A stretch of 64,000 nucleotides of DNA, from NCBI GenBank assembly GCA_032622095.1, contig CP136063.1:82251980-82315979 (forward strand), in the 5' to 3' direction. The stretch's first letter is position 1; each line of letters begins with the position of its first letter. This document shows positions 1-64,000 of this stretch, in pieces. This DNA is from Siphonodentalium dalli (lineage: Eukaryota; Mollusca; Scaphopoda; Gadilida; Siphonodentaliidae). A model generated the notes under the pieces. The model did not search any database, was not told where the DNA came from, and worked only from the letters and a program-made list of their open reading frames with translations. The translations under genes and the position numbers were made by a program.

Positions 1-786
1 ATTCATATATACACACCATGCATATCCTAATAAAGGCAGTTATTCATTCAGATTCATTTAAAGTGATATATCTTCTTAAAGCCACACATTAAACTCATTA
101 ATAATTTCGGATACCAATATATATATATACTATCTCTAAATACATGAAATAGTATATGCGTCGAGTCATCAGTGAATTATCGCAGCCTCGAACGACAAGA
201 ACAAAATGCGAGACCCGTTTCCTCAAAAGCACGTAACAATAAACAATTAATTTATTCATTATACGGACAAATAAAGAGCGTTCGTCTCAAATGTTGCTGA
301 TCAATGAAAGCAATTAATATTTGATTACGATATTAAGCTGTCTGGGGCCTACAAGTCCACGTATACATGTTTCATGTATAGTGTCTTTTGCTTGGATAAT
401 ACAAACTTAGTACGTTGATAATGCCAATGACGATGTCAACTATAACAACATAGCTTCACTAAATTGTGAGACATAGCCTACATAAATCACATGCTTGTTC
501 AAACTAAAGAGATAAATATCGACAGTATATGTCAGTATACTACAAGCTACACCCTCTCAAGTGTGCAAACAAAAATATATAGCACAACACAGCTATGTGA
601 ACAGGTTAACACCGTAGCACTCGCTTCTTGTGCCGTGAGGTAAACACTCAAACATAGGGTTCTCGTTTTTACCATCGAGTCACATCGAACTCGTGCAATA
701 GCGTTACTAAGTATAACCAGTTCACACAAGTGTGTCATTCTATCTATGTGTTCCAAGAATTCCACAACCATCGAACCATTACTGTG
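1..786. other. SPRTN downstream flank, no gene seen
   Basis: AT-rich sequence downstream of the minus-strand SPRTN gene. No ORF with recognisable protein features and no clear repeat were seen. It may include SPRTN 3' UTR if the polyadenylation sites near 787-823 are not used. Confidence 0.4.
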
Positions 787-823
787 TTTAATGTGAGGCT
801 TGTAACGTATATGTCACTTTAAT
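787..823 (-). terminator. candidate SPRTN polyadenylation signals (two ATTAAA)
   Basis: On the minus strand ATTAAA occurs at 818-823 and again at 787-792, about 110-140 nt after the SPRTN stop codon. ATTAAA is the commonest variant of the metazoan poly(A) hexamer. Spacing is plausible for a short 3' UTR, but hexamers are frequent in AT-rich DNA, so this is only a candidate. Confidence 0.3.
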
Positions 824-930
824 GAATGAACACGTTATATTGTCCTGGATTCATAATATACAAAACCTTCAATTAAAAAAGCACACGTTCCAACGCATCG
901 TTATGTTCACCAATGTTCAAGATTGAAGAT

Positions 931-2244
931 TCAAGCCGACAGACACATATCCAGATGATCATTGACTTTTGAAATGTTCACAGATTCGAAACAAACAGGA
1001 CAACTAGTCGTTTCAGTGGAATCAACATCATGGCGTTTCGGAATGACACTTAGGTTCGGAAGAATTGGAGAGTCGGAATCGTTGTGTTCTCTTTTCCTCT
1101 TTCTCCCCGAAACAACATCAGATCCCTGCTTTTTCGGGGGAGTCATAAGCGTGCGTATTCGAGCCAAGAAACTTAACCCACTCGACCCACTTCCGAGACT
1201 CTGACCCATTCCCGGAAAGCTCCACACGGTATTCATGGATACAGCTTCGTCCTTGACCTCAGCGTTGTGTTCATTTTCCACCAGGTCGCTGAAAGTTGTT
1301 ATTTGCGTTTGAGAACTCCCATCGAAATCATCATGCACAGGAATTATATCAGGTTCCCAGCTGTCCATCACAGAATTCATGTTGCCACCAGAAACAGCGA
1401 CCTCACTCCCCACTTTACCATTCTTTACTGCAGTACTGTTTCCGTTCCTCAGAAACTTGTCCATAATGTTATTCATAGGAACGGCTTTCGTTGGTTTAAC
1501 TGCCTTTATGATGTCACCTCCTGGTGCTATTTTGGTTGTCTTTTTATCACTCTTCTTTGCTCCGTAACCTTCCGGTTCTTTGACCTTTTCAAAATTCCCA
1601 CCACAACTAGCCACGTGACTAGCCCACCAACGATCTGTTGAGGATGGAGCTCTGTTAGATGCTCGCTTCACATAACCGAAGTACGGCTTTCGCTCGCGAC
1701 ATTGCCCATCACACCTCCACCAATGCTTACGAAAGTGTTCAACTTCGTCATGAAAGCTGTGGTAGATTGTTATATTTGTTCCCGTGGACTTATTCAGTCT
1801 ATTCATGTGCTTTTGAAACTCCGGCCCATGTCCATCGCGATCTCGGTTGTTCTGAGTAACGAAAAGGAACGCATGAATCATCTCGTGGAGGAGGGTCTCT
1901 ACCAGGTCCTTCCGTGGTCTCAATGACAGCAGCGGTTTACTGAGCCTAACGGAACACAGACCACCACGGCCTTCATACACGCACACCCCCGCACACTGCG
2001 TCATCCGGGGACTCCATTTAACCTCGATACCGGCAAGTTTTCCGTCGAAATATTCATCACTGAACTGCAGAAACATGATTCTGATGTCTGGATTCGGATC
2101 TAAAAGCTCCCACTGTTGATCGACCAATGACATTGGTTTGTTTCCTTTGGACTTTCCGTTCTGTGATTCTTTGCGGTGTTCTCTATCAAAATCATCTTGC
2201 AACGACATGGCTAGCGCCGTATCTTCGTTAAATGATTCGGACAT
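931..2244 (-). CDS. SPRTN: SPRTN/DVC1-like DNA-protein crosslink metalloprotease, single exon
   Basis: 437-residue protein. SPRTN is a replication-coupled nuclear protease that degrades proteins crosslinked to DNA and recruits p97/VCP. The SprT domain spans about residues 40-215. The active site is HEMIH at 120-124 (His120, Glu121, His124) with the third zinc ligand His139 in GHGPEF. A zinc ribbon follows (Cys178, Cys182, His210, Cys214). The p97-binding SHP box is FPGMGQSLG at 343-351. A basic RKRKR tract at 381-385 may be a nuclear localisation signal. A C-terminal UBZ4 finger has Cys415, Cys418, His430, Cys434. NIMDKFL at 259-265 may be a degenerate PCNA-interacting motif. The chosen Met fits the family: the acidic start followed by LAMSLQ resembles vertebrate N-termini. 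No intron interrupts the ORF, whereas vertebrate SPRTN is multi-exon. No frameshift or missing catalytic residue was seen, so it looks functional. Confidence 0.95.
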   Translation of the reverse strand: MSESFNEDTALAMSLQDDFDREHRKESQNGKSKGNKPMSLVDQQWELLDPNPDIRIMFLQFSDEYFDGKLAGIEVKWSPRMTQCAGVCVYEGRGGLCSVRLSKPLLSLRPRKDLVETLLHEMIHAFLFVTQNNRDRDGHGPEFQKHMNRLNKSTGTNITIYHSFHDEVEHFRKHWWRCDGQCRERKPYFGYVKRASNRAPSSTDRWWASHVASCGGNFEKVKEPEGYGAKKSDKKTTKIAPGGDIIKAVKPTKAVPMNNIMDKFLRNGNSTAVKNGKVGSEVAVSGGNMNSVMDSWEPDIIPVHDDFDGSSQTQITTFSDLVENEHNAEVKDEAVSMNTVWSFPGMGQSLGSGSSGLSFLARIRTLMTPPKKQGSDVVSGRKRKREHNDSDSPILPNLSVIPKRHDVDSTETTSCPVCFESVNISKVNDHLDMCLSA

Positions 2245-4724
2245 TGTTGATAAACTGACTGCGTGATATGTGTGGGTTTGTGACCGTCACTTAATATTAT
2301 GTTCTCATGTGACACGAGTAGAGTTCATAGCGTCATCGGAGCGTCTCAATAAACTATGTACCTGCATGTGTGATTAGTGTTCGGTGTTAATTATATACCA
2401 TTGAGCGTTGTATCAGTCCAAGCTCCAATTAGGATATTCGTATAAGATGACTGGTCATAAGGGGGCGAAAACACAACTTGACACCGAAAATACACTATAA
2501 GCAATCCAGTCTGGCCTCAACTGCTTCCTCAGTGCGCGACCGCATTACACAACCAGGTCAACGGGTTCTGACACTCGCATAGGGGTGAAAGGCGGGCATT
2601 GGACCACCAAGAGTTGATGAGCCCCGGCCGACCTTAAGTCAACCTGAAGGCATTGCACCCTCTTACTAGCGTTGAGCCCGTAGTACAAGCCCGGAATACA
2701 ACAGACTAAGGCAACTGGAGACCATGCAAGCACAAACTATGACACTAAATTACAACCATTCATAATCAAAATAATATATATATCAATACACAAAACTCAA
2801 AAAAGAAAACAAGATAAGTCTTCATCGCTGGTCCTGGTTCGGAATGGGGGGCTTTGCTTATTGCTGTGGTGGCATCCACTCAATGCACAATATAGGCAAA
2901 CACCTACTGTGCATGGGCAGATAGTAATCTACTTACAAACTCACAAACCCTACCAACGCTCTTCAGTGGAATTATAGCATCCAAAAGAGGGTTGTAGGAG
3001 AGGGCTGCCAGCCCTTTCAAATCTTTCCGGGTATCATTCCAAACTCCAAACTTGCGGGGGCGATGGCGGGGAGCAGCAAAGTTACATGTACGGGGCTGAC
3101 ATCTGGGCTACTGTGTGTTCTAAACCGATAGAGTATCAATCTGACTTTGCAAGCCCATCTATATCACGTAGCAACATATCGACAACCGGTGCCGCGAATG
3201 AAAACCTAAATTTTTAGTATCAGAATCATTGACGATGAAAACAACGCAGACGACGATGGTGACATGAACCCTTTGTCTGGAACATCAACCAAAGACGTCG
3301 GGATATGAACGAATTATGGCTTCTTCGTCGATACGCGAGACAGATTGCTAGTTGAGTCACCAGAGCCCCTCTCTGCACGTAATAATTGTCGGAAGAAAAT
3401 GTTCAGATTCAGATTTTCTCCTATGTAACTTCTCAATTGACAATAATTACACTATAACGGCATCTGTGTTTTATGCCGCGTATGATCGTGTAATAATAAG
3501 CCAATTATGCTATGTGTCTTAAAAATATCAATGATTCTCTTGCATGCATATACATGTATATAGGTATTGCATTGGATACGGATTTATCTTCAAATGCGAC
3601 AAAAGTCAGATTGAGGTATTCAAGATATATTCCAGCGTAATAAAAACTCCCAGCTCGGACAATAATACATGGACACCTCCGACATGAATACATGGACATC
3701 TCCGACGTGAATACATGGATATAGCTCCGACATGAATACTATATTAGTTACCCATTATGTATGTTCACGTAGACACCCGTACTACGTGAAAAGACACGGG
3801 GTGACGATTTTATCTATTGATCTTAACAGTAGATTCAATCAACATATCCCTACTTTTCCCCATAGAAATGAATTGGGAAATTGGAGCCTAATATTTTCAG
3901 TATTTGTTCATTTTGAACTACATAAAGAATAAACTCAAATTCATGTACAGTTTTATATTTTTACCATAACGACAGATTTCACCAAGGCCATACATAACTA
4001 AACACATATTGAATAGTCACATGTATTAACAAATACTGATATCAAATTCTGGACTCGGACTGAAACTGAAAATAATTCCTCTCCTTTGTTTGACAAATAC
4101 GCAATACGAAAACATTTATGTGTGGTTCTCAGAAATATCACGGGGTTACTTCCGCGCTGTGACGTAAGCGACAATATGATATTCCAGAATAGAGGCAGTG
4201 CGCGGTGGGGAAAATCTCTGTGTGGTTCCCAGACATATCATGGAGTTCGATGTTGACCACGCAATACAGATTTATATTATGTAGCTATCAACCAATTAAA
4301 ATGAAGATGGCACGCTGGTTAATAGACAAATGGACGTGCATGTGGCGATAGGGAGGTGATTGGACACCAACAGCATTCCCAACTATCTGAAGAAGAAATA
4401 GAAAGAAGAAAATATATCACCAGAAGAGCCGAGCCGGTAATTGCACGAACATCAGCACAATCAACACCCATTCTTCTGGAGAGGAAAAATCCAAGGAAGA
4501 AAATAAAAATAAAAAAAAATAACTAAAACAACAAAATGTTTTTTTTGTTGTTTAGCTTGTTCTTAAACAAAGGCAAAACTATGAAGGGCGAAGGAAAAGG
4601 CCCTTTCGACCATGCACCCCGGTGTTAGCCCCCCCCCCCAACAATCACATATTCAAAAGACAGAAAGGTTTGGGGAGTTGTACCACACACAGTCCCCGAA
4701 GTTGGGGAAAATGACAACAATTTG
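2245..4724. other. intergenic 5' flank of SPRTN
   Basis: No gene recognised. It presumably starts with the SPRTN promoter, but no convincing core element was seen. A locally GC-richer block at about 2500-2740 contrasts with the AT-rich surroundings and may be an unrecognised repeat. Near 4630 there is a C homopolymer run. Confidence 0.35.
3655..3737. repeat. short tandem repeat, ~27-30 bp unit, 3 copies
   Basis: Three degenerate units, each containing ATACATGGA followed by CTCCGACRTGA. Too short and diverged to assign to a family. Confidence 0.6.
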
Positions 4725-4911
4725 GAAATGTCATACCTGAATGTCACAACATCAATTGGAAAATTCAGAACTAACTAAGCTGAAATTATTCTCTATAATT
4801 CGGTTCTTAGTGTGAAAATTATTGTTTTTATAACAGGAGTATAGGATGTTTTTTTCCACTTTCGGACACAATTTTGGACTGAAATAGCCATAAGTTGGAA
4901 CAATTTAATTT
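4725..4911. repeat. 187-bp dispersed repeat, copy 1
   Basis: Starts GAAATGTCATACCTGAATG and is nearly identical to 6323-6509 in the same orientation, differing at only a few positions over its length. The sharp edges at both loci suggest a recently duplicated or transposed short element. Confidence 0.8.
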
Positions 4912-5899
4912 TTTCCCCCAACAGTTGAAAGTTTGAAATACTACATGGGCACGCTACTGTTTTCCGTTGTCGACTCGTGACAGGATACTTTTTATAATCC
5001 ACCACTTTGTGCCTACAAATCACAAGTAAATGACTGGATGACTGGATGACTGAGACTACCAGCTGATGAGGATGTCGTCAAATATTCCAAATATTCGCGG
5101 AAATATTTTAATCTTCTATATCTCCCACACCTACTCAGAACATATGCACGCGTTATGTATTTTTGAAACAAACATGCACTAAATATAGATTTCAAATGAA
5201 ACACCCTCGCAAAAAAAAAAAATTAATTACACGAAATCTCAGCTGGGGGCATATAAAATAAGTAAATGTTTGCGTATACGGTCATGCGTCACTGAGTCTT
5301 ATTTTACTCGTTTATTTCGCATATACCGCAGAGTGCAAGAAATCGGATAGAAAAACACACATTCATGTGGTATTGAGCATTGTGTTGAGTGAAGGAAAAG
5401 GGTGCATGGAGGTAACGTTGATGATGCGATAATATCGGGTGTATTCCTTTTCTCGCTCGGATAACACCTGTGCCTAGTCGTAAAACTCAACTATCTCCTG
5501 TCACCTACTGTTGGGGAATGTTAACTGATTCAGCCAAGGTGCAACTGTACGCGCGGTGCGAAAAGTTTACAATAATTAAGCAGGGGCGTGTGTTTATAGT
5601 GTACTTGTTCAAGGGGTGTCAACGTTCGTTCAAAGCGTTATCCTGTCATGGTGTTCGCAACATACCAAGTTTAAACTACTGGGCTGTCCCACTGGGACTA
5701 AGGATACCCCCAATGGCAGCCAGTCTTCTGCATGCTGCGAACATGTTTAACCCTTTACCCAACAAACCGGCCAAAACCGGCCAAATAAAGCTTCAACAGC
5801 CTAAAATATCTTCGGTATGTCTCAATAAAACCATACAAATATGGATATCATTGGAACCGGCTCCTTGACCACATTGTGATAGTTACAGTTATGCCCTGT

Positions 5900-5968
5900 G
5901 CCAATGCATTCTCTTATATATGCGAGTCGACCATAGGTCGCCTCGCATATATAAGAGAATGCATTGGC
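5900..5968. repeat. 69-bp near-perfect palindrome
   Basis: Starts GCCAATGCATTCTCTTATAT and ends with its reverse complement. The arms are about 32 bp with one mismatch around a loop of a few bases. Five more copies lie at 6048, 31078, 33017, 62102 and 62250. It could extrude as a cruciform or give a long RNA hairpin if transcribed. Confidence 0.9.
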
Positions 5969-6047
5969 CTAAAAAAAATCTTTTTTTAACACTTTTTACC
6001 ATTTTTTCTTACATTCTTTAACAATTTTATAATTTTTAATGTGTTAA

Positions 6048-6116
6048 GCCAATGCATTCTCTTATATATGCGAGGCGACCTATGGTCGACTCGCATATAT
6101 AAGAGAATGCATTGGC
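6048..6116. repeat. 69-bp palindrome, reversed relative to 5900-5968
   Basis: Same palindrome in the opposite orientation, as seen from the asymmetric centre (GAGGCGACC before the loop instead of GAGTCGACC). Confidence 0.9.
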
Positions 6117-6231
6117 ACAGGGCCCTTCTGTTGGGTAAAGGGTCGAAAACTCCACAAAAAGTCGAATGGACCTCATAATCGCAGGCGTACAGGTTCCCAT
6201 GCATGGTACTAAATATCTGTGCCAAGTTTAA

Positions 6232-7582
6232 ACAAGAAAACCATAGTCAGAAATGGTAACGCCACCAAGATCATATTATTAGCCATAAATATAAATTATA
6301 ATATAAAATATATTGGTTACATGAAATGTCATACCTGAATGTCACAACATCAATTGGAAAATTCAGAACTAACTAAGCTGAAATTATTCTCTATAATTCG
6401 GTTCTTAGTGTGAAAATTATTGTTTTTATAACAGGAGTATATGATGTTTTTTTCCACTTTCGGACACAATTTTGGACTGAAATAGCCATAATTTGGAACA
6501 ATTTAATTTCCTCAGAATTCCGTTAAAACAGCTAATCCTTCAAATTATTACAAAAAACTACGGCTCATTATACTGCAGGTTTTTCATTCACCAAACCAGA
6601 AAGCTTCTAAATGCAGATAAAAAATTGGGTACCCGCCATAAAATCTTCAAGTGTGCATGGCCCAGCCATTGTTCATACCTAAACATCGAACGCAATTAAC
6701 GCGGTCATAATAGTTACATACTGCAACTATAAGACATCCATCGAATACACACCTCACGAAAACCCGAAATATGTTGTCCTGCGATATATCCCATCGCTAT
6801 AGCTCAATTTGATACGGCCAGATTAGCATTTCTACAGTATCCTAAAACAATAAAGCTTCTCAAATCATCGGCATAACCAATAGAACTTTCACGAACTTGG
6901 ACATTCCAACTACAGCTTTTACCGGACTCCGGGTCGCAGTACAACTTTAACGCGTCCCAAAATAACCGGAAAAACCAATTATCTATTTATAAAATCCCCA
7001 TAGGTCCACATATTTCTAAAATTTGCCCAACAGTATACACCGGTGGCGTTAATGAACGTAGTCACGCTTCAAAATAGTAATCAAGCTCGTTCGCGCAATC
7101 ACTGTGTACATATACGACACCGAAGCAGTTCGTACAAGAAAACCCGCGAAAACAAAACAAACTCACATTTAATGTTCTAAGTTAAGTTATCTCCTCCTGT
7201 ATCTGTAATGGTTATGCGCGCAGGATCAGTTCGGATGTGAGCGCACACTCCATAAAAAGAATCTTTGTGAAAATGAACCCTCGCAAATTAGTCTCAATAC
7301 TTTAGAAAATAGAATTAACCTAAAAATAACAAAATCCTTCGGAATAGAGAACCTTCGGAATAGCGGAACTTCGGGATAGCGAACCTTCATAATAGAAACA
7401 TGTCCCCACAATTACACCGGTGACGTAAACACATGTGCTAATCTTTGTCGTACTATCGTAACTATCGGTATGATTTATACTCAAGTGCGAAATAACCATA
7501 ATACAATCGCCCAGTGGATTATCGATCGACCACACAATATGAAAAACTCTACACCAGTGTACACCACTGTGTGGCGTAATAA
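6232..7582 (+). mobile_element. copy C of the ACAAGAAAACC repeat (shortened)
   Basis: Left end ACAAGAAAACCATAGTCAGA and right end near GTGGCGTAATAA match the ends of copies A (11276-13456) and B (37904-40153). The 7170-7580 part aligns with 13020-13456, including short CTTCGGAATAG-type tandem repeats at about 7335-7395. The middle differs and contains the 187-bp repeat at 6323-6509. No protein-coding capacity was recognised. Confidence 0.65.
6323..6509. repeat. 187-bp dispersed repeat, copy 2
   Basis: Near-identical to 4725-4911. Lies just inside the left end of copy C, so it was probably inserted into or captured by that element. Confidence 0.8.
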
Positions 7583-7819
7583 ATTGACCGAAAATGTAGG
7601 AATGGAAGCTCGGACAAAGTTGCGTCTACGGACGGACAAGCTGATTCCTACATGTGGTAACCCCAGTAACTCGTTTCGGGGGTATACTGCTCGTATATAT
7701 TAAAGTATCATGATCTATAACGCTCTTTAAAACACTTCTTCAAATATTTCCGTTATTTCGCCAAAAACACTTCTTCAAATATCTCCGTTATTTAGTTAAT
7801 AAAAGTATTTTTTTATTTT

Positions 7820-7903
7820 AGGATCACATATCAAAATGAGAGGATATGAGAGGATATGGTGAAAAGGGGATCACCATATCCTCTCATTTTGATATATGAT
7901 CCT
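7820..7903. repeat. inverted repeat (28-bp arms)
   Basis: AGGATCACATATCAAAATGA (7820-7839) and following bases pair with 7876-7903, with one mismatch. The left arm is itself partly duplicated (GAGAGGATAT twice), so alternative hairpins are possible. Confidence 0.75.
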
Positions 7904-8438
7904 GCGTTCATTGAGCCACGAGTGACTCATGAGACGAGGATCACATATTATATGATACCCTATCCCACGGAGGATCACATATTGTTTTATATCTACACCC
8001 GTTCGCATGGCCTGGTGCAGGCAGGAAGCTATATATCTATCACATTTATTTGAGAAAAATAACTCAATTAGGTGTCAATGATAAACCAGTAATCACCCAT
8101 GTGAATATCTTATTGGGAAATGACAACTTTTAGCTTATACAGGTTACTCTCTGATCACTTTCTCATCTCATATATATGCTGGGCCACACGTGCACACATT
8201 TTGAAACTGAAATATGTATGGTGTATATCAAAATCATCAATGCAAAACCATGCGATTGACAGATAGTATTATTTCGTCTTGGTCGACGAATATTGATAAT
8301 TATAAACTAGATGCACCATCTATATATCGAATATACAAACATATAATTTCCATTTTATAAACTATATAGATTGTACGAATGAAAACGACAGAACAATATT
8401 ATGCAAATTTCGAACATTTAACCATAAAACTCCCAGTC

Positions 8439-8537
8439 GAAGTGGGTAGGTGGCATGCTATTGAAGTGGGTAGGTGGCATGCTATTGAAGTGGGTAGGTG
8501 GCATGCTATTGAAGTGGGTAGGTGGCATGCTATTGAA
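8439..8537. repeat. 24-bp tandem repeat, four identical units
   Basis: The unit GAAGTGGGTAGGTGGCATGC plus TATT is repeated four times without visible divergence (8439-8534). Unit length is divisible by three so the frame stays open, but the surrounding 71-codon ORF has no recognisable features. Perfect identity suggests recent expansion and probable length polymorphism. Confidence 0.9.
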
Positions 8538-9104
8538 TCTGAAGAACGCAGTTGCACGTTATGTACTTCTGAAGACGTTGGCGACGAATTTTAATTGTCT
8601 GTTTATATGTAAGAAATTTAAAGGATCAAGAACCCGCCTCAAGGATACAAATGTTATATTGGTTTAAACATATTTATTGCAACCACAGTTACAATGGATT
8701 GGGACACACGCTATATCAACTTAATGCAATTGTGATTCCATGATAATGGCAAACAGCTACTGCATGGGTGTACTTTGATGCCTGAACATTAGGATTAGTT
8801 CGAAGATTATAGCGCACTATTTTATTTTTATATTCGCATTTCTAATATACATGACATGGGGAACGTTTTTGTGACACTATTTGGGGGTTGATTATTCCGA
8901 GGAACAGGAATAGAACCAGGAAAAGAACAGGTTTCGAGTAACATGAACAGATATACATGTATAACATTCTGGCATTCAGCGAAACGGAACAATACATATT
9001 ATACATCAATCGAAAGCTTGTCATGTGCCTCTTTTATCAAACTTGTTAAACATCAATACATGTATCTATATTAAACTATAAATAGTTTAATGTAACTATA
9101 ATAT

Positions 9105-9198
9105 ATAGTTGACAGACCTGATTCCAGAGGATATACTATTGACGTAACACGGCTAGTTGACACAAATGAGGGTGCATGTATTTTGTTTGTAAATGAAA
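9105..9198. repeat. left half of an inverted duplication that hosts the 9.2-10.7 kb array
   Basis: Contains GAGGATAT and CTAGTTGACACAAATGAGGG. The reverse complement of 14180-14262 carries the same sequence. The matching continuation is at about 10690-10790, on the far side of the array. Confidence 0.65.
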
Positions 9199-10690
9199 AG
9201 AAAGTGTCAATGACAATGTAGCTCAACATGGAAATGGATCATTCCATATAGTACATTCCATAGAGCGATAGGGAACTCGGACAGTTGCAAAGAATTGCAA
9301 AGAGTAAAATACAAGATGGCTGCCAGCGGCCATGGGTTTCATCGAACATTGTTCAGATTCGATAGCTCCCATCTAGAGGTTATCCTGAACATGTCAGTAA
9401 AAATTTTCAAAAACAATTATCCAATAAATGTGGGCTATATGGTGTGCCGATGTTTTCAAATTTGAAATCCAAAATGGCTGTTGGCGGTCATGTTTTTAAC
9501 GAATTTCGGAAACAATTGATGGATCCCATCTAGAGGTCACTCCGAAGATCCATATAATATTTAGTGATGATCGGTTGGGGGCGGCCTGTAGGGTGTACCG
9601 AAGGATTTAGTCAGAAAAGAGTAAAATATAAGATGGACGCTGGCGGCCAGGTTTTCCAATTAAATTCGGAATAAAATTGGTGGCTCCAATCTAGAAGTCA
9701 CATCGAAGAGCCATATGAAGTTTGGTGATGATCGGATGAAGGATGTAGTCTGTAGGGTGTGTCAACGGATTTAGTTATGCAAAGAATAAATTCCAAGATG
9801 GCTACCGGAGACCATGTTTTTCACAACCAATGGTTCAAACTCGATAGCTCCCATCTAGAGGTGATCCTAAACATGCCTGTAAAATTTCAAAACAATTCTC
9901 CAATAAATGCGGACTGTAGAACGTGCCAATTGATTCAAATTTGAAATCAAAGATATATGCTGGCGGCCGTGGTTTTTTAACGAATTTCATAAAACAAAAT
10001 GATGGCTCCCATCTAGAGGTCACCTGGAAGATCTATATGAAATTCGGTGTTGACGGATGGGGGAGGTGGCCTTTATGGTGTGCCGAAGGATATAGTCATA
10101 CGAAGAGTAAAATAGAAGATGGCCGCTGACGGCCATGTTTTATAAAATTCGTAAGCATTTGATGGCTCCCAACTAGAGGTCCCCCCGAATATCCATATGA
10201 GGATTGGTGATGATCGGATGAGGGGTGTGGTCTGTGGGGTGTGCCAAAGGATTTCGTCATGTAAAGAGTAAAACCAAGATGGCTGCCAGGGGGGGGGGGG
10301 CTTATTTTTCATCGAAATTTGTTCAAAATAGCTCCTATCAAGAGGTGATCCTAAACATGCCTGTACATTTTCAAAACAATTCTCCAATAAATGCGGGCTG
10401 CAGTATTTGCCAATGAATTCAAATTTGAAATCCAAGATGTTTGCTGGCGGCCATATTTTTAACGAATTTCGGGGGGGGGTCGATGGCTCCCATCTAGAGG
10501 TAACCCCGAACATCCATATGAAGTTTGCGGACGATCGGATGAGAGATGTGACCTGCATGGTGTGCTAACGGAAATTGTTGACGGATGGACGTCCGTCGAG
10601 CCGGACGGTATACGACAGACGAATTTTAAGGTCGCCAACCCATGGCAAATTGGCAATAGCTCAAACATGACTTTGCCAAAGTGACCTAAA
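9199..10690 (+). mobile_element. pearl-like element: ~160-bp tandem core with short arms
   Basis: About eight diverged units of roughly 160 bp. Each carries a CAAGATGGCTGC-type core, then GGCGGCCATG, then CTCCCATCTAGAGGT. Core starts fall near 9309, 9470, 9630, 9796, 9951, 10117, 10278 and 10436. The left arm begins GAAAGTGTCAATGACA and TGTAGCTCAAC, a start shared with the array at about 35903. Short arms around ~160-bp core repeats are the known architecture of bivalve pearl elements; assignment here is by architecture, not by alignment. The ORFs across it are by-products of the repeat. Confidence 0.65.
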
Positions 10691-11275
10691 AATTAGGCAT
10701 GTGAATAGGTACCCGAACAAAGAGAAAAGTAACAATGTTGCGCCCAGGCTCCATATGTATTTATTTAGTGAGATACAGATAAATCATCACAAAACATAAA
10801 GGACATGTGAAAATACATGACGGAATAGAATACCACCACCACATCGACAGGCAGACTTAACGTTTACACTGGTGTAAATGTTTCTGAGTTTTATCCAAAT
10901 AAAAGTTACATATTTTGGAAAATATGGACAATATGGAAAAATTCTATTTAAATTCCAAGATGGCCACCAAAATCCCGGTCAATTTGGATGTAGCCAAAGT
11001 GTCTTTATTATCTGGGACTATTTCTTTAAGCGGGCAAACAACGCATAGTTATGTGAAACGCCATCGCATGCTTTGTAGAAGCCGATGTTAGTTTCGTGAC
11101 CCACTTGGTGATTTAAGTATGTTTTGTCGAGGTTTTGGATCATGTAATAAATAGAATCTACAACTCGTCCCCAGTTTATAGCGGAATTAACAAAACTCGT
11201 CCAGTAAATTCGGCTCGGTCCAGACCTAATTTACTGGACTCTTTTTGTACAAATTTTCCGCTAATTAATAGTAAT
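10691..11275. other. right half of inverted duplication, then unassigned
   Basis: About 10690-10790 (GGTACCCGAACAAAGAGAAA) is the reverse complement of about 14090-14165. The rest shows no gene. Confidence 0.5.
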
Positions 11276-13456
11276 ACAAGAAAACCATAGTCAGAAATGG
11301 TAACGCCACCAAGATCGTATTATTAGCCATAAATATAAATAATAATACAATTATTCTATAAACTAGCTTTCAAATTTTATGCGGGAAATTTGCGTACTTC
11401 CATATTTCAAGTTTTCCCGTTTCTCGTGGCATACATTACTTTCATCAAACTGTCTTCTTTATTACACACGCTGATAGGCCCGACTTCACCCGGGCTGTTT
11501 CCCATCTGCTTTCCGGTGAAAGGTGCGATTTGACCTTCAATTGACTATTTCGAAAGTCAAGGTCAGGTCAGGGTCATGATTTGTCCAGTCCAAAACACCC
11601 CCACCCGTAGAAAACTACCCATAGGTATCAAATTTCGTCGAAATCCGTCCGTTTTACCCAACTTGACCTTTAATTAACAATTTTGAAGGTCAAGGTAAGG
11701 TCAGAGTCATGATTTGACCCGTCCAAAACACCCCCCCCCCGACAAAAGTACCCATAGGTATCAAATTTCGTCGAAATCTATCCGTTTTATCCGAGTTGAC
11801 CTTTGATTGGCCATATTGAAGGTCAAGGTCAGGCCGAGGTCACGATTTGACCCGTTCAAAACTCTCCTCGGACCAAAGTATCCCTAGGTATCAAATTTCG
11901 CCGAAATTTGTCCGTTTTACCCAAATTGACCTTGCATTGACAGTTTTAATGGTCAAGGTCAGGTCGGGGTCACGATTTGACCCGTTCAAAACACTTCCCG
12001 GACCCAAATACCCATAAGTATCAAATTACGTTGAATTCTATGGAAAGCCGAGGAGGACATGTTGGTTGCTAATTGCTAGATATAATACGCGGTATTTTGA
12101 AGGTGTTTCAAACTAGGAGATAGAAGTATTCTGCCTTTCAAATGGTGATGAATTATAGTAGTTTATTCAAATTTTATGGCATAAATTGTTATTAAAACCG
12201 TATATACTATAAAAAATTAATGACTCGAACATTAAGTGGGCCTTTAAACAAAGTCACAATTGCATTTAGGCTCATCTCATACTCGTCCATTCAGCGGTAT
12301 TCTACTGCGCAGTTTGTTATAGCCTCCAGTATTTATTGAGCGTTATACCCCCAACTGTTATAATTCGCCTTTAGCAGGCGTACTCTTGCCTCAGATTATT
12401 GAGATATTAGGTCACACATAATCACATTAAATCGCATCGTAACATAGCAATTGTGTGGGCTCCTTGGCGTGAATATGTAATGAGAAATAATGTCATACGT
12501 AATGACATTAAACTCAAGAAAACCCTCGAAAACAAAACAAAATCACATTTAATGTTTTACGTTATTTCCTTCATAAAAAGAATCTTCGTGATAATGAACC
12601 CTCTCGTTACTTTAGAATATAGAATTAACCTTAAAATAAAAAAAATCTTTGGAACACAGAACCTTCGGAATAACGAACCTTCGGATTGGTGAACCTTCGG
12701 AATAGCGAACATTCAGAGAAATTTCGGAATAGTGGACCTTCGGGATAGTGAACCTTCGGAATAGAGACATGCCCCCCAATATTCATATTATATGCCCAGA
12801 GTTCAAAGGTATGGACCCATAAAATTCTAAACTTGGCCCTTAAAATATTGAACTCCAAATTGGAGCACACACAGAACACCACTTAAGTCAACTGAACCTA
12901 TGTCATGTCCCAATGCGGGAGGGTCCATATATACCACAACATTCATAGTATATGCCAAGAATTCAAAGGTATGGGCCCACTTAATGACATAAAATCTCAA
13001 GAAAACCAGCGAAAACAAAACAAAATCACATTTAATGTTCTAAGTTAAGTTATTTCCTCCTGTATCTGTATCGGTGTGCGCGCATGATCAGTTCGGATGT
13101 GAGCGCACACTCCATATAAAGAATCTTTGTGAAAATGAACCCTCTCAAATTAGTCTCAATACTTTAAAATATAGAATTAACCTAAAAATAACAAAAACCT
13201 TCGGAATAGAGAACCTTCGGAATAGCGGACCTTCGGGATAGCAAACCTTCATAATAGAAGCATGTCCCCACAATTACACCGGTGACGTAAACACATGTGC
13301 CAATCTTAGTTGTACTCTCGTAATTATCGGTACGATGAAACGGTGACGGAATCTGACGAGGTTTGCCGAATGTACAATCACCCAGTGAATTATCGATCGA
13401 CCATGCGATATCAAAAAACCAAAAGCTAGAAACACCACACTACGGTGGCGTAATAA
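11276..13456 (+). mobile_element. copy A of the ACAAGAAAACC repeat (~2.2 kb)
   Basis: Non-coding repeat that aligns in opposite orientation with copy B (37904-40153). In order it holds: the terminal tract ACAAGAAAACCATAGTCAGA; about four diverged ~131-bp tandem units at 11500-12050 with GTCAAGGTCAGGTC and TATCAAATTTCGTCG; a middle part; and two blocks of CTTCGGAATAG-type short repeats at about 12655-12770 and 13198-13255. Only a weak inner terminal similarity (about TTACGCCACC) links the ends, so the transposon class is uncertain. No transposase was seen. Confidence 0.75.
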
Positions 13457-14084
13457 TCCTTCTGCACTTGTATTATCTTTACGCATTCGTTTCGTCGGTT
13501 AATATTTCCTTAACACCCATCCAAATGAATAATAGACCATTCAAATATATACTTTTATTTCTGCGTTCATGGAGAATCCATTTGATCCCATTTGGCATAG
13601 AAAGTGATAAACAAGAGGTATGAAGAATTAAAAACAGAAGATGATTTGTTATGGAAGAGTGATAACTCTATTTTCAGTGACTTATGCACTGTTCCGTCTG
13701 ACTGTCAATGTGATGGAGTATACTATACCAAGCTGCAAAACAGAGTTCAGTCCCTCGATACACTATGTCTGAACACTGACGGCATGTGTATTTTCTTAAT
13801 TAAATCTAACATTTTTTATTGATGTTTTTTCAGTTACAATTCATTCTGGCTTGACCTAGACAATTTTCAAATGAATATGGACAGTTCAGTTTCTCAGAAT
13901 AATGCCGAATGAAATGTAACCTACAAAAGTCTCAAATGAATAAATGTGACATTTCTTCACATTACGTGTAGGTGCGGGCAGCGGCAAGTCATGCATAGGG
14001 GACTGAACTCTGCATGGAGCTTGATACTATACCAGCATGTCTTTTTCGAATGTCCTTTTTTGGTTGTTTTTGTGATGGCTAATC
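13457..14084. other. no gene seen
   Basis: AT-rich sequence with scattered similarity to other intergenic tracts in the window. Short ORFs here have no recognisable features. Confidence 0.35.
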
Positions 14085-14262
14085 TTTATGTATCTATATA
14101 AATAAATATGGAGCCTAGGCGCAACATTATTATTTTTCTCTTTGTTCGGGTACCCACCCACCATGCCTCATTTAGAAACGATAGACATGCGCCCTCATTT
14201 GTGTCAACTAGCCATATCACATGGCATATCCTCTGAAATCAGGAATCGTTGAACACCAGTGG
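14085..14262. repeat. inverted copy of 9105-9198 plus 10690-10790, lacking the array
   Basis: Its reverse complement reads continuously from the left flank to the right flank of the 9.2-10.7 kb array. Only about 25-30 bp (AAATGAGGCATG region) stand where the array sits in the other copy. It is effectively the empty site for that array. Confidence 0.65.
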
Positions 14263-14566
14263 TATACATAATTGTATTATTATCTGAACATTTCCCTCCA
14301 ATAAATAAGACTCTTTCTGTACTTGTGTTATCTGTCAGCTGCTCACTCACTCATCCATTAACCCTGTCAGAGAGGTGCAGGATGGGAGACACATCCCATG
14401 GCCACCAGTCTGGATTGCTAACTTCCTCTAATAACATCTGGGTTAACATTTCGTAGGTTTTTACAGAGTGATCTATCCTAGAAACATTAGCCTACGAGTA
14501 AATGGCATGGGTCTTTCTGCACGCATTTTATTTAATCATACCCATTGAGACGTTCGTTGATACATA

Positions 14567-14612
14567 GCTGTGGTTAAGGAGTCGATTATTTAGGGCATTA
14601 CTGTACTTCGAT
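14567..14612. mobile_element. terminal fragment of mariner-like MITE
   Basis: GTGGTTAAGGAGTCGATTAT and GGGCATTACTGTA match one end of the 44982-45131 element and the fragment at 27118-27212. Only the end is kept. Confidence 0.65.
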
Positions 14613-16009
14613 CATGATGCAGTTAGTTCCAGGTTTGTCCTTATTTTCTCATGAATGCAGTGGATTATTATTATTTAAGTTGTAAGTATGTGTATTTATC
14701 AGCGGCAATTTAATAAGAATTTCAAATAACTAAAAATATTAATCAAGTCTTTGTAGTACAAGTATGTACCTTTATTCCCCACAGAGCAGGTGTGGAAAAA
14801 TGTTTTTTTCCGGGCACGTATGCCGGGGTGGGTGGTCGATATATAGGACTAACAAACAATTTTTTCCGCAACTAAAAAATATTTGTCCTGCAAGTCTGTT
14901 TGACTGTTTTTGCAATGAGTTTGGCTTAAAACACATCTTTATGTCAATATTAATATAAATGACAAATTTCATGATGATAAGACAAACAGTTTAGCCTGTA
15001 GCCCATGCTAATGGATTGAATTTTGAAATCCAAGATGGCTGGTGGCAGCCATTTTTTTTTTGACCGAATGACCTCAAAATGACTTGTTCCTATATGCATG
15101 TCAATGTTAACATCCATGATTAATAGTATGCACAGAAATTCATACATAGCTGTTTACAGTGAATCCCCGGCCCCCGCAAATCTCTGTTTTAGTGTTAAAA
15201 GGGGGTGGGTGTCAAAAAATTGTCGGAAAAAACTGCGGAAAACGGAAAAAAATTTGGACGCGGGGGTGGGTGGGTCACAACAAGGGTCGAATTATATATT
15301 ATTAAAGTAAAAAATCAGCATACGTGCCTGCACATTTTTTCCGACTCCCCCCTGTACAGAGTCCTATTCATTGGAGGGAAATGTTCAGATAATAAGTTCA
15401 ACATACCTACGTGAGAGATTTCCGAACAAATTCGTCGATATATATATAGCGCTGATAACAGTAGGCTTAACACAATATAATTGGAAGTAGGGCTGCAACG
15501 ATGCAAAGTGATTCTTTCTCTGCATTGCATTGTCAGGATGTTACCACGATGCGTCATAATTCATTTCTTGAATAGCAGCAGCCAGCTACCTACTCATTAC
15601 AAATGCCAGAAATTTGTGTAAAAAAGAAAGAAAATTGAACCATTTCCGCAACTATAGTTACTATAATAGATACAGTAACTAAAGTTTTTTTGGACATAAA
15701 TTTCTAACAACTGTGACAAGTGACACCGATGTATTGAAATCTGACTTCATATTTCAAATCTTCAAACCAACAAGTTAGGCGACAATCAGACGGTAAAACC
15801 ATTTGTTTCAATATATGATTTATAAGACATTATTCTGTGACAACTATATATAGAAAAATTAGCTTCATGGCTGCTGATAATATGAGTTTTGTTTCTTGTA
15901 ATTTTTGATAAATGAAATCGTTTCGTTTGTGTCGATTCAATTTTATTAGTCATCACCTGTAGACCACCTGTAGAAAACCCAGAGCTGTTTTCGCTCCAAG
16001 CAACGTTAA
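14613..16009. other. intergenic, G-rich repeat tract at 15180-15330
   Basis: No gene. 15180-15330 (GGGGGTGGGTGTC, GTCGGAAAAA, GGGGGTGGGTGGGTC) is an inverted relative of 20385-20500. Around 15385 lies ATGTTCAGATAATAAG, a short dispersed motif repeated near 20920, 21205 and 21420. Confidence 0.5.
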
Positions 16010-16560
16010 AGGGATACTGTACTCAAATGTTTTTGTTGGTTTCTATAGTCCCCGAGTCGTAGAATATGGTAACCAAATTTCCATTATTTAAAAGTCTGTT
16101 GAGTACGAAGTAATGTTACAGATGGCAAATTAGCCGGAATGCGAAAATACCAATTGTCGTTGTCGAGTAATTTTTGGACAGTTTTCAAGCAAATGTTTGA
16201 AATAACTGTTATATTATTTGCATGCTAGCCCCGTATAATTATTTATGTCATTGCATGGTCACTGGTCAGTGAGTGGCTTGCGTTTACGCCCCGTATATTT
16301 TTACACGATCATGTGTGCCACGCGTTGCCCATTCCACGTTCTGTGAATTATTTTGATTACATCTTGTAAACGGAAATTCGTAATTTAATTTATGGCCCCA
16401 GCCATAAATTAAATTTATATCAAATTATTAACTTTGATTTTAAGATAACCTATTAACCTGAACCTTTACGGAATACACTTTCGACTCAAATTACTTAGTT
16501 TTCTATATATTATCGATATTAGATCGCTGTTATCATCGGGAATTTATTGAAAATTTAACG
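16010..16560 (-). mobile_element. TTAA-flanked MITE family A, copy 1
   Basis: Begins AGGGATACTGTACTC after TTAA (16006-16009). The left part aligns as the reverse complement of the right part of 18894-19476. The distal terminal repeat is missing or eroded, with TTAA at 16555-16558 and 16561-16564. No ORF. Confidence 0.7.
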
Positions 16561-16627
16561 TTAATGCTACATGTATCACTTAATTTTTATGATTAAAACA
16601 AAGGGAAAGCTGCGCGTGAAGTTTATA

Positions 16628-17096
16628 AGGGTGCTCAATCCGATCAGACGGTCAAGATACAACAACAACAACAACAACAACAACAACATTTCTTCAAAAT
16701 ACGCTTCAGTTATAAGAATCGATTTATTGCAACAAAATAATGCTAATCACTGTCAAATATGGCATCAAATGTCCCAAAACTTGTTATTTATCAACATTAT
16801 GTTCAACAAAATATGGCCGTATTATCACTAAGGCAATACGAAATTTGACCGTATTACCACTTGATTTTAGAGTTATCCACCCTCATCCGCAATTTTGTCC
16901 GAGACCCTCCGTTTGACCACGTGTTTCTAGGCCACATATTATTACACATCTCGAGAAATAACAAACTTTAAAAAATCGATATCTGATCACTCTGAGCTTT
17001 GATGGATGTGTTCCCTGACTCTAATAATTTTTTTTTTTTAAACCCCCAATGCCAAAGAAATAGTAATTTGGTAGCGTCTGATCGGTTTGAGAACCT
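16628..17096 (+). mobile_element. TTAA-type MITE family B, copy 1
   Basis: Starts AGGGTGCTCAATCCGATCAG and ends with inverted CTGATCGGTTTGAGAACCT before TTAA (17097-17100). Related to 46597-46960 and 48581-49019. The left flank is TTAT rather than TTAA. It contains a (CAA)n microsatellite at about 16659-16688. Confidence 0.75.
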
Positions 17097-17391
17097 TTAA
17101 ATAGTTTCATGTTACGATAACACAATATACATGTATCTATATCTTTTTGCGGTCATTCTGATTCCGATTCCAGAATTCCGTTGTTCAATACAATTGGCAC
17201 CGTGTTTGTACGGGTCCGTATAAAATTTGTTCGAAGTTGTATTTTATGATTTCAATACTCCTTTATATATTGTGGTACCGGGATAATTCAAACGCGAATA
17301 TTCTTAGGTTTAATTTGGTGCAAATCACCATGTGGCTTTATATTATTGTCCATTATTATGGTTTTGCAATTAATTCCTGGTTTGGCATATC

Positions 17392-17417
17392 TATATATAT
17401 ATATATATATATATATA

Positions 17418-17489
<72 letters not shown>
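17392..17489. repeat. (TA)n microsatellite, ~98 bp
   Basis: Almost uninterrupted TA dinucleotides with two CC interruptions. An ORF reading through it as a Tyr-Ile repeat is an artefact. Confidence 0.97.
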
Positions 17490-17491
<2 letters not shown>

Positions 17492-18084
17492 AGAGTAAGA
17501 TCTGCCGTCTGTCCGTCTGTCTGTTTGTCCGGATTTTTCTCCCAGACCCCTAGACCGATTTCAAACAAATTTGTTTGGTGACTCGGGGTACCCTGACGGA
17601 GGTTATAACGGCGTTAGTTTTTCAAAATTTTGAATTAAAAAGATTTAGTTAAAAAAACAAATATATATAAAATAAAAATGTTTGTTAATTTGAAAAAAGG
17701 AGCGCAATCTAAAAACAAAATTATAATTTAAAAATAAATCAAATTGTTTAAATGATCAAAATGTGCGCAAAGCGCACACATGGGTCGCTGGCCCCTAACG
17801 CACAAAGGGGTCACAGGCCCATTTTGCAGGGCCTCAGGCCCACCCGACGCTGAATAAAGGCCTGTTTCAGCTAGTTTAATATATAACAGAAACAAACACT
17901 ATAAGACGTATTCAAAGTTACAGACTCAAGTTGCATGAGCAGCATACCAAATCTAATTTAAAATGTTTGTTCGCATTGAACACCTTGGGAAAATATAGTT
18001 GTTTGTATAAATCGATATACCTGTAAACTACACATTGACATTTTTGGTGAAGTCAGCGGCTGAATTGATCATAACCAAAAGTTA
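17490..18084. other. unclassified repeat-like tract
   Basis: CTGTCCGTCTGTCTG at 17509-17523 is followed by a segment with GGTACCCTGACGGAGG. At 17765-17870 a GC-richer part contains self-complementary GTGCGCAAAGCGCAC and GGGCCTCAGGCCC. Adjacency to a TA microsatellite suggests a mobile element; class not determined. Confidence 0.35.
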
Positions 18085-18686
18085 ACATGCATGAGTGGTT
18101 AGTATACCTGATATGTTCACTCTCGTCGCATGCATGAGTGGTTAGTATACCTGAATTGTTCACTCTCGTCGCATGCATGAGTGGTTAGTATACCTGAATT
18201 GTTCAATCTCGTCGCATGCATGAGTGGTTAGTGTAACTGAATTGTTCACTCTCGTCGCATGCATGAGTGGTTAGTATACCTGAATTGTTCACTCTCGTAG
18301 CATGCATGAGTGGTTAGTATACCTGAATTGTTCACTCTCGTCGCATGCATGAGTGGTTAGTATACCTGAATTGTTCACTCTCGTCGCATGCGTGAGTGGT
18401 TAGTATACCTGAATTGTTCACTCTCGTCGCATGCATGAGTGGTTAGTGTAACTGAATTGTTCACTCTCGTCGCATGCGTGAGTGGTTAGTATACCTGAAT
18501 TGTTCCCTCTCGTTGCATGAATGAGTGGTTAGTATACCTGAATTGTTCACTCTCGTTGCATGAATGAGTGGTTAGTATACCTGAATTGTTCACTCTCGTC
18601 GCATGCATGAATTGTTAGTATACTTGAATTGTTCACTCTCGTCGCATGCATGAGTGGTTAGTATACCTGAACTGCTCACCCTCGTC
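18085..18686. repeat. 43-bp minisatellite, 14 units
   Basis: Head-to-tail units beginning GCATGCATGAGTGGTTAGTA and ending GTTCACTCTCGTC, starting every 43 bp from 18085 to 18644. Units differ by a few substitutions (GTATACC versus GTGTAAC; GCATGCGTG; GTTGCATGAATG). The variant classes are interspersed, as in arrays that evolve by unequal exchange. Confidence 0.97.
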
Positions 18687-18689
18687 GGT

Positions 18690-18785
18690 ATTGTTATGAT
18701 AAAGCTACACATGTTCCACAATTGTGATAAAGTTACCCAGGTTGGTGGGAATTGTCATAAAGTTAACCAGGTTAATAAAATTCAT
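18690..18785. repeat. left foldback arm around MITE A
   Basis: Contains GATAAAGTTACCCAGGTTGG and variants, two to three units of about 30 bp. Inverted relatives lie at 19481-19565. Confidence 0.7.
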
Positions 18786-18893
18786 ATTTCGAAACCAAAT
18801 ATAATTTTAAACTGACCAGCTATAAGGGCTACAATTTCTTAATATATACTCTATGGGGGGCGGGGCTACGTTCGTATTGTGAGATGTGCTTAA

Positions 18894-19476
18894 AGGGGTA
18901 CTGTACGCCATTTTCATTAAATTTCCGGTGACAACAACGATCTAATATCGATAATATATAGAAACATAAGTAATTTGAGTCGAAGATGTATTCTGTAAAC
19001 GCTCAGGTTAATAGGCTATCTTAAAATTTAATAATTTAAAAGTTAATAATTTGATATAAATTGAATTTATGACTGGAGCCATAAAATGGCGTCAATTAAA
19101 TTACGAATTACCGTAATCAAAAACAGTAATTGAGGGATACTGGATTGTTAAACCGATCGCACACACCATCGCTTAAAATATTATGATGATACGGGGAGAA
19201 CACTCAAGCCACTCACTGACTAGCGACGATACAATAACTTAAATGATTATATGGGACTAGTATGCATATAATATAACTTTTATTTGATTCATTTGGTTGA
19301 AAACTTTACAAAAATTACTCGACAACGACAATTTGTATTTTTGCATTCCGGTAAATTTGTCATCCGTAACATGACTTCCTACTCAACAGACTTTCAAATA
19401 ATGGAAAAATTGTTACCTTATTCTCCGACTCGGAGACTATAGAAACCAACAACAACATTTGGCGTACAGTACCCCT
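18894..19476 (+). mobile_element. TTAA-flanked MITE family A, full-length copy
   Basis: 583 bp between TTAA at 18890-18893 and 19477-19480. Inverted termini are AGGGGTACTGTACGCCA and its complement TGGCGTACAGTACCCCT. No coding capacity, so non-autonomous. TTAA target duplication is typical of the piggyBac superfamily, though the termini lack the usual CCC start, so superfamily assignment is an inference. Confidence 0.85.
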
Positions 19477-19480
19477 TTAA

Positions 19481-19565
19481 CTTGGGTAACTTTATCACAA
19501 ATTTCTCCAACCTGGGTAACTTTAACACGATTTCCCGACCCAACTTGTGTAACTTTATCACACAC
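19481..19565. repeat. right foldback arm around MITE A
   Basis: CTTGGGTAACTTTATCACAA and two further units are reverse complements of the 18690-18785 units. Confidence 0.7.
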
Positions 19566-22500
19566 AAAACTGACGAGAGTGACAAATCCAGCGTTAGTAT
19601 ATATATGGGCCGAGAAATACCCTATATATACCATAATGAATTCTGCTGAAAGTACGCTAGAGGCTTGCGAACTCTCGAGAGTAATAGAAACTGGGTCACA
19701 GATAACTATTATAATACTGTTCTTGATAATGTTTAGCCCCAAAGTTCAGAATAACTACTGAAACAGTGGGTTAAATTAGGTCGATTGTTCTGCACCGGTC
19801 AAGGTGTCGTGACTGTTGTTGTTTTTAAAAAGTCTTACGAATCTCGTTGAACATTTACAAAAGGGAGCTAAGCATCCTTTCTTTTGGGGCCGATGGAATT
19901 TTCACACAAGTACGTAGATCGTGAACTTAGTTTGTAAGCTAACAATGCCATGAATAGTACGCTATCCTTGAACTATTTGTGCTCCCGGTATATTCCAATG
20001 TAATGTCAATACACAAAGAATTACCACTCAAACACCACACCTCGTTAAGTGGTTCTGCTAATTTGCCTCTATGCTGGCGAGTAGGCCAAATGTATGCTGT
20101 TGAGAATAAGTACCGTTATTTTAGCTAAATTTGTCATTTTCGGCGAAAAATAGTTTGTTGAACAGCCTCAAAGCATTTGGCTCGCGGAGATCTCGTTATT
20201 AGTTTAATGATTCCTAAATTGGTATATATTTCCCTGTAGTCCAAAAATGTACACAAATGTAACATCCGTTCAACATTGCTAAAGTTCGCATTCAAAAACA
20301 TTCTTCTAAGTCAAAATAGGCCATAACTAAGTTGTGTAAAATAAAAAAAAAAGGGGGGGGTTGGAAAATAAATTCAGACATCTATGATGATTTTTTGACT
20401 TTGGTCATTTTTGAGACCCACCCACCCCTCAAACCTTATTTTCTTCCGTTTTAGCAATTTTTTTTTCCGACCATTTTTTGATACCCACCCCTAGAAACAC
20501 GAAATCAAAATTTTTCGGAAGAATATTAAGAATCATCGGACCTTGACACCATGAATCTGAGCATTTTCAAATGTGAACGAAGGTACATACGAAATGTCCC
20601 AGAATTGTGAGTACTGTTGTTGAAGTTCTACACCGTTAAATCCCAAAACGACAAACGCAACTCTCCTCATATCATGGGGATGATTATATATAAATTTAGT
20701 GACAATATATAAAATAAATCTTATTTTGTAACCACGACAGGTATGATTGTATACTATTTAATACATGTAGTTTGTTGCTGGACAGTTAAATTATCAAACT
20801 ATGTCGACCACATGCAACCATCCAACAAACAATATACGACCGCAAACTGTATTAACAAAATCTTATCTTTACCTTTGAACCCTTTCTATACTAATTGACG
20901 AGTAGTTCCCTTAGGAAATGTTCAGATAATAAGTTCAACAAAACGACCATATTATCAACATTTTATCTTACTATTCAGCATAAAAGTATGAGTCAATGAC
21001 CAGTGTTTATGACAAATTCTCACACATTCGTCAACACGTCATTTAGTAACCATGTGATTACTGAATGCTCACCCAGACTTGGTGCATGCATAAGTTGCTA
21101 ATAAGGTCGAAGCTAGGCTTCGGTTGTCGGTTAAAGTGTTTAGTTGAATGGGTCATTAACCCTATCTATATTAATACTCATTGACGAGTAGTTCCCTCAG
21201 GGAATGTTCAAATAATAAGTTCAAAATAGTTCAAAGTTCAAAATTGGTCGTTTGTTGAATTATTATAAAAAAAGTCTCAGATATCGGGTGATAGAATGGC
21301 ACATACATGTAGTCAGGATGCATGTTCAGCAATAGAATGATGTGGAGTCAAGGATGTCAAGCAAAACTCACAACGGGCAGAGAAACAACATTATATTCCC
21401 ATTCATTCAATTGTAGGTATGTTCAGATAATAAACGCAACAAACAGCCACTGCCTTATGAGTATCTGGGAAAAATATGTCTACTGTTATTATACATTTCC
21501 CACCAATGCATATCAATCTTGTACTATCTGTTATGTCTGTTGTCTGCTTTTATTACCAGAACACCCCTCCAAATGAATATAAGACCGGTCCAATGTATAG
21601 TATTATAATTGAATGGGAGAATCCATTCATAATAGAAAGGGTTAATCCGCCTGTTCAGAAGAGACAATAATTGTGAAAGTATGAATATAGGAATACCCAT
21701 ATAACGACGAAAAGAGACCTCTCATCTTGACGTCACCGCGAACAAGTAGGTGAAGTCTTGTAAAAATCGTTTGATAAAACGTAGGCTGGATAGACAGTTG
21801 AAAATACATTATGGAAGTACCATTGGATCCGGTGATACAGCTTCGATCATTCTGCATGTCTTTGAGAAAGCTGAGATTAAAACGGAAACATTTCCACCGG
21901 AAATGTGTCACACATACAATATGTGTACTTGACGGTGGCATTTTTACGAAACTGTCAACACACTTTTTCGAGATATATCGATATTTCGAGATAGTATTCG
22001 ATATCTGGAAATAGTATCCTGAGATCTTGATATGATATATTGAGTTTGTTGACCGTGTCCTAAATCGGCCACCGTAGTAACTCACTATGATCCGATATAT
22101 CTATGTATTATAGGTGTGGATTAACCTGTAAAACACGCAAGTAGCCTTGGATCAATAGTAAAGTCGTCACCTTTGACTGCACAGAAGACCATGGTGGTCT
22201 TAATTCAACCATCTATAATTGTATATTTTACCTCACCCAACAATGACACCTTCTGATGGGCCGATTGTCGTACCCTATATCATATAGTGGTGCGCAAAAT
22301 TTGTCACACTACAATTCCCGTATATAGTAAAGTGCTAAACTTATCAAACGACTACACCAAACTCGTCCGCAAGAAAAAATAAGAAAAGAGACCCGCACCG
22401 AGAGAAAATATATACGGAAAGTTATCCTACAAATTACTGAGGCGCCGTCAGAGTCAACGACGGGTGGTCGATTTCAACCAAAAATATAAATAATAATCTC

Positions 22501-23399
22501 CGTACTATGGGGGATTTAATGATGTGGTTCAAAGAGACCAAAGTGGCCATATGTTAAAGAAGTATTTATATATTTAAAACCACGCGTACTTCAGACGTTA
22601 CTAGTATCAATTTTAAATCTTACAGTCGACGTGGTTGGAATTGACATTTTTTGTTTAAATAATTTTTGTTGGGATCAAAACATGAACATCATAAAAACAT
22701 TACTTCGCAAAAATAAAAGACGACAATTGGGTTTTACATATAAAGTGATATATAAATAAATCTAAGATTTTGATGGCACCTGTTTATCATATCTCCATAA
22801 AGATATATATCATTTAAAGACATGTCCAGGTGCTCCTCTGTTCACGGTGCTATACTGGCTAATTATTCTCTTTTAAATGAAATATTACTATATCGGCTAT
22901 ACATGTGCCCGACAGAGAGCGATATTTTAAGTAGTTTATGTTAGGCTATGTGTCTGTTCTAAAAAAAATAAAGAAATCCTCTGTATCGGGCAGATGCATC
23001 CTTGTCAGAAGCAAGTATTGGTGCATCATGAAAAGCCATGTGGTACTGACTGTGTTTTCTTTTATCTCAGATGAAATTATATTTGACTGCAGACTGTGGC
23101 TACTATGTTTGAGCAGGCATTTTATACACTTCCATCTCTCTTGACAAATTGGATCTATTTTGTGGAAAATGTCTTGAACGGACTCAATTGTGTTACAATG
23201 CATGAGCCATTCTAACATGCCATCCGGGCCTCTGACGGTTCAAAGTCCCTAATTTTGCAAGAAAACATTTATATACTTACTTCTATGTCTCTGTTTTAGC
23301 TAGCTCACTATAATCCCCACCACCGTATACATATGACAGTTGAGAAGTTATTATTGTTCAAGTGACTCAGTTCGGCCGCCATTTGTCGATTTTGTGAAA
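19566..23399. other. intergenic, no gene recognised
   Basis: Holds the inverted relative of the 15.2 kb G-rich tract (20385-20500) and dispersed GTTCAGATAATAAG motifs near 20920, 21205 and 21420. A run of CGATAT/TCGAGATAT-type sequence lies at about 21965-22040. The longest ORF (147 codons, minus strand) shows no recognisable protein features. Confidence 0.35.
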
Positions 23400-24645
23400 T
23401 TTGAACACCAATAACTCCTCAGAACGAATTATGGAGATTTACTATATATAACTTTGGTAGATATCTGTGACTAAAAACATTTTTAGCAATGTTAATACCC
23501 CTCATCTCTCCACCCCTCACCCAAATGGCACCAAAAGTGACGTCTTTAATCCACATTATTTGATTCTTCGTATCATTGGAGAAGAACGTGTTTGAAAGTT
23601 GTGGAAATTAGTGTTAAAAATATTTGTACCAGCTTTGGTGACCCCTCCCTATTCATGATTTGAACGGCGCCACTTTTGACATATTTAAACCGCGTTAATT
23701 AGACTCCCGATACCACGAGAATGATTATTTATAAGTTTGGTGGTAATTGGCAACTAAACAAATTATTATCAAATTTAGTGCCCCCATCTCTCACCAAACG
23801 TCACCAATTTGGCGTCTTTAAATCACACAATTATATATTACTCATATCATGGAGAATAATAGGTATCAATTTGTGGACCCTGACTCGAACATTGCCATAT
23901 CATGGAGATGATTATGTATACGTTTGGTCGAAACGGCAACAAACATATTTTTGCTGCTCCTCCCCTGTTCTGCCCCTGTCACCAACAACGTCACTTTTGA
24001 AAATTCTAACACACACAACTATCTTTCTCGTAAAAAGTTACCCATATTAGACACGTTTGGTGCTATTTAGATTGTCCCCATCAAGTTATATAGAACACAG
24101 ACAAAGACATTCGAAAATACAGGCATCAAATGTGGCGTCTTTAATCCACATGATTGTATTACTTGTATCATTGGAGAAGAACGTGTATGAATTTGGCGGA
24201 AATTTGCGCATAACATATCTGTATTAGTTTTTGAGAGCCTACCCTCCCTATTCCTGACCCAAGCGGCGTCACGTTTGACATATTTAAACCACACACTTAG
24301 ACTAATTATGATTATGGCTCTATATACAATTGGTGGAAATCGGTGACTAAACAAATTCGTATCAAATTTAGTGCCCCCGTCTTTCATCCAGACATCACCA
24401 ATTTGGCGTATAGAACCACACAATTAGATTCCTCATATTACCGAGAAGAATGTGCTTTGGTGCAAATCGGCGCTAAAATATTTTTGATCAATTTTGGTGC
24501 CATTCCCCCCCCCATGCATCCTGATTCGAACGGCCACACTTTTGATATCTTTAAACCATACAATTAGACCCCTGATATCATGGAGATCAATATCTAAAAG
24601 TTTAGTGGTAATAGGCGAATAAACAAATTATTATCAAATTTAGTA

Positions 24646-24682
<37 letters not shown>

Positions 24683-24833
24683 GCCCAAACGGCACCAATT
24701 TGGAGTCTTTAAATCACACGATTAGATTCCTCGTATCATGAAGAAAAATTGGTGAATATTTTAATCAATCTTTGTGCCTCTCTCCCCTTCGGTGAACAAC
24801 TGACTCGAAAGTCGCCACCTTAGACAGCTTTAA
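23400..24833 (+). repeat. diverged tandem array, left part
   Basis: Repeated modules ATCATGGAGATGATTATGTA, AATTTAGTGCCCCC and CACCAATTTGGCGTCTTTAA recur at about 150 bp, with a higher-order period near 590 bp (compare 23676 with 24272, and 23792 with 24372). Includes a CT microsatellite at 24654-24681. ORFs across it are repeat artefacts. Confidence 0.75.
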
Positions 24834-25327
24834 AGGCACGTGCGGCCTTAATTGTCGAAAATATTCATATTTGTTCCAAACACCGTAAACAGAAAAACAG
24901 TAAAACGCATACAGTTCCGTTCATATATACCATGACCATCGCGTAAACAGCATGTTATCATAAAGACCTACTATATTTTACCCAAGCAAGAGCCTGATTG
25001 TGTTACAGAAGACAGCACAATGCTACTGGCTAATCACACACAAATGGCATAAACGCTCTTTATTAGTTCCATATCAGGTATTCACCAACAAAGAACGCTG
25101 TTTATGTTTACCATCATAATATAAACAAACACCAGAAAAGTAACTTTTTACGCTTTTGTTTACATAACAATGGTCAAACATATGACCATAACATACTGTT
25201 TATGCGAAATTTCTTATTTGTATACGGACAAAGTCTATCTACATTTTGATGTTCTTTCTGTTTGTGGCGGATTTTGAAGGGTGGAGATATTTTCACAGGA
25301 TACCCACCGCCAAGGCCAACCGTGTCT
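24834..25327 (+). mobile_element. TTAA-flanked MITE family D, copy 1
   Basis: 494 bp between TTAA (24830-24833 and 25328-25331). Starts AGGCACGTGCGGCCTT; ends AAGGCCAACCGTGTCT. Similar throughout to 49976-50478. It splits the tandem array: joined flanks restore the array module ending TCTTTAAACCACA. Confidence 0.85.
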
Positions 25328-25800
25328 TTAAACCACACCATTATACTCCTGATATCATGGAGATGATTATGTATAAATTTGGTGTTAATCGGCGACTAAA
25401 CAAATTCTTATCAAATGTAGTTTGCTTGCCTCCCCCGTCTCTCATCCAAACGACACCAATTTGGCATCTTTTAATCATACAATTAGATTCCTTGTATCAT
25501 GGAGAAGAGTGTGTATGAATTTGGTGGAAATCGGAGCTAAAAAGTTAATTTTATCAATTTTGGTGCCCCTATCACCTTCTGTACAACATGACACGAACGG
25601 CGCCAATTTTGACATCTTTAAACCACATCATTATAATTCTCATATCATGCAGATGATTATGTATACGTTTGGTGGGAATAGGCGAACATTTTTTGCTGCC
25701 CTCCCCTTTCTGCTCCTGACAACAACAGCGTCACTTTATAAAATTCTAACCTGCACCATTATCTTCCTTGTAAAAATCTACCCATGTTAGATCCCTTTGG
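25328..25800 (+). repeat. diverged tandem array, right part
   Basis: Same modules as 23400-24833 in the same orientation, resuming directly after MITE D. Confidence 0.75.
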
Positions 25801-26059
25801 TTTCATATAGATGGTCCCCCGCATATGCAGATTTCTATAGAACACAGACATGTATTATAACCCCAACATAGTCTGTCTGTACGGTCACAGATGGTAACTT
25901 TGTTATGGTATATAATATTCATGGCTGTCTGTTAGTCTAACAAATTAGTGTATATACAACAAACGTGCGATCATTGTCGCGCGACGGACGCAATGACATA
26001 CATGTCTCAATATCTCATCCTGGCTTCCGCTAACTCCGTCACCTTGAGCTGACATTATT

Positions 26060-27050
26060 ATGGTGACTACACCGCGGATAACATGTTTATATTGCGCTCC
26101 TTAATAGAGATGCTGAAATATAAGAAGAATGCATTCGTAGATTTCGAGAAGGCCTTTGATACCGTTTGGCGAGATGCATTATGGCTTAAGCTTATGCTGA
26201 AGGGAATAGATGGTAAAATAGATAGGGTAATTCAAAGTTTGTACACCAATATAAAATCACAGGTCTCATACAACGGACAGTTTCTCGTCGATTATTGGCC
26301 TCCAACAGGGAGTCAACTTATCACCCTTTTTTTTTCTCTCTTCATTAACCACCTTGCTGATTATCTACTCAACGCTATCTAACAGAAACGCTTTCTCGGG
26401 AAACCGAAGATAAACTGGATCATTACATGAAATTATTTATTATGCTAAATTATGCCGATGATACATGTACGTGCTCGTTTCGGAATATCGAAAAGATCTC
26501 CAATTCCAACTCGACTCATTTTACAGATATTGCTTAACATTGAAGTTGAACGTTAATATCAACAGAACTAAAATAATGTATTTCTCGAAGCGTGGCAAAC
26601 GGTACCTAATAATCTCCGCTTCACACACAACAAGTTACAGAGATATGGAGATTCTTTTCTGTGCTTGTACGCATTGTTTCATCGGTCTGGTTCATTTATA
26701 GAAGCGAAAAAACTTATAACAGAAAAAGCAACGAAAGTCATATGTATGCTGCCCTAAAACCGGAAGAAGTAATAACTTATCTATGCCTGCACACATGCAA
26801 CTCTTCGATACCCTTGTACTATACCTATACTTCTTTATGCTTGTGAAATCTGGAGCGATAGAGCCAAATCATTACCAGAACGTGTTCACCTAGAGTTCTG
26901 CAAGTTGCTGTTGAGAATAAGGGATTCAATCCCCAATTACATAATATACGGCGAGTTAGGAAGGTACCCATTATCAATTAAAATTAAAGTTAGAACAGCC
27001 AAATTATGTTGTAAACTGGTAAACAATGAGGGTACATATTTACATTGAAG
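26060..27050 (+). pseudogene. decayed non-LTR retrotransposon reverse transcriptase
   Basis: RT fragments across several frames. FVDFEKAFDTVW at about 26130-26168 is the palm motif with one catalytic Asp. It is followed by KLMLKGIDGKIDRVIQSLY and a decayed GxRQG...LF region. LNYADDT at about 26443-26464 holds the catalytic Asp pair in another frame. Then come LVSEYRKDLQFQLDSFYRYC (from 26474) and a C-terminal YGELGRYPL at about 26950. The order is normal for the RT domain of a CR1/Jockey-like LINE. Several frameshifts and stops make it non-functional; endonuclease and ORF1 were not seen. Confidence 0.85.
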
Positions 27051-27117
27051 CCTAACATATTTACGCTTGGAGCAGACGTGATAATCGGGTAACAGTGCAC
27101 TTGTACTGAGAGCTTTC

Positions 27118-27212
27118 CGATGAATGGCAACAAGCCATATTTCCGACTAAATCCTGAAAAATTATCCATAATTATGCTGTGGTTAAGGAGTCGATTATTT
27201 AGGGCATTACTG
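27118..27212. mobile_element. 5'-truncated mariner-like MITE
   Basis: GATGAATGGCAACAAGCCAT through GGGCATTACTG matches the right two thirds of 44982-45131, ending at TA. Confidence 0.75.
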
Positions 27213-29929
27213 TACAACTCAATGGGAGCATTTGGGTAATGATAAGTTGGCCATCCCGACAACGCCATCTAATCATTAGCCGCGTGTCCATAGCTATACG
27301 CCTATCACGGAAAAGCTGGTGCAGGTACACCGAATGGAAATGTGGACAACATGCTAACTTTTTCACACACAACTCACATAAATAGTAGACATTGAATGAG
27401 AAGTCGCACTACGTCATCATTGGCATTAGAACGTGCAGGGAACTGAGCCTCTTGTGCGTCCTTAACATCGCCTTGTATTGTTCTTTATGTTGTTAGGTTT
27501 CGATTTTCGTCCTGGATCACGCAGACATTAGCCCATAGTTACTTCTTGAAGCGACACGAGTCCGAGACATATTGTAAAGTTTCACATTGACCGACTGACG
27601 GCATCACTTAACGTACGACGCCCTGCCGATAGCGTGTTACATACGTTTGTACTTCGGCGTGTACCGACTTTTGAACAAGAAGTCGTTGAAGTATTGGACC
27701 TAGAACAAATTGTTGACAAGCTGTTTTCGGTGTCATTTTGTCGGGCAGAATTTGGGGAACAACATATCTAAAATCCGCTTTGGGGAAACTTTTCTAGAGT
27801 ATTTTGAATGAAAAAGGTCCTATTTGTGGTTTTTATGTATGATTTTCCGTTTCTTATGAAATATACACTTGAATGGCATTTGCATTAAAGTTATACAGAT
27901 GGCAGAACATGCAACATAAACAAATTGGTATTGTTGTCATGACAGATGTATGTAATTCCGTATTCAATTTGATTGTGGTCAAAATTGCGACCGAAAGTGG
28001 TAAAATTGGACAATTTTGGCTAAATTTCACCAGATCGTTTCCAATTATAAGAAATTTGATCTAAATGGCCATTTGCGCCAACATATACCATTTTAAATCA
28101 ATGTCTGATACATGTGAGCCATATCACGAGGACTGGGAATTTGGACCCTTCGGGGTCCCTCAAATTCGAAATATAAATGTACTAAATTTCTAAGAAAAAT
28201 CAATTATTATTTTAATGCCCAGAATAACCGCAAATCGAACACACCAGTCTACTGAATACTCATTAGGCGTTCCCCCAATGCATCTCATACTTAGGGCCCG
28301 GTTGATTCACTTTGCTGACATCACTATTCTGTGACGGACAGCATATTTTCACAATCAACCACGGCGAAATATGCGATGGAGAAGTGACCGTCGGCACAAT
28401 TTTGTACCACATCGGGAGGAGGTGCAGAATTGTGACGTCAATGACTGATTGACGTTATGGCCGCGCCCATTAAATTCATGTTTCAATGGCCGATTGGGAA
28501 TAGTTTTTCAATGATGTGAAAAACTGTTGTTCTCATTTGATATCTTGCAATTAACCAGCTAGAAAAAGCGGTTCAAGCAAAAATAAATGAAATTACCTCT
28601 ATCAAAATAATGATTTTGATGAGAATAAAGTACAGGAATGAGAATTTACCCTAAATATGTGGCCATTTTGTAACATAATTCAACCAACTTTATTTATTTA
28701 TATTCACTGTCAATATTGTGAACAATACAATGCATTCATTGTGTCAATAAATTCTGAGCATAAACTTAATTTGGCAAAATTTACGGAAGTTTATTTCGTT
28801 GGAGCAGCTATTGGTTGCCATTTTGGACAAACGAACACGTGATCTGTTCCACTAAAACTTCAGTTTTGGTTGATAATGCAGAACCTCACCACATAGTTGT
28901 GCTGTGCCAATGGTGAACAAACCATCCCCCGAAAGCTTCTTAGATATTGCATGTTCATTAACTCAAACCATGCATTGCCGACGTCTCTGAATTATAAATG
29001 GAATAGCAAAATCCCTGCTATATAGAGCATCGTCAGACTATGTTGTGAACTTGCTTTTTGAAATGGGATCTTATATATGAAGTCGTGGCGACAGGGTAGG
29101 GTTGGTGTGTCTCTCACCCCCAACTTTAGCCACATTTTTCAACAGATGGAATTTCATGCCTAGCACACCATCACTTTGTCAATGTCACGTTACAAATAGG
29201 TTGACATTGCTATCATATTTTGATTTTCCAATTAACAGTTGGAAAGTTTGAGGAATCAGTTAGAAAATTCCAACCAAATAAAGATGCAAATAGCAAGAAT
29301 TTCTCCAAGTTGGGATTTGGTCTGATTCATGTTGGGGGGGGGGGGGGGGGTGTTGAGATACCAGTTGGAAAATTGCAACCCCATGGGGAAGCAAATTATA
29401 ATTTCGTCTGGTTCAAGGTGCATGGTGCACTTGAATAAATTAAAGTCGGTTACTGGTTGCTCAAAATATTGGGTCAATCTATCAATAGTACAAGTGTTTA
29501 CTTCCAAGCAACACATCCCCCGACTGGAACGCTAATGACAACGCACGCCAGGTATACAAGCATGGATAATCAACACGATTATCGTTGTTGTTTACCCCCC
29601 ACAATTACCGCTAACAGAGATTACAAAACTGTAGAAAATATAAAATTCAATATTAATGCTTCTGGATTGGGTGACAATGAAGACCATCAGCGATCACATT
29701 CAGCTTTAAACATACTCAATGACAATAGAACGATACACGCGTTGAATTATCAGGCTGCTGAATTCGACGATCGAACTGCTACTGTTCAGGTTCGCAGAGA
29801 AGTGTTAGCTTCCTTAATCGGGGGTTCTAGGCCATGTCTTGCACGTGTCATTTCAGTACAAGCATTTTGCTAAAGTAAAACACTTTACGGTGAGGCATTG
29901 GACGAGACAGATCTGGCGACTTAACTGCG
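27213..29929. other. intergenic, no gene recognised
   Basis: AT-rich. A poly-G run lies at about 29333-29351. A 138-codon ORF at 29457-29873 has no recognisable motif and is not called. Confidence 0.35.
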
Positions 29930-31160
29930 GAGTTATGTGTTTATTTCTTCGATGCATGGGACTTCTGTTTTTCGCCATCGGTATGTGGTACTCATTGCCA
30001 CTGACATTTTTCTGTGATGCTGGTTAATATATAATAATGTTTGTTCTGCTGAATAATTCGCGCTGCCGCTTGCCAAATTTGCCGATGGAAAACATAATTC
30101 ACACTTGGGAAAAAATATTTTCATTTGGCAAAAGTTTTGGCAAGTAGCTTTTAAATTTGTCAAAAGGGTAAAATATTGGTCACTCAATAGCATTCATTTC
30201 AGGAAAGCATTGCAATTAATGGTGTTTTATAAGGTTAGGAAATGGTAACACCTCTATCAAGTTAATCTGTTAGCATTAGTATCGATGAAATTACTATAGT
30301 ATTTATTGTGGTTGCGTTTAAAATGATAATCCTCTTTTTATGTGCCCTTCTGGTGAAGCAACTCTTCAACAATTGTAATGATCGGTAATTGGTTGGTTGT
30401 TTTCCACCTGTAGTTTTCGGTGGAATTTCCCAATTTGAACCCACCCCAAAAGCGAGCTCTCCGTTGGGTTGGTTGTTCTATGATAAACCACAGTGGAGAG
30501 GCGAGAATTATTAATAATTAACTGCCTTCCTATCGATATCAAAAGTTTTTAAAACGGCGTTTGTCGAAATATAATAATAAAATTTAGCAGAAACTGATAG
30601 CATTTGGCAATTTATAAAAGAATTTGGCAAAAAATATTTTCATTTGGCAAAAGCAAATTTTGGTCCAGCGCGGACCCTGGCTGAATTGCTATGATTGCTA
30701 AAGCGATGCTGTTTATAAAAAGTACCGTTATTTTATTTAAGGTTGTCATTTTGGTGGTGCTTGGCTTATCTGAACAAATCGAGGGAAAAACTCAATGTGT
30801 ATAACACATGCATAACATGTATACATTAACATATTAAATAACTTTTTCTTACATTGTATAGCATTTTTTTTTTTTATATTCTTTAACAATTTTATAGTTT
30901 AAAAAAAATGTTCTTACATTCGTTACCAAATTTTATCATTTTTTTTTTTGCATTCTTTAACAATTGTTATAATTTTTTATCATTATTTCTTACATTCTTC
31001 AACAATTATTTTTATAATTTTTTTCATTTCTTCTTACATTCTTTAACAATTATAAAAAATATTATAAAATTTGTTAGGCCAATGCATTCTCTTACATATG
31101 CGAGGCGACCTATAGTCGACTCGCATATATAAGAGAATGCATTGGCACAGGGTTTTCGCA
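29930..31160 (+). mobile_element. palindrome-ended element, direct copy 1
   Basis: Aligns with 32227-33100 in the same orientation: CTTCTGTTTTTCGCCATCGG at 29960 and 32268, and GTATTTATTGTGGTTGCG-type sequence at 30298 and 32577. Copy 1 has an extra segment at about 30390-30720. Both copies pass through a T-rich stretch with ACATTCTTTAACAATT repeats and end in a 69-bp palindrome plus CACAGGG. Confidence 0.75.
31078..31146. repeat. 69-bp palindrome
   Basis: Same palindrome as 5900-5968, here at the end of a different repeat unit. Confidence 0.9.
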
Positions 31161-32226
31161 AAACATAAGGAAGCTCCCGTCTTGAAATAATGGCTGCTGG
31201 CCATAATTGAGATAGCAACAGCGCTGCCACTTTTAAAATATTTTTGAAATATACATCTGCTTAGATGTTTGATACAGCCATTGGCTTTTTCTAAAATCGC
31301 TTGGATTAGCCACACACCGCATAAATGACAACTTTAGAAAACAATAACAATACTGTTTCTTAACAACATCTCTTTGTCCGACCAGGATCCACCAGCATCA
31401 TAGAACATTATCAGGACGACTTAACACAAGTACAATTTAATAAGACGTTCTAATTTAGATATTTTGTGGACTATTTTCGTTATATGCTTTTAACATGAGT
31501 TTGGATTGTTTTTTTGCGATGTCAATAAAACGTTCAATGCACAGGTTGAAATCTAATGCCGTGGGGCCCGTAAAACAAAGCATAATTTTGTTTTGGCCTT
31601 AAGTATAAGAAATGAATGGTTATATTTTTATTTAACCCTTTCACGGCGGGAGCTTCCAGATTTTTTGCGAAAAGATTAATAATAAATCAATATTCGGAAT
31701 ATTGCAGAAGGGTAAGTTTTTTTGAAGATTCTCCGTAAATATTTTGAACCAAGTATGTTCTATAGTATATGGTTTTGTGCCGACAATGCCAGAATATTTT
31801 AAGACTAATCAATGATTAAAATTTGTTTAATTATTGTAATGAAAATCTTTGAGCACAGTGGTTTGTTTGAAACAAGAGCCATGAGTGTAAACACCATAGA
31901 ATCTAAAGTTTATATTCGTGAGAGAGTGTACTCTTAATTATGCATAAGAACTACACTTCAACATCGGGTGAATTTCATCCTCGGTGGTGTTCGAGTTACA
32001 GAACTTGCATATTATATCAGGCAAGTCCTCTCATCCACACCTACTTATATACTCTGTCCGAATAGCCACCACACAAAGGTAAATACTTTACTATTGCAAC
32101 TTAGTAGTGTGATTCCCCAATAATAGTAGGCGTTTCAAATATTCCCTTTCCGATCATTTTCATAAGCAACTCGCATGGTACTAATCAATATTCAATATAT
32201 AATGCAGCTTCTTGCAAACCGACAAC
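31161..32226. other. intergenic, no gene recognised
   Basis: Separates the two direct palindrome-ended copies. 31180-31320 resembles 37240-37430 (ATGGCTG, CCATAATTGAGA, GGATTAGC), so some of it is an older dispersed repeat. Confidence 0.35.
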
Positions 32227-33100
32227 ATAATATGTGTTTATTTCTTCAATACATGGGACTTCTGTTTTTCGCCATCGGTATGTGGTACTGAGTGCTACTG
32301 ACCATTTTCTGTGATGCTGGTTAATATATCATAATTTTTGTTCTGCTGAATAATTCGCGCTGCCACTTGCCAAATTCACATTTGGAGAAAAAATATTTTC
32401 ATTTGTCAAAAGTTTTGGCAAGTAGCTTTTAAATTTCTCAAAAGAGTAAAACATTTGTCACGCAATACCATTCATTTCAGGAAAGCATTGCAATTAGTGG
32501 TGTTTAATAAGGTTAGGAAATTGTATCACCTCTATCAAGTTAATCTGTTAGCATTAGTATCGATGAAATTACTATAGTATTTATTGTGGTGTCGTTTACA
32601 TTGATATTCCTCTTTTTATGTGCCCTTCTGGTGAAGCAACTCTTCACAATTGTACAGAAACGGTACCGTTATTTTATTTAAGGTTGTCATTTTGGTGGTG
32701 CTTGGCTTATCTGAACAAATCGAGGGAAAACCTCAATGTGTATAACACATTCATAACATGTATACAGTAACATATTAAATAACTTTTTATTACATTCTAT
32801 AGCAATCTTTTTTCTTATATTCTTTAACAATTTTATAATTAAAAAAAAATGTTCTTGCATTCGTTATCAATTTTTTTCATTTTTCTTACATTATTTAACA
32901 AACGTTATAATTTTTAATAATTATTTCTTACATTCTGTAATAATTTTTTTGATATTTTTTTTCATTTATTTTTTACATTCTTTGACAATTATAAAAAATA
33001 TAATAAAATTTGTTAGGCCAATGCATTCTCTTATATATGCGGGGCGACCTATAGTCGACTCGCATATATAAGAGAATGCATTGGCACAGGGTTTTCGCAA
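32227..33100 (+). mobile_element. palindrome-ended element, direct copy 2
   Basis: Shorter counterpart of 29930-31160, lacking the ~330 bp segment present there. Ends with the palindrome at 33017-33085. Confidence 0.75.
33017..33085. repeat. 69-bp palindrome
   Basis: Near-identical to 31078-31146. Confidence 0.9.
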
Positions 33101-33239
33101 ACAATCAGGAAGCTCCTTGCAAACCCACAACATAATATATTTAGTGCACTCTATATGTTGTATATACTCATTTCGAATTTCATCAATACCCCTATGTTTT
33201 ACATTTGTTTTTTTGAGTTTTGAGCTCATCTATTGCCTT

Positions 33240-33900
33240 CAGAATGACATGAGGGGGTCTAATGGTGTGGTTTAAAGATGCCACAGTGTTGGCGGGAAGG
33301 GAGAGTGCTCTAAACCGATATAAATATGTTTTGTAAATATGTTTTGTCGACGATTTTCATCAAATTTATATATAACCATCCCCATGATACAATGAATGTG
33401 GTTTAAATTTTAAGACGCCAAATTGGTGCCGTTCAAGTCAGGGATGGGGGAATGTACGGGAACCAAATACATGTAGATTATACTGTTATCGTCATTTTCC
33501 ACATATACATAGTCATCTCCATGATACGAGGAATTTGAAATGTGGATAAAGATGACAAAGTGGCACCATACGGGATTGGGAAAGGAAGATAACAAAATTA
33601 ATAACAATATTAAATTGTCGCCGATTTCTTCCAAATTTCATAGATATATATATAAATATCCACGAAAAGAAGAACCAATGGTGTTGTGTAAGTTTTCAAG
33701 AGTGGCCCTACCAGAGTCAGTTATTGTGTCAGGGGAGGGCATCATAATTGGGTTGTTCAAAGTTGGCAGGTCGGCCTTTGTGGTACAGTGCTATATGGGC
33801 ATCAGAACTGATAAAACCGTTTTGTTTCAGCAATTTCATTTAAATGTATGTTAGGCATCCACACAATACGACAAATCTAAAGGTGTGGTTTGAAAATGCT
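33240..33900 (-). repeat. inverted relative of the 23.4-25.8 kb array
   Basis: Read on the minus strand it shows the same modules (CACCAATTTGGCGTCTT, TCATGGAGATGACTATGTAT), diverged. Confidence 0.6.
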
Positions 33901-34099
33901 AAATGCTAAAAGTGGCACACCCTCTGAATTTAGGAGTCTGAAGTACGTGCAATTGTAAATATTTACTTGTCAACTCTGGACGAATTAATCACGATAACCA
34001 GAGCGATAATTATGCCAATGTTTGTCATTGCACATAATACATGCATGTATAAGACTGACGTTTTTGGTTGCTCTTTTACATATAGAATGGATGAGAATA

Positions 34100-34990
34100 A
34101 AAAGATCGCTGACCCCACGTCTGCTCAAAAGAGGTGGCTTTTTTGGGGTGTTGGCTTCTTTTAAGAACAAAAGTCAAATTCTGGTAAACATTGTATTCCA
34201 ACTTGACGATGACCCTTGTGTTCTCAAAGGTGGTTCAAACACCAAATATCAAGAGATTATTTTTTTATGTTTGATCAAGTTGTCACAATTTGTTTTATTT
34301 CTAATAGAACAAAGGCGCATAGCTCCGTTAATAACAATGGACCGTGACCAAATTCGAATTTGACGTACGTTTTCTGAACAGTAAACCATTTACCAAGTGT
34401 TACTATCGATAAATTATGTTAATTATTGCTCAAATTATCATCCAGACAACCCAAACATTTAAAAAGAGGCATAACTCCTCCAAAATAATCTGGCTATGAT
34501 CATCCATTTTCGAAGTTTACCTGCGTTTTCTCAACTGTCAGACATATACCAACCTAAATATCAAGAAATTATGTTTAATATTTCTCATTCGGTTTTCATT
34601 CCAAGTCGAAAAAGATGCATAACTCAGTCAAAAATTAACGGACCATAATCAAATTCGAAATTAATCTATGTTTCCTAAAATGTGAACAACATACCAGATA
34701 TCAATACATTATGTTGAGCATTGATCAAGTTATCATCCAGCAACCATAAATTGTGATTTCTAAGCTGAAAAAGATGCATAACTCCTCCGGCTAATAACTC
34801 CGCCAACAATCGGGCCATGATCAAAATCGAACTTCAAATGTGATCTACGCACCAAATTTCAACAAATTCTGTTGAATACAAGTTATAATCCAGACAATAA
34901 ACAACTATGAATTGTAAGTAGACAAGGGGGCATAACTGCTTCAAAAATCATCGGACCGTGACCCAATTCGATTTTGCGTTCTTAAATAGC
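34100..34990 (+). repeat. ~155-bp diverged tandem array, about 5 units
   Basis: GCATAACTCCTCCAAAA / GCATAACTCAGTCAAAAA-type modules followed by GGACCATGACCAAATTCGAA recur near 34310, 34465, 34610, 34770 and 34925. No coding signal. Confidence 0.75.
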
Positions 34991-35551
34991 AACTACATAC
35001 CAAATCCGATGGATTCTGATTCATGTAATAATGTTGAAATTATGATCTGGACATCACTGATGGACGACGGATATGCTAATTATAACAGTCCTCCGAAATG
35101 TCTTGGGGGACAGACAATAACTACTTTGAGCAAGAGTACTCTCTATTCCGATGCAATTTCCCTAAACGGAGTGTCCCACATCACTTTAACATGGGAACGC
35201 CTGGTTATCCTGTTTGTTATATAAATATTAGGTGGAAATCAGCAAAAAATATTCTGATCGATATTGGCGCCCTTGGCCTCACCACCCCTGACTCGAACGA
35301 CAACACTTTGGAATATTTATTTATACAACACAATTAGAATCCCCATATCATGGAGACGGATATATTTCATGGAAATCGGTTACAAATTTGTTTTTATCTA
35401 CATGTATTTTTGAAGCCCTCTCCCTCCGCGTCACTGACTCGACGATTTTAGAGCCCCTCTCCCTCTGCACCCCTGATTCGAACAGGCATAATTTGGCACC
35501 TTTAGACCACATGCACCATTAGACTCCTCACATCACGGAGATGATTATATA
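34991..35551 (+). repeat. further fragments of the 23.4 kb-type array
   Basis: Modules such as CCCTGACTCGAACG and CATATCATGGAGACG resemble the plus-orientation array at 23.4-25.8 kb. Confidence 0.5.
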
Positions 35552-35615
35552 ACAAGAAAACCATAGTCAGAAATGGTAACGCCCTCAAGATCATATTATT
35601 AGGCATATGTAAAAT
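35552..35615 (+). repeat. solo terminus of the ACAAGAAAACC repeat
   Basis: ACAAGAAAACCATAGTCAGA and about 45 following bases match the left end of copies A and C; the body is absent. It is the fourth occurrence of the tract that encodes the signal peptide at 40099. Confidence 0.8.
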
Positions 35616-35899
35616 ATAGTGGATCTTTAATGTAGTGATTGTGAAAAAGGTGTATATTGGAAACGGGTATGAAGTTGATTATATATAATTGTTTTTGTAT
35701 GTGTATGTAGTGAGCGCTTGGTGAGAAAGAATGTGAAAACATTTTTAAAATCGGACTTTCCAAACTAAACTTATGATATATAATTATATTATTTTGTAAA
35801 CACCGAGTCTATTGTTAACTTTTTTCATCGGCATCTATATCTAAATAGTGTGCATGTTCGCCGATTCAGTAGTCGTTTACCACAGCCATGTCGCATATA

Positions 35900-36290
35900 A
35901 TGAAAGTGTCAATGACACTGTAGCTCAACTTGGGAAGGAGTAAATTTTTTTGCTGAGCAATGAATAGAATAATAAAGAAGAAGGAGCGTAAACTAGAGGT
36001 CATCCCGAAGATCCGTACGAAGTTTGGTGATGATCGGATGAGGGATGTGGTATGTAGGGTGCGCCAAAGGATGTAGTCATACAAAGAGTAAATTACGAGA
36101 TGGCGCTGGCGGCCATGTTTTTCAACGAATTTAGATCAAAATAGGAGGCTCCCATCTAGAGGTCACCCCATAGATCCATATGCAGTATGGTGATCATCAG
36201 ATGAGGGACGTGGTATGTAAGGTGTTCCAACGGATTTAGCCATGCAAAGAGTACAATCCAAGATGGCTGCCGTGGCACCTTGGTTAATCG
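35900..36290 (+). mobile_element. pearl-like array fragment
   Basis: Left arm GAAAGTGTCAATGACACTGT and TGTAGCTCAAC as at 9199, followed by two to three ~160-bp units with GGTGATGATCGGATGAGGGA and CTCCCATCTAGAGGTCACC. Confidence 0.65.
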
Positions 36291-37903
36291 GTCTCTAGAT
36301 GTACAAAAACAACCCCTTTTATCGAATAAATACATTTATGTTGTGCAATAGATGATAATCATCATTTTATTAAAACTTTTAGATTCGGGCATGTCTTTAT
36401 CGCTGTAAAAATACAATTCTAAAGCTGTTCCTCCGACTGGCAACTTTGGTCAGAATGTTATAGAAAACTACTGAGTATTTCCGGACAAATAAGGTATCAA
36501 CTTGTCTTTAAAAAAATTTAGGAAATGCTCGTAACAGTCATAATGCTATGTTTTATGTCAGTTCCTCATACATATTATGTTTTTGTGCGTTTGCACAGTT
36601 TGAATTCGTGGTACTCACCAACCTCGAAACCACGTGATTCCCCACCGTGCATATATCAGCTATATAGGAAATTCCAACACAATGGGTGGAAATGAAATGC
36701 ACCAGACATTTCTCGGAATCTCGATTTGGTTTAAGGGTGTGCAGTTTGTAATTTCAACCCCCTTTCCAATGGAGACCATCTATATATGTCTACACCCCTG
36801 GTAAAGTGGTCCCGATAACATGCCGTGATGCTGGTGGGGCTTGTTGGATAAGAGAGATAACAGAATCGCTACCATATTGGACCCACCAGCCCAGTTAGGC
36901 GCATTCAGTGCTACAGGTCAAAGTTCCGGAGCGCCATCCATGAATATTCAAAACTCCTTATATGGAATGCTACTCCAGAACTTTGAGCTGTAGCACTTAA
37001 ACCGCGGAATGGGGGCTGGATGGATCCATTATGTCAGCGACTCAGTGATCTCGCTTATTGCTATGATGCTGAGTGAGAAAACTAATGCTGTCAGGAAAAG
37101 TACATTGTTCTCAAGTTATAATGCTGTCAGGAAAAGTAAATTGTTCTCAAGTTGTAATTTTCGCGGTCTTTGACTGGCCCGAAAGAATCGAGAAAAATAC
37201 ATAATGTTTATAATATATTCAAAACAATATATGTTATAAAACTATTTTAATAATGGCTGTGTTCGTTGCAGCAAACCGACCATAATTGAGACGGTTATTC
37301 GTGTAGTTTTTCAAACATCAATGCAGCCATTATTAATGTATTTTTGACAGATATGTTATTTAATGCTAAATACATACATACACCAGTTTTTTTTCCTCTC
37401 AAGTTGCTCGGATTAGCGAAACACCCCAAAACGATAACGAAACACCCCAAAAACCATAACTCTATAAAATATAAAGGAACATTTTCTTAACAGCGTCCAA
37501 ATTCCATGCAGCGCCCTCTACGTTAGCACTGCGATATAGCACTGCCACAAGGATGGTACTTTGCGGACCGATACATATTTTTTTACATATCGTCAGAACT
37601 ATATTTAGTTACCTATTATCTTATTTGACCACCACAAATTTGCAATAATGGCAATTCTTTCGGTATTGATAAGAAGGATATAGACTGAGCCAGACATAGA
37701 CAATTTTAGTCCTAAAACATAAGAACTAAGAACACGTAAGAAATCCTTTCCAAATGTCCTTATGGCAGTGGTATCTCAGCGGAGCGATGGGAGATAACTC
37801 TGCACGGAGTTTGAACAGCGTCAGTTAGCCACCAGCACCATTATAACAAATCATCGGGACCCACCAGCATCATAGTAAATTAGCAGGACCACTTAACCAT
37901 TCG
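36291..37903. other. intergenic, no gene recognised
   Basis: No coding features. A short direct repeat, AATGCTGTCAGGAAAAGTA, occurs twice within 37086-37140. Confidence 0.35.
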
Positions 37904-40153
37904 TTTATTACGCGACAAGGTGGTGTAAGCTGTATTACAGTATTTCATGTTAGAGCGGACGATCGATAATCCACTGGGCGAATGTATTATGGTTAGGTAT
38001 TTATTCGTACTTGAGTATAAACCGTACCGATAGAGTGACGATAGTCCAACAAAGATTAGCACATGTGTTTACGTCACCGGTGTAATTGTGGGGACATGTT
38101 TCTATTGTGAAGATTCGCTATCCCGAAGGTCCACTATTCCGAAGGTTCTCTATTCTGAATACTTGCTATTTCGAAGGTTCACTATTCCGAAGATTCGCTA
38201 TTCCGAAGGTTCTCTATTCCGAAGGTTTTTGTTATTTTTAGGTTAATTCTATATTCTAAAGTATTGAGAGGGTTCATTATCACGAAGATTCTTTTTATGG
38301 AGTGTGCGCTCACATCCGAACTGATCCTGCGCGCATACCGATACAGATACAGGAGGAAATAACTTAGAACATTAAATGTGATTTTGTTTTGTTTTCGTGG
38401 GTTTTCTTGAGATTTAATGTGATTACGTGGGCCCATACCTTTGAACTCTTGGCATATAATATGAATGTTGTGGTATATATGGACCCTCCTGCATTGGGAC
38501 ATGACACAGGTACAGTTGACTTAAGTGCTGCTCTGTGCGGGCTCCAATTTGGGGTTCAATATTTTAAGGGCCAAATTTTATAATTTTATGGGCCCATACC
38601 TTTGAACTCTGGGCATATGATATGAATATTGGGGGGGGGGGATGTCTCTATTCCGAAGGTTCACTATCCCGAAGGTACACTATTCCGAAATTTCTCTGAA
38701 TGTTCGCAATTCCGAAGGTTCACAAATCCGAAGGTTCACCAATCCGAAGTTTCGCTATTCCGAAGGTTCTCTATTCCGAAGGTTTTTGTTATTTTAAGGT
38801 TAATTCTATATTCTAAAGTATTGAGAGGATTCATTATCACGAAGATTCTTTTTATGAAGGAAATAACTTAAAACATTAAATGTGATTTTGTTTTGTTTTC
38901 GCGGGTTTTCTTGAGTTTAATGTCATTACGTATGACCTTATTTCTCATTACATATTCACGCCAAGCAGCCCACACAATTGCTATGTTTCCATGCGATTTA
39001 ATGTCATTACGTGTGACCTAATATCTCAATAATCTGAGGCAAGAGTACGCCTGCTAAAGGCGAATTATAACAGTGGGGCTATAACGCTCAATGAATACTG
39101 GAGGCTATAACAAACTGCGCAGCAGAATATCGCTGACTAGACGAGTATGAGATGAGCCTAACTGCAATTGTGACTTTGTTTAAAGGCCCACTTAATTTTC
39201 GAGTCATTGATTTTTGTTATAGTATATACGGTTTTAATAACAATTTATGCCATAAAATTTGAATAAAATACTATAATTCATCACCATTTGAAACGCAGAA
39301 TAATTCTATCTCCTAGTTTGAAACACCTTTAAAAAACCGCGACAAGTCGTGCGTCGTATATCTAGCAATTAGCAACTAAAATGTTCTCTTCGGCTTTCCA
39401 TAGATTTCAACGTAATTTGATACTTAGGGGTATTTGTGTCCGGGAAGTGTTGTGGACGGGTCAAATCGTGATCCCGATCTGATCTTGACCTTTAAAACTG
39501 TCAATGCAAGGTCAATTTGGGTAAAACGGACGAATTTCGGCGAAATTTGATACCTAGGGATACTTTTGTCCGAGGAGTGTTATTAACGGGTCAAATCGTG
39601 ACCTCGGCGTAACCTTAACCTTCAATGTGGTCAATCAAAGGTCAAATCGGGTAAAACGGATGGATTTCGATTAAATTTGATACTTTTGTCGGGGGAGTGT
39701 TTTGGACGGGTCAAATCATGACTCCGACCTTACCTTGACCTTCAAAAATGTTAATTAAAGGTCAAGTGGGGTAAAACGGACGGATTTCGACGAAATTTGA
39801 TACCTAGGGATATTTTTCTCCGGGGCGGGGGTGTTTTGGACGGGTCAAATCATGACCCTGACCTGACCTTGACTTTCGAAATAGTCAATTCAAGGTCAAA
39901 TCGCGCCTTTCGTCGGAAATCAGATGGGAAACAGCCCGGACGAAGTCGGGCCCATCAGCTTGTGTAATAAAGAAGACAGTTTGAAGAATGTAATGTATAA
40001 CACGAGAAACGGGAAAACTTGAAATATGGAAGTATGCAAATTTCCCACATAAAATTTGAAAGCTAGTTTATAGTATAATTATATTATAATTTATATTTAT
40101 GGCTAATAATATGATATTGGTGGCGTTACCATTTCTGACTATGGTTTTCTTGT
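37904..40153 (-). mobile_element. copy B of the ACAAGAAAACC repeat, inverted relative to A
   Basis: About 2250 bp matching copy A in reverse, with the same order of parts: CTTCGGAATAG-type repeats at 38105-38235 and 38640-38790, and ~131-bp GGTCAAATCATGACC units at 39400-39900. The terminal tract ends ...ATGGTTTTCTTGT at 40153. Its end abuts or forms the first coding exon of the lectin-mucin gene. Confidence 0.75.
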
Positions 40154-40354
40154 CCACAGATGTCCGATGTTCAGTCGATCTAGCGGCTGGTAAACCGACA
40201 ACAGAGTCGTCGACGTCGGCGCCTGGTTTCGGTGCAGAGAATGTAGTGGATAACAGTTACATCACATTTTCTCGGACATTGCCGGAGATGTCTCCATGGA
40301 TACGGGTAGACCTACAGGATGTCTATGACATACACGAGGTCTGGGTCACTTCTG
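40099..40354 (+). CDS. exon 1: signal peptide and first half of F5/8C domain
   Basis: The ATG at 40099 opens a hydrophobic run (ILVALPFLTMVFLS, residues 6-19), then VDLAAGKPTTESST and PWIRVDLQ. The donor is TCTG|GTAAGT, phase 1. The first ~55 coding bases belong to the end of repeat copy B. Alternative model: TTTTCTTGTCCACAG at 40145-40159 is a good 3' splice site, so coding could start at 40160 as a symmetric 195-bp phase 1-1 exon with a signal-peptide exon further upstream. Sequence alone cannot decide. The ATG has G at +4 but T at -3. Confidence 0.65.
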
Positions 40355-43300
40355 GTAAGTTTGGTTTAAGCCTTTCTTTACCAAATGAATTCTCCCATTC
40401 GGTTATAAAAGTAAACATTGGCATTTGGAATAGTCTATTATTAATATCACGAAATCTAAGCAGACGGCAGCTAACACCAGTGCATACGGATTCCTATGCA
40501 TTGGTGAGACATGTTTAAATAATAAGTTTAACCGACAGTCATACGTTTGTTGAAAATATTATCTAAACATTTCTCACCAATGAATAGGAATTCTTCTGCG
40601 CTTGTATATTAGCTGTCTTTTGCTTAGAATGTCTGAACATTCCTCTATAATTGTCTGAATAATATACCATTTCAATGTATATCCTGGGGGAACTACTCGT
40701 CAATGAATATTTATACGTATATATTTACATATATAGGTTCACATTGGACTTATTTGAGTCTGAAATAAGTCCATAGTGGACTTTATACACGTTATTCCGT
40801 TCCATGGCGCGGACAATGCACAGTGAAAACTTTATAAAGAGCGTTAGTCAAGAAAGTTGATTTAGGTTCATTAATATGAACTTATTTGGATTGAAATAAG
40901 TCCATATGGAACTTATGTTTCGTTGAACGTTTAGGACCATATAGAGCTTATTTCACATCTATATAATGCCAATATAAGCGTATTTCAGTCCCATTAAGTA
41001 AGTTCACTATGAGCTTATTTCCGCCTGAACAGGCTGTATGGTCATATAGATGTCTACAAATACAAACATGCGGCCCGGCGCGATGTCAAAGCTGGTTCTA
41101 ACCCTGTTAGAATTGTGATCCACTCAAAGGGAGGGTATAACCTGATTTGTGTATCTGGACAAGTTTGTCAGTTGCTTTCTGGTATATAGGCGGTGGTTCC
41201 TACGTGCTGCGGAGTGATGTGATAAATAAAGAAATATATTTCTTAACTGATATTCGTTATCCACCCCTCCGTTAACTAGTATTTAGTATTCAGGAAGAGC
41301 TGGGTGATACCAGCATGTGTGTTGTGTGGTCCCCCTCCACAAGATACAATTTACATGCAACCCATATACACACACGATCGCGAATATTGGCGGCGGCCAT
41401 TTTGAATTATGGTGGGTGTGTGGACTGTGGAGTGCATGGAACTGGTATTATAGGGCCACCCAACAACACCAATTGTTTGGCCGAAATGTGTCAAGGGCCC
41501 AAGAAATACAATGGTTGCCCTATTTGCATACATCCGAATGGCGGCCATTTTGGATAGGGTGGGTGTGTGAATCCTATGGAATGGTTTATTTTATAGGCAA
41601 CTGCCTATATGTTGTCTACACAATTCCCAATCTGAAGCGATCGACTCGCAATGGGTAGTTGTTTAAATACATATTATGGACTTGTTCGAGTGCGATAAAC
41701 TTATAAGTTAGTTCTCAGGTTCTATGCCAACCTGTGGAATGTAGCATTCTACTAACATCACCGAAAATTTCAAAGAAATCGACCATACCACTCCATAGAA
41801 AACATCGTCCGAACTACGCTCAATTGTAAATATTTACATCTCAATGGAGCTTTCCACAGAGGCCACACCCACAGCGGTAGTCCCGCCCACTGGTAAAAAT
41901 ACTTTATCCACATAAATATTGTCTGTTACCCGAGATCGACTTCCGAAGTGAACACATCAGCACTTGCCCTTATGTTAACTAGCTGAAACAGACTCATGTA
42001 TATGATTCGTTCAAATTTGATCTTTTAACCAGTTTGATTTGAAAAAAATTATTTAGATTCAATTTTTGTTTTTTTTTAGATTGAACTTTGATCTGCTGTT
42101 GAACAAAAACAAAATAATAATTTGTTTTTTAAATTAAATTATTTTTATTTTCTTTTTATATTTTTAGATTGAAATCTTTAAAATTTGTTTTTTTAATTAA
42201 ATGTTTTTATTTTTTTTATTTTAAAATTTACTTTTTCGATTTTTAGATTGAAACTTCTTGCTAAAAAATTCAACAAAATTCGGGACACAACAATCGCGAT
42301 AAACTAACGCAAACGATTTCGCCATCTAGCATCATTGCATTTAATTAATATATAAGAATAACGGTGTGGTCAATTTGGATTAATATTCGTAAAAATAACT
42401 ACTCAATTTGAGCAAGATTATTCTCCATATCTATTTGCTCACCCTGTCGGAGTGTTTCACATCACTTCAACTGTTATAACAGTTTAACTAAACTGTTAAA
42501 CAAATTACTAAACTGCTTAAACAGTTTAGTATCATAAACACGTTGGCGCCAATACGCTGCTGTTCTTCAGAGAAGGTAAACTAGATCAACTAGATTTGCC
42601 AAAACACGAGTCCTAATTATAGGAGTATAGGAGTCCTTTACCTAACTTTTATAAGAGTTTAGTGAAACTGTTTAACAGTTTAGTGAAACTGTTTAACAGC
42701 TTAGTAAACGTTTTAGACATCTAGTAAACTGTTATAACAGTTTAGTATAATAAATCAAGTTAGCGCTAAAACGCTACCGTACGATTCTAATATTTTATAT
42801 TGTCGTTACAGGGGGGCAGATGAGCAACTTAATTGTCATGCTTTCAATGGATGATATCAATTATCAAAACTGCACTGCTTTCGCCGATGTTATCCCAGAC
42901 GGATCTGTCATCGTATACCCGTGTCAAGGTCAGCCCGCTCGCTACATCAGGGTCGTCTATGGAACGTCCGGGACTCTCGCTATACGAGAGTTGTTCGTTT
43001 ATAACGTGACGGGTGAGTAAAACCCCATAAGCGCACGTTTTGCCAAAATTCCTAATATTTCAAAATGTATTTTCTCAAATTCTGCCTGGAATCGTTTTGA
43101 ACACTCGATTATTGTGATATTATTTCATATTTACGATGTTATTCTCCTAAATTATGCAGTTCACACCTATATTTTTTAAAATACACTTTTGACTATTTTT
43201 ACCAGCCCGAATGGGTTAAATATATTAGTTAGACATCATAGAACAAGACCATTCTATACAAATTCTATAGTTTGCATCATATAAACTTGTGTTATTAATA

Positions 43301-46300
43301 TGGTATGAATCCGATTAGCTCAACCGAACCTAATAACATATCATATTAGTGAATCATGGTCATCATATCTCTGAAAATATTAGTACCAACCACGTGGGTT
43401 CGGGGGTCGCCATTTACACGAACACGAGATTAATCTTGACCCGAAAGTTACACACGTGACTTTCTAGAAAGACAGATCTAGCAATTATACACATTTATCT
43501 GAAAAAGCGACACTAACACGTCCTTGTGATATTTCGTTTGAGCGAAATAAATAAGTGATGTACCACGTCAATAATTGAAAAAAAAATACGACAAGCTCAC
43601 GAAAGATTCCACCTTGGCCCTTTATGTCTTGATCTGTCCAAAGCTGTTGACCAATAAACCACGGCATCTTACTTAAAAAATAGAACATTAAGGAATTACA
43701 GGGATGGCAAATATGTGGTTTCGAAGCTATCTCAATTAGAGTTGACAATTCGTAGAATTGAATGGAAGCAATTCAAATCTCTTTAAAATTTTACGTGGGG
43801 TTCATCAGGTATCTTTACTCTGGTCCATTACTTGTCTCATCTGCCTCAGCGATATGTCAAATTTAACTACTATGGAACTGCTAGCATATATGCCGACGAT
43901 ACAACCTTCATGGCCATGCAGTGGGACAAATGACGCGTTAATCCAAAGTTATGTCAATAACGAATTACGAAATCTATCTATCTGACTGGTGTTGATGCAA
44001 CAAACTAGCCATCATGCTAACAAAACATAATTTCCATCCAATGTCATTTTATTCGCTGCCCCGTGATTTTTATATATAAGAAATAGGTAGTTGGCTCGTT
44101 ATAAATTGTTCATTTGTGCATGAACAAATGATCATTGTTATCGAACAGACCATGTCTAAATCGACTCAGGTCTGGCCAACGAAAACTATTTGTGGTTGGT
44201 CTTCTGTAAGATTATTTTCATTTTTTTTTCAAGAAAATGTTTTTAATTTGTTTTTATAAAATTTTCAATGCCTTAGAATAGATCCATCTTTCAAGCAAGA
44301 TGTTGCCTTTAATACAGCATATATTAACTTACACAATTCTTTGAATCTTGCATGTAGATTATAAGATAATATAGTACACGAAAATAAATTATGAATATGT
44401 CAAAATAAATAAATAAAATTAAAAAAAAAATCTTACATGGACGATGAGTTCTGATCGCATTCTAGCGGCATTATATATAGTATGCGATTCAACGTAAGAT
44501 CGAGAGCGTGTGTTGAATAAATGTTGGATGGCGTGTAATATATAATATGCCACCTCGTAATATAGACTATACTTCCACCACCAGCTTATAGGCATGCGCA
44601 TCCATTCACTGAAAGTTTGAACTTTTGTTATTTACGAGTAGGCATGTTTTCTCCGGAATAGCTTGATCTGAGTTGTAGAGCATCTCAATATGCCGTTCAT
44701 ATCGAAACATCAATAGCCATGATATCCATAGGAGACACGCATATATAAGAACATGCACTGGCATATTATATGTAATGCTGCAGCAGCGCAGCTCCCGTCA
44801 CGAAAGGAATAATCACATTTTGTACCTGTCAGGTTGGACACAAAAACTAAATTAATAGACAGGACCCATGAGCCCTCTAATATGAGGTTTTAAACTTTTG
44901 ATGGCCATATAAATTTCCAAAACAGGACGTTTTTTTCAGCCTAGCAAAATTTCCATCGATCACATCCCAAACTACAGAGTACAGTAATGCCCAAAGTAAT
45001 TGACCACTCAACCACAGCAGAATTATGGGTAATTTTTCAGGATGAATGGCAACAAGCCATATTTCCGACTAAATCCTGAAAAATTACCAATAATTATGTG
45101 GTTAAGTGGTCAATTACTTTGGGCATTACTGTACTATGTAAAGGCAGCGTCCATAATTCCGTGTGATCACTTTTGTGATGGTTTTTGGATGTGTTACTTA
45201 TGGATTATTTTGTGAATGTTCGCCATGCATGTGATACATATTTTTGTTATTTTTTTTAGTTTATTGAATTAAAAAATGGAAAGTTATGATGCTCATTGCG
45301 AGTATTTATATTTTTTTGTACAAGTGGACATTTTGTTCAGGAAATTCTGAGTTATTTGACGTCAAAATCTGACCGTGTATCATTAATATCAGCTACATTT
45401 GTAGAACGAAATCACAAACGCTTTTTATCACATATTATCATTAAATGTTGTCTGTAACATCATTTGATTGTAGAATCTGGATCGAATGAGACTTCAGCTT
45501 GGGTTACCGCAACTTTCCAACCACCATTGTCTGACATCACGCCAGTTCCTGTACCAACGCAAGCTCCGTCAGGTCCAGGCCCTTCGGCATCAAGTCCAGG
45601 AGGACCCGGTCCGGCGCCAAATGGAGCTCCAACCCCAGCTCCTGTGGAACCAACGAGTGAAGGTGAGGTGACTTAAAATAAATGACCGCACAATTCCATG
45701 TCAGGCATACCGTAGGTGACATTAAGGAGGAGGTCAAGTGACCAATTTTGAATGGGCATTTCCATGCAAATCTCCGCAGCAAAAGTTACAGACTTGCAAA
45801 TATTTCTGGATGTGACTTTGTGCGGTTTGAAAACAATAGACATTTATCTGGCGGGTCGGCTTAGAATTTGTTCCATTAGAAAGTTGATGTATTTTTTTTT
45901 TTTAAATATTGATTTTTTCCAAATTAGGTCAAGTGTTGTAATTCCAGAAAAACATTCTCAAAAACAAATTTATAACAAAAGTTGACTCTTTACCAAGCCG
46001 AGCCTCCAGTTAAATGTTATGTCTGTTTAATAATATGGCTGCTTTAGTTCCCAGAGAAGTGCTTCATATATAACTTTTGCTGGTGAGATTTGCATGGAAA
46101 TCGCCATTCAAGATTGGTCACTTGACCTCCCCCTTAATATGGAAGTTGAGATTGAAAAACTTCTAAGTTCGGCCTTTTGGCATCTCAGACTATAATTATC
46201 TGTTTCCGATGCGGGAAAATATCGAGTAGTCAGACAGCTATGTTTTATTTCCAAACTAAGTCCGTACAACGGTAACATAAACAACTTTTCCATATTCCAT

Positions 46301-49300
46301 TCGAAGAATTTGTGATAAATTAAAAATGTTATCATGTATGCTATTTCAGACGAGATATATACAACGACGAAAACCAATCAGGTAAAAACAAGTTGCGAAC
46401 ATAAAAACCAGATATAACCAGATATAACCAGATGTAACCAGATATAATCATATTTGAACCTCGTTGAACATTTTACAATGCTACGGATTAGCAACCGTTG
46501 ATTAGAAATTGAGAAAGGCAGACATAAACAACCCGCTGATGAGAGAGTTGCAAAAAATGCTATATAGTGGCAGAAACTCTACTGAAGAACACTTAAAGGT
46601 ACTCAATCCGACATGGCGGTCCCCATATCATCAAGATACAACAACATTTCTTTAAAAAACGCTTTAGTTATCAAAATCAATTTATTGCGTATTATCACTT
46701 AAGTAGCACGAAATTTGGCCGTATTACGACTTGATTTTAGAGTTATCCATCTTCATCCGCAATTTTGTCCGAGACCTTCCGCTTGACCACGTGTTTCTAG
46801 GCCACATATTATTACACATCTCGAGAAATAACAAACTTCAAAAATCGATATCTGACCACTCTGAGCTTTGATGGGTGGATTCCTCGACTCGAACCAAATA
46901 TTTTTACCCCCCAAGCCAAAGAAATAGTAACTTAGGAGCGTCTGATCGGATTGAGTACCTTTAATTATGCGATGTCCCATTTATAAAAAATATAAGAGAG
47001 CGATTCTTTACAGAACTAAACTATCAACATAAATTCTTACTCATCTTGAGAAATGATAATCCCAAATAAATGTAATATCACCTGCAACATTGTCCAACTA
47101 ATTATAAACAAATGGTGTGAACCACCAAACATTAAACATTAATGTTAATGTTGCTATATTTATAATCACATTTTATTTTAGTTTTGTAATTGTTTTGACA
47201 TCGGCCTAGAGTGGGCGAATCTATCAATAAATCGTATCTTATCTTAGCTACGGGTACGTTCATGCACTCGCAAATTTGTCAGGCATTCTTTTTCAGCCAG
47301 TTAGGTAAAGAGAGCAACATTGTGCCAGAATCTGAATGCTAAAACCTTTATAAAATACATCTGTACCACATCTAACTATGTAGTACCACTAGTAGCGATG
47401 ATATCGAAATATATCACAGGAATAAATCATATGTGAAAGCAATGTGTCAGTAGTACCGAATTACCACACCCTTCACTTAAGATATTATAGGACTTCAGGT
47501 GTGTGATAACAAAGACTACTTTGGCAATAATATTATTTATTATCCTTACTCTCACTGTTGCACATACACTCATCCATATACCCATGAATTATGATAATGA
47601 TTGTGATTCTCAACCGCTTTACAAAACATCAAGTTATTCGCTATCACAGATAGCTATCTGACTATACAATAATAAATTATAAAATAAATTATTCAATTCA
47701 TAGCCATATACTAGATATCATTATGTTTCATTCAGACCCACTTTAAGCTTTTACATGTTAGTCTAAGGCTTTATACAAACTAAATTATCTCAACATTAAT
47801 CTTATATGTAAGCCTATTACCATTTATATAAGGAATAATAATGCCTCCCGCAGTTTAATATATATATAGGGATGGGAGGGTGGGAAATTTGCCAATGTTG
47901 ACAGTTCGAAATGTCGAGTCGATATGAATTAGATTTGGGCGCGAAACGCATTTATATGGATCAAGGTATTGTGGGAAATATTCATGAATCTTGAGTATAC
48001 TATTTAATTATGACCTTTGACACTAGTATCAATGTCAAAGGTCAAAATTAAGGTATATAGAATACAGGGGCGTATCCAATGATTGTTTCAGGTCTAGTAA
48101 TTACATATTTTGATTGCCAAAATAGCCCTTACATGTGGAACTATACCCAAATAATACTTCTCACGTCGTTAGATTTGGTAAATATGCATTATATATATGT
48201 GCATGTTGCCGTTCATATTCTGGCACCATATAGGGGTTTCAGGAATATTAAAATTAACTATTAACGGTCTTTATTTTCCCAAATATTCTCACGAAAAGTC
48301 TGGGCCATAGTTTATCCAACTATCCCATGAAAGTTCTTTATCACAGGTTATTAATAATCTGTCTTGCAACATAATTGTTATTGCAGACTATGGATCGTAT
48401 GCAACAACTTTGCCACCACTGCCAACTGGCCCACCTACCACACACCCTTTGGCACCGACAACGGTACCACCATCACCACCGCCTGCAACGCAAGCCCCAC
48501 CGGGTCCGGGTAAAGTATCGCCCGGTGAGCCGCCAACAACAGCTCATGTGGAGCCGACGAGCAAAGGTGAGGTGACTTAAAGGTACTCAAGTCGTTTCGA
48601 TGGTGCCCATATCATCAGATTCCAACAAAAACAATATTTTTTTAAATGCCGCTTCAGTTATCAGAATCGAATAATTGCCCAAAAATAATGCTAACTATAG
48701 TCAACTGTAGTATGAAATTGCCCAAAACCTGTTATTTATCAACATTTTGTTCAGCGAAATTTTGCTGGTTTGTCACAAAAAAGCCACTTGATTTTATAGT
48801 TATACATCTTCATCCGCAATTTGATCCGAGACCGTCTTCTCGTCGACTGTTTACTGGGCCACTTAAAATTATCGGTGCTGAAAAATAATACATTTCAAAC
48901 ATCGACATCAGATCACTCTGAGCTTTGATGGGTGAGTTCCTCGACTCGAATCAAATATTTTTTACCCTCGAAACCAAGGAAATTCTTAAGTTGCGGGCAT
49001 TAATTCGGATTATGCATCTTTAAAACAAACGACCGCATACAATACCATGTTAAGCATACAGTAAGTGACAATAATAAGAAAGTTTAGATTGAAAAAAGTT
49101 TCTTAACTTCGCACACCAGGCATAACAGACTATGTCTCTGTGTCCGATGCGGGGGAATATTATCGAGTATAGTGCGACAGTTATGTTTTATTTCCAAACG
49201 ACGTCCGCGTAACATAACGTAGCTATTTCGTTAGTTGTTAACGAAACACGAAACATGCCATACCAACGTCACCATTAAATAGGGAGTCCGTTGCACGTGC

Positions 49301-52300
49301 TTAACAATTCACACTCGGTGTTATGTGGAAATTTATCAACAGACTGTAGTTGTTATACGATTGGCCGCGATCTCCCTCCACACAATCAAGACTAGTATAT
49401 TCTGATATTTCTTGACGGGCGACGTTAGAATTGTTCAATCTAAACCTCTCTAATTAATATAACAGTATTATGGAGGCACGGACTCAGTATGAGTATTCAT
49501 TGCTTCATATGTGCTTACCTCAGTGAGCGTTAACAAATTTTATTTTCTTATCGAAATGGCCATGTGTCGATGGTAATGGCACATTAGGATGTCCCTCAAC
49601 CCAGATCCAGTTGAAGCTTGACAATTGGTCTCGATTTTCGCCCATGCCGGGGTTATATATAGAACCCGCGCCAATCCTCGTCTAGCCCAGACTGCGATGC
49701 TCGTACCCACGACCTAACCACATCGGCTACGGGGACATCCTTAAAAGGAAGCCCTTTCAACGAGAGTTGGGAAGCGTTTCAGTCTGAACATGGGTTCGTA
49801 CCCACGTCCTCCTAAATTCTTGATCTGCCATTCTGGAACAGCACAACCTATTTACTCCGAAATAGTTTGAAAAGATACCGACACGGTTTATTTTCGCGAG
49901 TATATGATTCAGCATTATCCATCGCCAAATTTTAAAAGTCGTTAACATCTATTAAATTTGCTTAAAGGCACGGGCGACGTTGGTTGCAGAAATACTCATA
50001 TTTGTTCAAATCACCATCAACAGAAGGAATATAAACAAATATATAGTTTTGTTCATATGACAAACATAATCAGCGCGTACATAGTATATTGTCGTCAAGA
50101 CGTACGTTGGTGTACGTAAACAAGAGCCTGAAGTTTTGCTTCTACTTACATAACACAGCGTAATTCTATTGGTTAATCACACACAAATGATATAAACGCT
50201 CTTTATTATTTCCATATCAGGAAAACAGTAATACATAACGCTCTTTATGTTTACCATATAGGATATACCATATAACAAAAGCCAGGTTCTGTAACGTTTT
50301 TTGCTTTTGTGTACATAACAAAGGCAAAACATTTGACAATAACATACTGTTTATGCCATATTTCTGATTTATTTAAGAACAAAGTCTGTCTATATATTAC
50401 TATTCTTTCTGTTTATGGCGGTTTTTGACGGAGGTGAATATTTTAACAGCATACCCACCGCTAACGCTGCCCGTATCTTTAAATGGGATCAGACATTAAT
50501 GGAATGGGGAATTTCTTTAAGATACATTTAAATCGATTGCAAGATTTTACGGTTGTATTGTTTTGAGCACGTGCCTGTATTGTGAAAGTTGAATTAGCCG
50601 TTCTAATTGCTTTATTTTAGCACGTGCTGAAATAAAGCCATGGTTGTTTTTGCAGCCTTTATCAGGGGGGGGGGGGGGTCGAAAAAATTCAAGATTCAAA
50701 ATGAATTGAAACAATCAGATTCATATAGTAGTGCATGATATAGTGAGGGGGCTCTATATTTTAAATTTTTTTTCCACAATTTCTCCCTTTAACAGTTGAA
50801 ACCATGGGGTGGGTCCGGTTTTGGTCGAGGAAAATAATTGCAATGAAAAAATATTCATTCTCATCTTTTCTCATAGTTTATCATGCCCTTTAAAACTTAT
50901 TATACAGAGGTTACCTGCGTTTTTTGAGTGAATACCGGAAGTATCTCATGAGTGGTCACAGTGAGATACTGGAATCATCACGAGTGGCCTTTAGGCCATG
51001 ACCCCGAGTGATGATTCCAGTATCTCACTGTGATCGGTAATTCCGATATTCACTAAAAACACGAATGTTTTCTTTTTATTATATGCGCTATTTACTAAAA
51101 TAGATCGAAGAATTAATTCAAAATGTATGACCCATTAATTAGATTGAATTACTGTAAAAAAAACCGTTGGCCTCATTTGTTTATATTAATGATATCAGTC
51201 AAGATATTGAATAAACGATAAATACAGTGACCATGTGGTCGAAGTACATGGTCGATGTCGATAAATGACTACAGTGACTTAAGTCACATAATAACGTGTT
51301 GTTCACTGATTGGATCATTAAAAGGCTCCAGATTCAATCTCAGAGCATCTAATATTCAAAATTTCCCCTCCCATACTTCCTTTTTTATGAGAGCTACCCG
51401 CCACTCGCATAGAATGATTTTAAGGGGAGCTCTTCATTGCTCATCGGTGATTTCCCACATGGAGACAAACGGATCCAGGGGGGGGGGGCGCCCCCCCCCT
51501 ATTTTCGCCAGAGCAAGGATTTTTTTGCGAGGTGATCCTGGCACCATTTGTATCGGGCGCCCGAAGATTCTGCACTGAATATTGCTAACGCGCATGCATG
51601 CAAATACAGCAGTTTACATGTTTACATTACTCAAACGTATAGTTTTTTTTAAATGTGGGTTGAAATGACTTCAATTTGGTAATCCACGACATGACCGTAT
51701 AGCCATACAAGGGGCGAATCCAACATCCCGATATGAAGGTCCGCGGGCTATTTTTCGCCATGCAGAGCAAACAATTTCTGCGACATTTTATATTGGAGAA
51801 TATCTCGCCCGGCGCCAAGTTTTGTGCGCCCGAAGTTTCAACACTGAATATTTCTATCAAAAATAAATATAGCAATTCTGAAAGTGGAGTCAAAATTTAT
51901 ACAATTCCATCTATATGTAAAGAACGAATGAATGATAAACATGAGTCGTCTACAGTGCACTCTATATAGGCTATAGGTTATGCAATGTAGTCCGATCAAC
52001 GCCCGGACTATAAGGGTGCATTTACACTGATACAGAACTGTATACAGATCTGTATGAAGTCACGTGTCGCGCATTACTGTGATCACAATATGATTACTAA
52101 TAGTGAACGCGCGCTTATCAGTACTCTGGTAATTGACAATTCACTACGAGTCGTTTCCGTATAGGCCAGACATAAAAATGGATCTACCATCAGCAGACGA
52201 CAACAGCGATATGGTATGTGCCGCATGTATTTAAAGTGTATCCTTATACCACTTGATAATGGTTCGAAGAAAGAATGAAAATCGCATAGGAATACACAAT

Positions 52301-55300
52301 AAACAAAAGTATACACAAATAGAGGCTAGAGAGCACACATATAGCTTTAGATGGAGATTCCACCAATATTTAGGATTTCAGGTGATCAACTATATATATA
52401 GGTCTCCTGTTTGTCACCATCTGGGCGGTGGCCATTTTGGATCTGTATGGAATGGGTATCCACCCTACAACACCCTTTATTTGACCAAATGTAGTAAAAT
52501 TTCCAACTGATGACAATTCCAATGACAATGTTGACCAAATGTAGGACAATATTGTTTTATTAAATTAACTAGCAGTTTTTGACTGGCCACGGGGAGGGAT
52601 CAGGACACAATCTTCCCAAGTGTCTGAAATTTCAAACCTGACACCCGCCCCCATGATAAGGTTGGAAAATTTCCAGCTGATGGCCATTCCAGCCCAAAAT
52701 TTTGATAAAAAGTAGGAGATTATGCAAATATTGGTCCGAAAACAATAACTCCCCCCCCCCCCCCAATAAAATGTTTGAAAATCAAACTACAAGATCATTT
52801 TCAACCTATTTATTGTTGGTTTGGAAATTACAGCTAATGTCGTGTCAGGTATGAAATTTCCAACTGTTGAAAATTTTGACCAAAGTTTCCACGTCCCTGT
52901 CCGTGTTCAATATTCGAAATACACGGGTTGAAATGACAACGAAAACTAAAACACATTCGCCAAGCCCGAGTAACAATTAATCAAAACAGATTTGCCTGTC
53001 GCAGTGCTTCGGCGTTGACCGTGACGTATAGCGGACACGATTTTTGCTCACACGAACTAATACCGTTTTCTTTCTGTGTGCATTTCTATATCAACCCGTT
53101 TACACTAGTCTGCGTGTAGATCTATGTGCAGTTATATAGCAATGTAAATGCACCCTAAAACGCACTGGCGGCAGTATCATCGTAAAGAGATTATCTAAAG
53201 GCACATACGCCATACTACTATGGTATACATGTACCGTACACATATAGTATATTTTCGAATTATATTATAGAAATACATTGTTGGTTCGTTTCCAATGGTA
53301 TATATGCATGGCATTTAAAATTGGTTATATCTTCCATCACATGTTGTGGCACACTGATTGGACCGAATGTGTGATAACAAGACATATTCAGGTCACGACA
53401 AATACGTATCTTCCATTGCTTAATAAAAAAAAGTCTGACACGAGTCCTTCAAAGCATCGGTTTCCATGCGTCCTTATCGTCATTAGTCAGCTGATTGACT
53501 GAACATATATTTATTCATAACCCAAACATTTACACAACAGATAATAATTTACATACAATATTTTAATTAACATTATGGATGTAACCAGAATGTAGATGAA
53601 TAGGGGATTGGAATACTAGTTAATCAGTTCCGTGTCAGATATTTTTTGGTGAAAACTGTGTTTGTACTAATAAAACGAGTACATGATTGGAGTGTGATTC
53701 TGACCACCCGTTTGGCTTGTATTGATGACTTATTTTGCTGGTGTATCATGAAGCTGATGGCTATTAGAAGTAAAACTGAAAAAATTAGCATGGTTAATGG
53801 AGGGATTAAGAGGTTGGATAGATGCATTGTATTACCAGCCGAAACACCTCTATACTAGTACTGACTAGAAGCCATGATTGCGAGTATTCATTCTGAATTA
53901 CAAAATTTTCTCGCATGCACCAGCCCAAAGCATAGGCACCCGATGATTCCGGGGGCTTATTCCGTGGTCATGTCCGGCCTGCCAAAATTACCATGTCGCC
54001 CAGATAATTCACATTTGCACAGACTTTCAGAAGATAAGTTCACTGTTCAAAGAAGCTTTGATCTTTCATCACTAACCTTCCATAGTATACCGTAATTGTA
54101 CTGAAGGTTATTGTTACCCGTTCCATAAATAGGCCTAATATAAAGCAATATATTACTGGGTCCAGAACACAGGAAAACACGTCGTTTTGAATGTAGTATA
54201 CGAAAAATTTCCCCGGACACTTACGAGAAGGGGGTTAGACCACCTCTCCTGCTCTTCCCCACTCGCTGCTTCGCGGCTCGGATGATGCTACGAATCATAT
54301 ATATAATAGTACATAGCGCCCCCCTTTTTTCAAATTTCCTGGAACCGCCACTGGGAGAGGATTGGAACTGTGTTTATTTAATCAAATTGATGGTGTTTTT
54401 ACTTTACACATGCACACATTTTAACCTATTGCTAATAAGGGACACAACTATCCTGTTAAAGTGGGTATTTTACCTTTATAACCATAAATATTTGGGTTTT
54501 TAAAGGTTTTGTTGGCATATTTTTCAGCCATGTGCTTTGTTTGTTTATTTTTTGTGGGTGTACTTGATCAGCGTTCTCTCAGTTCTGGTGCAGACACAAT
54601 GAGAGACCCTTACCCTGCCAACAACACATTATTTAGTACAATTTACATGATTTTCATCAATTTTGGGGGTGGGCGTCCCAGACATGGGTGGAAAAAACTT
54701 ACGGTCCCGGGTGGGTGTCCCAGACCTGGGTGGAAAACAAATTACGCTCCCGGGGTGGTGGGTCCCCAAAACTGAAAAACACAAAATTTCCACCTTGTAT
54801 CCGTAATTTTTGTCCTGACCCCCCCCCCCGCCTTTATCGGTATAGTAGACGACAAAGGTGATGGATACAACGATCATCATGTCAACCCCATTGTCACTTT
54901 TTTTTCGCTGGCGTTGAGTTGTCGTCTTCCATAAGACTTCACAATGTCATGATTGCATTCTGTTATTTACCACTTATGTTGTATATTTAGGTGCGACAAG
55001 TAGACGACCCGTTTGGGCATGTCGCTCCTGTACAATATATCATCACGGTTTGCCATTACCACTGTAGTGATATATGCATGCAAATATATATTGTACAAAA
55101 TAAATAAACAATCAATCCATAAATCAATCTGGCTAGCATTTGAGTCAACAGCACAATTTTCCCCTGAAACGTCAGTTGAATGATATAAAGTTATTATACA
55201 ATGGTGTGTACAGTATGTGTTTTTCTTGTACTCGTTTGTATGACAGTTTTATTATCCATCTGTATGTTTATCCAAATTTTGGGAATAAAACTTTGGTGGT

Positions 55301-58300
55301 TATTTTTTGGGTTTGTCGGCACTTAATTATCTATAAAAGCCTGTTTTTGATCATCAGAAAGCATGGATTGGAAAAGTAAACACGGAAGTGAAAAAAAACT
55401 CAATGCGGGAATGAAACGTCTGCTAAATCCACCAGTGTTGCGCGCGCATCACAATTTCGCCAATTCATTTCGCAATAGAGATAACTCGTGACGTCACGGA
55501 GTCCCGATAACTAAAGTCCAATATGACTTTCGGGAGTCCAATATGACCTTTTCCCGGATTATCACGTGACGGCTTTTGCCCAATCCCTAAATAGTGTTAG
55601 TTAAAGGGTGGGTAATAATACATAATATATTACCAAATAGTGCGCATTGGTGCCTTAAGAAGTTCAATCCAGGACTAAACTTATCGCATTTTTTAAAGAT
55701 ATAAACACAAACACGTGACATGTTTATGTGAGAACCAATAGCCATCTGATGTCATCACTTGATAGGATTGAGTGTGTGTCCACCCGACCTTGACTGATCC
55801 CCGGACTATAAACCTTGCCATCGCTCTATTTGGACGTCTTGTGGGAGGGCACGTTGCAGAGCGATATAGCGTCATGGTGTTTCGCATATCAGCCAGGGAC
55901 GAGTCTACACCCGACCGAGTTCACAGGTTACGTCATGTGTGCATTCGAATCACCACCGGGTTGGCACAGAACATCTCTTGACATGCTCTAGATTATATAA
56001 GTTGTTGTTATATATAGGCGCTCGAGAAAAATGCAGATGTTCTCTGCTTGCACAAAACAGGAACACGCGGAAAGTACGATAAGTTATGAGGTAGTTGTTT
56101 TCTGGGAGAATAAAGTATCTGTTCAGGAGATGGGATCGAGAGGTCACCCGAAGATCGATATGAAGTTTGGTGACGATCAGTTGAAGTATGTGGCATGTAG
56201 GGTGTGCCAAATGATTTAGTCATGCAAAGAGTCAAATCCAAGATGGCTGCTGGCAGCAATGTTTTTCTACGAATTTCGGGAAAGAAATCGATGGATCCCA
56301 TCTAGCAGTCATCCTGAAGATCATCATAAAGTTTGCTGACGATCGGATGAGGGATATGGTCTGCAGGGTGTGTCAATTATTTACATTAAATGATTTAGTC
56401 ATACAAAGAGTAAAATACAAGAAGGCTGCTGGCGGTCATTTTTTTCGTTGAAAATTGTTAAAATTCGATGTCTCCCATCTAGACATGCCTACAAATTTTC
56501 AAAACTATTCTCCAATAAATGCGGACTGCATGCTATGCTGGTGGATTCAAATTTGAAATCCAAGATGGCTGCTGATGGCCATGTTTTTTAACGAATGTCT
56601 GGGAAAAGATAAATGGCTGCCACCTAGAGGTCACCAAGAATGTCCATATGAAGTTTGGTGGCGATCAGATGAGGGATTTTGGTCTATTGGGTATGCCAAA
56701 GGATTTGCAAAGAGTAAAATTCAAGATGGCCGCTGGCGGCCATCTTTTTCATCGAAATTCGCAAAAACAAATATTCGATAGCTCCCATCTGGAGGTGATC
56801 CTAAAACATAGCTCCAATAAATGTGGACTGCAGGGTGTACCGTAGAATTGGCAGTACATTTATTTTATTTTAAATACCCACATATTTAGGGCATGATATG
56901 TTTGTCATGAACATTAAAACGTTTTATATACATGTACATCTGACAAGTTTCGAGTGTTTTCCAAGTCTTTCCGCCTCCGAAGGCCAGGAATTTGACGCAG
57001 GGGAGCTGTTAGAAATTATTGCCCTCATTAATGAAACACAATTTAACTTGAAAAAAGAAGAAACTACTGAGTGCGGACGGACAGCTATTTAGGTACCATA
57101 GGTATTTCGAAATCACAGAAATGTATGACTTTCACCACAAACATGTACATAGAAATATAAAACACAGATCATGCTTGTGCCAAATACATGAGTGTGTGTG
57201 ACGTCGGGGATGAAGTTCTCTCGGTGAAACACGTGCATGTGCGTGCTATTTTGAGGAATGACCTAGTATCTCCCGCTATCACAACTATCCCCTCCCATTT
57301 ATCATGATTTAATCTGATAGCCCCACGAAATAACGCCTTAAGCCGACCAATGGATTATTCCACACCCAGTCTTAGGGGGCGGGACATAGCTGTTGATATG
57401 AGACAACCATCTATTCAAATACAATCCAGGTTTTACAGCCTGTGCTTATGCTGGTTTGCCAATTAACAAACACTTACGATGTACTCGTCTTCAAATGTAT
57501 ACAAATTAACAACAGTTACTGTCACCCAAAATGAAAGTCATTATTATAGTAACGGTTAAATTAAATTCCCAACTTAAGCTACCAAATTACAAGTTCGGTA
57601 CATTTACAGCAACGACGACAGCACCAACGCCGACTTCAACAGAAGCAACAACAACTACGACGATTAGTACTACAATAACAACAACAACGACTACGACGTC
57701 AACACCATCGACAGCAACAACAACTACTACAACAACAACAGCAACGACGACTTCAGCCACAACGACAACAACGACTACGACGTCAACACCATCGACAGCA
57801 ACAACAACGATGACAACAACAACTACTACAATAACAACAACAGCAACGACGACTTCAACCACAACAACAACAACGACGACTTCAACCACAACAACAACAA
57901 CAACGACTACGACGTCAACATCACCGACAGCAACAACAACGACAGCAACAACAACGACTACAACAACAACGACTTCAACCACAACGACAACAACTTCAAG
58001 AAAATCAACAACGACGATGACTTCAACAGAAGCAACAACAACTACGACGATTAGTACTACAACAACAACGACGATTAGTACTACAACAACAACGACGTCA
58101 ACAACATCGACAGCAACAACAACATCGACGATTAGTACTACTACTACAACAACAACAAGTGCGACGACTACGACGTCAACAACATCGACACCAACAACGA
58201 CTATAACAACGAATACAACAGCCTCGACTTCAACAACAACAACGATGACTTCAACAACAACAACAACTACGACGACGACGATGAGTTCAACCACAACAAC

Positions 58301-61300
58301 AACAACAACGAATACGACGTCAACATCATCGACAGCAACAACAACGAAGACGACTTCAACCACAACGACAATAAAAAATTCAACCACAATAACAACGACG
58401 ATGACTTCAACAGAAGCAACAACAACTACGACAATTATTATTACAACGACTACAACGTCAACAACATCGACAGCAACAACGACGATAGCCACGACTACAA
58501 CAACGACGACTTCAACCACAACGACAACAACAACGACGTCAACAACAACAGCAACGGCCATGGCTTTCACAACAACAACAACGACAACAACAACGACGAC
58601 GACGACTTCAACAACAGCAACAACCACAACGACGACTACTTCAACCACAACAACAACTACGACTTTAACAACAACGAAGATGACGCCAACAACAACGACG
58701 ACGACCTCAACAACTACCACGACTTCAACAACAACTTCAACAACAACCACGATTTCAACAACGACCACGAATTCAACAAAAACGACGACAGCGACACCAA
58801 CAAAAACGAAGACAAAGACTTCAACAGAAGCAACAACAACTACGACGACTTCTTCAACAACAACTACAACAACGACGGCGACTTCAACCACAACGAATTC
58901 AACAGCAACAACTGCGACGACGACTTCAACAACAACGACGATGATTTCACCAACAACTAAGACGACTTCAACATCAACGACTTCAAAAACAACAGCAGCA
59001 ACGACAACAACGGCGATCTCAACAACAAGGATGATGACTTCTATAAGGACAACAACGGACACTTCAACAATAAGAACAAAAACAACGTCATCAACAGTAT
59101 CAACGACTCCAGCAACACCAAAAACGACAGCTACATCAACAATAACAACAACCACGACAACAACGATGACGAGAACGACAACTACATCAACCACAACAAC
59201 AAACACGACAACTACACCAACCACAACAATAACAAACACGACAACTACATCAACCACAACAACAACAAACACGACAACTACATCAATCACAACAACAAAC
59301 ACGACAACTACACCAACTACAACAATAACAAACACGACAACTACATCAACCACAACAACAACAAACACGACAACTACATCAATCACAACAAGAACAACAA
59401 ACACGACAACTACATCAACAACAAGAACAACCATGACAACAACGACGATGACAACAACAGCAGCACAAACTACAAAGACGACAACAACCACTACAACCGA
59501 TTCAGTAATAATGATAACGGGAACAACAACTGATGGCCCCTTGATAATCGGAACAATTCCAACAACGAGCTCGACGACCGCTAGCACATCGTCAGTTCAA
59601 GCAAACTTAACGGCGGGAACATCGTCCTTAACATCACAAGTCACACAGGCGCCGACGACAGTCAGATCCACAGGTAATGAGGTCAGACACATCTTGAATT
59701 TAACTATTATTGTTATATCTAACAATGATAGTTGAATTTAGCAGTGCTAACTATTCTTTTCCCTGTGTCTGTGTGGAAACTTTGGGATCGCGCATCACAG
59801 TGCCCAGCCAATTTTATATCTTAACACTATTGACCAAAATGAACAATCTAGAGACCAAATTCGTTTTGCAGCCTTATGCGCCATGTTATATACTTTAATA
59901 ATAACACAAACTATGCCTAGATTACATTAACATGACGACTTGTATGTTACTTGACTTCATTATTGTGTTCCATCGTGATTAACCAGTTGCATGGATCGAA
60001 ACAAGTTACTTCGTCAAAGAAACAAACGCAATGGTACCGAATTAGTGCGAGACTGTTTTTGAATGTTTTTAACATGATTGGATTATCCCTCTTTTATCGA
60101 ATTCACAAAACGGCAAAGTATTTAGTTGAATTCAGAATGCGCCCGGCCTTGTAATCAGTGACTCACACGCCGGATGAACCACCTATGTATTTTTCTGCAG
60201 AGATACCACCACTAAACATCTTACACTGATAAATACTTAAATTGTATTGCTGTGTCCACAGCCTGTATATATGGTGATGACGCAACATATCCTCGCGCAA
60301 TAGGTTCATAATCGACCTATAATATTCATATAGGTTCATATTGGACTTATTTGATTCTGAAATAAGCCCATAGTGGACTTATATCCGTTATTCCGTTTAA
60401 TGGCGCGGGTCACAGTGAAAACACATTTTAAAGAGCGTACATCTGGTTAGTCATGAGCTGATTGATTCGTGTTATTTTCCGCTCTTAATGAACTTATAAC
60501 AAGTCATTATGAATCAATAATGGTACTAAACACTGTAATTTTCAGTTCGTTATGACTCAAAATGAGGCGATTCTAGAGGCGATTCTACGCCGATTATGAA
60601 CCTAAAACAAATCCAATGATAAGCCCAAAACGTGCTGAGTGCCACGAGAACAGGCTGGGTGGCGAAGAACACGAATTTCATTATATTGTCCAATGTCAAT
60701 TGCACACTGTTCCAAGAATAACTTGAAGAACAAGCTAGCTATTACGATTCAATATTTATTCAGTGAAAACTTAACTTGTTGGAGACCGAAGCTTATCAAG
60801 TTGCGATAACGAAGATATCTTCAAGTCTGTCCAAACTTATATAACTTGAAGACACACATTTCGCAAATCCCCTTCCTGCAGCCTAACACCAGTGCACTAG
60901 ATCACACCAGCCAATCAAATGAGCACTAAACTCAAACGCGCTCTGCTTTGTTCCCAGTACAGTATATTCTTGGACGAAACTAATAGTTCTGATTATACAT
61001 TCAACAAAAATATCAGGAGCTCGATACGGAGTTTTCATTTAGCTTTATTATCGGTGTACACATCATCATGGATTCATCAAAAAGTTTCGAATCATATAAT
61101 TCGATAGAGTTGGGAGAGCCTAGCATTAACAACACCAACAAAGTATCCCATTATACACGCATGTATCATATAAGTGACTCGCACTTGCTCTTCAATCCCG
61201 TTATGTATTTGTTATGTTTTGTTATGTATGTATTTGTGTGCATATTTGGCAAATAAATATGTTTAAACTAACAGTAAATGAGACGGCTGTGACAAGCACA

Positions 61301-61487
61301 AGCACGACGTCATCAGCAATGACACAGACTACATCGACCATGCTGACTATCACACCACCGACCGGTTCAGACTACTCTACGCACGCGGCAGTTACACCGG
61401 GGACAACAACAGTCACCCCGCCCTGGATACCAACCAACGTAACCACCACGCATGTTTCTTGGAGAACTAATCCATCCATAAATAGGA
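40099..61487 (+). CDS. secreted F5/8C-domain mucin-like protein, 3' partial
   Basis: Predicted join 40099-40354, 42812-43012, 45474-45662, 48387-48566, 57610-59673, 61275-61487: 1034 codons, probably continuing rightward. Residues 1-19 look like a signal peptide. About 26-152 form a short F5/8C (discoidin/F-type-lectin-like) domain with AGKPTTESST, PWIRVDL (66-72), Cys106/Cys123 and ARYIRV. The RxDCCxxR motif of fucose-binding F-type lectins is not visible, so ligand is unknown. Residues 153-275 are Pro-rich, 276-963 a Thr-rich tract expected to be heavily O-glycosylated, 964-1034 Thr/Ser/Pro-rich with N-glycosylation sequons. All introns are phase 1 with GT-AG ends. Likely a mucus, extracellular-matrix or immune surface component, by analogy only. 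A transmembrane or other C-terminal module may lie outside the window. Extra exons in the 9-kb intron 4 cannot be excluded. Confidence 0.7.
40355..42811 (+). other. intron 1 with repeats
   Basis: Contains a dispersed repeat at about 40735-41040 (GGACTTATTTGAGTCTGAAA), with a relative in intron 5 at 60325-60650. A GGCGGCCATTTTG pair lies at about 41390-41560 and long T-rich runs at 42040-42240. Around 42470-42745 is a cluster of self-complementary ACTAAACTGTT / AACAGTTTAGT motifs. Acceptor TCGTTACAG. Confidence 0.6.
42470..42745. repeat. self-complementary ACTAAACTGTTAAAC cluster
   Basis: Repeated GTTTAGT and ACTAAAC motifs in both orientations can pair across ~250 bp just upstream of the exon 2 acceptor. 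Possibly a decayed foldback element. Confidence 0.55.
42812..43012 (+). CDS. exon 2: second half of F5/8C domain
   Basis: 201 bp, phase 1-1. Encodes GGQMSNLIVMLSMDD, Cys106, Cys123, ARYIRVVY and IRELFVYNV, which match the closing strands of F5/8C folds. Donor ACGG|GTGAGT. Confidence 0.85.
43590..43990 (+). pseudogene. non-LTR retrotransposon RT remnant in intron 2
   Basis: Decayed RT fragments in several frames: LSKAVDQ for the DLSKAFD motif, IEHxGITGMANMWFRSYL, a GxxLGPLL-like stretch (SGPLLVSSA) and IYADDTTF at about 43888-43912. Jockey-like in pattern. Frameshifts and stops throughout. Confidence 0.75.
44982..45131. mobile_element. TA-flanked mariner-like MITE, foldback, full length
   Basis: 150 bp starting CAGTAATGCCCAAAGTAATT and ending with the complement, AATTACTTTGGGCATTACTG, flanked by TA (44980-44981 and 45132-45133). 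Arms of about 65 bp surround a short centre, so nearly the whole element is a hairpin. CAGT termini and a TA target are typical of Tc1/mariner. Fragments at 14567-14612 and 27118-27212. Confidence 0.85.
45474..45662 (+). CDS. exon 3: Pro-rich linker
   Basis: 189 bp, phase 1-1, acceptor TTTGATTGTAG, donor GAAG|GTGAGG. Encodes an NET glycosylation sequon, then a Pro/Ser/Ala-rich stretch with TQAPSGPGPSA and VEPTSEG. Paralogous to exon 4. Confidence 0.85.
45726..46133. mobile_element. TTAA-flanked MITE family C
   Basis: 408 bp between TTAA (45722-45725 and 46134-46137), with ~49-bp inverted ends (GGAGGAGGTCAAGTGACCAA; a few mismatches). The paralogous site in unit 2 (about 49072) has no insert. 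Confidence 0.85.
46407..46448. repeat. 10-bp tandem repeat, four units
   Basis: ACCAGATATA repeated four times with one substitution (ACCAGATGTA). Confidence 0.85.
46597..46960 (+). mobile_element. TTAA-flanked MITE family B, copy 2
   Basis: 364 bp between TTAA (46593-46596 and 46961-46964). Perfect termini AGGTACTCAATCCGA / TCGGATTGAGTACCT. No ORF. Confidence 0.88.
46965..48386 (+). other. rest of intron 3
   Basis: No exon recognised. A short inverted repeat at about 48010-48046 (TGACCTTTGACA ... TGTCAAAGGTCA) is present. Acceptor TGTTATTGCAG at 48376-48386. Confidence 0.45.
48387..48566 (+). CDS. exon 4: Pro-rich linker, duplicate of exon 3
   Basis: 180 bp, phase 1-1, read in the frame beginning D-YGSYATTLPPLPTGPP. 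Contains TQAPPGPG and VEPTSKG, matching TQAPSGPG and VEPTSEG of exon 3. Acceptor TTATTGCAG, donor AAAG|GTGAGG. There is no Met in this frame, so an ATG-to-stop scan misses it. Confidence 0.82.
48581..49019 (+). mobile_element. TTAA-flanked MITE family B, copy 3
   Basis: Inserted at TTAA (48577-48580; right TTAA 49020-49023), 10 bp into intron 4. The left end AGGTACTCAA is conserved; the right end (ATTCGGATTATGCATCT) is eroded. Body similar to 46597-46960. Confidence 0.82.
49560..49830 (-). mobile_element. possible tRNA-derived SINE remnant
   Basis: On the minus strand TAGCCGATGTGGTTAGG resembles a pol III A box. GTGGGTACGAGCATC and GTGGGTACGAACCCATG resemble B boxes or T arms. Spacing is not that of an intact tRNA, so this is at most a decayed or rearranged SINE head. 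Confidence 0.35.
49976..50478 (+). mobile_element. TTAA-flanked MITE family D, copy 2
   Basis: 503 bp between TTAA (49972-49975 and 50479-50482). AGGCACGGGCGACGTT start, AACGCTGCCCGTATCT end. Internal landmarks shared with 24834-25327 include AATCACACACAAATG and AAACGCTCTTTATTA. Confidence 0.83.
50920..51060. repeat. long inverted repeat in intron 4
   Basis: A perfect 25-bp arm, starting CACAGTGAGATACTGGAATC at 50957-50981, pairs with 51008-51032. Outer arms (GAGTGAATACCGGAA with TTCCGATATTCAC) extend the stem with mismatches. The loop is about 26 bp. No target duplication identified. Confidence 0.85.
51061..56129 (+). other. intron 4, middle part
   Basis: No exon recognised. Contains G/C homopolymer runs around 51480-51500 next to GCGCCCGAAG-containing repeats (about 51560 and 51830), a C run near 52750, and a two-unit G-rich tandem repeat at 54660-54765. 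Many short ORFs, none with recognisable domains. Undetected short symmetric exons are possible. Confidence 0.4.
54660..54765. repeat. G-rich tandem repeat, two ~45-bp units
   Basis: GGGTGGGCGTCCCAGACATG and GGGTGGGTGTCCCAGACCTG begin two adjacent units. Confidence 0.75.
56130..56840 (+). mobile_element. pearl-like ~160-bp array in intron 4
   Basis: About four to five units with CCAAGATGGCTGCTGGCAGC, GATCGGATGAGGGATATGGT and CTCCCATCTAG modules, related to 9199-10690 and 35900-36290. Confidence 0.65.
57610..59673 (+). CDS. exon 5: 688-codon Thr-rich mucin domain
   Basis: 2064 bp, phase 1-1, uninterrupted. Acceptor TTTACAG at 57603-57609; donor ACAG|GTAATG. Nearly all codons are ACA/ACG/ACT/ACC (Thr) with scattered Ser, Ala, Pro and Ile. 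The tract is built from CAACGACGACTTCAAC-like microsatellite units and a longer-period block at about 59170-59420 (ACGACAACTACATCAACC). The last ~80 residues are more complex (GTIPTTSSTTASTSSVQANL). Such domains carry dense O-GalNAc glycans. An upstream in-frame ATG at 57531 exists, but the phase-1 acceptor fits the other exons better. The 666-codon minus-strand ORF over it is a composition shadow. Confidence 0.83.
59674..61274 (+). other. intron 5
   Basis: Contains a relative (60325-60650) of the intron-1 repeat at 40735-41040: GGACTTATTTGATTCTGAAA and GGCGCGGGTCACAGTGAAAA. No exon recognised. Confidence 0.5.
61275..61487 (+). CDS. exon 6: Thr/Ser/Pro-rich segment
   Basis: 213 bp, phase 1-1. 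Acceptor AAACTAACAG, donor AGGA|GTGAGT. Encodes NETAVTSTSTTSSAMTQTTS and later TPPTGSDYS and VTPPWIPTNVTTTHVSW, with N-glycosylation sequons NET, NVT and NRS. The donor implies at least one more exon, not found before 64000. Confidence 0.72.
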
Positions 61488-62101
61488 GTGAGTATCTTCA
61501 CCATATAAACAAATGTGTCATCCATTTCCTGTATGTGCATGTACATGTATGTTGTCTCAGGGGGTGAGTGTTTCGGTGTGAACGTTTGTGGACAAGAGCT
61601 TGTCCAACAAAAAGTATCAAAATCGAGTAGTTTGGCCAAATATGGCAATTTTGGTGTATTCTATTATTATTAACATTTGTAGAGCGTGTTTTCACAACAA
61701 AGTTGTGTTCATAGGCGCTGTTACATAAGATAGATGATAAAAATATATATTCAATAAAAGAACATCATACTAGGATAAAAGAAGAGAAAACACGCGGATA
61801 AAACTAGTCTAAGAGATGGCAAATCTTAAAAAACACAGCTATAAATTAATAGTTAAAAGTCATTCGGAGAGAAATTATAATCTTAAAAAAAACTCCAGAT
61901 AAAAGTCAGTAAAAGTATCAATTGAGTCCATAAGCGATTTAAAAAGATATGTCTTTAACCCTTTACCCAACAAACCGGCCAAAAACGCCCAAATAAAGCT
62001 GCAACAGCCTAAATTATCTTGGGTCTGTCTCAATAAAACCATACAAATATGGATATCATTGGAACAGGCTCCACATTGTGATGGTTACAGTTATGCCATG
62101 T

Positions 62102-62170
62102 GCCAATGCATTCTCTTATATATGCGAGTCGACCATAGGTCGCCTCGCATATATAAGAGAATGCATTGGC
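62102..62170. repeat. 69-bp palindrome
   Basis: Same sequence and orientation as 5900-5968. Confidence 0.9.
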
Positions 62171-62249
62171 CTAAAAAAAATCTGTTTTTAACACTTTTTA
62201 CCATTTTTTCTTACATTCTTTAACAATTTTATAATTTTTAATGTGTTAA

Positions 62250-62318
62250 GCCAATGCATTCTCTTATATATGCGAGGCGACCTATGGTCGACTCGCATAT
62301 ATAAGAGAATACATTGGC
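62250..62318. repeat. 69-bp palindrome, reversed orientation
   Basis: Counterpart of 6048-6116, with one extra mismatch near the right end (ACATTGGC). Confidence 0.9.
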
Positions 62319-62399
62319 ACAGGGGCGTTCTGTTGGGTAAAGGGTTAAAAGTTTACGAAATTCCAAACGATCATGACGTAGCCTCAGATCGTCTGGGAG

Positions 62400-63080
62400 T
62401 TTGTTCCACAAATTGGAGCCGTGATGGAGAAGGCTCTGTCACCTAAAGTAGGATGGTTTGAGTTAAGAAGTGCTAGGAATCTCTTCCCGTCTGATCTTCG
62501 CTGCACCGTATACCGGAATTCTTTAAACATATTATCTCTTTAATGTAGTGAGGCGCGTTCCTTCAAGAGCAGTGTGATCTTGAATTTGATCCTGTGTTGG
62601 ATGGGCAGCCAGTGAAGATGTTGCAAGACTGGACACATCTCTGTCCTTCTCGGTACCATAGCAACAATTCTAGCGGCAGTTATTTTAACTCGCGACGAGT
62701 GAGCCAGTGATGCCGAATAAGCAACCGTTCATATAGTCAAGCTTGCTGATAACCAATGACTGGATAATTGATTTCGTTGCCGAAACTGTCAAGTATTTTC
62801 TTATTCTACCAATGTTTCTCAAATGATATAGCCTCCATAGACATGTTGGTATCGAACATAGCGCCGACGTTGCGATTGGATTCACTTGACATGATAGAAT
62901 ACTCGGATATAAATATGCAAACTACCCTTAACTGACCATTTACGTACGGGTAGAACGGTGGCTGGGTCACCACCATATATGAAATCGGTAAATTTAGCTT
63001 CTGTTTGCGATCGTAAACACTGGTATATTGACATAGCATTGGCGCACGGGGCGATGGGAGCCAGTCTAAATCTTGTTCAC
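62400..63080 (-). pseudogene. decayed LINE reverse transcriptase C-terminal part
   Basis: On the minus strand: a PxxLPISYMVV-like stretch, then RNVGAMFDTNMSMEA, then after a frameshift YHLRNIGRIRKYLTVSATKS, VISKLDYMNGCLFGI, and after further lesions ARIVAMVPRR and LHWLPIQHRIKFKI. This order is typical of the region after the RT domain in Jockey/CR1-like LINEs. Catalytic motifs are not seen. Confidence 0.8.
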
Positions 63081-63819
63081 TCTGAAATAGTACCTCGTGT
63101 TTTCTAGCTAGTGTATATAGCCAGCGATAGCAGATGTACATCTAGACATTAGCAACGTATGAATGATTTCCCATATTCTGTCTGATTAAAAGTCTTTTAC
63201 CTGTTTTCAGTTTATTAATATTCTTGCGTCGGTCATATTCATGTCGTTTGCTCATATTTTCTCGGATTACCCAGTGCCCATGCGGATGCGATGCTGCTCT
63301 AAGCCCACGTATACGTGAGATCCGACAGTCTATGGTCTTACCATATACCTGTAAATCATTATTATAACTAGTAGACAGTCGCATAACTAGGTTGATTTAT
63401 CTGACATCTCTGAGCCATAGTTGCATTCGTAAATCCATTAAACGCAGAACATACATCAACCACGATAACAACAGTCCTGTAAAATGCTGATGATTTTGAC
63501 TTCTGCATGGTTTGTTTATTGTTTTTTTCTTGGGGGGGGGGGGTGACTAGCTGTCCCTGCTATATACATGTATGTTACTTTCGGGAGACCCACCAGCTTA
63601 CATATGTATATATGTATTGCCGCTAGATGTACAACAGGACATAAACCGACCAGGCTCATTTGAACCTGCAAATATGGTCTTCATATCGTTAATTTGACAG
63701 GTGGGGATAACATAATGTATGTAAATGAACGAAATATCGTTGTTCAAGCTTTATAAGCAGCAACCTTACACTTCATTACAAGTGGAAGTCTTATTTAGAC
63801 TAAAATATTTCAACTTATT
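63081..63819. other. no gene recognised
   Basis: Possible upstream RT remnants on the minus strand near the left edge; a G homopolymer at about 63532-63543. Nothing else recognised. Confidence 0.35.
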
Positions 63820-64000
63820 ACTCGATTAGGGATGTTTGTTGACTATTCACTATTTGTGTACATAACAAAAGTTTCAACAAGCGAAATTTCTTTTTTGGAG
63901 AGCTATCGATTTAGTTAATATAAGAACAAAACTTATCTATTTATCCATGTTCTTCTTGGTGGTGATGGTTTTAGACATTTATAATTTTTGCACCGTTAAC
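63820..64000 (+). mobile_element. MITE family D fragment cut by the window edge
   Basis: TTTGTGTACATAACAAA, AAGAACAAA and TTCTTCTTGGTGGTG-like segments follow the order seen in the right parts of 24834-25327 and 50280-50430. Diverged. Confidence 0.5.

Follow-up and report, generated by a model that had tools for sequence, protein, structure and literature searches.

Does the end of a mobile repeat encode the signal peptide of a lectin-mucin gene in the scaphopod Siphonodentalium dalli, or has it become part of the 3′ splice site ahead of one of the gene's exons? We examined this in a window of 64,000 nucleotides (assembly GCA_032622095.1, contig CP136063.1, forward strand), in whose numbering all coordinates are given unless another contig or locus is named. 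The original prediction for this locus was that the gene begins within the end of a repeat, copy B, which would act either as an exonised secretion signal or as the pyrimidine tract of a 3′ splice site, with the real signal exon further upstream.

Boundaries and structure of the repeat

Alignment of copy B to other genomic copies placed the start of homology at 37899-37915 in 16 of the 19 copies fetched (the aligned pieces of the other three begin further in) and its end at 40153-40162 in all 19, after ...CTGACTATGGTTTTCTTGT. In the gene copy the shared sequence stops at 40153, where the element ending in ...GGTTTTCTTGT meets host CCACAG, and the element end thus lies 6 bp before an exon boundary at 40160. 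The following features were assigned to the element.

37905..40153, plus strand: repeat copy B, a mobile element of 2,249 bp with Helentron-like non-autonomous (HINE/Pearl) structure; ends from copy alignments, flanks in 15 copies
37905..37928, plus strand: left end, imperfect subterminal palindrome TTATTACGCGACAAGGTGGTGTAA, compared among 15 copies; z −2.06 for the DNA fold
39414..39903, plus strand: internal tandem array (TRF), period ~130 bp, 3.8 copies
40099..40153, plus strand: terminal 55 bases of the element, host-frame reading MANNMILVALPFLTMVFLS, ATG at 40099; most likely intronic
40128..40145, plus strand: 3′ stem-loop ACCAT-TTCTGACT-ATGGT, 8 bases before the element end; DNA fold weak, z −1.24
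40145..40153, plus strand: element-derived pyrimidine tract TTTTCTTGT of a putative 3′ splice site

HINE, Pearl and DINE-1 elements have been described as non-autonomous Helentrons, with the bivalve Pearl assigned to the same group, and mite HINE families carry inverted repeats of 12-15 bp in subterminal position, 2-4 nt away from the 5′ terminus on one side and ~38-60 nt away from the 3′ terminus on the other (PMC4067079, PMC7492417; sections available to us). As far as these sections describe HINEs, our element has broadly comparable opposed subterminal repeats near both ends, the left one itself palindromic: ACGCCAC is the left-end form in most of 15 copies, and its counterpart GTGGCGT lies in opposed orientation at 40120-40126, 27 nt short of the element 3′ end. 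However, these repeats are shorter than the published ones, and the 3′ repeat lies nearer the end than the published range. The HINE palindrome of 5-10 bp, 8-35 nt from the 3′ end, is matched by ACCAT/ATGGT (5 bp, 8 nt; z −1.24). HINEs are described as lacking a target-site duplication and the element likewise has no clear one in the 15 copies for which both flanks were compared: at the mapped ends 11 copies have no shared flanking base and four share 1-3, while slipping the ends by 3 gives best shared runs of 1-5, uncorrected for chance. Internal tandem repeats, frequent though not required in HINEs, are represented by the 130-bp period array; high copy number is common to both, and the element has no long frames of its own (from 38000 on, plus-strand frames of at least 45 codons never exceed 81 codons, except for the one that continues into the host exon). 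Whereas HINEs insert at TT or T-rich sites, the element instead prefers TG 5-8 nt past its 3′ end. Because its subterminal repeats are short and shifted at the 3′ side and its insertion site is not simply T-rich, we call the element HINE-like only; it resembles the HINEs and is not filed among them. The Helitron_like_N profile has 151 matches in the genome, and a search for an autonomous partner with the same ends, covering the 9 kb downstream of two of these 151 Rep matches, gave no convincing shared 3′ end.

The terminal tract is abundant in the genome. Its last 19-mer has 7,638 exact copies in the 2.23 Gb searched (nine contigs), compared with none for the reversed control, and the repeat match at the tract is far beyond chance. 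The three further occurrences predicted in the window at 6232, 11276 and 35552 are all present in reverse orientation (6306-6232, 98.7% over 75 bp; 11428-11276, 95.4% over 153 bp; 35618-35552, 88.4% over 69 bp). Among 40 other places listed for the tract, 37 are identical to copy B over the 94-96 terminal bases. The segments 6232-6306 and 35552-35618 share only ~70 bases of the 3′ end with 39000-41000, and several different elements may carry the same terminus. The element 3′ end also occurs four times each in C2:213659684-213660521 and C2:213790805-213791508, at a spacing of ~135-403 bases, as if the end part had been tandemly amplified.

Over 1,207 positions compared with 20 other copies, copy B differs by nine private substitutions; it also has one gap of 10 columns, leaving aside 18 leading gap columns that reflect unequal starts. 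The insertion accordingly looks young, an estimate that leans young because 19 of the 20 comparison copies were the best matches to B.

The lectin exon has an old splice boundary

The host sequence to the right of the element contains these features.

40154..40159, plus strand: host CCACAG, last six bases of the ancestral intron end
40160..40354, plus strand: ancestral exon of the F5/8C (F-type-lectin-like) domain, length 195 nt, both boundaries in phase 1; donor GTAAGT at 40355
42812..43012, plus strand: second F5/8C exon, 201 nt, phase 1 to phase 1; acceptor TTACAG, donor GTGAGT

Joined to each other and to the 5′ frame, the two exons match the Pfam profiles F5_F8_type_C_2 (PF22633; E 2.2e-9, 38.3 bits, cut-off 27.8) and F5_F8_type_C (PF00754; E 3.5e-7, 30.8 bits, cut-off 28.2), while singly exon 1 falls below the cut-offs and exon 2 matches nothing. 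The best relative of solved structure for the joined exons is the F-type lectin FBP32 (E 5.6e-7). Downstream of the lectin exons, two P/T-rich open stretches (45458-45673 and 48311-48577) end in the almost identical VEPTSEGEVT and VEPTSKGEVT, which suggests a duplicated exon, and 57510-59732 holds a 741-codon frame, mostly threonine-rich repeat and located in a region of strong strand skew, that looks like a mucin exon.

A genome search with the 66 residues from 40159 on returned 12 matches: the gene itself, ten F5/8C-type exons and L064, which by eye is not an exon of this type and was left out. The paralog set consists of L060-L063 and L065-L070, six of which form one cluster on C7, so that about five lineages are represented. 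These exons are distant from the query (search E 9e-5 to 8.8); the F5_F8_type_C_2 profile matches all ten at E 0.0028 or better and seven of them above its cut-off. All ten have a phase-1 CAG acceptor at the position that corresponds to 40160, and the exon starts 4-6 codons before a conserved (N/D)(L/I)A motif, as it does at 40160. Since the acceptor occupies the same place and phase throughout the set, the exon at 40160 most likely begins at an old splice boundary, one that predates the insertion, which would make the element intronic. The intron ends of L061, L062, L065, L066 and L069 (CTGAC, T-rich, CAG) much resemble the element end.

The signal-peptide-like frame is shared by copies of the repeat

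The proposal that the gene's first ~55 coding bases are the terminal tract of copy B is borne out at the level of the reading frame, as an ATG at 40099 and an element end at 40153 leave 55 repeat bases in frame. The ATG and the hydrophobic run were also correctly said to join the F5/8C exon in frame: one continuous open frame, MANNMILVALPFLTMVFLSTDVRCSVDLAAGKPTTESST, runs from 40099 across the element end, and its hydrophobic run reaches a 9-residue mean of 2.78.

This frame could be read as the work of an exonised element end, with transcription starting in or near the A+T-rich tail and translation at 40099 or 40111; the repeat would then give the n- and h-regions of a signal peptide and the host exon its cleavage region, DVRC/S. 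In addition to the strong hydrophobic run and its in-frame junction with the domain, several points agree with such an origin: the frame of the empty site, with ~19 open codons before the junction, has no ATG, so the insertion supplies one; scans of the upstream sequence, described below, found no signal exon; and cleavage after DVRC is plausible by the −3/−1 rule. DVRC/S at the exon start could equally be the cleavage end of a signal peptide split between two exons, and it agrees with either reading. The tract, however, reads as an open frame with its ATG identically placed in 68 of 72 distinct copies, a share that is biased upwards because the copies were retrieved by their resemblance to the tract, and the 'signal peptide' is therefore a property of the repeat and not of the lectin-mucin gene. 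None of the nine private substitutions of copy B falls in 40060-40153, a tract too short for evidence of selection. Beyond the open frame itself, then, the repeat-encoded signal peptide of the original prediction gained no support: the tract has no gene-specific change and its frame is common property of the copies. In one other locus (L073:559-1782) a copy is followed by a 408-residue frame in the tract's reading frame, which by eye looks more like the protein of another mobile element than a host gene.

A signal-like frame before an acceptor-like AG is expected by chance at about 3-5%. Among 549 acceptor-like AGs on both strands of the window, 88 are preceded by an in-frame ATG that opens a run of 12 codons or more, and for 16 the hydrophobic mean is 2.5 or higher, at least two of these 16 being the same repeat tract; when the tract was shuffled 20,000 times with its dinucleotides preserved, 4.7% of the shuffles reached 2.5 and 3.0% the observed value. 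An in-frame ATG just before the acceptor is also found in two of the ten paralog introns. This chance level, the equivalent acceptor in all ten paralogs and the occurrence of the same frame in most copies of the repeat count against an exonised end, as do the T at −3 of the first ATG and the need for a promoter to have arisen no more than a few tens of bases away from the start codon. We regard an exonised first coding exon as improbable; if it were real, a transposon end would have supplied a secretion signal.

The element end and the host AG form a putative 3′ splice site

The alternative that the insertion supplied the pyrimidine tract of a 3′ splice site fared better in its acceptor part, given that the place and phase of the acceptor recur in all ten paralogs, that the element gives TTTTCTTGT and CTGAC and that the host gives CCACAG; the upstream signal exon that it supposes was not found. 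Joining the two flanks of copy B reconstructs the empty site as ...GGACCACTTAACCATTCGT^CCACAG/ATGTCC (caret, insertion point; slash, exon boundary). The empty acceptor ACTTAACCATTCGT^CCACAG/A scores 6.2 and the filled one TATGGTTTTCTTGT^CCACAG/A 8.8 by a simple acceptor matrix not trained on this genome; by the same matrix the ten paralogs score 4.3-8.8, so that the filled site is level with the best of them. Scores as high as that of the filled site occur at 0.65% of the 2,901 plus-strand AGs in the window, and scores as high as that of the empty site at 4.0%. The filled site has a branch-point-like CTGAC motif, located inside the loop of the element's 3′ stem-loop at a computed distance of 22 nt from the exon. 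Five of the ten paralogs carry CTGAC at 25 nt, and these five all belong to the C7 cluster. No branch motif was found within the searched range of the empty site; by eye there is a TTAAC 15 nt from the AG, nearer than that range.

The same property was examined at 34 distinct insertions, chosen by position only (40 fetched, six with identical flanks dropped) and confined to the first 11 Mb of a single contig. An AG follows within 15 nt in 21 of them, and 12 of these 21 reach at least 4.3, the score of the weakest paralog, compared with 15% of 1,215 controls in which random 60-mers from the window replaced the element end before the same flanks. The 3′ end of the element thus appears to behave close to a portable acceptor needing only an AG. 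Inspection by eye of 69 distinct 3′ flanks (L001-L090) for other genes using the same end revealed a domain exon in none except the lectin-mucin gene.

The upstream exon and the possibility of an inactive gene

Candidates for an upstream signal-peptide exon, defined by an ATG, a hydrophobic core and a phase-1 donor, number nine in 20001-37904, compared with eight on the other strand, which is no real excess; under strict limits, 1-37904 holds one, compared with two on the other strand. In the paralogs, upstream stretches of 1.5 kb contain any signal-exon candidate in three of ten cases (L061, L065 and L068).

The scans having given no 5′ end, and the insertion being very close to the exon, the insertion might have disabled or silenced the gene, or the gene might not be expressed, in which case the tract would be used in neither way. 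Both domain exons, however, are open with donor and acceptor motifs, and the filled acceptor is level with those of the best paralogs; the intactness of the exons says little, because the insertion looks young. An inactive gene is, in our estimation, unlikely.

It is instead very probable, as judged from the sequence, that the element lies in an intron, that its T-rich end is part of a rebuilt acceptor at 40160 and that the signal-like frame is an intronic coincidence. A young copy of a high-copy Helentron-like element would have inserted into intron sequence, 6 bp short of an F5/8C exon that already existed, parting the intron's own branch and pyrimidine region from its CCACAG end. The CTGAC loop motif and TTTTCTTGT from the element, joined to host CCACAG, would then make up a complete 3′ splice site, slightly stronger than the empty one; an upstream exon would still be spliced to 40160 after the insertion, and the ATG with its hydrophobic run would be intron sequence that is open by chance. 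The signal-peptide start would be carried by that upstream exon. Both this exon and splicing at 40159/40160 are what we infer from the sequence, whereas the element boundaries, the copy number, the position and phase of the acceptor and the sequences and scores of the empty and filled sites were read directly. We consider it highly improbable that the Helentron-like 3′ end is a dual module, serving as branch point and pyrimidine tract in RNA and as signal-peptide core in protein, with both functions in use and a second secreted isoform starting in the element.

If the splice-site reading is true, it would explain why an insertion of 2 kb is tolerated six bases away from an exon, since of all that an acceptor requires the element lacks only the AG. 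As the genome contains 7,638 exact ends, an acceptor-like end might be a general cause of the persistence of such elements in introns.

Comparison with other mobile contributions to splicing

That mobile sequences contribute to splice sites is already known; in the present case the host AG and exon are left in place. The antisense poly-T tracts of Alu elements are transposon-donated splice acceptors: mobile T-rich sequence takes the role of the pyrimidine tract at a 3′ splice site, as may be the case at the lectin gene. In contrast to Alu, the AG at the lectin gene is the host's original, the exon appears ancestral and no new exon has been made.

In the maize RabGDI-alpha gene, an intronic Helitron replaces a host exon with an element-derived exon, as reported in transcripts (PMC6981192; sections available to us). 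Judging from that portion of the account, both cases involve a rolling-circle-type element within an intron that changes the sequence used in splicing; in maize the whole exon comes from the element, whereas at the lectin gene the element would contribute no more than the branch and pyrimidine part to an acceptor that was already there. The bat element HelibatN3, according to the part of the report consulted, carries a splice donor and captures exons downstream of it once mobilised in HeLa cells (PMC4778049). Among the papers listed by literature searches, none reported a Helentron end acting as a splice site or signal peptide, judged by titles and the beginnings of abstracts.

A TG dinucleotide is favoured beyond the 3′ end of the element

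The flanks of the element have a preference of their own, which provides a separate clue to its integration. A TG lies 5-8 nt beyond the 3′ end in 26 of the 34 flanks taken by position, compared with 9-15 of 34 in sixteen control windows. The same was seen in 52 flanks, where TG begins at offsets 3-12 in 47 and at offsets 33-42 in 22, and in 20 further flanks, where TG falls at offsets 5-9 in 17 flanks, compared with 4-11 flanks in seven controls. The 20 and some of the 52 are a selected sample, since they derive from a protein search with a query extending past the element end. This preference is not described in the portions of the published HINE accounts consulted. At the lectin gene the TG stands at offset 7, as bases 2-3 of the exon, and its location in the first exon bases would explain why the element landed exactly there. 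The base that directly follows the element is T in 19 of the 34 flanks and the left flanks are mixed, so that the TG 5-8 nt downstream is the stronger signal; at the lectin gene the next base is C.
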